Assembly: GCF_026210795.1 (NCBI RefSeq)
Contig: NC_089459.1
Coordinates: forward strand, 2,356,001 to 2,420,000
Direction: 5' to 3'
DNA: 64,000 nucleotides
From: Rhizophagus irregularis
Taxonomy: Eukaryota; Glomeromycota; Glomeromycetes; Glomerales; Glomeraceae
The notes below the pieces were generated by a model. The model did not search any database, had not been told where the DNA came from, and saw nothing but the letters and a program-made list of their open reading frames with translations. Shown in pieces: positions 1 to 64,000 of the stretch (its first letter is position 1; every line of letters begins with the position of its first letter). The position numbers were made by a program, and so were the translations under genes.

Positions 1-213
1 TTGGATCTAACTTCAAAAGTGATAGGTCCTTTTTCTTTACATTGTTCAGAAAAAGATAAATCAGATACTTTATTTTCTGATATTAAATTTATGATTTCTA
101 ATGTATGTACTTCTGATAATTGCCATGGCTCATGCCCAGTTTTTTTTTTATATTTTTTGTATAACCAAATCTTATCTGTCAAAATGCTTGGTAACCCACT
201 TAATTTGGTATGC
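1..213 (-). pseudogene. partial coding fragment of an unknown protein, runs off the left edge
   Basis: The minus strand stays open from about 213 to the window edge and reads like protein (for example TGHEPWQLSEVHTLEIINL), unlike the AT-rich noise around it. A TAG sits immediately upstream (plus 214-216). It could be a stop or the end of an intron acceptor (gattag), so this is either an internal exon or a decayed fragment. I do not recognise the family. The plus-strand frame over the same bases is also open but its translation is less protein-like. Confidence 0.3.
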
Positions 214-415
214 TAATCCAGATATTCGGGAGTTAATATTTTATCAGACTTGATTATGTTTAAATTTTATATGATTGTGAGTCAGTTTAAATTAGGTAAT
301 AGCTGTTATAAATTAGTCCTATAAAAAAATATCATATAATGAAGTGTAAGCAAATATAATATTGTAAAACAATAAAACTATACAACTATTTTGATTTTAC
401 ACTGTTCACATTTAA

Positions 416-804
416 TAAAGTAAGAACTGTTTATATCTACCTTCTAAACTTTTCTCATTATCATGCTCTAACTTGCATAATAAGCATATTTTTTTGTTAA
501 TAATACCATAATAATCAAAATTTTCACTACTAAATTCTCTATATAAATTTGGATATTAATCCAATGTCTTTTGTAAAAATAGGAGTGCGTAGTCATGAGT
601 TGAATTAGTTCTAAGAATTGGTGGACAAGATGCAGGTAAAATATTTATCCCAGATTTTAAAAATGTATTAAATGCTAATGTATTAGAAGTATATGACAAT
701 TCAGAATTTTTCTTATTACTTCCTGAACTGAGATCAGAATGTAACAATTCAGAATTTTTTTCATCACTTAATAGACCATCTTTTGGCAGAGCACAGGTGA
801 ACAA
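416..804 (-). pseudogene. decayed member of a repeated family with a Cys-x2-Cys segment
   Basis: An 82-residue open frame (804 to 556) ends in TAA, but the same frame continues as protein-like sequence past the stop (YPNLYREFSSENFDYYG, then ICLLCKLEHDNEKSLEGRY). The frame does not change, so the stop looks like a point mutation in a longer gene. The CLLCKLEHD stretch has a Cys-x2-Cys-x3-His spacing that could be half of a small zinc-binding unit. From memory, closely similar stretches occur many times in Rhizophagus genomes in proteins of unknown function; I could not search this. No start codon with a convincing promoter is visible. Confidence 0.45.
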
Positions 805-1379
805 TTCTATTTTAAATCTTAATGCTGTAAATATATTATTATAATATACTAAATATCCTTATATATCATTTTTGAAATACTGTTAACAGAAAATGAATGT
901 ATCTAATAAATTTCCTATTGCATCAAAAAGCTTTCAGAGTTTCTTGGCCTTGTAATAACTGAAAATACAATAAAGTAGAATAAGGATAAATAATTAGCTG
1001 ATGGATAAATAATTAACCGATAGGTAAATAATCAGTCGATAAAATTATATTTATAGTTTAGTTTAGTGTAACAAAATAGTCATATGATAATAGATCTTTT
1101 ATTTTCTTAAATTTTCTTAAATTCTTATTAGAAAAAGATAAGTAGATATTAGAAATAATTTTCTTAAAATGTATAAATATCTGTGGATTTCATTAGAAAT
1201 TCCACAGTTCAAGTCCGTAGTTCGATTTAAGTAAAAATAAATTTTAGTTCACCTTTAATAGAAACTAACACACTGTTTAGCCTTTTCTTATGAGAAAAGT
1301 GCCTCATTAATTATTTTAATTAATGATTTAATATGAAAATTAATAAATTTGGGAAAATTATTGTAATTTAAAATTTCGG

Positions 1380-2470
1380 TAAGAAATTATATTTTGTAAC
1401 TAATTTTTATAATTTTTATTTTGAACCAAGCAGAGATATTATTCAAACTCAACACGTCAGTGGCAATATACGATATTTTATTAATATCCTATGGGCGGCG
1501 TGTCACAGCCTACTCAATTCTTTTTCATAAAAGTGCATCAGAAATATCTACAGGAAGCTGAGCTCTAATTTCCTTATTTAAAATTCTACGGGTTAACTTG
1601 TTTTTCAGATGCTATTTCATTTCGCCTTTGAATAAAAGCTTTACCAAATTGACAATAACACCAAATAGCTTTTTAAGTTGCATGATCAGTAAGAATAACA
1701 GTATCCCAAAATTTTTCATACAAAAAAGAAAAGGTTGGCATTCCTATCTTTACTGCTAAGGAATCACAGCTTTGTACTATTTGCTCTAAGCAAACGTTTA
1801 AAAAATTCAAACCCAGCTTATCTACAATATTGGAACAATTAGTGCTTGAATCTGATTTTCTTTGAGAAGATACCAAAAGTATCAAATCATTTCTGAACAC
1901 TTCCTAGATAAATTTTTCCCTTTGTTCTTTCTTGTAAAGTGTCTTTTTATCAACAAATATCTATTTATTACCTTTTTTAGGGGAAATGAATTCCATTTTT
2001 GCAAGCTTCTCATCTCGCTTTCTCTACTTTATCCTATTATTAACAGTTCATTATCTTTTCCTTTGATGATTTAGAATTGATAGATACCACTTCATTTGCT
2101 ACTATAGAGTCTGGTATGTTTTTTGAAGAAGAATTACTTTGTGATTGACTAGAATCTTGTTCTAACTTTATAATTCTAGTCTCAAATTTAGCATTTTTAG
2201 CATTACATCTTGCATTTTCAATATCACGTCTAGCATTCTTGGCAACAGCATCTATATATTCTAGTTTTTTCTAATTCTTTGATTCAACTCTTGAGCTTAG
2301 CCTTTAGTTTTGTAATTTTATCTTTAGCCTCATCATACTTGGCCTTAAACTCAGCATTCTCAACCATAAGTTTAGCATTTTTCTGCTTAAATAAGTTAAT
2401 CTCAGATATTATTTTTGAAAATATTTTTATCACTATATACTTGCATTCAAAATAAAAAAATTATGATCAC
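1380..2470 (-). pseudogene. decayed coiled-coil gene of a repetitive Rhizophagus-type family
   Basis: Reading right to left, the minus strand gives one recognisable but broken gene. A Lys/Glu/Asn-rich coiled coil comes first (KNAKLMVENAEFKAKYDEAK, about 2400-2290), then a frameshift near 2270 and a second helical block (KNARRDIENARCNAKNAKFE) ending in a stop at 2040. Next is a 75-residue open frame (1900-1673, SSQRKSDSSTNCSNIVDKLG). Then, in another frame, come WCYCQFGKAFIQRRNEIASE, ILNKEIRAQLPVDISDALL and DVLSLNNISAWFKIK. Several stops and at least three frame changes separate the blocks. The block order matches a family I remember as highly repeated in Rhizophagus irregularis, so the gene was probably copied here and then decayed. 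Function unknown. Confidence 0.55.
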
Positions 2471-2879
2471 ATGTTTTTTCTGAACTGAATTCAGGAAGTT
2501 TTGCTAAGAAATTTTTTATTAATAGGGTTTATGACTATCATATAAGTAGACATTATTATGATAAACTTATTCATTATCTCTTTTTTTTGAGATGATGATA
2601 AATTTTTTTGGCATATTTAGAGCAATAGCCTATATAAAATAATGTAGGTTTATCATATATTCTACATGAAGATTTTAGCATATTATTTGCACTTAATTTC
2701 CAGTAAAACAAACATCTTGCCAAGTAGATGCAAACTCGGCCATAAGTATTTCCATCCTTTCTAATATGTGGACAGGTAAAATGATCTATTTATTATATTT
2801 TTTATATTTTTACACCTTTCTCATTATAGAATTCAAATTTCAATATGAAAAATCTGAATTGAATTTGGATGGAAAAAGT

Positions 2880-4260
2880 ATATCATAAATGAAAAATATA
2901 TACTACATTATACTACTTCATTTCTATAGATATATAAAAAATAGTACTTAATATTTTAACAGATTAATAAATCGACCCAAATGGAACGCTATTCCAAAGT
3001 TGATTCATAAAGATTACAGATATACTAATAGACTTTCAGATTATTTAAAAAATATTAGGATTACATACGTCAATGAATTTAAATTAGATTTCCTAGCTGA
3101 CTTCTACTATTCAGTCTTAATTCCGTCTTTATCTGTCATAACAATTAGAACAGATATTTGTGAAAAATTTATTATTATTGTAAAGACTGCTATTGTAAGA
3201 GAAATAAGTTTATTCACCTTTGAAAAAAAATAAATGATCTTTGCTTTAAAATCTAATCCAAATAAATTACTTCAGTGATAACTTGACTATGCTAATAGAA
3301 ATAACTTGGAAATATAAAAAATTGAAAGCTTAAAAGAATGACATGTTTATGAAATTCCTTTATTATTCAAATTTAACTCTTTTAAAGCATAAATCAGATG
3401 CATTATATGACGTATTTACCAAGATGAATGTTTAGAACTAGAATATATATTGGCTTTAGCACGAATTTAAGGCATGATTACGATATAAATAAATTGTTTA
3501 TAGTCTTGGATGGCAGTTCTATAACTATATATTTTTTGCTTATCATATATATCTGCAAAATTCAATTTTTTTTTATATTACATGTGAAAAATAAATACAA
3601 ATTGTTGGTTAGCAAAGCTAACCTGATACATGATATCTATACTAGTATTCTATACAACTAATTTTTCTTGATTATTTTTTTTTACACTTTTATTTGCAAG
3701 TTTTTTACTAACTGATATCCTATCTTTTAACAAACTCATTATAACCTCTAAAATCCTCTTCATATTTTTGCACAAGTTGGTTGAGTCCTTGAATGCATTT
3801 TCAGTCAGAAAGGTGCGATACTCAGTCTTGCTCATACAGTAGATAGCTTTAATATTATATAAAATGAAATACCAAAAACAAATTAGTGATACAAAAGACT
3901 AGAAGAATAAAAATAAACATATTTATACTCCTCAAATGCTTTATCAGCCGTATGCTTTTTTTTAAGCATTCGGTTGACTTTTTATCAAATTTTTTTAGCT
4001 TCTCTTTAAGACTAATTATTTTGTTTTCTAAATGCTTAATTTCCTCTATATCAATAGCAAACTTATCTTTACAGATCTAATAACTAACAGCCTCAGCAAA
4101 TTTTTCTTATCTTTCTTAGTCATAATGCGTTTCTGCTTAATGGTTAGAACATTATTGATATCAAACAAATTCTTGTGTAGTATTTCTTTCTGGTATAAAA
4201 ATGGTTCCCATATATTTCCAATATCAATCCAGTGTATACATGAAACTGAAATTAGTTAAT
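2880..4260. other. gene-poor stretch with short coding-like relics
   Basis: No intact gene. Short open frames of 60-77 codons occur on both strands. The most protein-like are 3000-3233 plus (KDYRYTNRLSDYLKNIRITY) and 3428-3540 plus (TRIYIGFSTNLRHDYDINKL), which lie in different frames and may be pieces of one decayed gene, and 3650-3835 minus (MSKTEYRTFLTENAFKDSTN). None has a domain I can name. Confidence 0.2.
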
Positions 4261-4467
4261 TTTAACCTCTGAAATGGTCGAAATAGTCGAAATAATTTTG
4301 ACTTGAGTCCCTCCAAAAGTCAAAATAGTCAAAATTATGTTATACATATGGGCTGATTTGTCTACTTTTAATTAAAATATTAATTTTATTACATTTTTAT
4401 TATACAAAATACTATATAATATACAGTAAATTGGAAATGAGTATTAAAAAATTTTTATTTAATGTTA

Positions 4468-5422
4468 TGGTCCAGTGCAAAAAGATTTGTATATCAAAAT
4501 AAATGTCAATAAAAAATTTTTTAATAAATTAAATTTCATTTTTTTTTATATAAATCTTATTAGTATATATTCGGAAATATTATAATATCATTATTACACC
4601 AAATTGTGCATCACCATCGGATTCACTATAATTATTAGATTCTTTATTAATTAATTGGACATTTTCGTTAGCCTCAAAATATACTAAAATATGCCTTGGT
4701 ATTTTAAGCACTTTTTTCTAAAATTCATTATAATCTTTAAGTTGACTTCATTTTTTAATGCATTTAAAAGTGTATTTCAAACAGGCAATAATTTAGGATC
4801 TTACAATTTCACCTTTTACAACTGCTTAAACACCTTCAATTGGCTGTAGTTCATAATAATAGGTGACATATAAAAACTTCATGATCATATTGTTTTGCTA
4901 TTTTAATGCAAGAAAATAGTACCATTTTCTTGTGCATTTAAACCAGCTCCAATAGTTCTAGTTTTTGTAATTCATTTGAAAAACAATATTGACTTCCAGT
5001 TTTTCATGCTTGAAGTTGGATTAGGCCATCCAAAGTGTTTTATGTGGTGTAATGTGCAATCACTGTACTTATTCCAGTCTAATGCAATGCTCCCAACTGT
5101 ACCCTTGGTACAATTAGTGTTTCAGCAACTTGCTTGCGTAATTTAAGCTCCAGATGACTTTCTTTTGTAAAATTAGCCTTTGGAAGATAATTATGCATAC
5201 TTTATTATCATTAGTTTTTCGTTGTCTGTTAGTGGTATGCCACTTTATTTTAAGGAAGAAGGAAGTATCATACAATAAAAAAAATTTTTATCAGCAAATT
5301 CAGGCAATTATTTACTAATAAATATGTAAATCTCAGCCCGTTATGTTTAGTTTTACAAAATTTTTCTTTGGCGTAAATCTTGTCCTTTTTTAGTGATGTA
5401 CAAATCTTTTTGCACCGGACCA
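4468..5422. mobile_element. Tc1/mariner-like element with 24-bp TIRs and TA target site
   Basis: The two ends are inverted copies of a 24-bp repeat beginning TGGTCCAGTGCAAAAAGATT, with one mismatch (A/G at base 7). Both ends are flanked by TA (4466-4467 and 5423-5424), the insertion target of Tc1/mariner elements. The interior encodes a decayed transposase on the minus strand (separate entry). At 955 bp the element is shorter than an autonomous Tc1/mariner element usually is, so part of the gene has been lost. Confidence 0.75.
4590..5260 (-). pseudogene. Tc1/mariner-like transposase relic
   Basis: Minus-strand translation with frame changes gives an N-terminal helix-turn-helix-like part (LPKANFTKESHLELKLRKQV then AETLIVP), a frameshift, ALDWNKYSDCTLHHIKHFGWPN (split here as ALDWNKY and HFGWPN, resembling the GRPK-type linker of Tc1-like proteins), and a C-terminal part with ELQPIEGV, a stop where Trp is expected, and AVVKGEIV. 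That last block resembles the N-P-I-E-x-x-W-x-x-x-K segment that carries the third acidic residue of the DDE catalytic triad. The first two acidic positions are not recognisable. Several stops make it non-functional; it lies wholly inside the 24-bp TIRs. Confidence 0.55.
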
Positions 5423-5484
5423 TATTATACTATAATTTGGTAAATATTTCTTTTAAATTAATATAATTCTTAGCACTTACTATA

Positions 5485-5656
5485 CAGTCAAACCTTGATA
5501 TAGCGAACCCTTGATATAGTGAATTTTTCAGACAACTATAATAAATTTTCCCTTGCTATAATGAATTAACCAATCAAATCTCTTAAAATCTTCACTATAG
5601 CCCTATAGCGAAGTTGAGGTCTGGAACCTAGGGTTCGTTATAACAAGGGTTGACTA
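5485..5656. mobile_element. small TIR element (MITE) with cagtcaa/cttgatata ends
   Basis: The left end reads cagtcaaaccttgatatagc and the right end reads, as its imperfect complement, gttataacaagggttgacta; both sides have TA. A second, better preserved member of the same family lies at 28415-28630. There is no room for a protein, so it depended on a transposase elsewhere, probably pogo/mariner-like given the CAGT-type terminus and the TA target. Confidence 0.65.
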
Positions 5657-5660
5657 TATA

Positions 5661-5990
5661 TGTTAAAATTTTGTATCTCAACTTAAAACGTAAATATCTC
5701 CAGATCTAGTGATCCAATTGGCAAGCTCTTTTTTCGTTCATATAGACCAGATCAAAGGCTTTCCAAAGAGCCTAAATTTATAAAAAATGGATCAGTGAAT
5801 CCCAAGATATTTGCATTTAAGCATGTTAAAAAGTTCGTACCTCAACTTTAAACGTAAATATCTCCGGATCTAATGATTCAATTGGCGAGCTCTTTTTTCG
5901 CCTATAAAGTCCAGAACAAGGGCTTTTCAACGAGCCTAAAATTATAGAAAATGGATCAGTGAATCTTGATATATTTGTGTTTAAAGATGG
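5661..5990. repeat. tandem duplication, two units of about 163 bp
   Basis: The segment from about 5661 to 5823 (tgttaaaa... cgtaaatatctcc ... ggatcagtgaat) is repeated from 5824 to about 5990 with a few substitutions. Conserved anchors are aacgtaaatatctcc, gagctcttttttcg and aaaatggatcagtgaatc. The unit has no clear coding content. Confidence 0.7.
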
Positions 5991-6412
5991 TAATACAAAC
6001 TCTAACATAAAATAATTATTTTTATTGTTTGAAAATATTTATTATGATACCATCTTTTATATGATATTTTTATTATACTTTTATAAACATTTATAGCTAC
6101 TAAGGCTATATAAATTTTTATTTTACTTTATATTTTATTAAAATATACTTACTTTTTAATAATATATGTTAAAAATTCCATATATATGAGAAATGGTTTT
6201 TTATTAGTGAAATGGGTTTTTTCACAGCTCTTTTACATTTAATAATTTAAGTTTCGCAAATGTAAATTTTTGTTCAACTTATTATTTAGTCAAGTGATCA
6301 TCAATCAGATGATTTTTTGGTATTACAAAACAATTTTGAGTAACAAAAATTGTGAAAATCAATCAATAACTCTTTTTAATGCAGAGTAGACAAATCAGCC
6401 CATATGAGTTAT

Positions 6413-6790
6413 ATGATTTTATAGTAAACAATAATATTAAAATTCAAAGTTAACGAACTTCACATTCAGTAATTCAATTTTTATGATCTTTATACGGTTG
6501 GATTCAGCTCATCAAGAAGATTCCAATAATATGTATTTTATATTTGTAGTATCAATATTGACAGAGTTATTCATATTCAAAATTTGGTATTAAATAATCT
6601 TATAATTTTTATAATAAACAATAATATTAAAATTTAAAGTTAACAAACTTCGCATTCAGTGATTCGATTTTTATAATCTTTATGCAGTTGGATTCAGCTC
6701 ATCAAAAGGATTCCAATGATATGTATTTCATATCTATAATATTAATATTAATAGAGTTATTCATGTTTAAAATTTCATATTAAATTATAA
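6413..6790. repeat. tandem duplication, two units of about 190 bp
   Basis: Anchors aaacaataatattaaaatt (6426 and 6616), cattcagt and ggattcagctcatcaa recur with a 190-bp offset. The copies have drifted by about 10 percent by eye. It sits just outside the right end of the 2.06-kb inverted-repeat element. Confidence 0.7.
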
Positions 6791-6954
6791 TTATAAAAAT
6801 CACATGACTATGATGTAATTTCAACCATTTTGACTTTGACTTTAATTTTGATTTTTGACTTTTCCAAGTCAAAATATTTCAACTTTTGGGTTTTAATTTC
6901 AACTTCATGTATAGCACCTTTAGATGAAATTATAATTTAAAATATTTAGATTTA

Positions 6955-7097
6955 TAATAATTCTATTGCTATTGATAAAGAAAATAAAAATTTAATTGAT
7001 ACTCAGTTATAAGATAAAGGTTTAGCAAATAAGTATAAGTGTAGAATATGTAATAATTTTGGATATAATTCTTATAACAAAAGAAAATGTTCATAAC
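6955..7097 (+). pseudogene. relic of a protein ending in a zinc-knuckle-like motif
   Basis: The plus frame ends KYKCRICNNFGYNSYNKRKC then Ser and a stop. The spacing Cys-x2-Cys-x4-Gly-Tyr-x-Cys resembles C-terminal CCHC knuckles of the CxxCxxxGHNxxxC type in Mutator-like (MULE) transposases and related proteins, with His replaced by Tyr. An in-frame stop lies about 10 codons upstream and nothing further upstream is recognisable. Weak call. Confidence 0.3.
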
Positions 7098-7229
7098 AGA
7101 ATTCTTTATAACTTTTTAATGTATTGTAATTACTTCTGTAATTTTAATATTGTAATGCTTTCTTTTATTATATAATTAATTGTATTAGAATTGACTTGGA
7201 TTTAATTGTATTGAAAATATCGGCATAGC

Positions 7230-7405
7230 TGAAGAAAATCATGTAATTTAATTTGACTCGACTCGATTCGGTTTGATGGGCCAACTCGAGTCAAGTTTAT
7301 ATTTTTTATAATTTTAATTCGACTCGATTCAACTCGATTTAAGTTGAGTTGAATTGAGTTTACATATAACTCGACTTAACTCAACTTGACTCGTTCAGAA
7401 TACTA
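7230..7405. repeat. degenerate actcga/tcgagt simple-repeat patch
   Basis: About 170 bp built from variants of gactcgattc, aactcgag and ttgagttgaa, i.e. a short unit present in both orientations. It can fold on itself. No coding signal; probably a degenerated short tandem repeat. Confidence 0.5.
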
Positions 7406-7460
7406 TTTAAAGTTAGTTGTATAGGAATATTACTGCGTTAAAAGTAAAATTTAGGATTAA

Positions 7461-7764
7461 ATAGAACCTCAAACATCTCTCATACAACTCAAGGGTAACA
7501 TATAATAAAATGCATTTTTAGCAATAATTCAGTCAATATTGATACTAAAAATATGATTTTACTATCATTAGATTTGTCTTATCAAAATGAATTCAACAAG
7601 CCTAAATTCGTTAAATTCCAATTATTAGATCATTTAAAAATAGGAGTATGTATAATAAGAAAATTTGAAAATACTTTTTGAAATACGTAATTTTGGCTAG
7701 AATTAATATATAAATTTTATGCAAACTCTAATATGAGTTATATGAGAGATGTTTGGGGTTCTAA
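7461..7764. mobile_element. 304-bp MITE flanked by TTAA (piggyBac-like)
   Basis: The left end atagaacctcaaacatctct and the right end agagatgtttggggttctaa form an imperfect inverted repeat of about 30 bp (extending into catacaactca / tgagttatat). TTAA flanks both sides (7457-7460 and 7765-7768), the target duplication of piggyBac elements. The 240-bp interior has no open frame. Family assignment rests on the TTAA only. Confidence 0.65.
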
Positions 7765-8474
7765 TTAAGTTAAAGTTAATTGCATAGAAAGTTTAAAAAC
7801 TTTTAAAATTTGCAAGTAACTGATTACAATCATATTATATGTAAATATTATATATTATATTAATCATGTAATAACAGTAATAATTACCAGTAGCAGCAAT
7901 TAAAAAAGTTCTATTATTATTATTTGTAATTGTTAAATTTAATAAAATAATTTTATTTTTTTTTTTGATAATTTAAATTTTAATATATTAGTTTATTATT
8001 AAATTATAATATAACTTTTATTATATGAATTTATATCAGAAAATTCTTGTTTTAATAGTTAAATTTATAATTACTAAAAGGAATATAATTTTTTTCATAT
8101 CTGCAATATATCATATCTTCCTTTTTTGGTAATTTAATTATGTTGATTATTTTGATTATATGACTTTGTTAAAATTTTTCATTTTTTAAAAATCCTGGTA
8201 TGAGACCTTATGCACTTATTATATATTATAAAAAACTTTATATTATATGTATTTTTGACTGCTTTACAAGTTTTCTTAATACAGTCTGGGATTTTACCAT
8301 AAATGGAATCATTTTAAAGCATTTTGATTGGTAGTGATCTTACCATTTTTGTATATGCCGATCAAAGAATGTTGATCAGAATATTCTATGACTGACATCG
8401 CTACTTTGATCATTCGAAATAATAAAACTTAGATAATTTTATTATTTTTTCTAATTTATTTCTGTATTTGAAAA

Positions 8475-9075
8475 ATATATTTTTTTTCGCCTAAACTACA
8501 TCTATATCATCTAATTCATTATCTACACTCTGCAAATTTCAAATTTCGTACCTCTTGTAATATGGCTAGCAATTCACTTTTCTTTTTAGATTCTATTCCA
8601 TGGCACTGCTTGCGAATACTTTCACTCATTTGTTCTAAAAGAGATTCTACTTTATGCAAAATCTCTATTCGTATTATGTTGAATTCATCTGCCTACACCT
8701 TGAGTTATTGGAATAGGCAGAAATGAAAGAACTGAACATTTTTTGTAAAACACTTCAATAATATATTCTTGTCATGCCTTTTTTGCCAAATTACTAAAAT
8801 TTTTCAACTGGTCACTCAATTTACTCTCTCCACCTAGACTCTTAATATCTGTTTTTGCCTCCATTGGATTAAGAAAATTAAGTTTTCTTAAATAAACCCA
8901 AAATCTTTGATATTTCCGTAATTGATTCGGGATAAAAGTATGATAAAGAAGGAGACATGTACGTTGTCATCTACTTGTGATGGTTTGTCTCACATTTTCT
9001 CAAACCTTTTCGCTCATATGTGATTACTAAATTTGCGAAAAAGGCAGCTCTTTAGCATATGATTTTTCGCACATT
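8475..9075 (-). pseudogene. decayed coiled-coil-type coding relic
   Basis: The minus strand gives protein-like pieces in different frames: MEAKTDIKSLGGESKLSDQL followed by KNFSNLAKKA and a stop, then ILHKVESLLEQMSESIRKQC and HGIESKKKSELLAILQEV. The pieces look like one helical protein broken by at least one frameshift and several stops. Family not recognised. Confidence 0.4.
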
Positions 9076-9300
9076 ATCACTACAATAAAATTAAGAAAAA
9101 AGTTAAAATAAAAATAAAAAAAAATGTTAATGAAACTCAAAAAAAAAGCATTTAAAATGAAATTATGTCATTTTATAGTCATTTTATGGTCTTCATTCCT
9201 TTTTGAAAGAGAGTTGATTATGATAAAATATTCACTGATTATGAAAATACTACCTTTTTATGACGTATTTTTATAATTACGTTTTGCAGTTTCAAAAATT

Positions 9301-9590
9301 ATATCGTGAAAGATTTCAACTAAATCGTTAATATGACGGGGATTACACAATTAAAATGTTGGTGTAATTGCCGATCGTTAGAATCGTTAAGAACGTGATC
9401 GTTACGAAATCAATTTTGGAAATATACGAATTGTAATATATCGTGAGTAAATTCTTTCACCAAATCACGTTAATACGACAGGATTAACCAATTAAAATGT
9501 TAAAAGCGTAATTGCCGATCATTCTAGAATCATTCCAGAACGTGATCCATTACACAATCCAATTTTGGAAATATCCCAGACTGTAATATA
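9301..9590. repeat. tandem duplication, two units of about 140 bp, start of a third
   Basis: Unit 1 starts atatcgtgaaag (9301), unit 2 atatcgtgagta (9438), and a third start (aatatatca) is seen near 9590. Shared anchors are caattaaaatgtt, gtaattgccgatc, aacgtgatc and caattttggaaatat. It is more GC-rich than its surroundings and has no open frame. Confidence 0.65.
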
Positions 9591-9619
9591 TCAAAAAGGA
9601 TTTATTAGAGTGTTATTTT

Positions 9620-11260
9620 TGACTTTTATATATAACATATTATAGAGGTATGACATAACATAGGTGTGATTAAAAGCAAAACCCTTACTAAAGTATATAT
9701 TAATTTTAATATCTATTTATTAGTTAATTAATTTTATTTTTTTTTGGATAAAGAAAATATTTAAATAATGATATCAGTTATATAAGTAAAAAAAGTTTAA
9801 TTAATTATATTTTAAAATTACTATTAATAATAAAATTAAAAGAATTCTGATAGTTACTTTATATTATTTTAATGATTGCATCCTTCTGGATGGATATAGC
9901 TTATGATAATTTGTTTGTATGGTATATAAACTACATATCAATAAAGCATATATAAATCATTAAAAAAAAAAAAAGATAGTTACTACTTTATAAAATTCAA
10001 GTACTGATTACTATATATATTGTTTTAAAGTTTTTTTTTTATTAGACAATTAAATTAACTTTACTAATATACTATACTAATAGATTTTCAAATAATTTAC
10101 ATTAATTTTCAAATATAAAATAAAACAAAATATTTTAATAAAAGGAAATAAAATTTGTGTACATTTGCATATATGCATACCTTTCATTTTTGGTAATTTT
10201 TATATAGTAAATTTATTATCATGTGACTCTATTAAAATTTTAATATTCATATTGCAATTCTTATATACATATTATAAAGCCTTAAAAATTTAATTACTAT
10301 GTATATTTTTGCCTATTTTATAACTTTACTTAATGAGTTATGAAGAGTTTAGAATATAAATAAAATTTTTATAAAACTAATAATAAAATATAAAGAGTAT
10401 TACTAAAAATCACCAGTAGTAGTATCATTTAATTCTAGCTAAAAATTATAATTTTGACTAGAAAACATTATAAATTTTTTTTAAAAAATTCAGTTTAAAT
10501 AATACAAATTTAAGTAAATACCAATTACATTAAAATTTTAAAAATTTAATTAAAAAAATAAAAATTGTACTTTATTTATAAAATCATATTTTCCAATTTT
10601 TTTAAATAACAGCCTTTATAATTTAAGAGATTGTTTGTTTAATATATTTTCTTTTATTTTTTTAAAAATCTAAAATTTTAATAAATATATAATAATATAT
10701 ATTTAAATGCCTTCATTAAATTTTCTGAATTTTCTAAAATTTCCAAAGTTTTATTATGTTTATTTTATTTAGTTTATTTAATAAAGATCCCTTTCTCTTT
10801 CAAACTTTTCAGAAAATCTGGATGTTAAAAAAACAATGGCTTTAATATTATATAATTAAATCATAAACTAAATACAGTATATTACACATGTAATATTATC
10901 ACTACACTTTTATTACTCATATTACATTTCTTTCTTTTTAATTTTTTATATGTATTCTGGGAATTTAATTTTTACATCTCTCTTTAAATGATTATATGTA
11001 TTAATTTTTGTTGACAATATACAATTTTGACTAGAGGTAATGTATTACTATAGTAATGAAAAAATTTACTCTTGAAAATAATTAAATTTCTAATATTAAT
11101 AAAAAATAAAAAATATTTTAAAGATAAAAAATAAAATATATATTATATATATTAAATTTAATTAATATAATAAAAACCACTACAAATAAAAATAGGTACA
11201 ACAAGCAAATATAATTGAAATTTACTAAGCGCTACATTTATGTGAAGAAAAAAAAGCTAA
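9620..11260. other. very AT-rich gene-free stretch
   Basis: Only homopolymers and short AT-rich frames. I see no gene, RNA or recognisable repeat. Confidence 0.5.
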
Positions 11261-11266
11261 GTAATA

Positions 11267-11760
11267 TTGTTTAGGAGAATAAAAATCAGTGCTGAAATTT
11301 CCTATAATGGAACATATTTGAACATATTAATTATGATTCAGAGATGGAAAAAGTTAGTGGATATGATATATATATATATACGATTGCAAACAAGAATTTT
11401 GCAACTTTTAATGATCAACAAAAATTTGGAAGTGGTCCTACATTATTATTCGAATACTTGCGGATTATGCAATATGCATGGTAGAGATTTCGTAATAATA
11501 CGCGATAATGACTCAGCAAATAACAACTCCCTTACTCACAACGACATGGCCATCCTTAAAATGGCAAAATTAAAATTAATAAATTAATACCACGCTCCTT
11601 GTATTAGGTAAATCTGTATCAGGATTATCCGTGAGACCATCATATTATGAATTCATCAACAGACATGGATAATACTAGAATTATTACTGAAAAAGAGAAA
11701 TTTAGTACCCAACTTGCATCGGATAAATTAGCTTCTTATTCATATAACATTAAAAATTAA
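11267..11760 (+). pseudogene. possible decayed coding sequence
   Basis: A 106-residue open frame (11267-11587, first in-frame codon TTG) is followed in other frames by TTLLVLGKSVSGLSVRPSYY and by the 37-codon frame MNSSTDMDNTRIITEKEKFS. Composition is less AT-biased than the flanks and the pieces look like protein, but no frame is long and no family is recognised. It could equally be a young lineage-specific gene with unseen introns. Confidence 0.2.
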
Positions 11761-13139
11761 TATACACAACGTTTTAAAATTTAATTAATTCAAGGAAGCG
11801 AAATACGAAATATGCATATATCCAATAATAAGATAAACGCGAATAATTAAAAGATATAATTGTTAGTAACAGATAAAGTGTACACTATCGATAACTGGTT
11901 GGTCATTAATGTATAATTAAAAAGGTTAATACTGTAATACTGATGCCCGGTACTACTGTATTCAGTGTATTACAAAAAATACTCAGCATTTAGATTTTTT
12001 GATTTTCCTCATGTCTAGATTCAAGATTCGTTCCTTCGAAAAAAATACGAAACTTCCTGATTCATATTCTTACTCTTTCTCTTGGCAAGATTAGCTTGTA
12101 TCACATTAAATTCTCAAAAATTTTGCGTTCTCAAAAATGCTTAACAATTATTAATTTTGATGTTCATTTACCCTTAGCGATCTTGCTGGGATTTAATTTC
12201 ACACATTCAAGACGATTAGTATAATTTGGAGATTTAAATAAGACCTTAAAAGGGAATGATTTTTTTTTTTGTTTTTGTGTTTCAAATTTCGATTTAATTG
12301 TTTAACTATGAACTGATGGACGGAATGTAGAACAATATGTTTACGGAATTAAAGGACAATTTGGGTAATTTTAATGATTTTTTTTTTTAGAAAATTCGGA
12401 AGATTGGAATTTTTTTTTTTTACCAAAATATTTTAATCAAACTTTTCTGTGAGTTATAAATATATTGTAAAAAGATATTTTCGTTTCATTGTCTCCGAAA
12501 CATTTACTATTATTAAGTAAAACTATTCAAAGTACATGCATGTACCTAAGTAAGGGAATTCGTTGTTATCTAAATTTAAACCTAAACTCCTAACGTAATA
12601 TCACTTGAAAAAAAGTAAATATGTTTGTTTTTCTTAAATGTACGTGACGTAACAAAGAAAATTTTTGGAATAAACGGGATTTCCGACGAATCATAAGAAC
12701 AAAAAAAATTAGCCATTTCTTTAATCCCAGGTATTATATTATTCTAAGATGCCGAATAAAGTTCTAAAGCACGTGCTTTTATCCTCTTTAATTTCCAATA
12801 TTTTGTTTATCATATCTTCGAAATATCAACTATCAGGTGAAGGGATCCCGGAACGATTATTTATTTGTTTGTTTGTTTGCTAAAATGCGTTAAATATTCA
12901 AATTTTGTTTTCATTGTCGCAAAAGAAAAAAAAAACAAGAGGATAGACAAGAGAATTATCAAATTTTAATCGGAAGATTCAAAGTATACCATCCGCGACG
13001 GAATTCCTTTTCTTTGTTTTCTTAAAAAATTAAAAAAATATCCTTTTAGGATAAATAACGGCGGTTCGCGTTGTGTTCGGGGGAGTGTTTTGATAATTTA
13101 TAGGAAAGGTAAAAAAATTCAAGTCGTACAATTCAAAGA
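11761..13139. other. intergenic region upstream of the 7TM receptor gene
   Basis: No gene seen. GC content rises toward 13,000 (cggcggttcgcgttgtgttc near 13060), as expected of a promoter or 5' UTR in this genome. Long T-runs at 12250-12420. Confidence 0.4.
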
Positions 13140-13202
13140 ATGGAATGGATCAGTTATGAATCGTTGCACCAAAATCTTTCTTGGAGAATTAAGGTTCGCC
13201 CC

Positions 13203-13596
13203 GTAAGTAAACGTAAATTCTTGTATTTTTTTTTATAACCGTTAAATTTAATTTGTCAGTTGTCTTGATTCACAACCAGTAAGTCGATTTCTTAATTCAG
13301 TTTATTAATAGTTGAAATGCAAGGAGGAGTCACGGAGGTCACACATTTTCAAACTCACGCACCAATCCATGCTTTTGCATAGTAAATCTTTCACAATGAA
13401 AAAGTCTCAAGAAATAATTTGTGTTTGGTTTACCACCTTTATGGATCCTGTGATCATTTACAGTTAAAATATATATCAATTGAATTCTCCAAAAACTTTC
13501 CACCTCTTCCTTTTTTTTATTTATTTTTAATATTAGTACTTTTATTATTTACTATTTCTTTCTTTTAATTTTTTTTTCTTCATGTTACTCTTGCAG
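13203..13596 (+). other. candidate 5' UTR intron of the receptor gene
   Basis: A strong donor (cccc|gtaagtaaac) at 13203 and a pyrimidine-rich acceptor (gttactcttgcag) ending at 13596 would remove 394 nt upstream of the receptor start at 13722. Joining the flanks does not extend the receptor frame: an ATG at 13140 reads 32 codons across the junction and stops at CTT TGA, so it would be an upstream ORF. Transcript data would decide. Confidence 0.35.
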
Positions 13597-13721
13597 ACAA
13601 TAAGGAGACGAGGTGAAAGAAGAAAACTTTGAAAATTTTATAAGAAAAAAAAATCCTTTTTTCACTCGTTGTAAAAAAAAAAACATTAAGAAATAAATTG
13701 TTCAGCTTGAATTTCTGCATT

Positions 13722-16341
13722 ATGCAACAGTGGTTCATAGCTTTGTGTAGTATAGTCTTCTTATTTTCATGTGCTAATACGTATATACAAGCTAAGAGGC
13801 GTGCCTTCATTCTTACTTGTCTTGGTTTCACGGGAATATTGTTTTGTCTTTCTTTTTTAATTGCTGCCATCTCACTTCCTGGAAATAAAAAAATTGATGA
13901 TTTAAATAAAAAAGAATTAATTATGTGCCATATCACAGGAATATTGCTTGCAATACAATCAATGGCACTTTTTTCCATAGTATTCGCCTTATCGATTGAG
14001 CTTTATGTAATGTTTAGGATTAAGAGTAGAGCCATTAGAGATAGTTGGATATTGAAATTTATCATTCTTTTTTTCTGTTGTTTTCAACCTACCCTTTGTA
14101 TCTTATTAAATATAATCCTAATGTTAATTGATAAAATTCCAATTGTAGATATAATAGATGGTGGATGGTGTAATGTTCAATGGGCAGGGAACATTTGGGG
14201 AGTAGTTTTTGTAAGAGTTCTCCCTTTTTTGTTTATTTCAATTCCTGGATCTTTGATAGCATGTAGGTATCGATCGAAATTAATACAAAAAAAGATGAAT
14301 ATGATAGAAATTTGGAACAAAAGTTTAAAAAAATTAAAAAAAAAATTGGATCATGCGACATTATATAACTATTTTGTTTAATTTCCTTTATTTTCTGATT
14401 CTGCACGACTGGTTTTTTTGTCTTTTTCTTTCCTTTTTTTTTTAAAAAAAAAAGGGTTGTTTTTCAATTGTACTGAGATTTTTTTTTTTTAATTTACAAG
14501 TGATCGAGAAATTGTCTAATGTATTTATCTGAAAGGCTCGATCAAATATTAATTATATTAACGTAGTATTTAATGCTTTAACGCGTTTTTATGATAATCA
14601 GGTGCTGCAATAATCCCATCTGTGATAATGGCAATTAAAGCTCAACGTAAACATCGAGAATCTTTCAGTCAAACAGAAACGAATCCAACGATGACATCCC
14701 GCTCCAGAGAGGTTTCAAGTGATGCTATAGTTCGTCCAACATCACCAACATCACCAGTAACGGAAAGTTTACCATCTGATTTACCATCAACATCTCAAAG
14801 TTCTAACAAGATACCCAATGAAGCCATAACACGAATGGCATTATATTGTATTTTATATACATTATTAGGTATTCCATATAGTATATATTCTCTGGTAAAA
14901 TATTTTAAGTATTGGAATAAACCAATTGATTTGAATGAAATAACATTCTGTAATTATCTATCAGTTGGAATTGGTATGACAACATTAACAATAATATTTT
15001 TCATATTTGCAACTAATGGTTCATCAATTAAGCAATATAAGGAAGCATATGTTTGGTGGAAATTTAGTTGTTTTTCACCAGTCTATGATTTCATTACAGG
15101 GTAAATAAAAATAAAATTTTCTTTTTATGTTATTTTTATTGATTTTTTTTTGGCTAATACATATATAAATTTTTTTTTTGATTTTTAGGCGAAATAATGA
15201 TTCAATTCATGTTAATATAGTAAGAAATGTAGGATCAAATTCAGAAAAGGAACCTAGAGATAGTGTATCTATTTCTATAAGAACATTTATAACAGAAGGA
15301 AATACGAATTTACCAAATGAAATGCAAGAGGAACTTCCATCTACAGTATCAAGTAAAAATAGTATAACTTCAAAAACTAAGAAAAGGTGGTCAATTATTG
15401 CAGCTTCAAGAGAAAGTTTAATAGAAGCAGAAAAAGTAAAGAAAGTATCAAATGAAAATACAGTATCGTCTGTTAAAGATGAAAATTCATCATTATTTAA
15501 TCAAAAACCAAATAGAAATAATTTATCAATGTCCTCATCATCAACTTATTCATCAACTACCGCTACAGCGATTACAGCGATTACAGCGATAGATTCTTCA
15601 GAACCTTTACCACAACAAAATAATGTTATATCAAGTTTATCAAATAAATCAGCTGTTCCAATATTGGGAGGACTTTCACCCGCACCAAGAAGAACTCCCC
15701 CACTTTCTAGCCCTTTAAGAGATTATAATGATAATAACAAAGATAATGAAACAGTTTCATCAACATCATCAATTAAACGATCGTCATCACCGTCATCACC
15801 ACAATCACCACAATCACCACTAATACGAAATAATTCAATTATACCACGTCAATCAGCATCGGCTCCAACATCACCAATTTCAACCTCACGACCAAATAGC
15901 ATGAGAATATCAGATCGGTATAATTCACCACGTAGATTTACATCCCCATTACGAAGACCTTCATCACCGATAGTATCATCATCATCAACAAGCTATAATA
16001 GTCAAGAAACACGTACAACGAATACAACATATGAAGATATGCGAGAATTTGAAGATGATGAAATCGAACCTTTTCCGTCATTGTTAAAAATAGGGAAACC
16101 TTTTAATGATGAGAAAGGAATATGGAGACCAGCAAGTACATCATCATTCTCCACAAGATCTAGAATGAGTGCATATCATGCAAATAATATATGGAATAGA
16201 CCGAATATCGAAACCATGAATAGATTATCATCATCACCAACATCCCCAACCGCGTCAGGAAATCTATTCAGAAATAATCTTTCAATAGTAAATAATGATA
16301 TTAATGGAAGCAGTAGTAATGGAAATGAGAAAAACAAATAA
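13722..16341 (+). CDS. seven-transmembrane receptor with long Ser/Pro-rich tail (possible Ste3-like)
   Basis: Three exons, 13722-14262, 14602-15100 and 15189-16341, join in frame to 730 residues. Junctions are donor gtaggt at 14263, acceptor cag at 14601, donor gtaaat at 15101 and acceptor tag at 15188. Seven hydrophobic segments lie at about 3-22, 28-51, 67-99, 109-136, 155-192, 255-281 and 292-318. The fifth is completed only by the first splice (SLIA|C|AAIIPSVIM). Loop 3 is about 60 residues; the cytoplasmic tail (about 345-730) is a low-complexity run of Ser, Pro, Thr and Asn with many SSP/TSP sites. Topology fits a G-protein-coupled receptor. Weak likeness to fungal Ste3 pheromone receptors (TRMALYC at helix 6, QYKEA after helix 7, GWC before helix 5) is by eye only. 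The first ATG (MQQWFIAL) directly precedes helix 1. Without splicing, exon 1 would run on to a 219-residue truncated product. Receptor-like: fairly sure; ligand and class: unknown. Confidence 0.7.
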
Positions 16342-17444
16342 GTATAGAAAGAATTAGTTAATTTTACTTAATTTGATAGAGTGTTGCGGAATTGGGTGTT
16401 TTATTTAAATTAATTTATTTTATTTAGAAATCATCTTTTGATGGATGATTTCTTTTAATTTTGGGAAACATTAAACCTTAACCGCAACTTTATATATTAT
16501 TATTTTATTATTATTTATTCGTAGATATTTTATTTTTGTTTTTTTTTTATTTTTATTTTTTTTATTTTTCATTTTCATTTTTTTTATTTTTTTTTTCTTA
16601 TTGAGAAAATTCTTTTTTTTTTTTATTATATATACAAAAGTAACATCTACATAGACGGAAAAAAGGAAGGGAAAAAAAAATATCGAAAGAAGGGAGAGCT
16701 GGCATCTCTTCATAAACTTATCAAAAGCATTCTTTTTTGGATATACAAACCATAATTCTCTCTCCTTTCTTTCTTCTCTTTCTTTTTTCAATTGTAAATT
16801 TTTTTCATATATATACTTTTTTTTAAAAAAATTTTTTAATATTTTTTTTCAAATTCGATTTCCTTTTTTGTATAGTTTTTTTCTATTTCTATTTATTTTT
16901 TTTTATTTTTTCTTTTTTTATTTTATTTTGCATTTAATTCAAAAAAAGCCAAAAACATATATCCTTTGACTAATTCGAAAAAAAAACCCATTAAAATAAT
17001 GAAAATAAAATTTTAATTAAAAATGAAACACGAAATAAATTATTTATTCCCAATATGTAATAATACGAAGTAAACAGAACCGGTACTTTAATTATTAAAA
17101 AAAAATAAAATGATCTAAATGATCTAAACGAAACGAGACTTAATAATGGATTTTAATAAATGTTCGTGTCATACCTCATACGATCTTTTTTTTTTTAAGA
17201 GTTGCTCATAATAAAAAGAATTTCCTTTTATATTTGAAAATCAGTACGAAAAAAGTATAATCATATGTCAAATATATTCCTTGATCCACAAAAATCCACA
17301 AAAAAAAAATTGATTCAAAAAAGATGCATATATAAAATATATAAAAATCTTTTTTTTTTAACTATTTTTGCTTTCCTTTTTCCTTTTTTTTTTCAAAAAG
17401 AAAAAAAAAATTTAATAATTTATAATTAATTAATTTAATTAATA
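16342..17444. other. intergenic, low complexity
   Basis: T-rich and A-rich tracts (16510-16620, 16800-16930) between the receptor stop and the cytochrome b5 reductase start. Open frames here come from homopolymers. Probably holds the receptor 3' UTR and the reductase promoter; no defined site seen. Confidence 0.4.
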
Positions 17445-18993
17445 ATGTCCACTATAACTACTATAACTGTTGCAGTTTCTGTCATCATTCTTGGTGGTTT
17501 TTATTATTTTTTACCCGACTTTTTTCCTATAATTGTAGCTGTCGTGGGTGGTTCTTGGTTCAAGCATCTTTATCTCGATAAAAATAAAAAAAGTATTTTT
17601 TTTTTTGTCATTTTAATTTTTATCATAAAATATCTTTTTTATATCTAAATATTCTTATGTATATATTGTTTATTTTTTATTCTGAAAGAAACGGTTCTTA
17701 ACCCCGAAAAATGGCAAAATTTCACCCTTGTAGAAAAAACTAAAGTCAGTCATAATGTCGCAATGTGAGTAATTTTATAATAAATTAAATTATTATCAAC
17801 ATTTATTAATCTAATCTTTTTGAATCTCTTTTTAGATATCGATTTAGACTTCCTAATCCTGATGATGTTCTTGGACTTCCTATCGGGCAGGTGAATTAAC
17901 TAATTGACTTTTTAAAATTACGGTAAAATTACGACGAATTTAAAGTTAATTTCCGAATTTTGTATAGCATATTTCAGTTCAAGCTGAAATTAAAGGTAAA
18001 AATATCATAAGAAGTTATACTCCAACTAGTTCTGATGATGATTTAGGACATTTCGATTTAGTCGTAAAGGTAATTAATTTAAAGAAAATTTTTTTTTTTT
18101 ATCATCTTTTTTATTTATATTGTTATCCTATTTTTAGACTTATCCTAATGGATCTATATCTAAATTTATCGGAGAACTTGTAGTAGGACAAGAAATTTCT
18201 GTAAAAGGACCAAAAGGTCAATTTAAATATAGACCTGGTCTAGTTAGAGCTTTTGGAATGATAGCTGGTAAATATGTTTGTAATTTATTATATTAAATTA
18301 ATTAAATTTGGTTATCTAGATTTTTATATCAATTTTTTCATATACAGGTGGTACTGGTATAACACCAATGTTACAAGTAAGTTTACAAATAAATGAATAT
18401 ATACATATATATATATGCATGTATTAATAATGAATAATTATTTTATAGATCATTCGAGCAATAACAAAAAATCCTAATGATAAAACAACTATCAATTTGA
18501 TTTTTGCAAATCAAACAGAAGATGATATCTTATTAAAAAAAGAATTGGATGAACTTAGTGCTAATCACAAAAATTTTAATGTTTATTATTCCTTGGACAG
18601 GGTATTTACTATTATTATATTTTATGTTGTTTTAAGACATGTAACGCGTCCCATTTCGCGTCACCTTTCAAAATATTAAATAAATATATATATATTTTTT
18701 CTAGCCACCAGTAGGTTGGACTGGAGGATCTGGTTTTGTTACTCCTGAAGTTATAAAGGAATATTGTCCACCTCCAGCTGATGATATAAAAATTTTACTT
18801 TGTGGTCCAATTCCCATGGTTTCTGTAATGGCAAAACATTGTGAAGCTTTAGGTTATAAAAAACCCAGAGCTATTTCTAAATTAGAGGTAAATATTAAAA
18901 GTTTTTATTTTTGATTTTTGATTTGATTATTGATAATGTATATTGATATTTAATTTTCTTTATTTATTTTAGGATCAGATCTTTAAATTCTAA
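17445..18993 (+). CDS. CBR1: NADH-cytochrome b5 reductase
   Basis: Nine exons: 17445-17592, 17689-17764, 17836-17890, 17968-18069, 18138-18267, 18348-18376, 18449-18601, 18705-18887 and 18973-18993. They join in frame to 298 residues, the usual length of the family. A hydrophobic N-terminus (about 8-38) is the membrane anchor. The FAD domain carries RSYTPTS (108-114), the flavin-binding signature; the NADH domain has GGTGITPM (171-178) and CGPIPM (264-269), and the protein ends DQIFKF. The enzyme passes electrons from NADH to cytochrome b5, supplying fatty-acid desaturation, sterol synthesis and other reductive steps, at the ER or mitochondrial outer membrane. All introns are short with GT-AG ends; exon 6 is only 29 nt and exon 9 only 21 nt. 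No defect seen. The symbol follows yeast CBR1; MCR1 is the alternative paralogue, but the short single anchor favours the CBR1 type. Confidence 0.93.
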
Positions 18994-19341
18994 GGAAAAA
19001 AAAAAATGATTCTTTTTTATGAGTGAAATTTTAACCGAACGATAATCTAAATTAATTATTTAAAGATTCTTGTTAATTAGTATAAAGAATTTTCTATAAT
19101 ATAATGAGAATAAATATATAAACTTTTTGATGAATTTTTCACATTTATACTTTGTGAAAAAATAACTAACTTAATCCAACATGATAAAAAAGAAAAATAT
19201 TATATATAATCTTTAGTCAATGGTTATTATTATAATTATCGCTGATATTATAAACTACATTGCTACATTGCCTTTTTAATACCTACATCAATTCTAATTT
19301 CTTACCATTTCGTTGCATAATTAATTAATTAATTAATTAAA
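18994..19341. other. convergent intergenic region
   Basis: A 348-bp space between the 3' ends of the reductase (plus) and the Mim1-like gene (minus). It holds only AT-rich 3' UTR-like sequence and a four-fold aattaatt run at 19319-19340. Confidence 0.4.
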
Positions 19342-19914
19342 TTATACAATAGGACCAGCAGGTGCCATTTGAGCATAAACCATTTCAGTTTCCTCTTCAG
19401 TAACTTCTTTACCATCAACAATTTTTGTCCTTTTTGTTTTGATTTCACCAATTCCAGTACCATATTTTCTTCTAGGTCCAAGTGGTATAACATTTCTTCC
19501 ACTTACTAAAGGTAAATTTCTAATACCAAACCATCCCATTCTAAATGCAAGTTCATTTGCACAAATTTCGCCAAATCCTAACATAACTCCATTTATAAAA
19601 GGAAATACAAAATTCATAGTAAAAATTTGTAAAAATGAAATAAATTTTGGATGTCGATAAAATGGTACTACGTCTTGTGAATCTCTTTGATTATTATTAT
19701 TATTATGCTGATAAGGATCATCACCAGTTTGTGAATCTCTTCTAGTTGAATCTCTTACTCTAGAACTAAATAATATATGACGATCATGACGAGGGGTTGT
19801 TGGAGAATCTCCCGTATGAGATGGACTACCAATTGAAGTATTTAAAAGTACGTGCGGAATCATATCATCTGCTTGTGTAGTCGCGGCAAGAAGAGGGGAA
19901 GCGTTTTCACTCAT
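19342..19914 (-). CDS. MIM1: mitochondrial outer-membrane import protein Mim1/TOM13
   Basis: Single exon, 190 residues from ATG at 19914 (MSENASPLL). An in-frame TTG-started extension of seven residues upstream is ignored because it is A/T-run derived. Residues 1-82 are polar and disordered with an Asn run at 71-75. Residues 85-128 hold the family core: FYRHPKFISFLQ, then TMNFVFPFINGVMLGFGE, a single transmembrane helix with glycines spaced G109, G113, G115, then ANELAFRMGW. The C-terminal part is basic. Mim1 forms a complex in the outer membrane that inserts helical outer-membrane proteins, including Tom subunits. The core likeness is strong. The tail past the helix (about 60 residues, ending in APAGPIV) is longer than in yeast Mim1, as I remember it. 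Confidence 0.85.
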   Translation of the reverse strand: MSENASPLLAATTQADDMIPHVLLNTSIGSPSHTGDSPTTPRHDRHILFSSRVRDSTRRDSQTGDDPYQHNNNNNQRDSQDVVPFYRHPKFISFLQIFTMNFVFPFINGVMLGFGEICANELAFRMGWFGIRNLPLVSGRNVIPLGPRRKYGTGIGEIKTKRTKIVDGKEVTEEETEMVYAQMAPAGPIV

Positions 19915-21489
19915 TTTGAAAAAAAAAATAATCAACCCTTAAAAAAAGAGATAAAAGATAACAAAATCGATAAATGATGCGTTACAAATATATAAATTAT
20001 AAAAATTGAAAAATTTTATTTACCGACTTTAAAATATATAAAAACTCCTTCTTTTACGTGAAAACGCAAATGAATTAGAAAAAAACAAAATGTTAAGTTT
20101 AGGAAAAAAAAAGCGTTAAAGCGTTACGAGTTTAACAACAAAAAATAAAACCTCTTACTTTTAAAATTAACCGTTATATTAGCAAATAATTAAAGAGGTT
20201 AACTCGTAACTCGTAAAAAAAAAAGAAAAGAACACGCATTTTATAATGAATGTCAACATGACGCACTTATGTTTGTGCATTGTCTAATACCTATATTGTT
20301 AAAATCAATCAGCATGATATCATCACATGATGATATTTAGATCATCACATAACTTCTTTATGAGAAAGTTCTTTGTTGAAAAAACTTACAATGAATTAGC
20401 CCCAAATGGTGTTTTTGTAACAAGTAAAAAAACCCTATTATTAATTAATCGACCGGATTTAAAAAAATCGCTTTATATCCAAGCATAAATAATAATAAAA
20501 ATACTATATTTTCTCAGTATAATTTTTTAATTATTATTATTCGTGGATTTTTGATGATTATAGTTGATTCAATTTATTAAAATTCGTTGAATCAGGAGTT
20601 CAAACCATTTGTAATTATTATTATAGATGATTTTATGGAATGATTTTATCATATAAATTGAAAAATTAAAGTACACTTTAATAGTGCACTTACAAATATT
20701 CACTGTTGATGCGGTGCGGGGTCGTTGTACACAGGGGTATTATGTGTACCCATGGTATTATAAACAGGGGTATAATGTGTCATGCCTAGATTGAAAATCT
20801 TTAATTTACAGTGATGAACTTTACCAATATACTAACTATATTTAAAATATTTAAATGTATTTTTTTCTTTCCTAATCAATATTACTAAGTAAAAAGAGAT
20901 TTTTAAAGGTTAGTTAGCCCAAAAATTTGAAAAAAACATACCGTACAAACCCAAGTTTGAACGATTCTAAAAATTAAAACTGTCCCCACAAAAAAAGTCC
21001 CAAAAATTTATTTTCATCCCTTGTATGATCAATTATTATGAACATATGAAATTTATGGGATTTTCTTTTAAAAATTTACGTTTAATAAAAAAAATTGTTC
21101 CAAGAAGAATTAAAAAATCAGATAAAAAATTTGACCTCAAAAATCTTTTTTTCGATGAAAATCTTTAAATAATCAGAAACATGGTTAGTTTCATATATCA
21201 GCTGACTCAGATCCCAAACCGATGTTCAAACGGCATGTGAAACAAAATATTTTTCGTTTAATAAACAAATTATTTATTATTATTATTTTTTTTTTTTATT
21301 AAACTAAATTTATCAAATAAATTGAAAAAAATAAATAAATTAATTAAAATAACAATATAATAATAAAAAAGAATATTAATATTGACTTAGTATTTTTTTT
21401 TTGTAACATATTAGGTTTCATATTTTAAATAAGTTTCTATATTAGGTATTTTTTTTTCATAATCTAAGACAGTAGTTTCATATAATGAT
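19915..21489. other. intergenic region between two minus-strand genes
   Basis: Contains the Mim1 promoter and the 3' flank of the HMG gene. A 17-bp near-perfect direct repeat, acaggggtattatgtgt at 20731-20747 and acaggggtataatgtgt at 20764-20780, sits in a small GC-richer patch (cggtgcggggtcg at 20712). No gene seen. Confidence 0.4.
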
Positions 21490-22269
21490 TTAAATCATAT
21501 AATGAAAAAAACCTGGGGAAAAATAATTTTGTGGAACAATTGAAGGTTGAATATTAAAATCTTCAAAAGGAGGAAGAAAATTATTAAATAAAACTAAATT
21601 ACATGGATCTGTTGCGGGGATATTATATGTTGAATTCATTTCTAATGATGATGAAAAAATTTGAGGTATTTGACCCATATCCATTAAATTTGTATTTTCC
21701 TGAAAGAGGGAAGAATCCAAAGAATTTGAAGAAGAAGAAATATTAATCGAATTGGATTGTTGTTGCAATTGTTGTTGCATTATATTTTCATTTTCTATTT
21801 GTTGCTGTTTTTCTTTGATCAATAAAAGTTCTTTTTTACGTTTTTCATAAAGTAATTTAGCATCATTAGCTAATTGAGTATAAGTTTTTTTAACATCACA
21901 AGGTTCTTTTTTCCATAATCTACTAGCAAAATAAGAAACATCTTGCATTGTTAAACACATTCTTTTATTTTTTAATTGTCTACAAAATTCCATACGATAA
22001 GCGATAAATGCGTTAGGAAATTTTACATTTGATTCTTTTTTTCTTTTATAATTTATTCCACTCGAAAGTTTTCTCGAAGAATTGGAAGAAGAAGGTTTTG
22101 GCATTAATAATTCAGGAGTTATAAGAGGAGGATATAATGGTCGAATTTCATTCATAAATTTTTCAATATCATCAAGATTAGTATTGTTATTATCGTCATC
22201 CAAGATTTTTAAATTTTCATTTTTATCGATCGTATCAATTGTTTTATTATTATTATTTTTATTTTCCAT
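21490..22269 (-). CDS. HMG-box (MATA_HMG-type) DNA-binding protein
   Basis: Single exon, 259 residues, starting MENKNNNN. Residues about 84-147 form one HMG box: FPNAFIAYRMEFCRQLK (helix 1 with the N-A-F-I-x-Y-R signature), MQDVSYFASRLWKKEP (helix 2 with the conserved Trp) and VKKTYTQLANDAKLLYEKRK (helix 3). A basic stretch precedes the box (KRKKES, 75-80) and a Gln-rich helix follows (about 150-171). The rest is Asn/Ser-rich and probably disordered. Proteins of this type bind the DNA minor groove and regulate transcription; in fungi the class includes mating-type and sexual regulators, and Rhizophagus carries many copies. The target is unknown. A second HMG gene lies 12 kb away (34703-35497) but the two share little outside the box. 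Confidence 0.85.
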   Translation of the reverse strand: MENKNNNNKTIDTIDKNENLKILDDDNNNTNLDDIEKFMNEIRPLYPPLITPELLMPKPSSSNSSRKLSSGINYKRKKESNVKFPNAFIAYRMEFCRQLKNKRMCLTMQDVSYFASRLWKKEPCDVKKTYTQLANDAKLLYEKRKKELLLIKEKQQQIENENIMQQQLQQQSNSINISSSSNSLDSSLFQENTNLMDMGQIPQIFSSSLEMNSTYNIPATDPCNLVLFNNFLPPFEDFNIQPSIVPQNYFSPGFFHYMI

Positions 22270-23220
22270 GATTTCTTTCTTTCTTTTTTTTTTTGTTTTT
22301 TTTTTTGTTTTTTAATCAAAGTTTTTTTTTTTTAGAAAAAATTAAAAATTTTTTTTTATTTATTTTTAAAAAAAAAATTATTTTTTTTCTAACTTTTTTT
22401 AAGAGGGAATTCAACGATATTTATAAAAACTATAAAAAAATTTTAAAATGAACAAGATTTTAAATGCACCAAATATAGAATAAAAAATAATTAATAAATA
22501 TATAAATATATAACTGTCCAGACTACTCCTTGATTTCATATTAGGTGAGATGACGACATAAAATACAACTGTATCAAAAAGAAAAGGTGTTACATTAGTA
22601 TAAGTATTCGAAACGAGGATCAAATTCATTAATTCATATTTTTTTTTTCAATGATATTGTATTTAATTCTATATAAAGATATATTATTCCCGATGTTTAA
22701 GTTTTAAGTTACAATTTAAGATGAGAGACCGGAACATCTATCTACTGATTTACAAACTAACCAAAATTTGTATTAATATTATTGAATATATTTGATAAAC
22801 GAATTAGCCAAATTTAGTAATACATAATAATTAAAAAATTGCAAAAATTATATTTAATTATTCAGTTAGTTAATCGGGTTCGTTATAATTTGGAAAATTC
22901 GCCGAATTAAATATCTATTTTATTTATTATATTTTTCAATAATACAATCAAAAAAAGTAAGTCTAATGTAGATTAATTTTCTATTATTTAATTAAAATTC
23001 GAGTTTTTCCATTATCTAGACTCAAAATATTGTTTAGAAGTAACAGTTTTAAATTATATTAAAAATTTATTTTGTTACCTAAACCTAATACGAACCCTTT
23101 AATATTAATTTTAATATATTTTTCATCCCCTGTTACATCTAATCATGAAGTATTATATAATTGGTTACATTTCAAAAATTTACAATACATTATTGTTTAC
23201 AACAAAAGTATTTATTTTAT
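22270..23220. other. intergenic region, T/A tracts
   Basis: Promoter side of the HMG gene with long A/T tracts (22275-22400), then AT-rich sequence to the 3' end of the minus-strand seven-helix gene. No supported gene. Confidence 0.4.
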
Positions 23221-24646
23221 TTACAATTCATTTAAAAGTCCAAAATTAGATTCAATGTTATATTGTAAAATAGAAATTTGTATTGAATCTTCATTCTGTA
23301 GCGGAAGAGACGGGGAAGGATGTGAATTTTGAATACTTTGTCGGTTTGATTGAATTTCTTGATTATTATTTGTCCAATTAGGTTCCAATTGACTACTCGC
23401 ACGTGTTATAGATTGAAATGAACTTAAAGTTTGTTGACTATTATTATTATTATGATATCTTTGACTAGATCCATATTCACTACTATATATGTAAGTAGTA
23501 TTAATTTGTTGTTCGTCCCAACCTATAAAAAGAAATTTTATTTTAAAAAAAGGAAATTCATTTTAATTAAATACTTTATATTTAAAATTACCTGATTTAG
23601 ATTTTAATATGTCACTAAGAAAAAAAAAAAAAAAAGAAAAATTATTATTAAGTATACAAATTTTATTATATACATACTGTAAATAATATGTATGTGATTA
23701 CTTACACATTAATTGTAACAGATAATATTATAATGATGGAAATCGGTATAATAATATTTAAGGCAATGCAATAAATAATATTTAATGTCATATTTGATAA
23801 AACATTATTGGAAATTATGATTAAAAGTAAAGCAATTGATGAACAAAAATATGTCAAACCAAATATCCAATTATATAATTGCATTCTAAATAAATCAATC
23901 TTGAATGTTTTTTTATGTAATAAATGATCATTTTTAAAATTGATATTTGCATCATTTATTCCAACTAATCTTAAACTTGATTTTGCAAGAGTTACTAATA
24001 ATCTACCATAATAAATAATTAATAATAAACTAATACTACATGGAATTAAAACTGATATTAAAACACATTTTTTCATAATTATTAAATTATTTAATAATTT
24101 CTCTCGATTAATATTTCTCTCATTAAGTTGATCATTAAAATAATGGGATAAAATAGAGGAAATTGTTGTCATACTAAATAATGTAAATAAAAGTAGTGGC
24201 CATAATAATGTAATAATTCGTTTTTTACCTCCTGCTGGTATTAAAATAGTTTTATACTTATTATTTGTATTTTGATTAAGATTTAATCTTGGTATAACTC
24301 GAATCACGATTGACAGATAAACAAATATTGCTACAATGCCAGGCCACCAAGAAATAATAAATATTAATTCTCGAAGTAATGTTTCATCATTAAATAAATC
24401 AAATAATATGACAGAACAGCAAATTAATCTCGTTGTACAAAAAATTAATGACCAAACTCTAATATAATTTATTTTCCTTTTTAATAACATCAAACTTAAT
24501 ACACTTAATACAACACATAATCCGTTAAGTAATGCACCACCCATTATAATATTTCTAAAAATATTCTCTTGTTCTCCACAATCGCATAAAGCATATGTCC
24601 AAACACAATATTCTTTTTCTACTACGAAATTTTTATTACATTTCAT
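23221..24646 (-). CDS. seven-transmembrane protein, Cys-containing N-terminus (paralogue A)
   Basis: Three exons on the minus strand, 24646-23706, 23614-23592 (23 nt) and 23522-23221, join in frame to 421 residues. The N-terminus has Cys 14, 21 and 23 around CVWTYALCDCGE. Seven hydrophobic segments lie at about 30-55, 64-84, 93-115, 145-168, 188-213, 255-280 and 288-312. Distinctive motifs are ISWWPG (98-103), VIPRL (117-121), YYGRLLVTL (212-220) and SLRLVGIND (224-232). The tail is about 105 residues, rich in Asn, Gln and Ser, cytoplasmic by prediction. The paralogue at 25055-26348 shares these motifs. Topology suggests a receptor or a TOM1/TPRA40-like membrane protein (the YYG element is reminiscent), but I do not recognise the family. 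Without the two downstream exons the frame would stop four bases past the donor. Confidence 0.7.
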
Positions 24647-25054
24647 CTTATAAATATGTATTACAAAAAAGCATTAAAAAAAAAAAGAAAAAATCTTCTT
24701 GCAAGTTTTAAAAAATGGCTCGACTATTTATTATTCAATTTGAGGGACATAATGTTCATTCTAATTTAGGTAATTCATTTATTATCCCTTTATGAATGAA
24801 TGGACCTTTTTATTATTGTTGTACGTGTCAATTTTTGGAAATTTTGTTCCGCCGAAAGTCCGAATTGGATCTTTTTCATACCCCCTATTTTTTTCATTCA
24901 TGATTAATTTAAAAGGAATCGGAAAAATGGGAAAATGTACAGTTGATTTGTTTATTCAATAAATATTGAATTCATTATAATTCATTATAAATACTCTTGA
25001 TAAATAAAACAAACATTATATGATACATGATTTTTTATTTTTTTTTTGTACAAA
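24647..25054. promoter_or_regulatory. 408-bp shared divergent promoter region
   Basis: The two paralogous seven-helix genes are transcribed away from each other from this interval. It is less AT-rich in the middle (tgttccgccgaaagtccgaa, 24845-24864) than at the ends. A 12-bp direct repeat aattcattataa occurs at 24970-24995. No specific factor site can be named. Confidence 0.45.
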
Positions 25055-26348
25055 ATGAATGTAGATAATAATATTCCATGCCAGTAAGTTTGACCGCATA
25101 CTTTTATAATTATTTTTAATAATAATCAAATTCGTTCTTTAAATATTATATAGATGGATGTACACATTAGAAGGAAATTGTAAAGAAAAAAATTTGTTAA
25201 TTAAGATATTGAATATATCTGCTATATGTTATGGTATATTAGCATTAAAAAATGTTTTTTTTATTATATGGAGAGTATATTTAAGGAAAGTCGAAAAAAG
25301 AGGTTGTGCACCATTAGATTATATGGTAACCTTCGCATTTATATTCAATTTATGTAAGTATATGTTGTTCATGTTTCATACTTTATAATCATACTTTATA
25401 ATTTAACAATTATTTCTTCGGATCGAATTTTAGTAAGAAGTGTTGATAATTTCATAGTGGTGTACAATTTATTTCCTGAAGCAATTATATTTAGAGTATC
25501 ATTTTTTGCAATATCTTGGATACCTGGAGCAACAGTAATATATTTATATTTAGCTGTAGTGTTTCGTACAATACCAAGATTGATTTTACATAGATTAACA
25601 TGTAAAGAAAATACTTTATGGATACTAAATACTAAAAAAATTACCCCTGTATTATGGACATTATCAACAATTACTTCTATTGGATTAATATCAAGTTCTG
25701 TCTTGGCAGGTTATTTTCTCAAAGAACAAAAAGTAAAAGAAATGATTATAGCATTTTCCGCACAAATGTTTTTTTTTTTATTTATTAATTTTATTTGTTG
25801 GATTTTGTTCCTCTATTATGGTAGAATTTTAGTTAAACTTACAAGGGAAAGTTTAACTTTAGCTGGTATGAATGATGAACGAAAAGATATTGAAAAGAAA
25901 AAATTCGATATTTACATTCACAAGGTAAAGTAAACAAATTGGGATTTTAAAAAGAAAGATTTATTAAACAATTACTAATTTTTTTATAGATGAAAATGTT
26001 TAATTATATTTTTGGTGGAATAAGTTTATTGTTTGTATTATGTTTGATTCCCATAACAATTTTTTATAAAAAATTTCTGATGGAAATTTTCATTACAAAT
26101 TTATTATACTGCTTGACTTGTAATGTATATTCCATAATAATGGTTGGAATAATAGGATTCTTCATTATTTATTCGTAAGTCATATTTTTATATATTTATT
26201 TATTCGCAAGCGTATTATATCTTCGGTAACTTATATATTTATTTATAGGGAATTTAAATCAAGAAATTTAGAAGGAAGGAAAGAACCTGTTCATAGTACG
26301 TGGATGCAAACAGAAATTTCTTATCAAAATTTATCCCGTCATATTTAA
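25055..26348 (+). CDS. seven-transmembrane protein (paralogue B)
   Basis: Five exons, 25055-25083, 25154-25353, 25434-25924, 25990-26174 and 26249-26348, join in frame to 334 residues; all introns are 65-80 nt with GT-AG ends. The protein starts MNVDNNIPCQWMYTLEGNCK, matching the Cys-x-Trp-x-Tyr start of paralogue A. It shares ISWIPG, TIPRL, LYYGRILVKL and SLTLAGMND at equivalent positions. Seven hydrophobic segments can be counted; the C-terminal tail is only about 30 residues (ends QNLSRHI) against about 105 in A. Exon 1 is just 29 nt, so an ORF-only reading would miss the true start. Function unknown; receptor-like topology. Confidence 0.68.
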
Positions 26349-26450
26349 ATAATTAGTACTAATGTTACCTATCTTTTCTTAAAATAATTATTGTAAATAT
26401 AATTATAACTTTTTTTTTATTTTTTAATTAATTTCGAGGTGTGCAGGTAT

Positions 26451-26604
26451 TAGGGTAGTGACATTTATTACGTAATATTTTAGGGGGTGGGAGGGTATTT
26501 GAAGGTTATATAACATATAAGTGTAACGTAAGATTTTCATATTACATGGGGGTGGGTATAAGCTTATAGTGAATGAATATTACGTAATAAATGTCACTGC
26601 CCTA
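26451..26604. mobile_element. 154-bp MITE with 29-bp TIRs
   Basis: Ends are inverted copies of a 29-bp repeat (tagggtagtgacatttatta ...) with one mismatch. The terminal TA may be the target site, i.e. TA|gggtagtgac. The interior contains g-rich tracts (gggggtgggagggt at 26484; tgggggtgggta near 26550). No coding capacity. It begins 102 bp downstream of the paralogue B stop. Confidence 0.75.
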
Positions 26605-26859
26605 CTATAGAATTTAAAAATAAATGCACTTCCAATGAAAATAATTGATTTTTGTAAAATATGCTTAAAAAGTAAATTCTTCTTATTTCGACCAATGAAG
26701 AAATTATTTGGTTTGTGGTAATCAGGGGCAAGTTATTCAGAATATACATGTATGTAATATTATTCATGTATGTAATATTCAACTTACAAATGAATAATTG
26801 TTCTGTCGATTATTGGACATGAATCAGCATTAGTTCCTATTGGTCACCGCAGTATTCCT

Positions 26860-27211
26860 GGGTACCGTCCAAAATCCCGAAAATCAAAATCCCGATAGGT
26901 CAAAATCCCGATAGGTCAAAATCTTACAGGTCGACTTTCGGGCAGCATTAAAGCTTAATGTGAGCCAATTTTTCAGGATTTTATACCTGTCGGGATTTTG
27001 AACCTGTCGGGATTTTTGGATTTCGGGATTTTTAGTTTCGTGGATTTTGACCTGTCGGGATTTGGGATTTTGGATTTCGGATTTTTGAGTTTTTGGATTT
27101 TGAGTATCGGGATTTTGGCCATATTAAACGGTTACCTGTTAAAAATAAAATAAACAATATCGCAAGAAGAGAGGTGGCTGTCGGGATTTTGAGTTTCTGG
27201 ATTTCGTACCC
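26860..27211. mobile_element. 352-bp MITE with perfect 8-bp target duplication (hAT-like)
   Basis: Starts gggtacc and ends gtaccc, flanked on both sides by the identical octamer gtattcct (26852-26859 and 27212-27219). The left third repeats aaaatcccga(taggtc) in one orientation and the rest repeats tcgggattttg in the other, so the subterminal regions are inverted arrays of a roughly 10-16 bp motif, as in hAT elements where they bind transposase. No coding capacity. An 8-bp duplication fits hAT; P-type elements also make 8 bp. Confidence 0.72.
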
Positions 27212-27324
27212 GTATTCCTAATTACCGAACTATAACTCAGTTATTGGTCTCTCATTTATTTATTATTTGGATTGAATTTTCAAAAAATCAGGACAAAGTT
27301 TTCACAAGCTACATTCTATCTATT

Positions 27325-27645
27325 AAAGTTAAATTTTTTATTAACAAATAATTTAAAAGATACGAGAATTCTATAAGTGCATCCTTTAGCACTATATACC
27401 CCTCTTATGAGTGATTAAAGTTAATTAACTGAAAAATAAAAACCATTTTTAACATAAAAAATATCTGAATATTCCTTAACTCTTATATAAGCAGTTATAG
27501 TATTAACTTTATTAATTTTAATGTATTTTTTAAGTAACATTTTTTTTTATTGACAAATAATTTAAAAGACACGAGAATTCTATAAGTGATACCTTCTAGC
27601 ACTATATATATACCTCATTCATGAGTGATTAAAGTTAATTAACTA
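27325..27645. repeat. dispersed direct duplication of a ~105-bp segment
   Basis: aaataatttaaaagatacga at about 27345 and its copy at about 27555 begin matching segments. Both continue gaattctataagtg, tagcactatata, atgagtgattaaagttaatt and aact. The copies are about 210 bp apart and differ at a handful of bases; (ta)n expansion separates parts of the second. No open frame. Confidence 0.6.
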
Positions 27646-27923
27646 AATACTAACTAAGCTTTTTCTGACAAGATCTAATTAAAAATAACTATGGAAGAGC
27701 ATGGCTGCACTTATTCAATAAAATTTTTTAATTTAAAAATACATAGCATTATATGAGTGATTATGAGTGATTTCTATTTTATAAGTTATTTACCCTCTAA
27801 ATACCCTCTCTCTACTGTACGAATGATTTTAATAATAATTATGTCTTTGGTATACTTCACCGTATCTAGAAGAATAACTTAAAATATAAAAATATTAAAG
27901 GTTTAGTGTAAGATCAATCTTTA

Positions 27924-28080
27924 CAGTCAAACTCCGATATAACGATATGTTGAAATCTTTGAAAAATATCATATCAAAATTATACCGATATTTATATGTT
28001 CTCTTATATAATGGGAAAGTAAAATTTTCAGTATCGTTATATTGAGTTTTTAATAAATATCGGTATATCGAATCGAGGTA
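27924..28080. mobile_element. degenerate MITE related to the cagtca family
   Basis: Left end cagtcaaactccgatataac, preceded by TA. An imperfect complement (tatcgttatattgagttttt) lies at 28031-28051, followed by atatcggtatatcgaa, which also ends a second copy at about 29065-29090. Ends are not sharp. Confidence 0.45.
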
Positions 28081-28109
28081 ATCCACAATAATTGTTTCGT
28101 TCCCTAGCT

Positions 28110-28200
28110 ATACTCAAAGAAGCATTTGGCATTTAATGCCAATACATTATCTATTTGTGGAAACTCAATGGTGCTCATTGTGAACTCCCTACCTTAACCA
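28110..28200 (-). pseudogene. short coding-like relic between MITEs
   Basis: Minus-strand frame MSTIEFPQIDNVLALNAKCF (then FEYS and a stop) looks protein-like and sits between two transposon-derived segments. Too short to assign; may be a piece of a transposase or captured gene. Confidence 0.2.
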
Positions 28201-28414
28201 TAGACCACCTTTTTTCGCTGTTTGTTCAGAGTCTACATAAAAAAAATATAAAATATTTTATTTGTTGGGAGGGTTTTGCGTTAACACTCAACTTTGATTA
28301 CAAACGTTAGAAAGCGAAATGCTTGATAAATAGCGTTCTGATATGATGATAAAAAAAGGGTTAGTTTGTTGGGTAAAACTCGCTACATACTTTGTTAATA
28401 TATTATATAACATA

Positions 28415-28630
28415 CAGTCAGCCCTCGATATAACGAACTCGCTTTATAACGAATTTTTCTCTCAAATGCGTCAAATATCTCCGAGTCAGCCAATTAAATT
28501 TTTTAACGAGTCAGCAATTAAATTTTTAAATTCTTTGCTTATCCCCTCGTTATAATGAACCAGCCAATTAATTCTTCGCTATAATCTTACAGGTGAAAAC
28601 CAGAGGGTTCGTTGTATCGAGGGCCGACTG
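28415..28630. mobile_element. 216-bp MITE, TA-flanked, cagtcagccctcgatataac ends
   Basis: Left terminus cagtcagccctcgatataac and the right terminus (the complement of cagtcggccctcgatacaac) match over about 28 bp with a few differences. TA flanks both sides (28413-28414 and 28631-28632). It is the same family as 5485-5656. The interior has two near-copies of gccaattaa. Non-coding. Confidence 0.75.
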
Positions 28631-28854
28631 TACGACTGTACATGTTACGACTTATTATTTTTAACAAATAACTGGCCATATAAAAATAAAAACTTAGCTC
28701 ATTAGATTCATCTCACCATAATGTGTTTATTATCTAATAGAATTAATCGATAGTGAAATATAATGATTTTCATGTAAAATAATCTTAATTACTTTATACT
28801 AATCTTAAGTAATAAAAGTTTAATGAAATGTATTAAGTATGTTATTATTGTTAC

Positions 28855-29107
28855 ATACGAACCAAATTCCTATATAACGACCCTAAAAAATATTTTCCGA
28901 TAAATGACCATTTTTCTAGTTTTTATTCCCCAAAAAAAAAAACTCAGACATGTGAATTTTTTATAGGACGATACTTTCCGGATCTCTATGAAAATCTTTT
29001 AAAAGATATTTACTATATATGTTCCCTCATATAGAGTGGGATATCTTTATATCAAATTTTTAATAATATATCGGTATATCGAATATCGGTATACTGGGGC
29101 CAGACTG
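28855..29107. mobile_element. degenerate MITE with aatatcggtata right end
   Basis: Starts near tatataacgaccct and ends atatcggtatactggggcca then gactg. Its right part (tttttaataatatatcggta) is shared with the element at 27924-28080. Left terminus is poorly preserved. Confidence 0.4.
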
Positions 29108-29109
29108 CA

Positions 29110-32100
29110 ACTGCAATTGTCATACTTCCATCTACTTCCATCTCTTACTTTGGTATATATCGATATATAAATAGAAAATTAAAGAATTTGATAATAAAAT
29201 AGACAAAAAGATACGTTTATAATAATTATAAAAATAACATACTCTCGTGAATTATCGTATGCTAGCCACCAGGAAATCATCTTTCATTAAGACTTCGCAA
29301 CCGGGAAAGAAAATATTTCAATAACAAAAATTATACATAATATTCCCGACTAGCGGGTGCCATTTATGCTAAAAAATCAAGACCATACTTGATTTAGAAT
29401 TGGTTCAATGAAAAAAGTTGATAAATGTTGATCTCACCTTTTGCTGCTATTCATAATTCATGTTCACGTCACGCGTATATGTACTGTTCCATGAAAGAGT
29501 TATTAAATTGAAAGTTCTTGACTACTTGTGCATGTTATTACTTCCGATAACAAAATTAGAATACATGTCAAAGTTACATGAAATATTTGACTATAACATT
29601 AATACATGTACTTTTGCAGTGCCAAAACATATTTTGATGTGCTTATTGAGTTAAAAAATTGATATTTTGATATATTTTGATATTTACCATATTATTTTAC
29701 CATGAACGAATCGCTTTCGAACGGTTTGATTGTATTAGTACGTTCGTGTAAAAACTGTAAAATAGCTTCATAGGTTGTAATAACTTCCTTGTACACCTAG
29801 TATATGCAAATTGTAATATCATTAATTAATATTATTATTTGTAAGATAAGGGGAGGATCTTCGACTGATATAGCCCATTAATGAATTTATTATGCTTAAA
29901 CATTAGGACTAATGCAAGTATTGATATATAATCATAGTATATTTATAGTATAGTTCTTATATTTTTACCGAGTTGAATTCCATCATGTGTTATCGTATCA
30001 ATGATCAAATTTTTTTTTTCTGGAAAATGTAAAAACCCGAAATCAGTGATTATAAGATTTCCTTTTTTTTATTATCTGATTATCTGTTACGAATCTTTGG
30101 TGTTGAAAGTTAAAAGTTCCGATAATAGACTAGAAAAGTATAACAAGGTTTGAACGTTAATGGTTAGTTGGTTACCTCTAACCAAAAATTGATAATCATC
30201 AGTTCATGAAACATGTTTCGAATAAATAAATTTACAAATAACGAATGGTAGAATTACAATTTCAAATTATTTAATTAAAACTAGTAGTTAATAAAAGAGA
30301 AAATTTGTCACAGTTGAGGAAATCCCGAATGTAAGAAATCCCGAAACCAAATGTAAGAAATCCAAAATGTCCAAAATGTAAGAAATCCAAAATTTATCCT
30401 AATATGTATTTCAATTATTATTATTTTAAATAAAGAAATAAAAAATGCCAAGGAATTACACAGTAAATAAATTTCATATAATATATATATATATAAAATA
30501 AATAAAATAAATAATAAGTTATATAATCAACTTTATGTTATTATTAAATGTTATTTTTTTTTAAAGTAGTATAACATGATTGATTATCTCTGTTTTTTAA
30601 ATGAAATAATGAATAAATGATCAAATAAAACTATCAGTTATTCAAAAATACATATCTCCTACCTATTAAGGAATTTTTTATTTATTTACCCGAACTCCAT
30701 AGATTCGTGAGTCATTTGATGTAATATTTAATATGCTGTGTACTTTTTTCTTGTTGAAATTCAAGTTTTTTTTTTTAAAAAAAAATTCCCATAGAATCAT
30801 AGAATGATTAGAAAACATCAATCTTTTTATAAACCCAAAAAAAGAACAATATTTAAAGTTATAAATCATTCATGGTTTCTAAAATGAGGTAAGAAAAAAT
30901 TATTTATTTAGTATATCCGGATTATCATCTATGACTGTTAAAGAGACTAGAAAAAATAGAAGAATGAAAAGTGAATTATGATCATCAGTATCACTCTATT
31001 TAAATCATATGCGTTTTTGTTTAAAGTACCTATTAATTTGATGAATGTGTTTAACCGCTGTATGTTTTTGAAAGAATTTACGCGTATATATTTAAGACAC
31101 TGAAATTACACAAGATAATAACACAACATCATTCATTACATAATATTATAATATTATAACGTAAACTAGATTATGTAAAAAAATTATAAAATAACACTTA
31201 TTAATTTTTATGATATATTATAAATCTTAGATTGTTTAAACTCGGATTAGATTACATTACATTATTTTTAAGAGATAAACATTATCATAATGAAAAAATG
31301 TATATTTATTTTAGACGCATATATATAGCATATATCGCACATATAGCATATATTCATCCTCGGTCCTCAACTCCTAACTAAAATATGTACAGCATGTTTA
31401 ACCTTGTACACTGTGATTAATCCAATTTAAAAAACACGTGTATCGATTCTTCGCATAAATCATTAAAAGGAATTACAAATATTAATTATCCTTTATTTTA
31501 TTGGACAGGGAAAGCGAAGCACGCTATACTATTACATAAAGTAAAGAATTTCTTAAAATAGTTTATCTCGTGTACAAATAAATGTAAATCGGAAAAAAAA
31601 ATCAGCTGTTAGAAAGAAAATATGAGATGAGAATATTGTTCAGGGAAGATAATCAAATCTTTTTTTTTTCATTTTTATGTAATATTTTACATAACCAAAA
31701 AAATGATTATTTAGGAAAATTTTCAATGTCATATTTTATTCGTATTTTTCTGTATTTTCCGTAATATAATTTTAATCAAAAAGAAAAAAAAAAAATTTTT
31801 GGATTATTTACGTTTGACAAAAAAGAAACAAACTATTAATGATAATTGTCAAATGAATGACTGATGTTGATTGGTCAGCATTGATTATGTAAGATTTTAT
31901 ATAATGAAAAAATCGGATATTATGATCGATTTTTTGTCCATTCAAGATAAATATCATGTCTAGAAAAGTAAATCAAAATAAACAAAAACAAATTTATTAT
32001 TAATAATCCATCCTCAAATGTCAGAATTTAAGACGATCTTTTAAAATTCTTCTTGATGCATACCTAAGATATTATACTTTAGGAAAAATGATCAATATTA

Positions 32101-34700
32101 AATTAATAGACGGAGAATAAAAAAGAAATAAAAAAAAGATAAACAATTATTAAACGAGAAATCTTATAAAATATGTCGTACTTTAAATTTACTGGTGAAT
32201 GGTTTACATAAGTAGCAATTTTGAACTAAGGTTTATTACATGATCTCGAAATCTATAAAGAGAGAATATTATGATGATCGGTTACAAATAAATTTGTATA
32301 CATTAATTAACTATGAAGTATGAAGTATGAAGTTTTTCGTTCTTTGTTTTGAATATATAAATAGTAATTCATAGATAAAAGTGTTTCTTATACATTGCTA
32401 TTTTTCACTAACAAACTTTTTATTTGTTTTGTTTTGCAAATTTTTTAAATAATTATCCGGCCGTTAATGATAAATTTGGAAAGAACTCATTTTTTGATGA
32501 TTCAAATTATTCTTAGAACACAAGATTATTTTTAAGATGAATTTGTACTTTTTCGTGTATATATATATATATATATATATCAAAATATATTAATATATTT
32601 TCGAAAAAAAAATCCGTTATAAACTTTGATTGTTATCCATATTAAAACATTTTTCTTTTTAGATTTTTTTTTACCTTTCCTAATTGGGTACTTTATATAT
32701 TTCAAATTAGGATAATAAAATTTTTGATGATTCTTATCAAATTACTATAATAGTAAATAGAAAACACCAATTTTGGGTTTTGTAAGATCACGTGACGACG
32801 AACGACCTGTCAACTGGGATTATTTTTAAACTTCGACTTACCCGAGCTTACCCCTTACGCTTTTTTTATCCCTTGTGTAAAAAAAAAACATTTTTGGCGT
32901 TTATTAATGCGGAATTTAAACTCCATTTAGTAAATAACGAATGAGAAAATGTAAGTTTTTTTTTTACATTAATTGTTATCAATTATTTATATCGCGTTTT
33001 AGATTAGAAATAAAACGCACGCAAATGATGCAATAATTTTCAAACTACGCTTTTTTTATTGATGTTGTGTTTCCTTCTAATTTCAATGAAAATATATAAA
33101 ATTTGGAAATTAAACAAAGGGAATCGGGAATAGTACTTTTGTACAATATATCTTTCTAAAAAAAAAAGTTTAATTACGATAAGTTTAGTAAATACGGATG
33201 TCCCCGAATATTCCGAAGATTAAATATTGATATATATAGAAACCAACTAATTCTTTTAATATTGTTTCATTATTCTCATTATTCTTCTTTGAAAATTAAT
33301 CTTTCCGGAAACCGTTTAAATTCTATAATAATAATAATAACACAACAAACTGTAGAAATTCCATTAATTCCATCCCTTTCTTTTTTAAAATATTCAATTT
33401 ACTAAATATGTAAATTAGTTTCGTCATATAACTTGACAGATTTCAATAAGGGGGTAAAATATTATACACTATGACTATATAAAGTCATGATGGCAAAATC
33501 TTAAAAAATATGATACGGTTACAACATATTATTCACACTTGAATCATGCATAATTGCATTCATTCATTTATTCGAAAAATGGTATGCATTCATTGATTAT
33601 TTAGTTTTTATAGTGTAATCGGAAGAAGAAAAAATGGTAGTGTTAATTAAATTGCTTTTCCTTCTACGCGTTATAAAATGTGTATCTAATTAGACCTAAT
33701 ATGGATTACAAATTTTTTATTAATAAAGATTTGGAAAAAACGAAAGGTTGTTAAGCTTTTCCAATAAAATCATTTCATTATTCGTTCTAATTCACTATTT
33801 TAGTAGTAATTATTGGAAGAAGACCGGAAAATCCGCTAAAAGTGGAACAATTCCGAACTCCATATTAGGTTTAATTCATTTATTTTCTGCGCCGATTCTC
33901 ATAATAAATAAAATGCAAAGTAATTATTTCTATATGAAAAAAAAAATGAATGTTAAAGTTCATTCATTCAAAAATAAAAAATAAGAAAAATAAAATAATA
34001 ATAAATAAATAAATAAATAAAACTGAGCATCTATTGGTACTTCTGTACACTATCTTGCCACGCATTTTAATAGTTATATACTAATATGGGTTATAAATAA
34101 AGAAAAAAAGAAAATGGGTAAATAAAAAAAAATAAATAAATAAAATTAATAAATAAATAAATAAGTGAGTAAATAAATAAATAAATAAATGAAAAAAAAA
34201 AAAATTTATTAACAACCTGTTTAAATAATTACAAAAATTATCTTATACATTATCAGATTTTTAAAGTATACCAATTATTTGATCATTCATTATTAGTATT
34301 ACGCGTATTATTAAGAATTTGTAATAGGTGGCTCGATTTTCCGCGGCACCAACCGAGCAACCGAATTCAAATCCCGATTTGGATCCTTAAAAAAAAAACG
34401 CGTTTATTTAATAATGGATAATATAAAAAAAAATATATAAACTATTGTAAAAATTTATTTATAAATAGTGCATGTAACAAGAATGATTTTTTTTTTTCTC
34501 TACGTTCGTATCATATATTCCTATTTCATTTATTATCTTATAATTTCACTACTTTAAACCCACCATAACTATATTCATTCTCTGTGAAACAAACCAAACC
34601 ACCGAGGAAAAAAATTCCTACATAAAATATCCTAAGAAAATTATTATACCCGTCCCCTTTTTTCTTAGAACAAATCATTATTTTCGCGTCAACTTCCTCC
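29110..34700. other. 5.6-kb gene-free intergenic region
   Basis: No gene supported. It holds short tracts of a degenerate repeat (aaatgtaagaaatccaaaat, 30330-30395), an atagcatatat repeat (31320-31355), a (ta)n run near 32560-32580, an E-box agatcacgtgac (32785-32796) and (aaat)n runs at 34000-34190. Open frames of 60-78 codons are AT-rich chance frames. Confidence 0.45.
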
Positions 34701-34702
34701 AT

Positions 34703-35497
34703 ATGACGAATTCAATTCAAGAACCAAAACGAAATGTTCGTAATACCAATACTAAAAAGAAGTCATCAAAACAAAATGGTAAAAGGAAATCATCATCAAA
34801 ACGTAAAGATCCTGAGATTACATTAAATTTACCATTTCCTCCCAATGTTAAACTTGAAAAATTTTTTCCTTCCAAATATACTGTAAGCTTGAGAACTCTT
34901 AATGCATTCATCATTTATAGAAAAGTTGTCAGTGCTGAGATCAAGAAAAATAAGATTACTTTATGTTGGAGTAAAATTTCAACAATTGCATCAAATAAGT
35001 GGAAGCTTGAAGATGCTGAAGTTAAACAACATTATAGAGATCTTGCTGAAAAAACTAAAACCTTGTATAGATCTAAACATTTGTTTTATGTTCATCAAGG
35101 AAAGAACGCTGCCAGTTCTGTAATGCTTCAAGATAATGGGGAAACAACCGATAATACCCCAAAAACTTTTACTTTTGTATATTCGGAATATGAAAAAAAT
35201 CTTTCAAATGATTCAGGTGTTGAACAACAAAAAAACGCATTTAATGAACAAATTGAGGGTACTTTAGAAACTCCTGAAATTTCTAATGTCGATCCTCATG
35301 TTTTGAATGAAAGTGATCAAACTATCATTCCACCTTCCAACACCGGGTTTAATCTTGAACATAACTTCTTCAATTTTGTTAATATGGTTGGCTTACCAAT
35401 TACTACATTTTTGCATGATGACAGATCATTTCCCCTATTTCAACTTGAAATGGCAAATAATAATATGCCCGAATTCGATGATCATAGATTTATTTAA
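34703..35497 (+). CDS. HMG-box (MATA_HMG-type) DNA-binding protein
   Basis: Single exon, 264 residues from ATG at 34703. A basic Lys/Ser-rich N-terminus (10-36) probably gives nuclear localisation. The HMG box lies at about 63-128: LRTLNAFIIYRKVVSAEIKK, CWSKISTIASNKWKLE and VKQHYRDLAEKTKTLYR, with the N-A-F-I-x-Y-R helix 1 signature and Trp 89 and 100. The C-terminal half is acidic and Asn-rich, a possible activation region. It differs from the 21490-22269 protein outside the box, so they are not a recent duplicate. Likely a sequence-specific minor-groove transcription factor; targets unknown. The 5' flank (34560-34700) is less AT-rich and has a C-rich patch (cccgtcccc at 34649), fitting a promoter. 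Confidence 0.85.
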   Translation: MTNSIQEPKRNVRNTNTKKKSSKQNGKRKSSSKRKDPEITLNLPFPPNVKLEKFFPSKYTVSLRTLNAFIIYRKVVSAEIKKNKITLCWSKISTIASNKWKLEDAEVKQHYRDLAEKTKTLYRSKHLFYVHQGKNAASSVMLQDNGETTDNTPKTFTFVYSEYEKNLSNDSGVEQQKNAFNEQIEGTLETPEISNVDPHVLNESDQTIIPPSNTGFNLEHNFFNFVNMVGLPITTFLHDDRSFPLFQLEMANNNMPEFDDHRFI

Positions 35498-38400
35498 TTT
35501 TCATATATATATTATATATATATATATATATATATCAAAAACCTTTATTTGGTATAATTGATTATTAATATTTTAAATATTTGAACATTTCGTTAATACC
35601 TATTTCATTAATTATTCCATAGGGTATAAGACAATTAAGACTTAGAAGAAAATTAAGGATATAATTATTATATAAGATAATAATATATAAGTATGACAAA
35701 AAAAAAAAAACTAAATTAGACTTAGGATATTAAGACTAATATTTGTATAGCATTCATGCAGGAATGTTGTATAAATATATATTAAGTTATCTCGATTAGC
35801 GTTTACCGCATCGGTTCTTATTTTAACGTCATCAACGTCATCACAAATCACTCGACTTCCACCTTACATCATCAATCACATGATTATCATAATACGTCAT
35901 TCTAATTTCATTTGTTAAAAAAAAAATAATTTCGGTTTTTAAAAAATATATTTTTTTCTTCGTGATTTTGTTTGTTTATTTTTATTATAGGAATGTATTT
36001 AAATTTATTATTTATTAAGATAATATTCTTAATCTCTTTTATAAATGAGAGAATTTTTTTTTTTATGTCGAAAAAAGTATGTATGTTACGTTATTTCAAC
36101 CGTAAAATTGGCTTTTTTTTTTAATAAAATCATTTTATTACAAATAAAAGGGGTAAACATTTATCTCCATTCATTTAAGTCAAAGTACCAAATTTAGCCA
36201 AAATTGTGGCTTTTAATACTTGTAACTCTTGAAAAAAATATGTTCAAATGTAATGATAATCCTAACCAGGGGTAATCCGACGGAATGCCATTTTATAATA
36301 ATTATTCGGATATTAAAGGACCGATATTTAAAAATAATACAAATTTATATGACAAATCTATTATAGGATGCATGAATGATCCAATCGTTTTCAAAGATCT
36401 CGTTTAAAACTTTTTATTGTTGCGCAGAAAAAGATAGTCTAACATAAACTTCAATATCAAAAAAAAAGTTATATATATCTTTAATTAGGTTCTCTTAATT
36501 TGGTTTTACAAAATTAAAAATTTTCGGATAGTTCCGGACTAGGGCGAAGTAGAAAAGTTCCCTATTTAATTATTGCCCCCGTTTGATCGGTTTAGTTTCA
36601 TACCAGAATAATTCATGTTGATCTAACGGAAAAATTTAATACGTAAATGATCATCGAAAAAAAGAAAGATTGCTCCATCAATCCCTTAACTTTATTTCAC
36701 CAATAAAAGCTTTTACTGCAAGTTATAGAAAGTGGAAAAATATGTATATGTATATTTTTTTTTTTACGATTCGTACAAGAACAAAACAAAACAAAACGTT
36801 TAATTTTTTTTGTCAATTCTTGTCAAAAAGAGATTAAGTAGTGTAATCTGCAAGTTATAAAAAAGTTGCAACAATTCAATCAAATCAAGAATTGCACAAA
36901 AATTGATAATGTGACACAAAATAATTCTAGATAAGTCACGTGGATTTTATTATTTGTTCTAATGGAGTAATTTCACGTCATGTTTAGTTTGGTTTGGCAT
37001 AAATACAATGAAATCAATAAAATGATGTAAAATGATGTAATTAATAAATTATAAAAATCCAATTAAATATAATTTAAAATAATTCCCATTCATTGAAAGT
37101 TTATGCACGTTAAAATTAAAAAGAGAATAAATGGTTTATTGACTAATATAATACTATTATGCTAACGCATTTCGAAAATCAAAACAAATTCCTTAAGGAA
37201 GAGAATGATCGTCATAAGTACGCAAAATTTGAAGGTAAATGATTTATGCAGTTTCAAAAAGGAAATTTTGTAGAGGTTTTCGAAGTTTGCATAATTTTAC
37301 GCTCACACTGAAATTTTTTAGCATGATCAACCAGTCACGAGGCAGAATAACACGTGTTCTTGGTCAAGACAAAAAAAAGACCTTAAATTAAAAATTTTCC
37401 TCCGATTATATTATATTATATTTAAAATGATATAAATGATATAAATGATATGCAAAAAAAAAAATAAATAAAGTATATAATATAAGTAAAATAAGACACT
37501 ATTTTAAAATATACTTGAATTTATCGTATGCATAATTATACATGACACAATATTCTTTTACATGTTATTGTACAATATGTTATAATATGTTTATTTTATG
37601 TTATTTAGAATTTATATATTTCTTTTATTTTAATTATTTATTTATTTATTTTTTTTTTTAGCATTACGCTATATATATACCGTATATATATATATATATA
37701 TATAGATATATAACATTTTATTTATATTTATCAGCCATTGAAGAGCTGAAAAAAGTTTTTTGAAATTATTAATTTATTAATTTCATATTTTTAATTGTAT
37801 TACTTGAAATAGTTTTAAATTTGATGTCATGAGTTCAACCAGTATGAAGTAAACCGGAATTATAATTAGTAATAATACATTATTATAAATATTATTTATG
37901 CTTATTCTTATCGGTTATTCCGAGTAAATGATTTGTTTGTGACATAAAATGGAAAAAGTCTCTTGCATATATTTTATTTAATATTGTGCTCGAGTTGATT
38001 TACGTACACTGCAGATGATCGGGAAGAAGCAGGTAATTCCGAGCACAAATTCTTCCAGTTATATAAAAAAAAAAAAAAGTTTATTTTATAAAATAAAAAT
38101 AAAAATTCATATAATAATTTGAATATTAATTGACTCGTAAAAAAATGGTAAATTATTACCGTGTTTATTTCATATACAAAAAAAAAAACTTATTGAATAA
38201 TAATAATAATAATAATATATATATATATATATATATATAATAAAAATATAAAACTTTTTAAAATATAAAACTTTTTATGTTTCAAGGATTTAAGCCCGCT
38301 TAAATACTAGTTATAAAATTACCAAAAGAATAAGTACGCGTATTTGAGTTGATGTCCTTATTTATCCATAACCGCTGAAAGAATGGACGAATTATATGTA

Positions 38401-38864
38401 ATTATTTGAGCATAATTTTTTTAAATAAAGAAAAAAAAAACTTTTTTTTCTAAAAAAACTTACTTTGTTTAAAAATTTTTAATATAATTTGAAATAGTAT
38501 ATATAAAGTATCTTATAAATTGTTATAATGTTTCTATAATAGGCTATTACGTCATCCATGATTTTTTTTTTTACATAAACATATTACCAAAACACCAATT
38601 ACATCTTTTGATTATTTATTTAAATAAAATAAATAAATAAATAAATAAATAAAAGGCATACGGATAAATAATAAAAAAAAAATATAAGAATAATAAAATA
38701 AAAAAATTAATTGGTTCTGAATCTATAAAAACAACAAATGAAACCAGAAAGACAATACATCCTATTATTAAATTACCTATCTGCATAATGAACTAACATT
38801 GCATATATAATAAATAATGAATTTAATTTTTAGTAAACACGATACATCTTCTTAAAAGATGTTT
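35498..38864. other. 3.4-kb gene-free intergenic region
   Basis: Begins with a (ta)n tract in the HMG 3' UTR (35503-35535). Further (ta)n at 37680-37700 and 38215-38240, (aaat)n at 38620-38650. No gene seen. The right edge is the 3' flank of the first SWIRM gene. Confidence 0.45.
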
Positions 38865-40187
38865 CTAGATCCATTTAATTTGTTGAAAAAATTCCCAAAG
38901 CTTACTTGCTTTATTTACATCAATTCTTAATAATTTTTGTGCATCACTCTTACGAAATGGTAAATTCTTTTTAATATATCTTCTCGCTGAAGAAATTAAA
39001 ATATATTTTGATGTTAAATATTGTACAGGAGTTAAACGTAAGATGGAAGTCACGTGAGCTTCTTTTGGATGTAAGAGAGGATAATGAGTTAAATGAGAAA
39101 TGTTAAGTGGTTGACCCTTCCATTTTATATTTATATTAGCATTATCTAAACAAGTAGTTTCAATATTTAAATCTTTGATGTTTTTTTTGAGTTCGTTGAT
39201 TTCCATTGTAGGTGGATTTGGGAAAAGAACTGATTTCGTTTCAGTAAATGTTGTCGAAGTAACATTTAATGTGGACTTTAATAATCCACGGTCTTGCATA
39301 ACTCTAGCCAAACTATTACTTTTTCTCTTTCTTTCAGAAAATGGTTTATCATAACTTCGAATTTTAGAAATACTAGTCTTTTGTACTTTTGAAAAATTAG
39401 TGTGTGAATTCATTGGAAAATTAGAATTAATAGGTGAATTAATTGGTGAATTTAATAAATAATTTATCTTCATTGGGGAAGACGAATCATCAGATGATTC
39501 CATATCAATTTTTAAGTTTGGTGCAATTTTTTGATACTGTTTTACGCGGGAACAAAGGGTTGGTCCTACAATATGAACTTTATTATCAAAATTAGGTTCA
39601 ATCTCTGATGCGTTTGATTTGGCCGTAGTTTGCATTGTTGTTTTTTCTGGTGTTAATGTTGTTCCATCATTGATCAAGCATGTGGAAATTGTGGAAATTT
39701 TTGCATGTATATCACCATTTGTGCCTCCCACACATTGAGGCACAGCCATCGTCATTTTATGAATTGATGAAGATCTTTCAAATGGTATATTATTATTATA
39801 TTGATTACTTTCTGAGCAAGTTAAATCTTGAGTAGGTTCAGATAATAACATTTTAATTGATAGACGTGAACTTTGATTAAAATAATCCGGTTGTGAATTA
39901 TGATTAAAATTTGAATAATTATTATTTGTCGGGGAATAAATTTGGGATATCGGTTTAGGTGTTTGATGCAAAAAATTAAAAGATGAATTATTTAAAGATA
40001 AAGAATCTTCAAAATTGTTCCTTCGTTTTATTACGAAATCATCATTTGGTGAAGTTGGTGTTGATATAGGCGGAGAAGGTGTTTGCGACAATAAACTACT
40101 ACTATAATTATAATTATAATTATAATTATCATAATTATAATTATTATAGTTATCGTAGTTATAAAATTTATTGTATTGCGAGTGCAT
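38865..40187 (-). CDS. SWIRM-domain chromatin protein (paralogue 1)
   Basis: Single exon, 440 residues from ATG at 40187 (MHSQYNKFY). The frame stays open 73 codons further upstream, but that part is a run of Ile, Tyr and Leu from AT-rich UTR and is left out. The N-terminus is a Tyr/Asn repeat (9-28); the middle is Ser/Asn/Pro-rich. ERKRKSNSLARVMQDRGLL starts at about 285 and is near-identical in the two paralogues. The C-terminal 86 residues are a SWIRM domain (KWKGQPLNIS, LRLTPVQYL, LLRIDVNKASKLWEFF, ending IKWI). Fungal relatives (yeast Fun19, fission yeast Laf1/Laf2) act with Rpd3-type histone deacetylase; SWIRM folds bind DNA or nucleosomes. It lacks the RKNPYP...APSK block of the other two, so it has diverged most. 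Confidence 0.83.
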   Translation of the reverse strand: MHSQYNKFYNYDNYNNYNYDNYNYNYNYSSSLLSQTPSPPISTPTSPNDDFVIKRRNNFEDSLSLNNSSFNFLHQTPKPISQIYSPTNNNYSNFNHNSQPDYFNQSSRLSIKMLLSEPTQDLTCSESNQYNNNIPFERSSSIHKMTMAVPQCVGGTNGDIHAKISTISTCLINDGTTLTPEKTTMQTTAKSNASEIEPNFDNKVHIVGPTLCSRVKQYQKIAPNLKIDMESSDDSSSPMKINYLLNSPINSPINSNFPMNSHTNFSKVQKTSISKIRSYDKPFSERKRKSNSLARVMQDRGLLKSTLNVTSTTFTETKSVLFPNPPTMEINELKKNIKDLNIETTCLDNANINIKWKGQPLNISHLTHYPLLHPKEAHVTSILRLTPVQYLTSKYILISSARRYIKKNLPFRKSDAQKLLRIDVNKASKLWEFFQQIKWI

Positions 40188-41895
40188 TACTTTCAAATAA
40201 ATACTAATAAATACAATAAATACAATAAATATATAAATCAAAACGAAAAGAAGTAAAAATATATATATATATATATATAATATCTTGTGTGTAATAAATA
40301 AATATATATATAACGATATATACTGTAACGAAACGATATATAGGTATATTACTTTAATTTTATTCAAGGACTTTTTTTTTAAAAAGGCTCGTTGACGAAA
40401 ATTCAAAAAAAGAGATAGTTCTTTCTTTCTTTTTTTATTTTTTTTTAAAAAAAAAGAAAAAAAAGTTCAAATAAGATTTTTTTTTTTTTTCAGCCGATCA
40501 TAAAAAAAACAAATGAAGATATGTCGTATTTATATTGTCCCTGCATATGAATAAAAAAAAAAAAATTTTTTTTTTGCACGCGATAATTCATTTTAAGGTA
40601 CTGATTTCTTTATTATTCGGAGATTTGAAATGACGAATTCAATTATAAGATGTATGTTTATCAATACGGTAGTCATAAACGGTAAAAGGGTAACAATGTG
40701 AAGTATTTTATTTTTTACTCTTTATTGAAATAAAGAAATGCGAATCACTCCCGATCATGACATCGTAAGTTACTCTACATTTTTATTTATTTATTTACTT
40801 ATTTTTTATTTTATTTAATTTATTGATTTTCATTCTCTCCTTATCCCTTTTTTTTTTGAATGTTGAATATTTTTTTAATTTTAATCGAATTTTAAAATGA
40901 ATAAATATTTGTACATTAACTTTCGTCATTTTTATATTACTGAATGTATAATTTTATGACATTATAAAATTTATTACTACTTTCGGAACTTTTTTTTATT
41001 TTATGAAAATAAAATAATTTTTTAACGGACCAATTAAAAAATTTTACATCAAATTCACGTTGATAAAAAAATTCAACTTTTTTAAATTATAAATAACTTT
41101 TTTTTTTTCCCTTGTGAATGGTATAAATAAACGTGTTTGCGTAATACAAAATTATTAAAGTTTAAGGAAGATCATCATTGATTGGATAACTCGAGTCACA
41201 TGAACTGTAGCAATGGTAAATAGGATCACTAATCATTTTTAAAATTATTCGTTAACATTGTTAATATTATTACGCGAAACGATAAATTTGTTTAATTCAA
41301 AAATATCAATTGTTCTTTTCGCCCCTTCCACGATTTATAATTTGTTTTCTGCATGTTTAACTATGAATAGTAAAAAAAGAATAAATATTTTTATTAAACA
41401 AAATAATAATAATATGATATTTTTACGATTTTTCCTTTAGTTTACTTATATTTACTTACCAACATCGAAAGAGGATGATAATCAATTCAAATTATAAATG
41501 ATTATATAATAATAATAAATTTTTATTTTTATAATTCATAAATTTTTTTACCTCGTTCCTCTCCTTTTTTTTTTTAAAAAAAAAAGACAATATTAAATAT
41601 TAATTTAAGGAATTTTTCCTTTGTTATATTGAAATAGTTAGAGTGTTTGTTTCAAGCGACATATTATGATCTGAGTAATAAATACATAACTTTATTTATA
41701 TACATAATACTATATATATATATGTATATATAGATAGATAGATTATATTTATGCAAGAAAAAAAGAGTGATTATTTTAATCCCTGACAAATAAATTCATG
41801 CTTGTTTACCATTTAATGTAAATAATGTTATTAATTGTATATATACAGTATCTTCGAAAAATAGATCTTTTGAATTTTTTTTTTAAAAAAAAATT

Positions 41896-41926
<31 letters not shown>

Positions 41927-44210
41927 AATAAATCGTTCATTGTGAAAGGCTTTGTTTGAAATTGATTAAATTGATTGGATCAAATTTATCAAATTTAGGA
42001 AAAAAAAATAATAATTTTTGTTTGGTAGTTTCCTGTGCAGCAAGGATAAATAATATAATGACATATTACTTCAAAAACAGTGTTATGATCAAATTTTTAG
42101 AAATCTTTTTTTAAAGTATAATAAATAAATAAATAAATAAATAAAATAACACGTGAGCTGGAAATCCCCCGACTTTGCCGGTCACTTCTGTCAATAAAAG
42201 TCACGCGGGTACCAACTAATCATCAAAGAAATAAAACATGTGATTTTAATAGTGCCTAATTTATACTTAATTTAGAAAAATATTACAAATATTTCCCGAT
42301 AGATTTTTTATATATATATAATATATTTAATAAATTTTTGTTTGTCACAAAAATATTCAATCATTATCTTCAAAAATCTCTTTTTTTTTTTCTATTAATA
42401 AAATGATTTTTTTTTTACACGTACATTTACTACCGTGTGTAAATTACACAACTTGTAAACCAAGTTTACATGTGATGAGAACATCAAAAACGCCCTTTGG
42501 ATTAAACAAAAAGAAAATATTAAACAAATCAGGTATAGATATCATTCAACAATTAGTAATCTTTTATTCTTTATTGTAAAACCGGTTCAAATAAAGTGTA
42601 CATATAAAAGCCGTATCACACACGAGTTTCGTTTTTCGTTTTTTTTAATATTGTTCATTTTTTTACAACGTATGACTATTCTGCAAAAATTAAAGTTATT
42701 ATTATATTTCAAAACCCCAATAATATATGATTGAGTTTAAAAAAAAAAAACAATCAGTTTTAGATTTTTTAACGGAAATTTCCGATAAACTGACAAAATG
42801 GCGTTTATTATCGTAACTTATTTAATAACGCGTTCGTTATTTCTATTATTTACTCATTCATTTTAATATCAAATTTTTCAATCAAAAAAAATTCAAAAAA
42901 GGTTTCTTTTTAAAATTTAAAAAGAGTTCAAACATAATTTCGCGTTCCTTTTATTTGTAAACTTGCAGTTTATTAGTTTATTCTTAACCATAAAATCAAT
43001 GATCACAATAGATCATTGTAAAATTTAATTTCTCTATATATAATTTATTATTAAAGATTCATTGACTTTATTTATTTTTTTGCTTGATCGACACACAAAA
43101 GAATTATTGTGGAGTGATATATATAAATATAGTTTTTTATTGCACTACTGCACTAAAGCACTAAAGCACTTACGAGCTAGAAAATGTAATAAAAATCTTT
43201 GGGTTTGATCAGGTGTTTATTTAAGAATCTTCTCAATTCTTCTTTAGAAGTAAAGAACGAACTTACTTGTATTCCAAATATATATTTATTTAAAAAAAAT
43301 TTTTTTGTTATCTGATGAATTCTGATGAATTCAATTTGAAAATATAATATATATATATACTATGTATGTTATGTAATGTATACATGTATGTATGTATATA
43401 TATGTATATATATATATATATATATATAGATACTTTATATAGTTTCAGCCGGCATACATATACACATGAAAAATCGGTCATTTTGAATGACCAAGAGATC
43501 TATCTGATAATTATTAACTTGAATAACGTAGTATAAATTTTATTTGTTGTACAGTACCAATAATAAAGTTTTAGAAAAAAAAAAAAATTGTGTTAAAATA
43601 ATTTTTAATATCTTCATTCATTCACACTATCATAATTTTTACACATGGTCCATATTTTTTTGTTTGAAATGATTTTAAGTTTACACATCTTCTTATCTGA
43701 CGTGTTACACGCTTAAATGTCTAACTCAATGTAAAAATTATATATATCACACCCCTGAATAGATTTGATCTAAAATGTTTAAAGTGTTAAAAAATTAAGT
43801 TGTGAAATGTCTACATATAAAGGAAAAAGTTTGATACAGGTTACAAAAAAAAACGCCCATGTCTCCACGATTATAGGTGCTTTTAACCGGGGTTTATGAA
43901 AAAAAAAGTTAATTAACTATAATTAAAGATGACTTACATGTAACATAAATCTAAAATAGGAAAAAAAAACCCAGAGATTACCGGAGTAAATCGGAGTTAA
44001 AAATAAAATAAAATAAATATAAAATAATAAAATAATAAAATAAAATTTAAATAAAATAAAATAAGATAAATAAATTAGTCATTTAAAAAAGATCATTCAC
44101 ATATAATATGTATTTTTTATTGGATTTGTAATATCAATAAAAGTGCGGCTTCGGAAAAACTTATTAGGAATTTAAAAAGGGGTGTTTTTTAAATTTTTTT
44201 TTTTTTAAAT
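40188..44210. other. gene-free intergenic region downstream of a minus-strand promoter
   Basis: Starts with the 5' UTR of the first SWIRM gene, carrying (at)n and T-run tracts. Then AT-rich sequence, (ta)n at 41890-41925 and 43380-43430, and E-box-like cacgtg at 42151. No gene supported. Confidence 0.4.
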
Positions 44211-44229
44211 TCATGATGATCATTGGCGT

Positions 44230-44510
44230 AATTGAATTGCTTCCCTTAAAAAAAAAACACAAGTGTTTTTAACAACATCTGATGATCTAGACCTAACTAT
44301 TAATTGGTCAACTAAATTAATCTGTCAAATTTATCAATTTCAATTAGAGAACGTTAAAGAAAACGCTCATATTACAACATCTGATGTTGTAAATGATTGT
44401 GAAACAACATACAAGTATTAATTTACCAGGTACGACGAATAAAATTAGAATTTATAATAGTAAACAAATTAGCATTAGCGTATTCGGTAGAAAGCCTGAT
44501 AATATTTAGA
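44230..44510 (+). pseudogene. frameshifted coding relic
   Basis: The plus strand reads VFLTTSDDLDLTINWSTKLI, CQIYQFQLENVKENAHITTS, DVVNDCETTYKY and then, after a one-base shift, NLPGTTNKIRIYNSKQISIS and VFGRKPDNI. Both halves are clearly protein-like in an AT-rich background and continue each other. The reading frame has no ATG at its start. I recall similar blocks in repeated Rhizophagus proteins but cannot name the family. Confidence 0.4.
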
Positions 44511-44639
44511 TCATCCCCAAAGTATTGTAAGTATTGTACTATATATATATAATATATATATATAATATTACCTTGTATATATATATATAATATATAATAT
44601 ATTACCATTTTCTCAAATTATAATAAGGTTATAAGATGA

Positions 44640-45610
44640 TTTATCCGGTCCAAAAGATACATGATACATCTAATCCAACTTGATTTAACCACGAACTTTT
44701 TATTAAAAAATAAAAAAATTGCTTAGAATTACCCGTCAATAATGTTTATAATAATTTAAAAAAATTCTAAATTTGGAAATATATAGGTAATTTGTGCATT
44801 TTTATATGGTTTTGTATAACATTAGACCTGCAAAATTTTTTAACCAATATGGCTCGGAAAAATATATCGGACAATTTTTTGCTTTATTTGTTCATAATAC
44901 TTTTTTTACTATCATCACCAGGAATGTCGACGAACCTTTTTGATAACTCAAATATTTTTAGTAATCTTTTTAATTATTTGTTTTCTTTATTTCCAACAAA
45001 TTATGAACACATTGGTGACAATTTATTATTATCTGGATGATTATAAATATCTCATATATCTAAACAAGTTCATTTTGCAAATCAAATACTTAATTTTGTG
45101 GATTGTTTATTATTAAATTTCTTTAAAAAGAAGTACTTGCTTCGGTTAATCCCGCAAAATCAAATATTGATATGATGCATAAGATCGTCGGTCTACAGAA
45201 TATAAAAGTACTAGATATACCGCAATTTTCCGTAGTTTCAAAAGCGAAGAGGAGAATTCCGCGGAATCTTTTACGGACATCTGCGTATTCGATTTAATAA
45301 TAAGGTCGGACAAAGTCTTTTTTAAGAAGATATTGTATAAAATGTTCCGAATGTTTGTCGTAAAAAGAATTGAAACTTTTTTTTTATAAACGAAAAAAAA
45401 AAATAACAAGTAATTAACTCCCGAAAAATTTATTATTTGTATATTATAACCTGTTACACAATATAAATATATATATTTTTTTTTTGTTTCCATAATATCT
45501 TTGGTGGACCTCGTCCAAAAATTTATGGGATCTTTACTTTTAATGGATGAAATGAAGTGGGATGATATTAAATTTAAACAATCCCATGTGATCTTTTGTA
45601 ACATAAATAA
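44640..45610. other. uncertain ORFs, possible gene
   Basis: Two unsupported frames: 44792-45040 plus (82 residues, hydrophobic) and 45146-45604 minus (152 residues, MLQKITWDCLNLISSHFISS). The minus frame is unusually long for this base composition and its ends look protein-like, but its centre is a poly-A/T translation (YLLFFFFVYKKK), which argues against one intact gene. Could be two exons or a decayed gene. Confidence 0.2.
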
Positions 45611-46974
45611 ATTATAAAGTTTTGATTTATATGCACAGACAATTAGTTTTTTCTGGTAGAATAAATATCACGCCATAATTTATTATTATATTTTAATTCC
45701 TTTTGTTCTTTTACTATACATACTCTTTTTTTTTTTTTTACCACTTTATTTAAACAATCGGAAAATCCTGAAAATCCTTTTTTTACTTTTTTTTTAAAAA
45801 ATTTTTACAGAAATTTACCGGTTATGAATTAGTGAAAGGAAAAGATTGAAATTTACTGTTATAGGAAAATTTTTGTTTAAAATTTCCGGGACAGATAAAA
45901 GTCAATACGTCATTTAGATCTTATATTTATGTTAAGACATATGAAATTATATACATTTATAGTTAAAACGCGTAAATATTTTACCCATAAGAGAATGGTA
46001 AGAAAGAATTTAAAAATGTATAACCTTCGATAGTTCGATTAGGAATTTAATTTAAAATCTGGATTTAGAATTTTGTACTGATTATTGAAAAGCCTTATGA
46101 TGGCATGATCGATTTTATGGTTAAATGTGGCTTTTTTATATAGAAATTACTTGGCATTTTTGTTTAATCATGAGTCAATTGAGTCATGAGAGTCATGACA
46201 AAGAAAAAAAAGTGATAATTAAGAAATTATATGTAATAAAAGTACTAAAAGGAGAAAAAAAACCGGAAAAAACCGAAATGTAAGAAAATTTCAATTTTTA
46301 ATACATAGGAATGTTATTACTTTTTATTCACGTATTCATATTACTCACATGGCAAAATTATTAATTAATCACCCACATTGTATGATAAAAATCTATTCTA
46401 AAGAGAGACAATTATATATAATAAACGCATTACACTGCATTAACAACTTTTCCCCATTCATCATTATTTAAGTAGGCTTAAAAAAATACGCTTGGGAAAA
46501 AAAAATAAATAAAAACAAATAAAGTATCTCTTTTGATTTTCAATATGGTTTGACAAATTTTTTTTATGAGACAGATGTTTTGGAATATATGAATTTCTTT
46601 GATTTCTTGGGGCAAAAAATCCTTACAAGGTTAATCGGCGTAAATAAAAAGATTATAATTGTTATTTCGTAATTTTTTAAGTCTCTTACATTACATGGTC
46701 TGATAACGCCTTATTTCTTTATAAGTAATAATTTGATCAATTGAATTTGGAAAAAATCCTTTTCTTCCTTGTTATATTTGCTACTTTGTGTTTATGTTAA
46801 TGACGCAGTGGCTGATTATTTTTTATGTGGAATTTCAACGATAAATTTGTACGACTAAAAAAAATTTTCTTTTACATCATTTTACTCTTACACTTGCATC
46901 TACGGTAGGAAAGAAATTTTTTTTATTACGTACATGAAAATATTTTAAAACTCGGAGAAAAAAAAAATTGATGC

Positions 46975-47037
46975 GGTTTCAGATGAGAATGACCAAAACC
47001 GTTTTATTACATATTTTTTTTTTTTTATTATTATTAC

Positions 47038-47080
<43 letters not shown>

Positions 47081-47165
47081 TTATTTTACTTTTTTTATTT
47101 TATTTTTATTTTATTTTTTTATTTTATTATTTTATAAAAATTCAAAAAAAAATAAAATAAAAATA
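46975..47165. repeat. (tta)n microsatellite and T/A-rich low-complexity tract
   Basis: About 20 tta units at 47020-47080 followed by (attttattt)n. The open frame here is a repeat translation. Confidence 0.8.
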
Positions 47166-47371
47166 AAAATAAAATACAATAAAAATGCTTAAAAAAAAAA
47201 AAAAAAAAAAAATTTCTTTAAAAGATACAACAATAAATTTAAAATAATTTAATTTGTATTTACATTAGTTTTTTCCTTTAGAATATAAATTTTACAAACA
47301 AAAAAAAATTTTTTTTTTTTTTTTTTAAATGACCAGTATATATTATAAACCTAAATTTATCACAGTAGTAC

Positions 47372-47515
47372 ATCCCCGAATATGTTGTTGTTACAGTCAA
47401 AAAAAACAATTCGGGCAGGGCCTTCTCCAGCTTCTTTATGAATTACTGTAAGTTCACCCATTTGTAAATGATTTAGAATTTTCCATTGTCTATATAAACT
47501 TGGCCCAACAGTTTA
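47372..47515 (-). pseudogene. coding relic of an unrecognised protein
   Basis: Minus-strand frame of about 48 codons: VGPSLYRQWKILNHLQMGEL, TVIHKEAGEGPARIVFFDC, NNNIFGDVLL, then a stop. A stop (TAA) interrupts it just upstream of VGPS. Its codon quality and GC content stand out from the flanks, and the absence of a start and of further exons suggests a relic. Could be a last exon of a gene I cannot assemble. Confidence 0.35.
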
Positions 47516-47549
47516 GCCGTTCGTATGAGCCTTTTTTTTTTTTATATTA

Positions 47550-48218
47550 TTACATATTTCAAATTTATAATTTATATGTATATATAAAGTACATTATTTA
47601 TATAAAATATATATTATTATAATTATAAATAAGAAGAAAAAAAAAAATATTAAAAATATTTAAAAATATTTTAAATATTTTTTAACTTGAAGCTTTTTTA
47701 TTACTATATGCTTATTATATTTCAGACAAATTATAAATACACAATAAAAAAGGAATATAATACATACCGGCAAATTTACCATTTTCATGCATATATTAGT
47801 ATAAAAAAGCGATCAAGGTTTTAAAATTAAACATACGACTAAAAATTTTTAAATTACTGATAAATAATAATAAAACTCCGTGATGCTCCCAAATTGGCTA
47901 GTCGGATCAAAACTAAAACTCTCTAATCAAGTGTGACACTAAATTTTATACAAAACAGAACTCGTTGCAAATATAAATAAGGATTGTTCCTCAAAAAAAA
48001 AATATCAATCTCTCTAAAAAAAAAAAAAAAAAATTTAATTCATTAAATTTAATGAATTAATTTTTTTTGACATTTCGTCATTTTTTTAATCTCACTAGAT
48101 ACTCGTGATTTTTTTTTTTCCTTTAGCCTTTAAAAAAGTCTCAAAAGTTCAACACTCGGTTGTTAAAATATTATCTTATAAATATCGTTCTCTCTAAAAA
48201 AAAAAAAAAAGAAAAAAA

Positions 48219-48255
<37 letters not shown>

Positions 48256-48466
48256 AAATAACAATAAATATAAAATACCTTCTTTCTTTCTTTCTTTAAG
48301 AGAAACTTTTTTTTTTTTTTATTCCTCGTTAACAAATAGTTTTTGTCGTTTAATAGCATACATACAGTCTATAATCCATAATCCATTATTCATTCTCTTT
48401 TTTTTTTTCGTTTTATAACCTGTTAAAAAAAAAAATAAATAAAACAAAATATATAAAGTCTACACA
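47550..48466. other. intergenic, 5' flank of the second SWIRM gene
   Basis: Long A/T tracts, a perfect palindrome aattcattaaatttaatgaatt at about 48037-48058 (22 bp; hairpin potential), (at)n at 48222-48250, and a ttctttct repeat at 48282-48300. Probably promoter and 5' UTR. Confidence 0.4.
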
Positions 48467-49807
48467 ATGTATCCTCAGATGAGACACTATACCATTTATA
48501 CTGGAGAACAAAGATATTCGCCTGCTCCAGTCTCTCCTCCACCTTCACCACCAAAGTCTGACAGCATCTGGCCAACAATGAAAGGTAACGAACCTTATCC
48601 TTACAACAACTCCAAGGAAACTTTACACAAGTCCAATGTGGTTCATCCTTCGACACCAAACTTGAATTATGGCCCTTATCCCTACAATTCTTCTAGAGCG
48701 ATATCCCATTCAAATCACGTGAAACAAAATTATTATGTTGATCACATGAAAACGATTGAAAGTTGGAGGCAACATTCGATGATAAACAACGATATTAATG
48801 ATGATAATAAAGAAGAAGTTACCGAAATTTTACAAACTGAAACCAAAAAGTTATCTAGGATGAGCATAGATTTTATGTTGGATAATTCATGTGATGAATA
48901 TGAAAATTTATCATCATCATCATCATCATCTACAACACCTGAATTTGGTAAGGAAATTGATCGTAGGGTTTATGCTGGTAGAAAACGAAGATGTCGTAAA
49001 AATCCTTATCCAATGAGAGCACCATCTAAAGATGCTCCAGGAATTAATCTTAAGGTAGATGTTTATACTCCAGTTATGAAAGATCCTGCTGCAATCTTAC
49101 GCAGCAATGACACTTCTGCCGCTACGTCACCTACTGATTCAGTAGATTCCCGTCAATTTTCTAAAAACCAAATGTCATCAACAACATCCGTTCCACAATT
49201 CTCACCCATTTCTTTGGTTGAATCCAACAATGAATCAGATAGGAAGTCAAACGTTTCCTTAAAGATTAAGGAGAAATCATCGGGAAGAAGACGTCATCAC
49301 AAAGAAGCTAGAGTGAAACGTTCTGGTGTCATCAAACCTGAACGAAAGAGAAAGGGAAATAGTTTGGCCAGGGTAATGACAGATAGAGGACTTTTGGAAT
49401 CGATTTTTAATACTGATATCACTTCAACTGACATCAAATCGGTTAGAATACCTCCCCCACCACCAATGCGACATGATGAATTATTAAGTGTCATCAAAGA
49501 ATTGAATATAGATCACAGTATCTTGGATAATTATACTCCAGATATCACTTGGAAAGGACAACCTCTTAATATCGCTCATTTACCTCATTATAGTGAACTA
49601 CATGAGATTGAAGCAAAAGTAGTTTCAATATTACGCCTTACTCCAGTACAATATTTAACTGGAAAGCATACACTTGTTTCTGCTGCTAGAAGATATGTCC
49701 AAAGGGCCTTACCATTCAAGAAAAGTGATGCACAGAAACTTTTGCGCATCGATGTAAATAAAGCAAGTAAGCTTTGGGAATTCTTTCGTCAAGTCAAATG
49801 GATTTAA
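48467..49807 (+). CDS. SWIRM-domain chromatin protein (paralogue 2)
   Basis: Single exon, 446 residues. N-terminus MYPQMRHYTIYTGEQR, then Pro/Ser- and Asn-rich segments with two EPYPYNNS/GPYPYNSS copies (42-49, 69-76). A basic conserved block CRKNPYPMRAPSKDAPGINL (176-195) continues to VDVYTPVMKDP; ERKRKGNSLARVMTDRGLL starts at 292, a Pro run at 329-333, and the SWIRM domain fills 361-446 (TWKGQPLNI, LRLTPVQYL, LLRIDVNKASKLWEFF, ending VKWI). Probable role is recruiting or positioning a histone deacetylase or similar complex on chromatin, by analogy with Fun19/Laf1. It ends exactly at the domain, as do its paralogues. Closest to the gene at 55862-57025. Confidence 0.87.
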   Translation: MYPQMRHYTIYTGEQRYSPAPVSPPPSPPKSDSIWPTMKGNEPYPYNNSKETLHKSNVVHPSTPNLNYGPYPYNSSRAISHSNHVKQNYYVDHMKTIESWRQHSMINNDINDDNKEEVTEILQTETKKLSRMSIDFMLDNSCDEYENLSSSSSSSTTPEFGKEIDRRVYAGRKRRCRKNPYPMRAPSKDAPGINLKVDVYTPVMKDPAAILRSNDTSAATSPTDSVDSRQFSKNQMSSTTSVPQFSPISLVESNNESDRKSNVSLKIKEKSSGRRRHHKEARVKRSGVIKPERKRKGNSLARVMTDRGLLESIFNTDITSTDIKSVRIPPPPPMRHDELLSVIKELNIDHSILDNYTPDITWKGQPLNIAHLPHYSELHEIEAKVVSILRLTPVQYLTGKHTLVSAARRYVQRALPFKKSDAQKLLRIDVNKASKLWEFFRQVKWI

Positions 49808-50600
49808 AGGTGACAATGATATCATTGTTATAGAACATCTTTATTTATTATGGATTGATAATTATTGGCAAAATCTCAAACAAAAAATTTTATAAATATG
49901 CTTATAAATACAATGAGTCGTTCCCATTTATTATTATTGTTTTTTTTTTTCAAAGAAACTGAATTTCATTATATTATTTGTAAATAATTTTTTTTTATTG
50001 CATAAATTTTAGATTTTCTTTCTTTTTTTTTCTTTCTTGATCATTTTTTTTTTATAAATTTTATTTTGTGAATAGATCTTTTTTTTTTTTTCTGTTACAA
50101 ACGTAAACGTTTTACACAATTTTAAACGTTTATTTTCCCCTTTTTTTTTCCTTACCCAAATGCATTTTTATGTTTTCAATAACTTTTGTAAATACGAACG
50201 AAATTTCAACGGCTGTAATCGCGTAACTAATTGTAATTCGTGGGCAAACATATGCGTATAAATATTTTAAATTAATATAATTAACACGACTATTAAAATA
50301 GATTGATTAGAAAAAAAATTCGCCTTAACGATTTAATTTCGAAAACTTTCATCAATACGCTAAACTTCGATTTTAATAATAGTATGATTAAGATTAAGTA
50401 ATTTATTTCTTTTTTTTTTTCGTTAAAAAGATAGTAATTTACTTTGTCAAAAAAAAACAAAAACAACAACAAAACAAACAAAATGGTTATTCTATGGAAT
50501 CTCAATTTTTTCAAAAAAATAATAAAGTAATTTTTTTTTTTAAAAAAAAAATAATTATTATAATTTCTCTTAAAGAAGTTAAAGAAGCGAGTATTGCTAA
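49808..50600. other. 3' flank of paralogue 2, T-rich
   Basis: tataaatatgctta at 49891-49904 matches a site in the 3' flank of the third SWIRM gene. T tracts at 49934-50090. No gene. Confidence 0.4.
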
Positions 50601-50619
50601 GCGAGCGTTTCTAAATATT

Positions 50620-51185
50620 GCTATTTTCCTTTAAAGAGACTTGTAAATATTGTTAAAGAACCTTGTAAATATTGATAAAGAGCCTTTGTAAATATTGTTA
50701 AAGAACCTTGTAAATATTGTTAAAGAGCCTTGCAAATATTGTTAAAGAACCTTGTAAATATTGTTAAAGAGCCTTGTAAATATTGTTTCTTTTGCTATCT
50801 TCCTTTAAAGAGCCTGATAAATATTGCTGTTTTCCTTTAAAGAGCCAGTAAATATTTGTTTCTTTAAAGAGCCTGATAAATATTGCTATTTTCCTTTAAA
50901 GAGCCGGTAAATATTTGTTTCTTTAAAGAGACTGGTAAATATTGCTATTTTTCTTTAAAGTGCTTGGCAAATATTGCTATTTTCCTTTAAAGAGCCGGTA
51001 AAGAGCCCGGTAAATATTGTTAAATGTTTCCCTGATCGATAGATACTGTTAACGTTACTCTTAACGTTACTCTTGGCAGCATATCCCTGATCGATAGTTT
51101 TACTCTTGGCAAAATATTGTTCTGATCGAATACTGTTAATGTTACTCTTGGCAAAATATTTTGTTCTGATCAATAAATGTTCCCC
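50620..51185. repeat. composite minisatellite (22-bp unit and variants)
   Basis: Bases 50635-50790 are about seven tandem copies of a 22-bp unit, accttgtaaatattgttaaa plus ga, with single substitutions (g/a, t/c). Then about 230 bp of a longer variant, ctttaaagagccggtaaata plus ttgctattttc. From 51020 a third variant follows, gttactcttggcaaaatatt plus gttctgatcga. The core ..aaatattg.. is common to all three. Confidence 0.8.
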
Positions 51186-51189
51186 TAAC

Positions 51190-51275
51190 TGAACTGATAG
51201 ATACCATAGATATCATATAGATACAATAGTTACAATAGTTACATAGTTACAATAGTTACAACTTACAATAGATAC
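51190..51275. repeat. short gataca/agttacaat repeat
   Basis: Irregular tandem of atagataccatagat-like and agttacaat units following the minisatellite. No coding signal. Confidence 0.5.
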
Positions 51276-53030
51276 CATCAAAAATTTCGAATTCAAAAAG
51301 ATTTATTAACCTTAATTAAAAATAAGAATAAGTTTTGAATGGTTATACACTTTGATATATTTCCTTAAAGATAATAATCATTCGAGCTGCGTCGTTCACA
51401 TGACAATTGGCTTCGGTTCCATAAAAGTACAATGATATAAGGTATAAAATAAAATTCTCCGATTATTATATCATTTCACCTAATTATAAACATGTATTTA
51501 TCACATTTTCGGACATTTGTCTTTTTTTATAAATGTCTTTGCATTCAACTCGCATTTTTTAATTTTAAGAAGCATTTTTTAAATTATTTTATTTATTTAT
51601 ATAATGTCGGCCATGCATTTTGCATTAATGAAATTTAAACATCAACCCTAAAAAAAGTATTTTAACATTTCATCTTTATAATAATAATAAAAAAATTAAG
51701 ATTTTCAAAGTCAAATTTTTTCTTAAATTTCTTTTTTTGGTTTAAAGTGTTTTTTATTGTAATAATAATAATAATATTTTTTTTTTTGTGGTGTTGTTCC
51801 AAGTAAACATAATATGTAAAATTTATAAAATGTGGAACACTTATCTTGCATATACTTTTTTTATGAAACAAAAAAATATTGGTTTATAATCGATATTTAA
51901 TATAACTCAAAAAAAAAATATTATTAATAATTGTTAATTGGAAATATAAAAAATCCTTCTGGGCCAGGTTTGTGTTTATTTTTATTTATTTTACGCCCGA
52001 TTTGATATATATAATTGGACAAATGATACTTTGCATGATTTTTAAGTTTTTATTTTATTTTATTTTTTTTTTGTTAAAAATAGAAAAATGTTTTTTTTTT
52101 TTTGAAAGGCTTATTAGGAAATGTTAATTTAATTACAATATTGGTCAAAACAACTAAATATTTCACAACAATCATTGGCCTTTAAGTAAACAAAAAGTAA
52201 AAATAAATATATATGCGAAAATATACGAAATATGTGAAATACGCGTATAAAAAGGAAATGCATTAAATTAAACCCGGATCAAGCGAACGTTTACCGTAAT
52301 TTCCATATGTCAGACATTGGATCTTCATTTTATTTATTGCATTACAGTACATTTTTGAACCCTGCGGGATTTCGTTGATCTCAACCAAACACTATTTTTA
52401 AACCTTTATTTTTTTTCATACACCACAGAAAAAAAAAAAATAATTTAATTACTTTATACTGTAAGTAGATGATCAAACTATCTCTGAAAACAAATGCTTT
52501 TTTTTTTTAAAGTTTTTGTAAATCTTTTTTTAAAAAAATCACAATAAAAGTCATATTGCATATATGTTTGAACGAACGGGGACCGGCATATTACCGGTAA
52601 TGCATATCAATGTCTCACTAAAATAAAAAGGTACATTCGTGATTTGATATTAATTAATCTCAAAATTTTTGCATTACTTACGCAAGTTTAACCTATAAAT
52701 TGTTTTCTTTGCGTCACATTCACAATAATTAATTGCCATTACTTAATTGATTTTTATAATGCAACATTCCAATTAGAAAGTTTCATTTACTTGAACGGGT
52801 AATATTTTTTTCTCGAAAAAAAAAAAAAATTTTAATATGCAAATCATTTCTTCTGTTATCTACTTGTACATTGAGAAGAACATTTATCTTATATAAAATG
52901 GGTTAACTGGGAGGATGTGCATGAATGTGAAATGTGATAAATAAAATGCATAAAAAAAAATTACAATTAACTAAATTCATTTATTTCGAACCAATTAATT
53001 CTTTCTCTTTTTTTCTTTTATCATTTATTT
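51276..53030. other. gene-free intergenic region
   Basis: AT-rich with scattered homopolymers. No gene supported; frames up to 69 codons are low-complexity. Confidence 0.4.
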
Positions 53031-53036
53031 GGATCT

Positions 53037-53215
53037 TTACATATTTCGTATTTTACGTATTTTACGTATTTTACATATTTTACGTATTTTACGTATTTTA
53101 CATATTTTATGTATTTTACGTATTTCGTATTTTACATATTTTTACGTATTTTATGTATTTTACGTATTTCGTATTTTTTTACTTATTTTACATATTTACA
53201 TATATTTACGTGTAA
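53037..53215. repeat. 10-bp tandem repeat tacgtatttt
   Basis: About 17 copies of a decamer tacgtatttt with tacatatttt and tatgtatttt variants. All three plus frames remain open through it because the 10-bp unit lacks stops, giving repetitive VFYVFY/ILRILR translations that are not proteins. Confidence 0.85.
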
Positions 53216-53778
53216 AAATATAAAATTATCATTCTTACTTATAAATGTTTATCAAAGTCATTTTCAATATATAAATACATATTTTTTCATAACAAAACGT
53301 GAAATTTTTATGCAATTTCTACTACATTCAGCCAAAAGGAAAATAAATATTTAAATTAAAAAACAAGTCCTTGCATAAATTCAATCAAGATTACCGAAAT
53401 ACAATTAGTCAATAAAATAAGATTTAAGGTATTTAAGATGCATGAGACTTGCTTAATTTAATATAAATATCAACGAATTTAAATGAATGAAATTTAATAC
53501 CGTATTATAATCAGTCCAACGCGTTGTTTCCATATGCAAAAGATTTATAAACAATCCGTAATTAGTTTTCTTTCTAGCAAATTGAACGCGACATTATTTT
53601 TTTTTTCATGAATTTATTTGGTAAGTAATATAAATAATATAACGAACATAATCAGGGGAAGAATTCAGGTAAACCAAGGTTTCGAAATAATTTTTATGCA
53701 TAACGTTAAAAAAAAAAAAAAAAAAAAAAAGATCTACGTTGTAAAACTCCGAAAATACATCAAATAATCACGTCATAA

Positions 53779-53790
53779 GATCACGTGATC
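53779..53790. promoter_or_regulatory. 12-bp palindrome gatcacgtgatc with an E-box core
   Basis: Perfect palindrome around cacgtg, the core bound by fungal bHLH factors such as Cbf1 and Pho4. Its position about 2 kb from the nearest gene start leaves its role open. Confidence 0.35.
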
Positions 53791-53799
53791 AATAAAGTT

Positions 53800-54145
53800 T
53801 ATGATACAATCGGGGATATGAATTGCCTAATCAGGATAAACATATATCCGCAAAGTTTTACAAATCAATTTGTCACGCCACCTTAGGAACTCACTTATTC
53901 TCTACGATGGTTTGTTTCTCTTGTTAATAAAAATAATTAGACGGACACTACCGTTCCCACGGTTCACGGTTTATTCCGAAAATTTGTATTTAATTCACTT
54001 AAAAAGAAGATAATTATATGTGAATACTTTTCGCAAATAAAGTAATGAAGATTAGCAACAATTACAGGAGCGGGTCTGATCATCTTTTTTCTTTCACTAA
54101 TTAGGTTGGTTCTTTTAAAGAAACTTTTGTTAATAAATAATAATA

Positions 54146-54176
<31 letters not shown>

Positions 54177-55861
54177 TAATAAAATAATAATAATAATAAT
54201 AAAATGTAAAGCTGTAACAAGTTTAAAATGTAACAAAGTTTCATATCGTAAAAAAAAAAAAAAAATAATTTTATAAATAAAATAAAATAAAATAAATGAA
54301 AAAATGGGATGATCTGGCAAAATTTTTGTTGGGGAAATTAACGCGCCGAAAATAAACAAAATTGGTCATAAGTTCCAATAATAAATATAAACAAAGGAAA
54401 TATATTATATGTATTATATTGATTATATGTCGCAGTTAATGACTGCGCTAATTATATCATTATCTAAAGGTTAAAAATGTTATTATTTCCAATTCCGAAT
54501 TGGTAATTGTTTATAATAATAAAAAAAAAAAAATTCTATTTTCATTGACTGGAATTTATGGAATAAAAAAAGCGCATTGAAAAAATCGACTGCGTAATGT
54601 ATATCCTCATACCAAAACGGCAAATTTTTTATTCGAATGTTTTAAAATTTTTTTTTAAATTATTTTGGGAATTATTATAAAAAAAAAAAATTGGTTCTCT
54701 TTGACCTTTTTCTTTCGAAAAGAACAAAAAAAAATGCTTTTATTCGGTTAGATTGGGCAGGGTAACTTTTTACGCCATTTCTACTTTTGTTTCTATGGAA
54801 AAATTATAAATTTCTTATTAATTCGAAACGGTATTTGCCGGTTTTTCATGGTTTTTCATTGTGAGTCAATGGGAATTTGACAAATAATTCGTAAATTTCC
54901 GCAGTAGAGAATCAAATCTCCATATCTTACCAATTCATTGACGAATCTTCTAGTTAAATGATTTTTAGCTCGGTGTAATTCAAAAAAAAAAATTTTTTTT
55001 TTATATTATAATATAGAATTCCTTTTAAAGATATAAATATTTCAAAAATGAACTTTTTTTTTTTTTTCGAAATGTCACAAACTTCTCACACCGAATTTAT
55101 TATTCACATGTATGTTATGTGAATGGCGATCTTAATGTATTTTTATTATAGACATATAAATAATTTAAATAATTTTAGGTATTTTATATAAAAAAATTTT
55201 TTTATTATTATTTTAAATAGAAAAATCTTTTTTTAATAATCCAATTTATATTACAATTAAAATAAAATATAAAAAAAAAAATAATAATTGCGTTCAAATA
55301 TAAATAAAGCAGATGAAATGATTTTTTTTTTAAAGAGAATTCGGAAAGCAAAAAAAAAAAAAAAAAAAGACAAAAAATCTTGACTCATATAAAAAAAATA
55401 ATTTGTCATTTTCCGCATTAATTTAATTTATTTACAATAAATATTATAATATATTACACACATATTATATATATTCATATATTATTATAATAATAATAAT
55501 ATACTATATACACTGTATTATATATTGTATTACATATATACAAAGTTAAAAAAAAAAATTTTTTTTTCTTGGCATATTGAATTTTAAAGTAATAATCCAT
55601 ATTACAATAGAAATTTCGTAATTTCTTAAAATAAACATTGATTATTTCTTTTTTAATTTAATCGGATATAAATTATCATAACTCCGAAATTTCCCTCATA
55701 CAATCATATATAAACAACGCGCAAAGGTACCATTCTTTCTTGTCATAAAAAACCTAAAAAAAAAAAAAAAAATTTTTTTTTCGTTTTTTACTAAAAAAAA
55801 AAAATAAATAAAACAACCCACTAAAAAAATAATAATTTTTTATTTTTTATCAAAAGAAAGA
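53800..55861. other. 5' flank of the third SWIRM gene
   Basis: Low complexity: (taa)n at 54138-54200, A/T runs at 55260-55560. The last 70 bp before the start carry aaaaataaataaaaca, also seen just upstream of the second SWIRM gene. No gene seen. Confidence 0.4.
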
Positions 55862-57025
55862 ATGTCCTCAAATTTATTAATGCAAGTTCCTATTACTACT
55901 ACTAAGGGCGCCAAATTTGCGCCACCACTTTCACCACCTTTATCTCCAGATTCAAATATTTTTAAAAATTCGGAATCATCATCACCGTCATCATCATCAT
56001 CATCATCATTGTCTAATATTATAAATGAAGTTGAACATGTCGAGATTATTTCCAATAAACCAAAACCAAAAAATAAATATAGAATGAGACTTTGTGATGC
56101 TCCTCCGGAATTACTGGAAATGATAAAACGTTCAGAAATGAAGAATGAAAAGTCTTTACCGGAAAAATCTATCACTTCTAATACCGTTGTAAAGACCGTT
56201 TCAACATCAACTATAACAAATAATTCAAGTTTTCATAAAATTATTACCTCTGATGAAAAAAGGCACAGATTTAGAAAGAATCCTTATCCAAAGAAAGCTC
56301 CTTCTAAATCATCTCCTGGGATCACCCTTCAAGTGGATGTTTACACGACACTTAAAGAAGATCCAAAAGCTTTATTGAGAAGAAGTGATTCATCAACAAC
56401 ATCCTCAATTTCATCTAGTAGTTCCTTTTTATCATCATTCAATGATAGTTCATCAGGTACAGAAAGTTCTCCACCACAATCACCACAACGTTCTTCATCA
56501 AAGAAACAAATCACTAAAACTAAAACAAAAACGAAACGAACAAAACCAATTATATCTGAAAGAAAACGTAAAGGTAACAGTCTCGCTAGAGTTATGGCAG
56601 ATCGTGGTCTCTTAGAATCAACCTTAACTCCTATAGTTGTAGCAGGAGAAATTAAACCAATTCGTATACCACCACCTCCACCAATGCAATTTGATGAATT
56701 AATGAAAAATATTGAACAACTAAATCTTGATTTAACTGTACTTCAACGTATAAACCCAAAAATCAGTTGGAAAGGACAACCTTTATCCATCTTGCATTTA
56801 CCTCATTATAATTCATTACATTCAAAAGAAGCTCACGTAGCTTCAACTTTAAGACTTACTCCTGTTCAATATTTAACAGCCAAACACACATTAATTTCAT
56901 CTGCAAGGAGGTATGTACAAAAATCACTTCCGTTCCGTAAGAGTGATGCACAGAAACTTCTTAGAATAGATGTTAATAAAGCAAGTAAACTCTGGGAATT
57001 TTTTATGCAAGTAAAATGGATTTAA
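55862..57025 (+). CDS. SWIRM-domain chromatin protein (paralogue 3)
   Basis: Single exon, 387 residues from ATG at 55862 (MSSNLLMQVP). Pro/Ser-rich N-terminus with a Ser run (39-50). Basic conserved block FRKNPYPKKAPSKSSPGITL (137-156) continuing VDVYTTLKEDPKALL, a Ser/Pro-rich linker with a basic patch (KTKTKTKRTK, about 222-231), ERKRKGNSLARVMADRGLL at about 235, a Pro run, and the SWIRM domain at 302-387 (SWKGQPLSI, LRLTPVQYL, LLRIDVNKASKLWEFF, ending VKWI). About the same architecture as paralogue 2, shorter by 59 residues in the N-terminal half. Expected nuclear, chromatin-associated. Confidence 0.87.
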   Translation: MSSNLLMQVPITTTKGAKFAPPLSPPLSPDSNIFKNSESSSPSSSSSSSLSNIINEVEHVEIISNKPKPKNKYRMRLCDAPPELLEMIKRSEMKNEKSLPEKSITSNTVVKTVSTSTITNNSSFHKIITSDEKRHRFRKNPYPKKAPSKSSPGITLQVDVYTTLKEDPKALLRRSDSSTTSSISSSSSFLSSFNDSSSGTESSPPQSPQRSSSKKQITKTKTKTKRTKPIISERKRKGNSLARVMADRGLLESTLTPIVVAGEIKPIRIPPPPPMQFDELMKNIEQLNLDLTVLQRINPKISWKGQPLSILHLPHYNSLHSKEAHVASTLRLTPVQYLTAKHTLISSARRYVQKSLPFRKSDAQKLLRIDVNKASKLWEFFMQVKWI

Positions 57026-60000
57026 TTAATTTAAGATTGTGTTATCATATAATGAAACGTTGAAAAAAAAAAAAAAAAAATAATAGATACTTATAAATAT
57101 GCTTAGAATAAAAAAAATTTAATAATATTCTTGTGTAACTTTTTATATACATCCCCCTATCATCATCCCTATTTTCTCTTTTTTTTTTTTTTTTTAATCT
57201 TCTTTTCCCCACTCATGGTATCTTATAAGCCACACACATACATTAAATGAGCAAACATACATTATTAAATGAAAATAATAAAAAGATTTTTAATTTAAAC
57301 AAATTGTAAATATATAATTACATAGATTTTCTCTCTTACTTCTTATTATGGAAATTGATTCTTACTTTAACATTTTTTTCTTTTTTTTTCCTTTTCTTCT
57401 TTTCTTCTTTATATTTTCTCATTGTAAAATTCATGATGAAAAATATCATCGGTATAGATCCGAATCAATAAATTAAAAAAAAAGGGTTAAGCATTTTTTT
57501 TTTTTGTGCCTACTTACATACTTACATACTGCGTAAAATAATGAATTTTTCTCACGCTCATTAACTTCCTGCAATAGGATGTGCATTTGGTTTATTATTA
57601 TTAAAAATTTATAATAAGTTAAAATACGCATTTAAAAAGGATTAATTTAAAGTTATATCGGTTTTATTGAGGAAAAAATCGTAAATTGAAAAAAAAAATC
57701 AATGAAATTTCACCATTTTTGTTAAATTAAGTTAAATGATTATTATGCTGAAATCTCTCCAAATTTCTCGAAATTCTATTTATGCATTAATTGTCTTGCA
57801 TTTGATAAAATTGTGAAATTCACAGAGCATCGCATTATCTCTCTCTTGATAATCTCATAATACTGCGGACTAAAATAGAAAATAAATTATTTTATTTTAT
57901 TTATATAAAAACAGGCAAATATCCTAATGGATAAATTAATTATCTCTTTTGGTATCAATGATCATCATTTTACTTCTTTTTGAAGTTCGGTTTCGAATTT
58001 ACTTTTTGTTCATTTCATTGACTTTATTGGTATGGATTATGTTTGTGGTAGTTGTCCTTTGTTTGTCAAAAACAAGTCAGAAAATCAAAAAGAAACGTTT
58101 GGTGTAAAAAAAAGTTTTTTTTTTAGTTTTTTTTTTTTATACGTTCTTTGTGTTTTTTCTTCTTATTTCTCATTTCTCATTTTAATTTTTATTGTTATTT
58201 TTATTTTTTTGATTTATGCAAATTTAGTAACTTGTTTACATTTTAATAAAAGTCATTTTACTTGGCGATTTTCAATACTTGGCAAAAATTTTTAACGAAT
58301 ATTTTTTATTCATTAGATTCTTAAAAATAATTATACATTAAAATGATGGATGTACGGCTTTTCCGTACTTTTGCATTTCATAAACATTTTTAAACGGTTA
58401 TATTAAAATTAAAAATATTTACGAACGATTTATTTTTTTGGCTAAAAATTGGGCGCAGTGATAAAATCGCCATTTAATAAAAAAAAAAAAAAGAAAAAAA
58501 TAGATTAAGATGATAATTCATCACCTTTGATAATTATTATAATTATTCATAAAAAGAAAAAAGTGACACAATCTTATCAATTTTTTTTTTTTTTTTTATT
58601 AAAAAGAAAAAAATAATTATTATATATTTTTAATTACCGGAATCTTACATTTGCATACTTTTTGACCCGTAATTTTCACCGCATAATTTTTAAATGAATT
58701 CGTTAGTTTGAGGTTCAACAAATTTTTGAATTAATCCGTTAAAAAAAAAAGATTTTTCTTTTAAGGAATATTTATTTATTTATTTATTTATATTAAGAAA
58801 AAAATGTATTGTCTTTTTATAAAAAGTTCATTTAATAAAATCTTTTTTCTTTATAATATTTACTTTTTTTTTTTTTTTTTTTTTTCTTCGAATTAGAAAG
58901 GAAATTATTTTAGGAAGGTTTCATTGAAACAAAATGTAGATCCATATTTATTTTTATTTAATCTAATTTTCGTCTTGGCATACAATAACACTATAAGCAT
59001 TTACAGCCAAACAGCCATAATCTATAATAATCTAAATTTTCATCTTTTTGGGATTCGTACCATGATATCCTTTGTTCTTAATTTGAAATAATAATAAAAA
59101 AAAAAAGGATATCATTGATAATCCAAAGAAATCATCAGTTTTATTTTAGTTGAAATCGGAAAATAAATTTTTAAGGATTATTCTAACGTTATTTTACTTG
59201 GTAATTATTATTTATAGGTTTCACCAAATTATTAATCAATAATTAGGGTAGGTATACCTGACCCCAAAAAAAAATGATCATTATTACATTTTACTATTAT
59301 TAATTATTAATTAAAAATTATTATCTATGATCATGTGACCCCCATATAGAATGAATTCATTCTAATAAAAAAAAAATATATTTTTTTTAAAAAAAAATTA
59401 AATAAAAAAAGAAAACTTTTTACCCTTCTAAATTTAGCATTTTCATTAAAGAACAATCCGATATTTTTTATTTTATATCATTCCTATAATTGAATAAATT
59501 ATATTAAAAAAAAAAAAAAAAGGCGTAATTTTTTTTTTTTGTTTCGGCGTGAAACAATTCATAAACAAACAAAAAAGAATTGTTTCGTCCTTTTTTTTTC
59601 ATTCATGAAAGAAAGAGGAATTTTACACATGTTAATTAAGTGATAATCGAATGATAACTAATCTAAACAATGACTTTTCTTTCTAAAAAATTTATAATTA
59701 TTTAAACGAACGCGATTCTATACGTAGCTTAGTTAATAACAGAAACAATAATTTACTGCGTATAACATTTTTTTCTATCCGTCGTACCAACTACTATTTG
59801 CGAATACAATAAGAGATGTATCATGCAATTACGTAGTTTACGAATAAATGCTAATCAGATATATAAATTCTTTTTATTACCGCAGTTTTTTTTTAAAGTT
59901 TGACATTAAAAAGTGTTTACATTGGGCGTTTACATAACAACATTTACACTTAACATTATAACATTACAACAATTACCAACAAGTTTATAATTGTTCTTTC

Positions 60001-63000
60001 CCGCCATTTAGAATTCTTTTTTCCGAAGTAAATTCTAACCAAATAAATCATTGATAAACTTCCATAAACGTTTTAGCCTAATAATTCTTTAATAATGCCA
60101 ATGACTATCGCTGACCTTTTTTTATTTTCTTTAAAAAAAAAAAAACTTTTACTTTAAAAAGAAACGAATTCGTTCTTTATGGAAAGAAATATCTTTTTAG
60201 AAAAAAAAAAAACTTGAAACATAACCTGATTATCAAAGAATTACGGAATTTCGGAATAAAAAATTTCCTTAAAAGTTCAATCAAACCAATAAATATTTAT
60301 TTATTATTTCAAGAATCTTTCAAGATTATTTTTATTTATTAAAAATTCATTAATAATTATAATTATTAAATCAAAACGAGAGAAAACATGTTCAAATACG
60401 TATTCTCATTTTAACAATCAAAAATTTTTCATTGAAAAAATTGCTTAAAGTAAATAATTTCATTCAAAATGGTTGGATGTAACATTATCGGATGATTGTT
60501 TAAATGATGGTTATCTCCTAAAATGAGTAAAACAAAGTAATTTAAATTTAGGAACTCGGTTATTATTATATTATGGTAATCAGGAGAATCAAATGATATT
60601 TAATAAAGAAATTTTCATGCAATTTTTTAAGTCCGAAAATTAATTCCGATAAGCTTATATCATCTTTTTTTTTTAAAGTTACTTTTTTTTTTGGTGTAAA
60701 TAATTATCGATCAAAAGGTAAAACGTGTATTTTTTTATTTTTTACTCGGTAAATTTTATTCCGTTTGACAAATTGACAAAGTTTGACAAAGAGTGTTAAA
60801 CGACATTGGCTAGTGGTTCTAATGAGTGCAGCAGGTAAATCATATGATTCAAATGTGTTAATGTGTTAAAATGCGCCACCCTTCCCTTTTATTCCTTATA
60901 AGTGTATTAAATACCATAAATATACACTCTTCTTTATCGGGTTTTAAAAAGTCCCGAGGGGCTTTTTTTATTATTGAGATACGTTTCATCCGTTCCTCTT
61001 ATCATTGAAAAAAAAAATATTATTATTATGGTTTAATCGAGTCAAGTAACAACAACATATTTTTATATCGTACGAGAAATATATTTGCATTTTGCATTTT
61101 TTTATTTTCTTAAAGAGAAAATTTGTTTATTTTTCAAACTCTTTTTAGTTAATAAAATTATTATTATAGCTATTATTATAGTTATTTATAAGGAGAATGA
61201 AAAAAATGTTTGTTTTCGTAATATTTTGATTTTTAAATTAGTACATTTTTTTTTTTTTTACTATGATTCATCATTGTAAAATAAACTTAATTTTCTAAAA
61301 TTTAATTGGTTAAAGAAAAAACTTGTCCATATTATTAAATAATAATAGTAATATAATAAAAAACAACCGAATTTATTATTTTTATTTTTTTTTTTGAAAC
61401 AAGATAAATATCTAGTATCTTAATATATATAAGTTTTTTTTTTTATTATAATGATTAAGGTTAGAATCCGATCCAGGGTTATTATTTTTTTAAAAAAAAA
61501 TTTTTTTTTTTAAAAAATAGAAATAAAAAAGAAAAAAGGGTGGCGGTGAAAAGGTGGCAAATGTATTCCATAAATGTATTACAAAAGGTTTTATTTCCTT
61601 TTGATTCCCATTTTATTTATATTATTATTATTATCATTTGACTAATTTTTATTCTATTTTTTTTATCTTATCTTTTTTCATTCTTTCTTTCTATTGAAGA
61701 AGTTAAAAAAGCCTTTTACTTACAATAAAGACATTTTTTAATACATGCGTCAGAAAAAAAAAAAAAAAAAGTGTAATAATAATTACTATTTATGCATAAC
61801 GGCGTCGTCTTATTAAAATTGAATAAATCTAATATAACCAAAAATGCGTTCATTCTTTTTTAAAATTCCGTACAGAAAAAAAAAGCGAATGATAAAAAAA
61901 AATTTCGTAAATAAAACCTATAAATTCCTCATTGAAGATATAAAAAAGGTTATATTTTTTTATGTAAGGGTCCAAATATATCTTTTTAATTATAATAACC
62001 ATATTTTTACAATTGATGTCCTCCACGATTGTATAACAACAAAAAAAAAAATTGAAATGTTGAAGATCACTGACTAATTTTGTAAATATTTTTTCATTTG
62101 CGGGAAAAATTAAAATGAGAAAAAAAAATTTTTTCTTTTTATTAGATTGGTTCGATTTAAATGGTTGAATGACGGAAAAAAGTCTCACAATCTTTTTTAT
62201 AGTAATTATTCGCTCTTTTTGATTACCAAAATTACTAAAAGAAAAAAAAATATATAAATTTTTTTTTTAAAATTTAAATTTAATAATAATATTTAGTGAG
62301 ATATTATGAATGATATGTCCCCTGTTACATTCTTTAAAAGAAACGCACGCCATGTAAACAAAAATTAAAATTGTTTTTCTTATACGAATAGAATGTGTAA
62401 ACAGTAAAACATTTTCTGTATGATACAAATTGATGTGCAACATTATTTCTATTGTGATTTACCATCAAAAAATAATAATAATAATAATAATAAAACAGTG
62501 AAAAAGATCGATAAAATCAGATCATCAACAATAACTCCTGCTTATAATTACGTATGTTTACATGTATTTTATGTATTTTTCAAAACAATTTTTAATAATC
62601 TCTTTTTTTTAAAAAAAAATATTCATGCATTTGAATGTATTATTTTATTATTATTTTGAATATGGTTTGAAAACAGATAATCTTTTTTTTTAAAAAAAAA
62701 AATCGCATCACAAAGTACACGAAATAATTATTATTATTAGTAGTCTCCAGAACTACCTGCTTTGTAAGCTCAGTTTTAATAGGACCTTTTTTGAATTGAC
62801 GAAAGACCAACGAATAACGATTATGTACAAATCTTATCAAAAATGTTTTAATTTGACATAAATATAGACGAATGTAGACGCGAAAAAAAAAAAATATTTA
62901 TCGGATACTTCCAAATTAGGAAATGTTTTTTTTTTGTATTATTTCGAAAGTAATTGAATCAATAGTGTACACGATTCATAATTATATATTGATTTATTTG

Positions 63001-64000
63001 ATTTGGTTCAAATAGTTAAATAAATTATAATATCTTCGGTTAATAAAATCTTCGTTGATTCGGTCAATATCATTAATAGCATTTAACATTGAATAATAGT
63101 AATCTTCGTTGATTCGGTTCAAATAGTTTGAAATAACATTAAAATAACATACTAATCTTCGTTATATACGTTATAAATATATATTAAACAGGAACTAATT
63201 TGCAAAGTTTATTCTTAAATAAAAGTTGTACCATTGACACAAACAAAAACAAAAAAAACATGATTATATAACTCAAACCGTTTACTTTTTTTTTGTAAAA
63301 CCTAAAATTTGTACCAATTAAAAAGCATTTAATGTACCGCAGTAACAATGCTATAATGGCGTGAGAATAATAAATGCATCCAAATTATATAAAATTAAAA
63401 TTTTGTTGATCGAATAGCAAGTTTATTTAAAGTCATACCACATTTTTGTATTGGGCGAATTAGGAAGAGTACCAGGATCTAATAATAATTTTATTATTGA
63501 GTTCCCTTAATGCCACGTTCCTTTATATTCTTTATAGACGCATGAAATGTGTGACCGAACTACTTCCTAAAATATCTTCCAAACAGAATAAAAGAAAAAT
63601 GCATAACCTAATAAACAACAACGGTAATTTGATTTAGGGATAAAATTGTTGAAAATCTTTTAATCACGTGAAATTAGGTTTTTCAAAGTGATATCATCAT
63701 TTTGCAATAGATTTTTTTCTCCCTGTACGAAGGCGGTTTGGCGCATTTTAATAGGGTCATATTGATGAACTTTTTTAACTTGTTTACAAAATATTTTTAT
63801 AACATGTGACCTATATATCATGTAATCCGATTTAAAAAAATTTTGAACCTTTCGTTCATTCTAATGTAATGAATTTTTTTTTTTCATGGGGAGGACAGAT
63901 GGGGTTGGTTCGTGGATGATAATACAAAGAAAAATGAATTTCTTAATTCGCCTTTTGGTTAAAAAAAAGAAAAATGAATATGCATATTTAAGTATAATAA
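57026..64000. other. 7-kb gene-free right end
   Basis: 3' flank of the third SWIRM gene (tataaatatgctta at 57092-57105), then homopolymer-rich AT sequence. Short frames (58032-58295, 61085-61279, 61850-62188, 62420-62659) translate mostly to Phe, Ile, Lys and Asn runs and are not supported. A hairpin-like cgggttttaaaaagtcccga occurs at 60939-60958. Nothing else recognisable. Confidence 0.45.

Follow-up and report, generated by a model that had tools for sequence, protein, structure and literature searches.

An old array of four SWIRM-only genes in Rhizophagus irregularis, proposed to serve a Sin3-HDAC complex

A 64,000-nucleotide stretch of Rhizophagus irregularis DNA (the window) contains three of the four members of a cluster of SWIRM genes, which the window edge cuts. 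Judged by its sequence, the cluster is a real local gene family derived from old duplications, in which the SWIRM domain has been kept well and the other halves of the proteins have drifted. The family is of an already known kind. Its products are most likely SWIRM proteins of the Fun19/Laf1-Laf2 type that serve as flexible alternatives to one another within a single Sin3-HDAC large complex; we infer both the orthology and the mechanism. For the full proposal, an old tandem array of four fungal SWIRM-only genes of this type serving Sin3-HDAC, the chances seem about even.

The cluster and its SWIRM domains

The first-pass annotation described a cluster of three genes. Three open single-exon reading frames are present where it placed them, but a fourth gene starts 3.1 kb beyond the window; thus, the cluster comprises four genes in about 30 kb, on the minus, plus, plus, and plus strands. 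The minus, plus, plus order given earlier for the window genes agrees with the ORF coordinates. The genes (g1 to g4, from ORF, Pfam, and block tests) and their SWIRM domains are as follows:

38865..40187, minus strand: g1, single exon, 440 aa, SWIRM-only, without the KYRMR and RKNPYP blocks
38868..39077 (C31:2394868-2395077), minus strand: SWIRM of g1, residues 371-440, Pfam E 7e-11
48467..49807, plus strand: g2, single exon, 446 aa, RKNPYP block present, KYRMR absent
49592..49804, plus strand: SWIRM of g2, residues 376-446, Pfam E 6.3e-12
55862..57025, plus strand: g3, single exon, 387 aa, all four N-terminal blocks
56807..57022, plus strand: SWIRM of g3, residues 316-387, Pfam E 1e-12, fold match
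C31:2423135-2424490 (L009:3135-4490), plus strand: g4, 451 aa, 3.1 kb past the window end

With its stop codon, g1 ends at 38865 and g3 at 57025. The C-terminal SWIRM domain reported for all three window genes is borne out (Pfam E 7e-11 to 1e-12) and forms the extreme C-terminus of each product. PF04433 scores (g1 42.7, g2 46.0, g3 48.5, and g4 50.2 bits) all exceed the curated cut-off of 28.6, and SWIRM is the sole domain recognised in the four proteins by the Pfam scan. The g3 domain matches the helical SWIRM fold; the predicted structure of the whole g3 protein (mean pLDDT 41) was left unused. Calling the domains “near-identical” was an overstatement, as identity in the SWIRM region is 76-80% among g1, g2, and g3; g3 and g4 are 93% identical.

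The statement that the segment has no other supported gene holds as regards convincing Pfam matches. Of the 167 ORFs of at least 45 aa listed for 35500-64000, 61 (mostly the longer ones) were compared with Pfam, and no convincing gene was found between or after the cluster genes; this coverage leaves room for small spliced genes. These 61 ORFs matched four Pfam families with one member each (best E 0.0009). Neither Rfam at gathering scores nor a tRNA scan found anything in the window, and four window ORFs had no match in NCBIfam.

N-terminal blocks

The N-terminal part of the cluster proteins is rich in S, T, P, N, and Q and carries short conserved blocks, of which the ERKRK block is basic:

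39279..39335, minus strand: ERKRK block of g1, ERKRKSNSLARVMQDRGLL
49340..49396, plus strand: ERKRK block of g2
56558..56614, plus strand: ERKRK block of g3
40047..40076, minus strand: S/T-P motif of g1, SPPISTPTSP (1/2000 shuffles reach the score against g3)
48518..48553, plus strand: S/T-P motif of g2, SPAPVSPPPSPP (20/2000 shuffles reach the score against g3)
55919..55948, plus strand: S/T-P motif of g3, APPLSPPLSP
48995..49102, plus strand: RKNPYP...VDVY block of g2 (0/2000 shuffles)
56273..56380, plus strand: RKNPYP...VDVY block of g3 (block test)
56075..56137, plus strand: KYRMR block of g3, common to g4 and the dispersed copies C1a, C6, C1b, and C18a

The ERKRKxNSLARVMxDRGLL block is present in g1, g2, and g3, as first noted. 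The absence of the RKNPYP block from g1 is likewise upheld: its best alignments to the g3 and g2 blocks are at chance level, their scores being reached by 1864 and 846 of 2000 shuffles, respectively. Strong divergence of the N-terminal halves is evident but not complete, since the S/T-P motif PPxSPPLSP is common to all four cluster N-termini. Across the family, the N-terminal modules were lost in a mosaic pattern. The g1 motif SRLSIKMLLSE looks, by eye, like a Sin3-binding helix; its g2 counterpart is weak (121/2000 shuffles), and such a helix is not claimed.

Duplication history and the dispersed family

Synonymous differences in the SWIRM region (pS) are 0.62-0.71 in all six cluster pairs, and nonsynonymous differences (pN) are 0.05-0.17. 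Synonymous change near saturation combined with low protein change indicates old duplications under purifying selection. Together with spacers that lack mutual homology, these values agree with the earlier judgement that the tandem duplication was not very recent. In the tree of full-length proteins, the end branch of g3 is the shortest. Gene conversion as the source of the similar SWIRM ends is rejected for most pairs: in five of the six, pS stays at 0.63-0.74 over the final 28 codons, a stretch in which the protein sequences hardly differ. The lower value there for g3-g4 (0.43) would allow for an old conversion between these two over a short tract. A segmental duplication that included the spacers was also rejected, because a blastn comparison of 38000-64000 with itself and with L009 (E 1e-8, dust on) matched nothing but coding parts, a tandem repeat, and a single palindrome of 42 bases. 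In the 200 bp upstream of the genes, the g2-g3 and g1-g4 similarities were reached by 0/200 shuffles and those of the other four cluster pairs by 26-175/200 (36 pairs tested, uncorrected); the g1-g4 match is AT-rich and is not trusted.

Spacer 49808-55807 has at least 54 genome matches (40 of 49 candidates scored) that are, self aside, mostly short; among those listed, the best non-self match is on C7 (96% over 130 bases). Spacer 40470-48440 has at least 130 matches (40 of 121 candidates scored), mostly short AT-rich repeats; within it, a stretch upstream of g2 is matched by the C15 group. Among the candidates scored for the two spacers, no transposon was identified.

The family exists beyond the cluster. 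A genome search with g3 as query found 18 loci of family type, to which one truncated copy of g2 is added; nine of the loci are open genes and ten are partial or decayed copies. An expansion within this genome is supported: in two trees (support 99/99 and 100/99), g1-g4 group with the C1/C6 copies to the exclusion of the C18 genes. This expansion may be lineage-specific, as suggested at first pass. With 19 loci, the family is not confined to the cluster. The C1a-C6 duplication is recent (SWIRM dS 0.20), and five pieces of DNA, spread over about 4.3 kb and lying for the most part upstream of the gene, are common to the two copies. Upstream DNA like that of g3 is present at C1a, C6, and C1b. Retroposition is disfavoured as the dispersal route, since these copies bring upstream DNA along; their single-exon coding parts say nothing on this point because all open members are single-exon. 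The C1/C6 copies may be DNA-level duplicates of a g3-like member with its proximal promoter, many of which would have decayed afterwards in a process of birth and death. Relatives outside this genome were sought in genome_contigs (prokaryotes; 26 pattern hits) and viral_contigs (81), and none was confirmed.

The age of the duplications by synonymous change would also suit ordinary old paralogues, of which most related fungi would have a similar number in similar places. This historical reading, which is compatible with the functional ones, is somewhat improbable given the recent C1a-C6 duplication and the nine open genes found here, against two proteins of the presumed type each in S. pombe (Laf1/Laf2) and S. 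cerevisiae (YAL034C and YOR338W), according to PMC2614481. The first-pass statement that fungi carry one or two such genes fits these two yeasts only.

Proposed function and known SWIRM proteins

In the proposed mechanism, SWIRM would be the invariant part that docks or contacts chromatin, and each variable N-terminal part would bring short linear motifs that suit its own partners. A single Sin3-HDAC large (Rpd3L/Clr6-L) complex could then draw on several interchangeable SWIRM subunits, which would direct its deacetylation, and so repression, to gene sets or conditions that differ. Elsewhere in the genome, Sin3, Rxt3, and Sds3 are each matched by a single locus. Should the copies act as alternative subunits of a single histone deacetylase complex, they would illustrate how a fungus can diversify silencing by multiplying a small flexible subunit rather than the enzyme or scaffold. 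The map of block retention per copy points to direct tests. A broader version is rather doubtful: a single Sin3-HDAC scaffold with an enlarged, modular SWIRM subunit set (a fixed C-terminal dock, tails in which KYRMR and RKxPYP were lost in varied combinations, and a neighbourhood rich in regulators, HMG-box genes among them) that provides combinatorial silencing specific to the lineage.

Two flanking HMG-box ORFs, which are not family members, lie within the window:

21490..22311, minus strand: HMG-box ORF (Pfam PF00505 E 8e-08)
34544..35497, plus strand: HMG-box ORF (Pfam PF00505 E 3.1e-11), ending 3.4 kb from the g1 stop codon

The proteins might instead be stand-alone DNA-binding regulators whose SWIRM helices contact DNA together with such HMG-box factors, in or outside an HDAC complex. 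SWIRM reportedly binds chromosomal DNA (the topic of Qian 2005, by its title). Four HMG-box loci (C31 2377829, 2390892, 2438549, and 2448233) bracket the cluster, and only 0.2% of 70.6-kb windows contain four or more of the at least 148 merged HMG loci, a figure from a scan that scored 150 of 275 candidates and a span picked after the matches were known. However, C31 is HMG-rich overall (14 of 148 merged loci versus 3.0 expected, for the same candidates), local HMG groups occur on other contigs, and the eight dispersed SWIRM copies checked sit 41 kb to 1.7 Mb from the nearest HMG locus. In favour of this reading, LSD1 homologues of Aspergillus and Neurospora join SWIRM and an HMG box in a single protein, as stated in PMC2442719. 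Overall, the reading of stand-alone DNA-binding regulators is unlikely.

An equally improbable role is on the Ada2 side, where SWIRM-only proteins would dock on SAGA, compete with or replace Ada2, and modulate Gcn5 recruitment. All PDB sequence matches are Ada2 SWIRM chains (2aqe E 2.2e-6, profile 1.4e-9), and g1 weakly matches the Ada2b C-terminal Pfam model (E 0.0084, below cut-off). Ada2, of the SAGA HAT module, carries ZZ and SANT beside SWIRM; unlike it, g1-g4 have neither in the Pfam scan (E up to 1). A separate Ada2-like SWIRM locus, so labelled by reading of its sequence, lies at C9:4333008-4333211 and the branch that joins it to the family is very long, at 2.3-2.5 changes per column. 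The Ada2 SWIRM acts as a tether, according to PMC10226619. That the cluster genes are functionless, decaying duplicates, like the ten partial or decayed loci, is scarcely credible given four ORFs open over 387-451 codons and the low pN at high pS.

In the open-access library searched, no paper linked SWIRM with Rhizophagus, Glomeromycotina, or Mucoromycota, and none paired SWIRM with FUN19; SWIRM with “arbuscular mycorrhizal” gave only PMC11712027, which by its title concerns plant transcription factors.

Among known SWIRM proteins, Swi3 and Rsc8 have an additional SANT part. Sequence comparison with the PDB at E up to 1 matched none of Swi3/Rsc8/BAF155, and, unlike those subunits, g1-g4 show no SANT or further Swi3-type domain in Pfam; a separate Swi3-like locus (again labelled by reading of the sequence) is on C32. 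Unlike LSD1 and MYSM1, the four proteins have no amine oxidase or MPN domain in Pfam. The yeast Fun19/Laf-type proteins have SWIRM at the C-terminus, and we take the type to be defined by a C-terminal SWIRM with no other recognised domain. In contrast to Laf1/Laf2 and Fun19/YOR338W, with two members each, this genome has nine open genes, of which four lie in the cluster; the putative assignment to the type goes by domain layout. As in those proteins of SIN3L/Rpd3L, SWIRM lies at the C-terminus of g1-g4 and is the domain recognised alone, and each genome has more than one copy.

The SWIRM gene cluster

The SWIRM cluster is real, but it is older and larger than first described, and of a kind already known; its expansion may be specific to the lineage, as first suggested. 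In this genome (146.7 Mb in 32 contigs, low G+C), the local SWIRM (PF04433) group comprises four genes in about 30 kb, on strands − + + +. The first-pass annotation was right about a local cluster but set its size too low at three paralogues: a fourth gene lies just past the window end, in the adjoining stretch L009, and further family loci lie elsewhere in the genome.

38865–40187, −: g1, open, single exon; C-terminal SWIRM above the Pfam cut-off
48467–49807, +: g2, open, single exon; C-terminal SWIRM above the Pfam cut-off
55862–57025, +: g3, open, single exon; C-terminal SWIRM above the Pfam cut-off
L009:3135–4490, +: g4, starting 3.1 kb past the window end; SWIRM likewise at its end
L009:7160–8149, opposite strand: MFE-2-type hydratase ORFs, the next Pfam-matching ORFs downstream of g4 (ORFs of at least 100 aa)

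The SWIRM domains had been called near-identical, which overstates their likeness: over 87 residues g1 and g2 share 76%, and g1–g3 and g2–g3 80% (g1–g4 80%, g2–g4 79%, g3–g4 93%). Synonymous difference in SWIRM is 0.62–0.71 and nonsynonymous difference 0.05–0.17 in all six cluster pairs (Nei-Gojobori counts); dS is 1.3–2.2, so close to saturation that nonsynonymous/synonymous ratios are rough. The duplication is thus not very recent, as had been proposed. Since high synonymous change accompanies low nonsynonymous change, the likeness of the C-terminal ends is, on these codon counts, the product of long-lasting selection on the protein rather than of recent copying. The N-terminal parts, as earlier stated, have diverged strongly; they align poorly, and their pN of 0.37–0.55 indicates little constraint.

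Neighboring features

Four HMG-box ORFs bracket the cluster on contig C31, of which the window covers 2356001–2420000.

21490–22311, −: HMG-box ORF
34544–35497, +: HMG-box ORF
L041:8267–9262, + (C31 2438549): HMG-box ORF, far side of the cluster
L042:7408–8931, − (C31 2448233): HMG-box ORF, far side of the cluster

With 150 of 275 candidates scored, 14 of the 148 HMG loci left after merging fall on C31 (3.0 expected), and four or more loci occur in 0.2% of 70.6-kb windows, a span picked post hoc. Because of this scoring and choice of span, and because HMG loci are also grouped elsewhere in the genome, the bracketing is a lead.

The g2–g3 spacer contains a tandem array (50631–51002) of 22- to 32-base units, including TTTAAAGAGCC and TAAATATT. 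Two tandem duplications lie at 5660–5965 and 6417–6785 (units of 164 and 190 bases, 86–87% alike), and the ORF at 19342–19938 (−) matches TOM13, a mitochondrial outer membrane family, in Pfam (E 1.8e-20). Three successive long ORFs at 13644–16341 (+; 245, 168, and 390 aa) are possibly exons of one gene; none exceeds the Pfam cut-off, and the 245- and 390-aa ORFs have no NCBIfam match.

Dispersed copies and descent

Scanning the genome with Pfam turned up at least 14 SWIRM matches, 11 of the cluster-gene type; the others are read, from sequence, as Swi3-like (C32), Ada2-like (C9), and MYSM1/LSD1-like (C26, apparently interrupted by an intron). Family searches were run exon by exon, with the best candidates scored. 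The g3 query gave at least 25 matches, joined per locus into 19 places, one being the Ada2-like locus. Nine of the other 18 are open genes with a whole SWIRM (g1–g4 and, named by contig, C1a, C1b, C6, C18a, and C18b), and the remaining nine, all incomplete or decayed, are C1c, C1d, C1e, C1f, C6b, C12, C29, and two more C1 pieces. The g2 query adds one locus, on C15, and the C18a query, searched and scored in the same way, no additional family member.

C1:7673172 and C1:7681886: the two further C1 pieces, seen as g3-query matches alone
L040:5504–6025 (C15:2005504–2006025): copy of the g2 5' end, broken off after the first codons; unrelated sequence beyond

Upstream of the C15 copy (L040:3295–5503), pieces resembling window 47167–48466 keep their order, one being doubled, and an inverted g2-upstream-like piece lies nearby at L040:2172–2250. 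Complex local repeats (L014:2435–4062) adjoin C1b.

A 13-row, 116-column tree that includes the Ada2-like locus unites g1–g4 with C1a, C1b, C1c, C1d, and C6 (99/99); C18a, C18b, and C29 fall outside this clade, and the Ada2-like row is distant from all the rest. A nine-row full-length tree (307 columns) recovers the split from C18 (100/99). Placement of g4 conflicts, with g3 and the C1/C6 copies in the former (70/94) versus g1 and g2 in the latter (89/93), and p-AU values of 0.12 and 0.49 neither establish nor reject a clade of g1–g4 alone. The g3 branch is very short (0.059, full-length tree), its MSSNxLMQVP start recurs in C1a and C6, and its upstream 200 bp resembles that of C1a, C6, C1b, and g2 beyond 200/200 dinucleotide shuffles, with no match to g4 beyond chance (28/200). 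The C1a–C6 duplication is recent (SWIRM dS 0.20) and under weaker constraint (ratio 0.33). These comparisons suggest a birth-and-death history in which an old tandem group gave rise to further copies through DNA-level duplication, with g3 the likely source of the dispersed copies.

Conserved blocks were tested with 2000 residue shuffles per comparison, the resulting counts being uncorrected for multiple testing. RKxPYP is present in g2, g3, g4, C18a, and C18b (0/2000), borderline in C1b (32/2000 against the g3 block), and not found by this test in C1a, C6, or g1 (1864/2000 and 846/2000), the last bearing out its reported absence from paralogue 1. KYRMR is present in g3, g4, C1a, C6, C1b, and C18a (0/2000) and not found in g1 (1928/2000), g2 (357/2000), or C18b (408/2000). 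Each is present on either side of the deepest split, so the two blocks look ancestral and separately lost. An N-terminal S/T-P motif is common to g1–g4 (against g3: g4 0/2000, g1 1/2000, g2 20/2000), and S, T, P, N, and Q make up 40–51% of residues ahead of the ERKRK block in the cluster genes.

Likely action

SWIRM-only proteins of fungi include Laf1 and Laf2 of fission yeast and their predicted budding-yeast orthologues. Passages of PMC10115800 and PMC2614481 place Laf1 and Laf2 in the purified fission-yeast SIN3L deacetylase complex and give YAL034C and YOR338W as predicted budding-yeast orthologues; a table row in PMC7218141 lists laf1 as “Clr6 L associated factor 1” alongside FUN19 and YOR338W. 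Reported SWIRM roles vary, as a passage of PMC10226619 sets out: histone tails (LSD1), mononucleosomes (Swi3), and tether (Ada2). Sin3, Rxt3, and Sds3 have one matching locus each in this genome, which, with Laf1 and Laf2 in SIN3L, favors reading the cluster proteins as Sin3-HDAC subunits; several SWIRM proteins would then serve as alternative, flexible subunits on a single complex. Laf1/Laf2 and YAL034C/YOR338W carry SWIRM with nothing else, and the cluster proteins are likened to them by this domain content.
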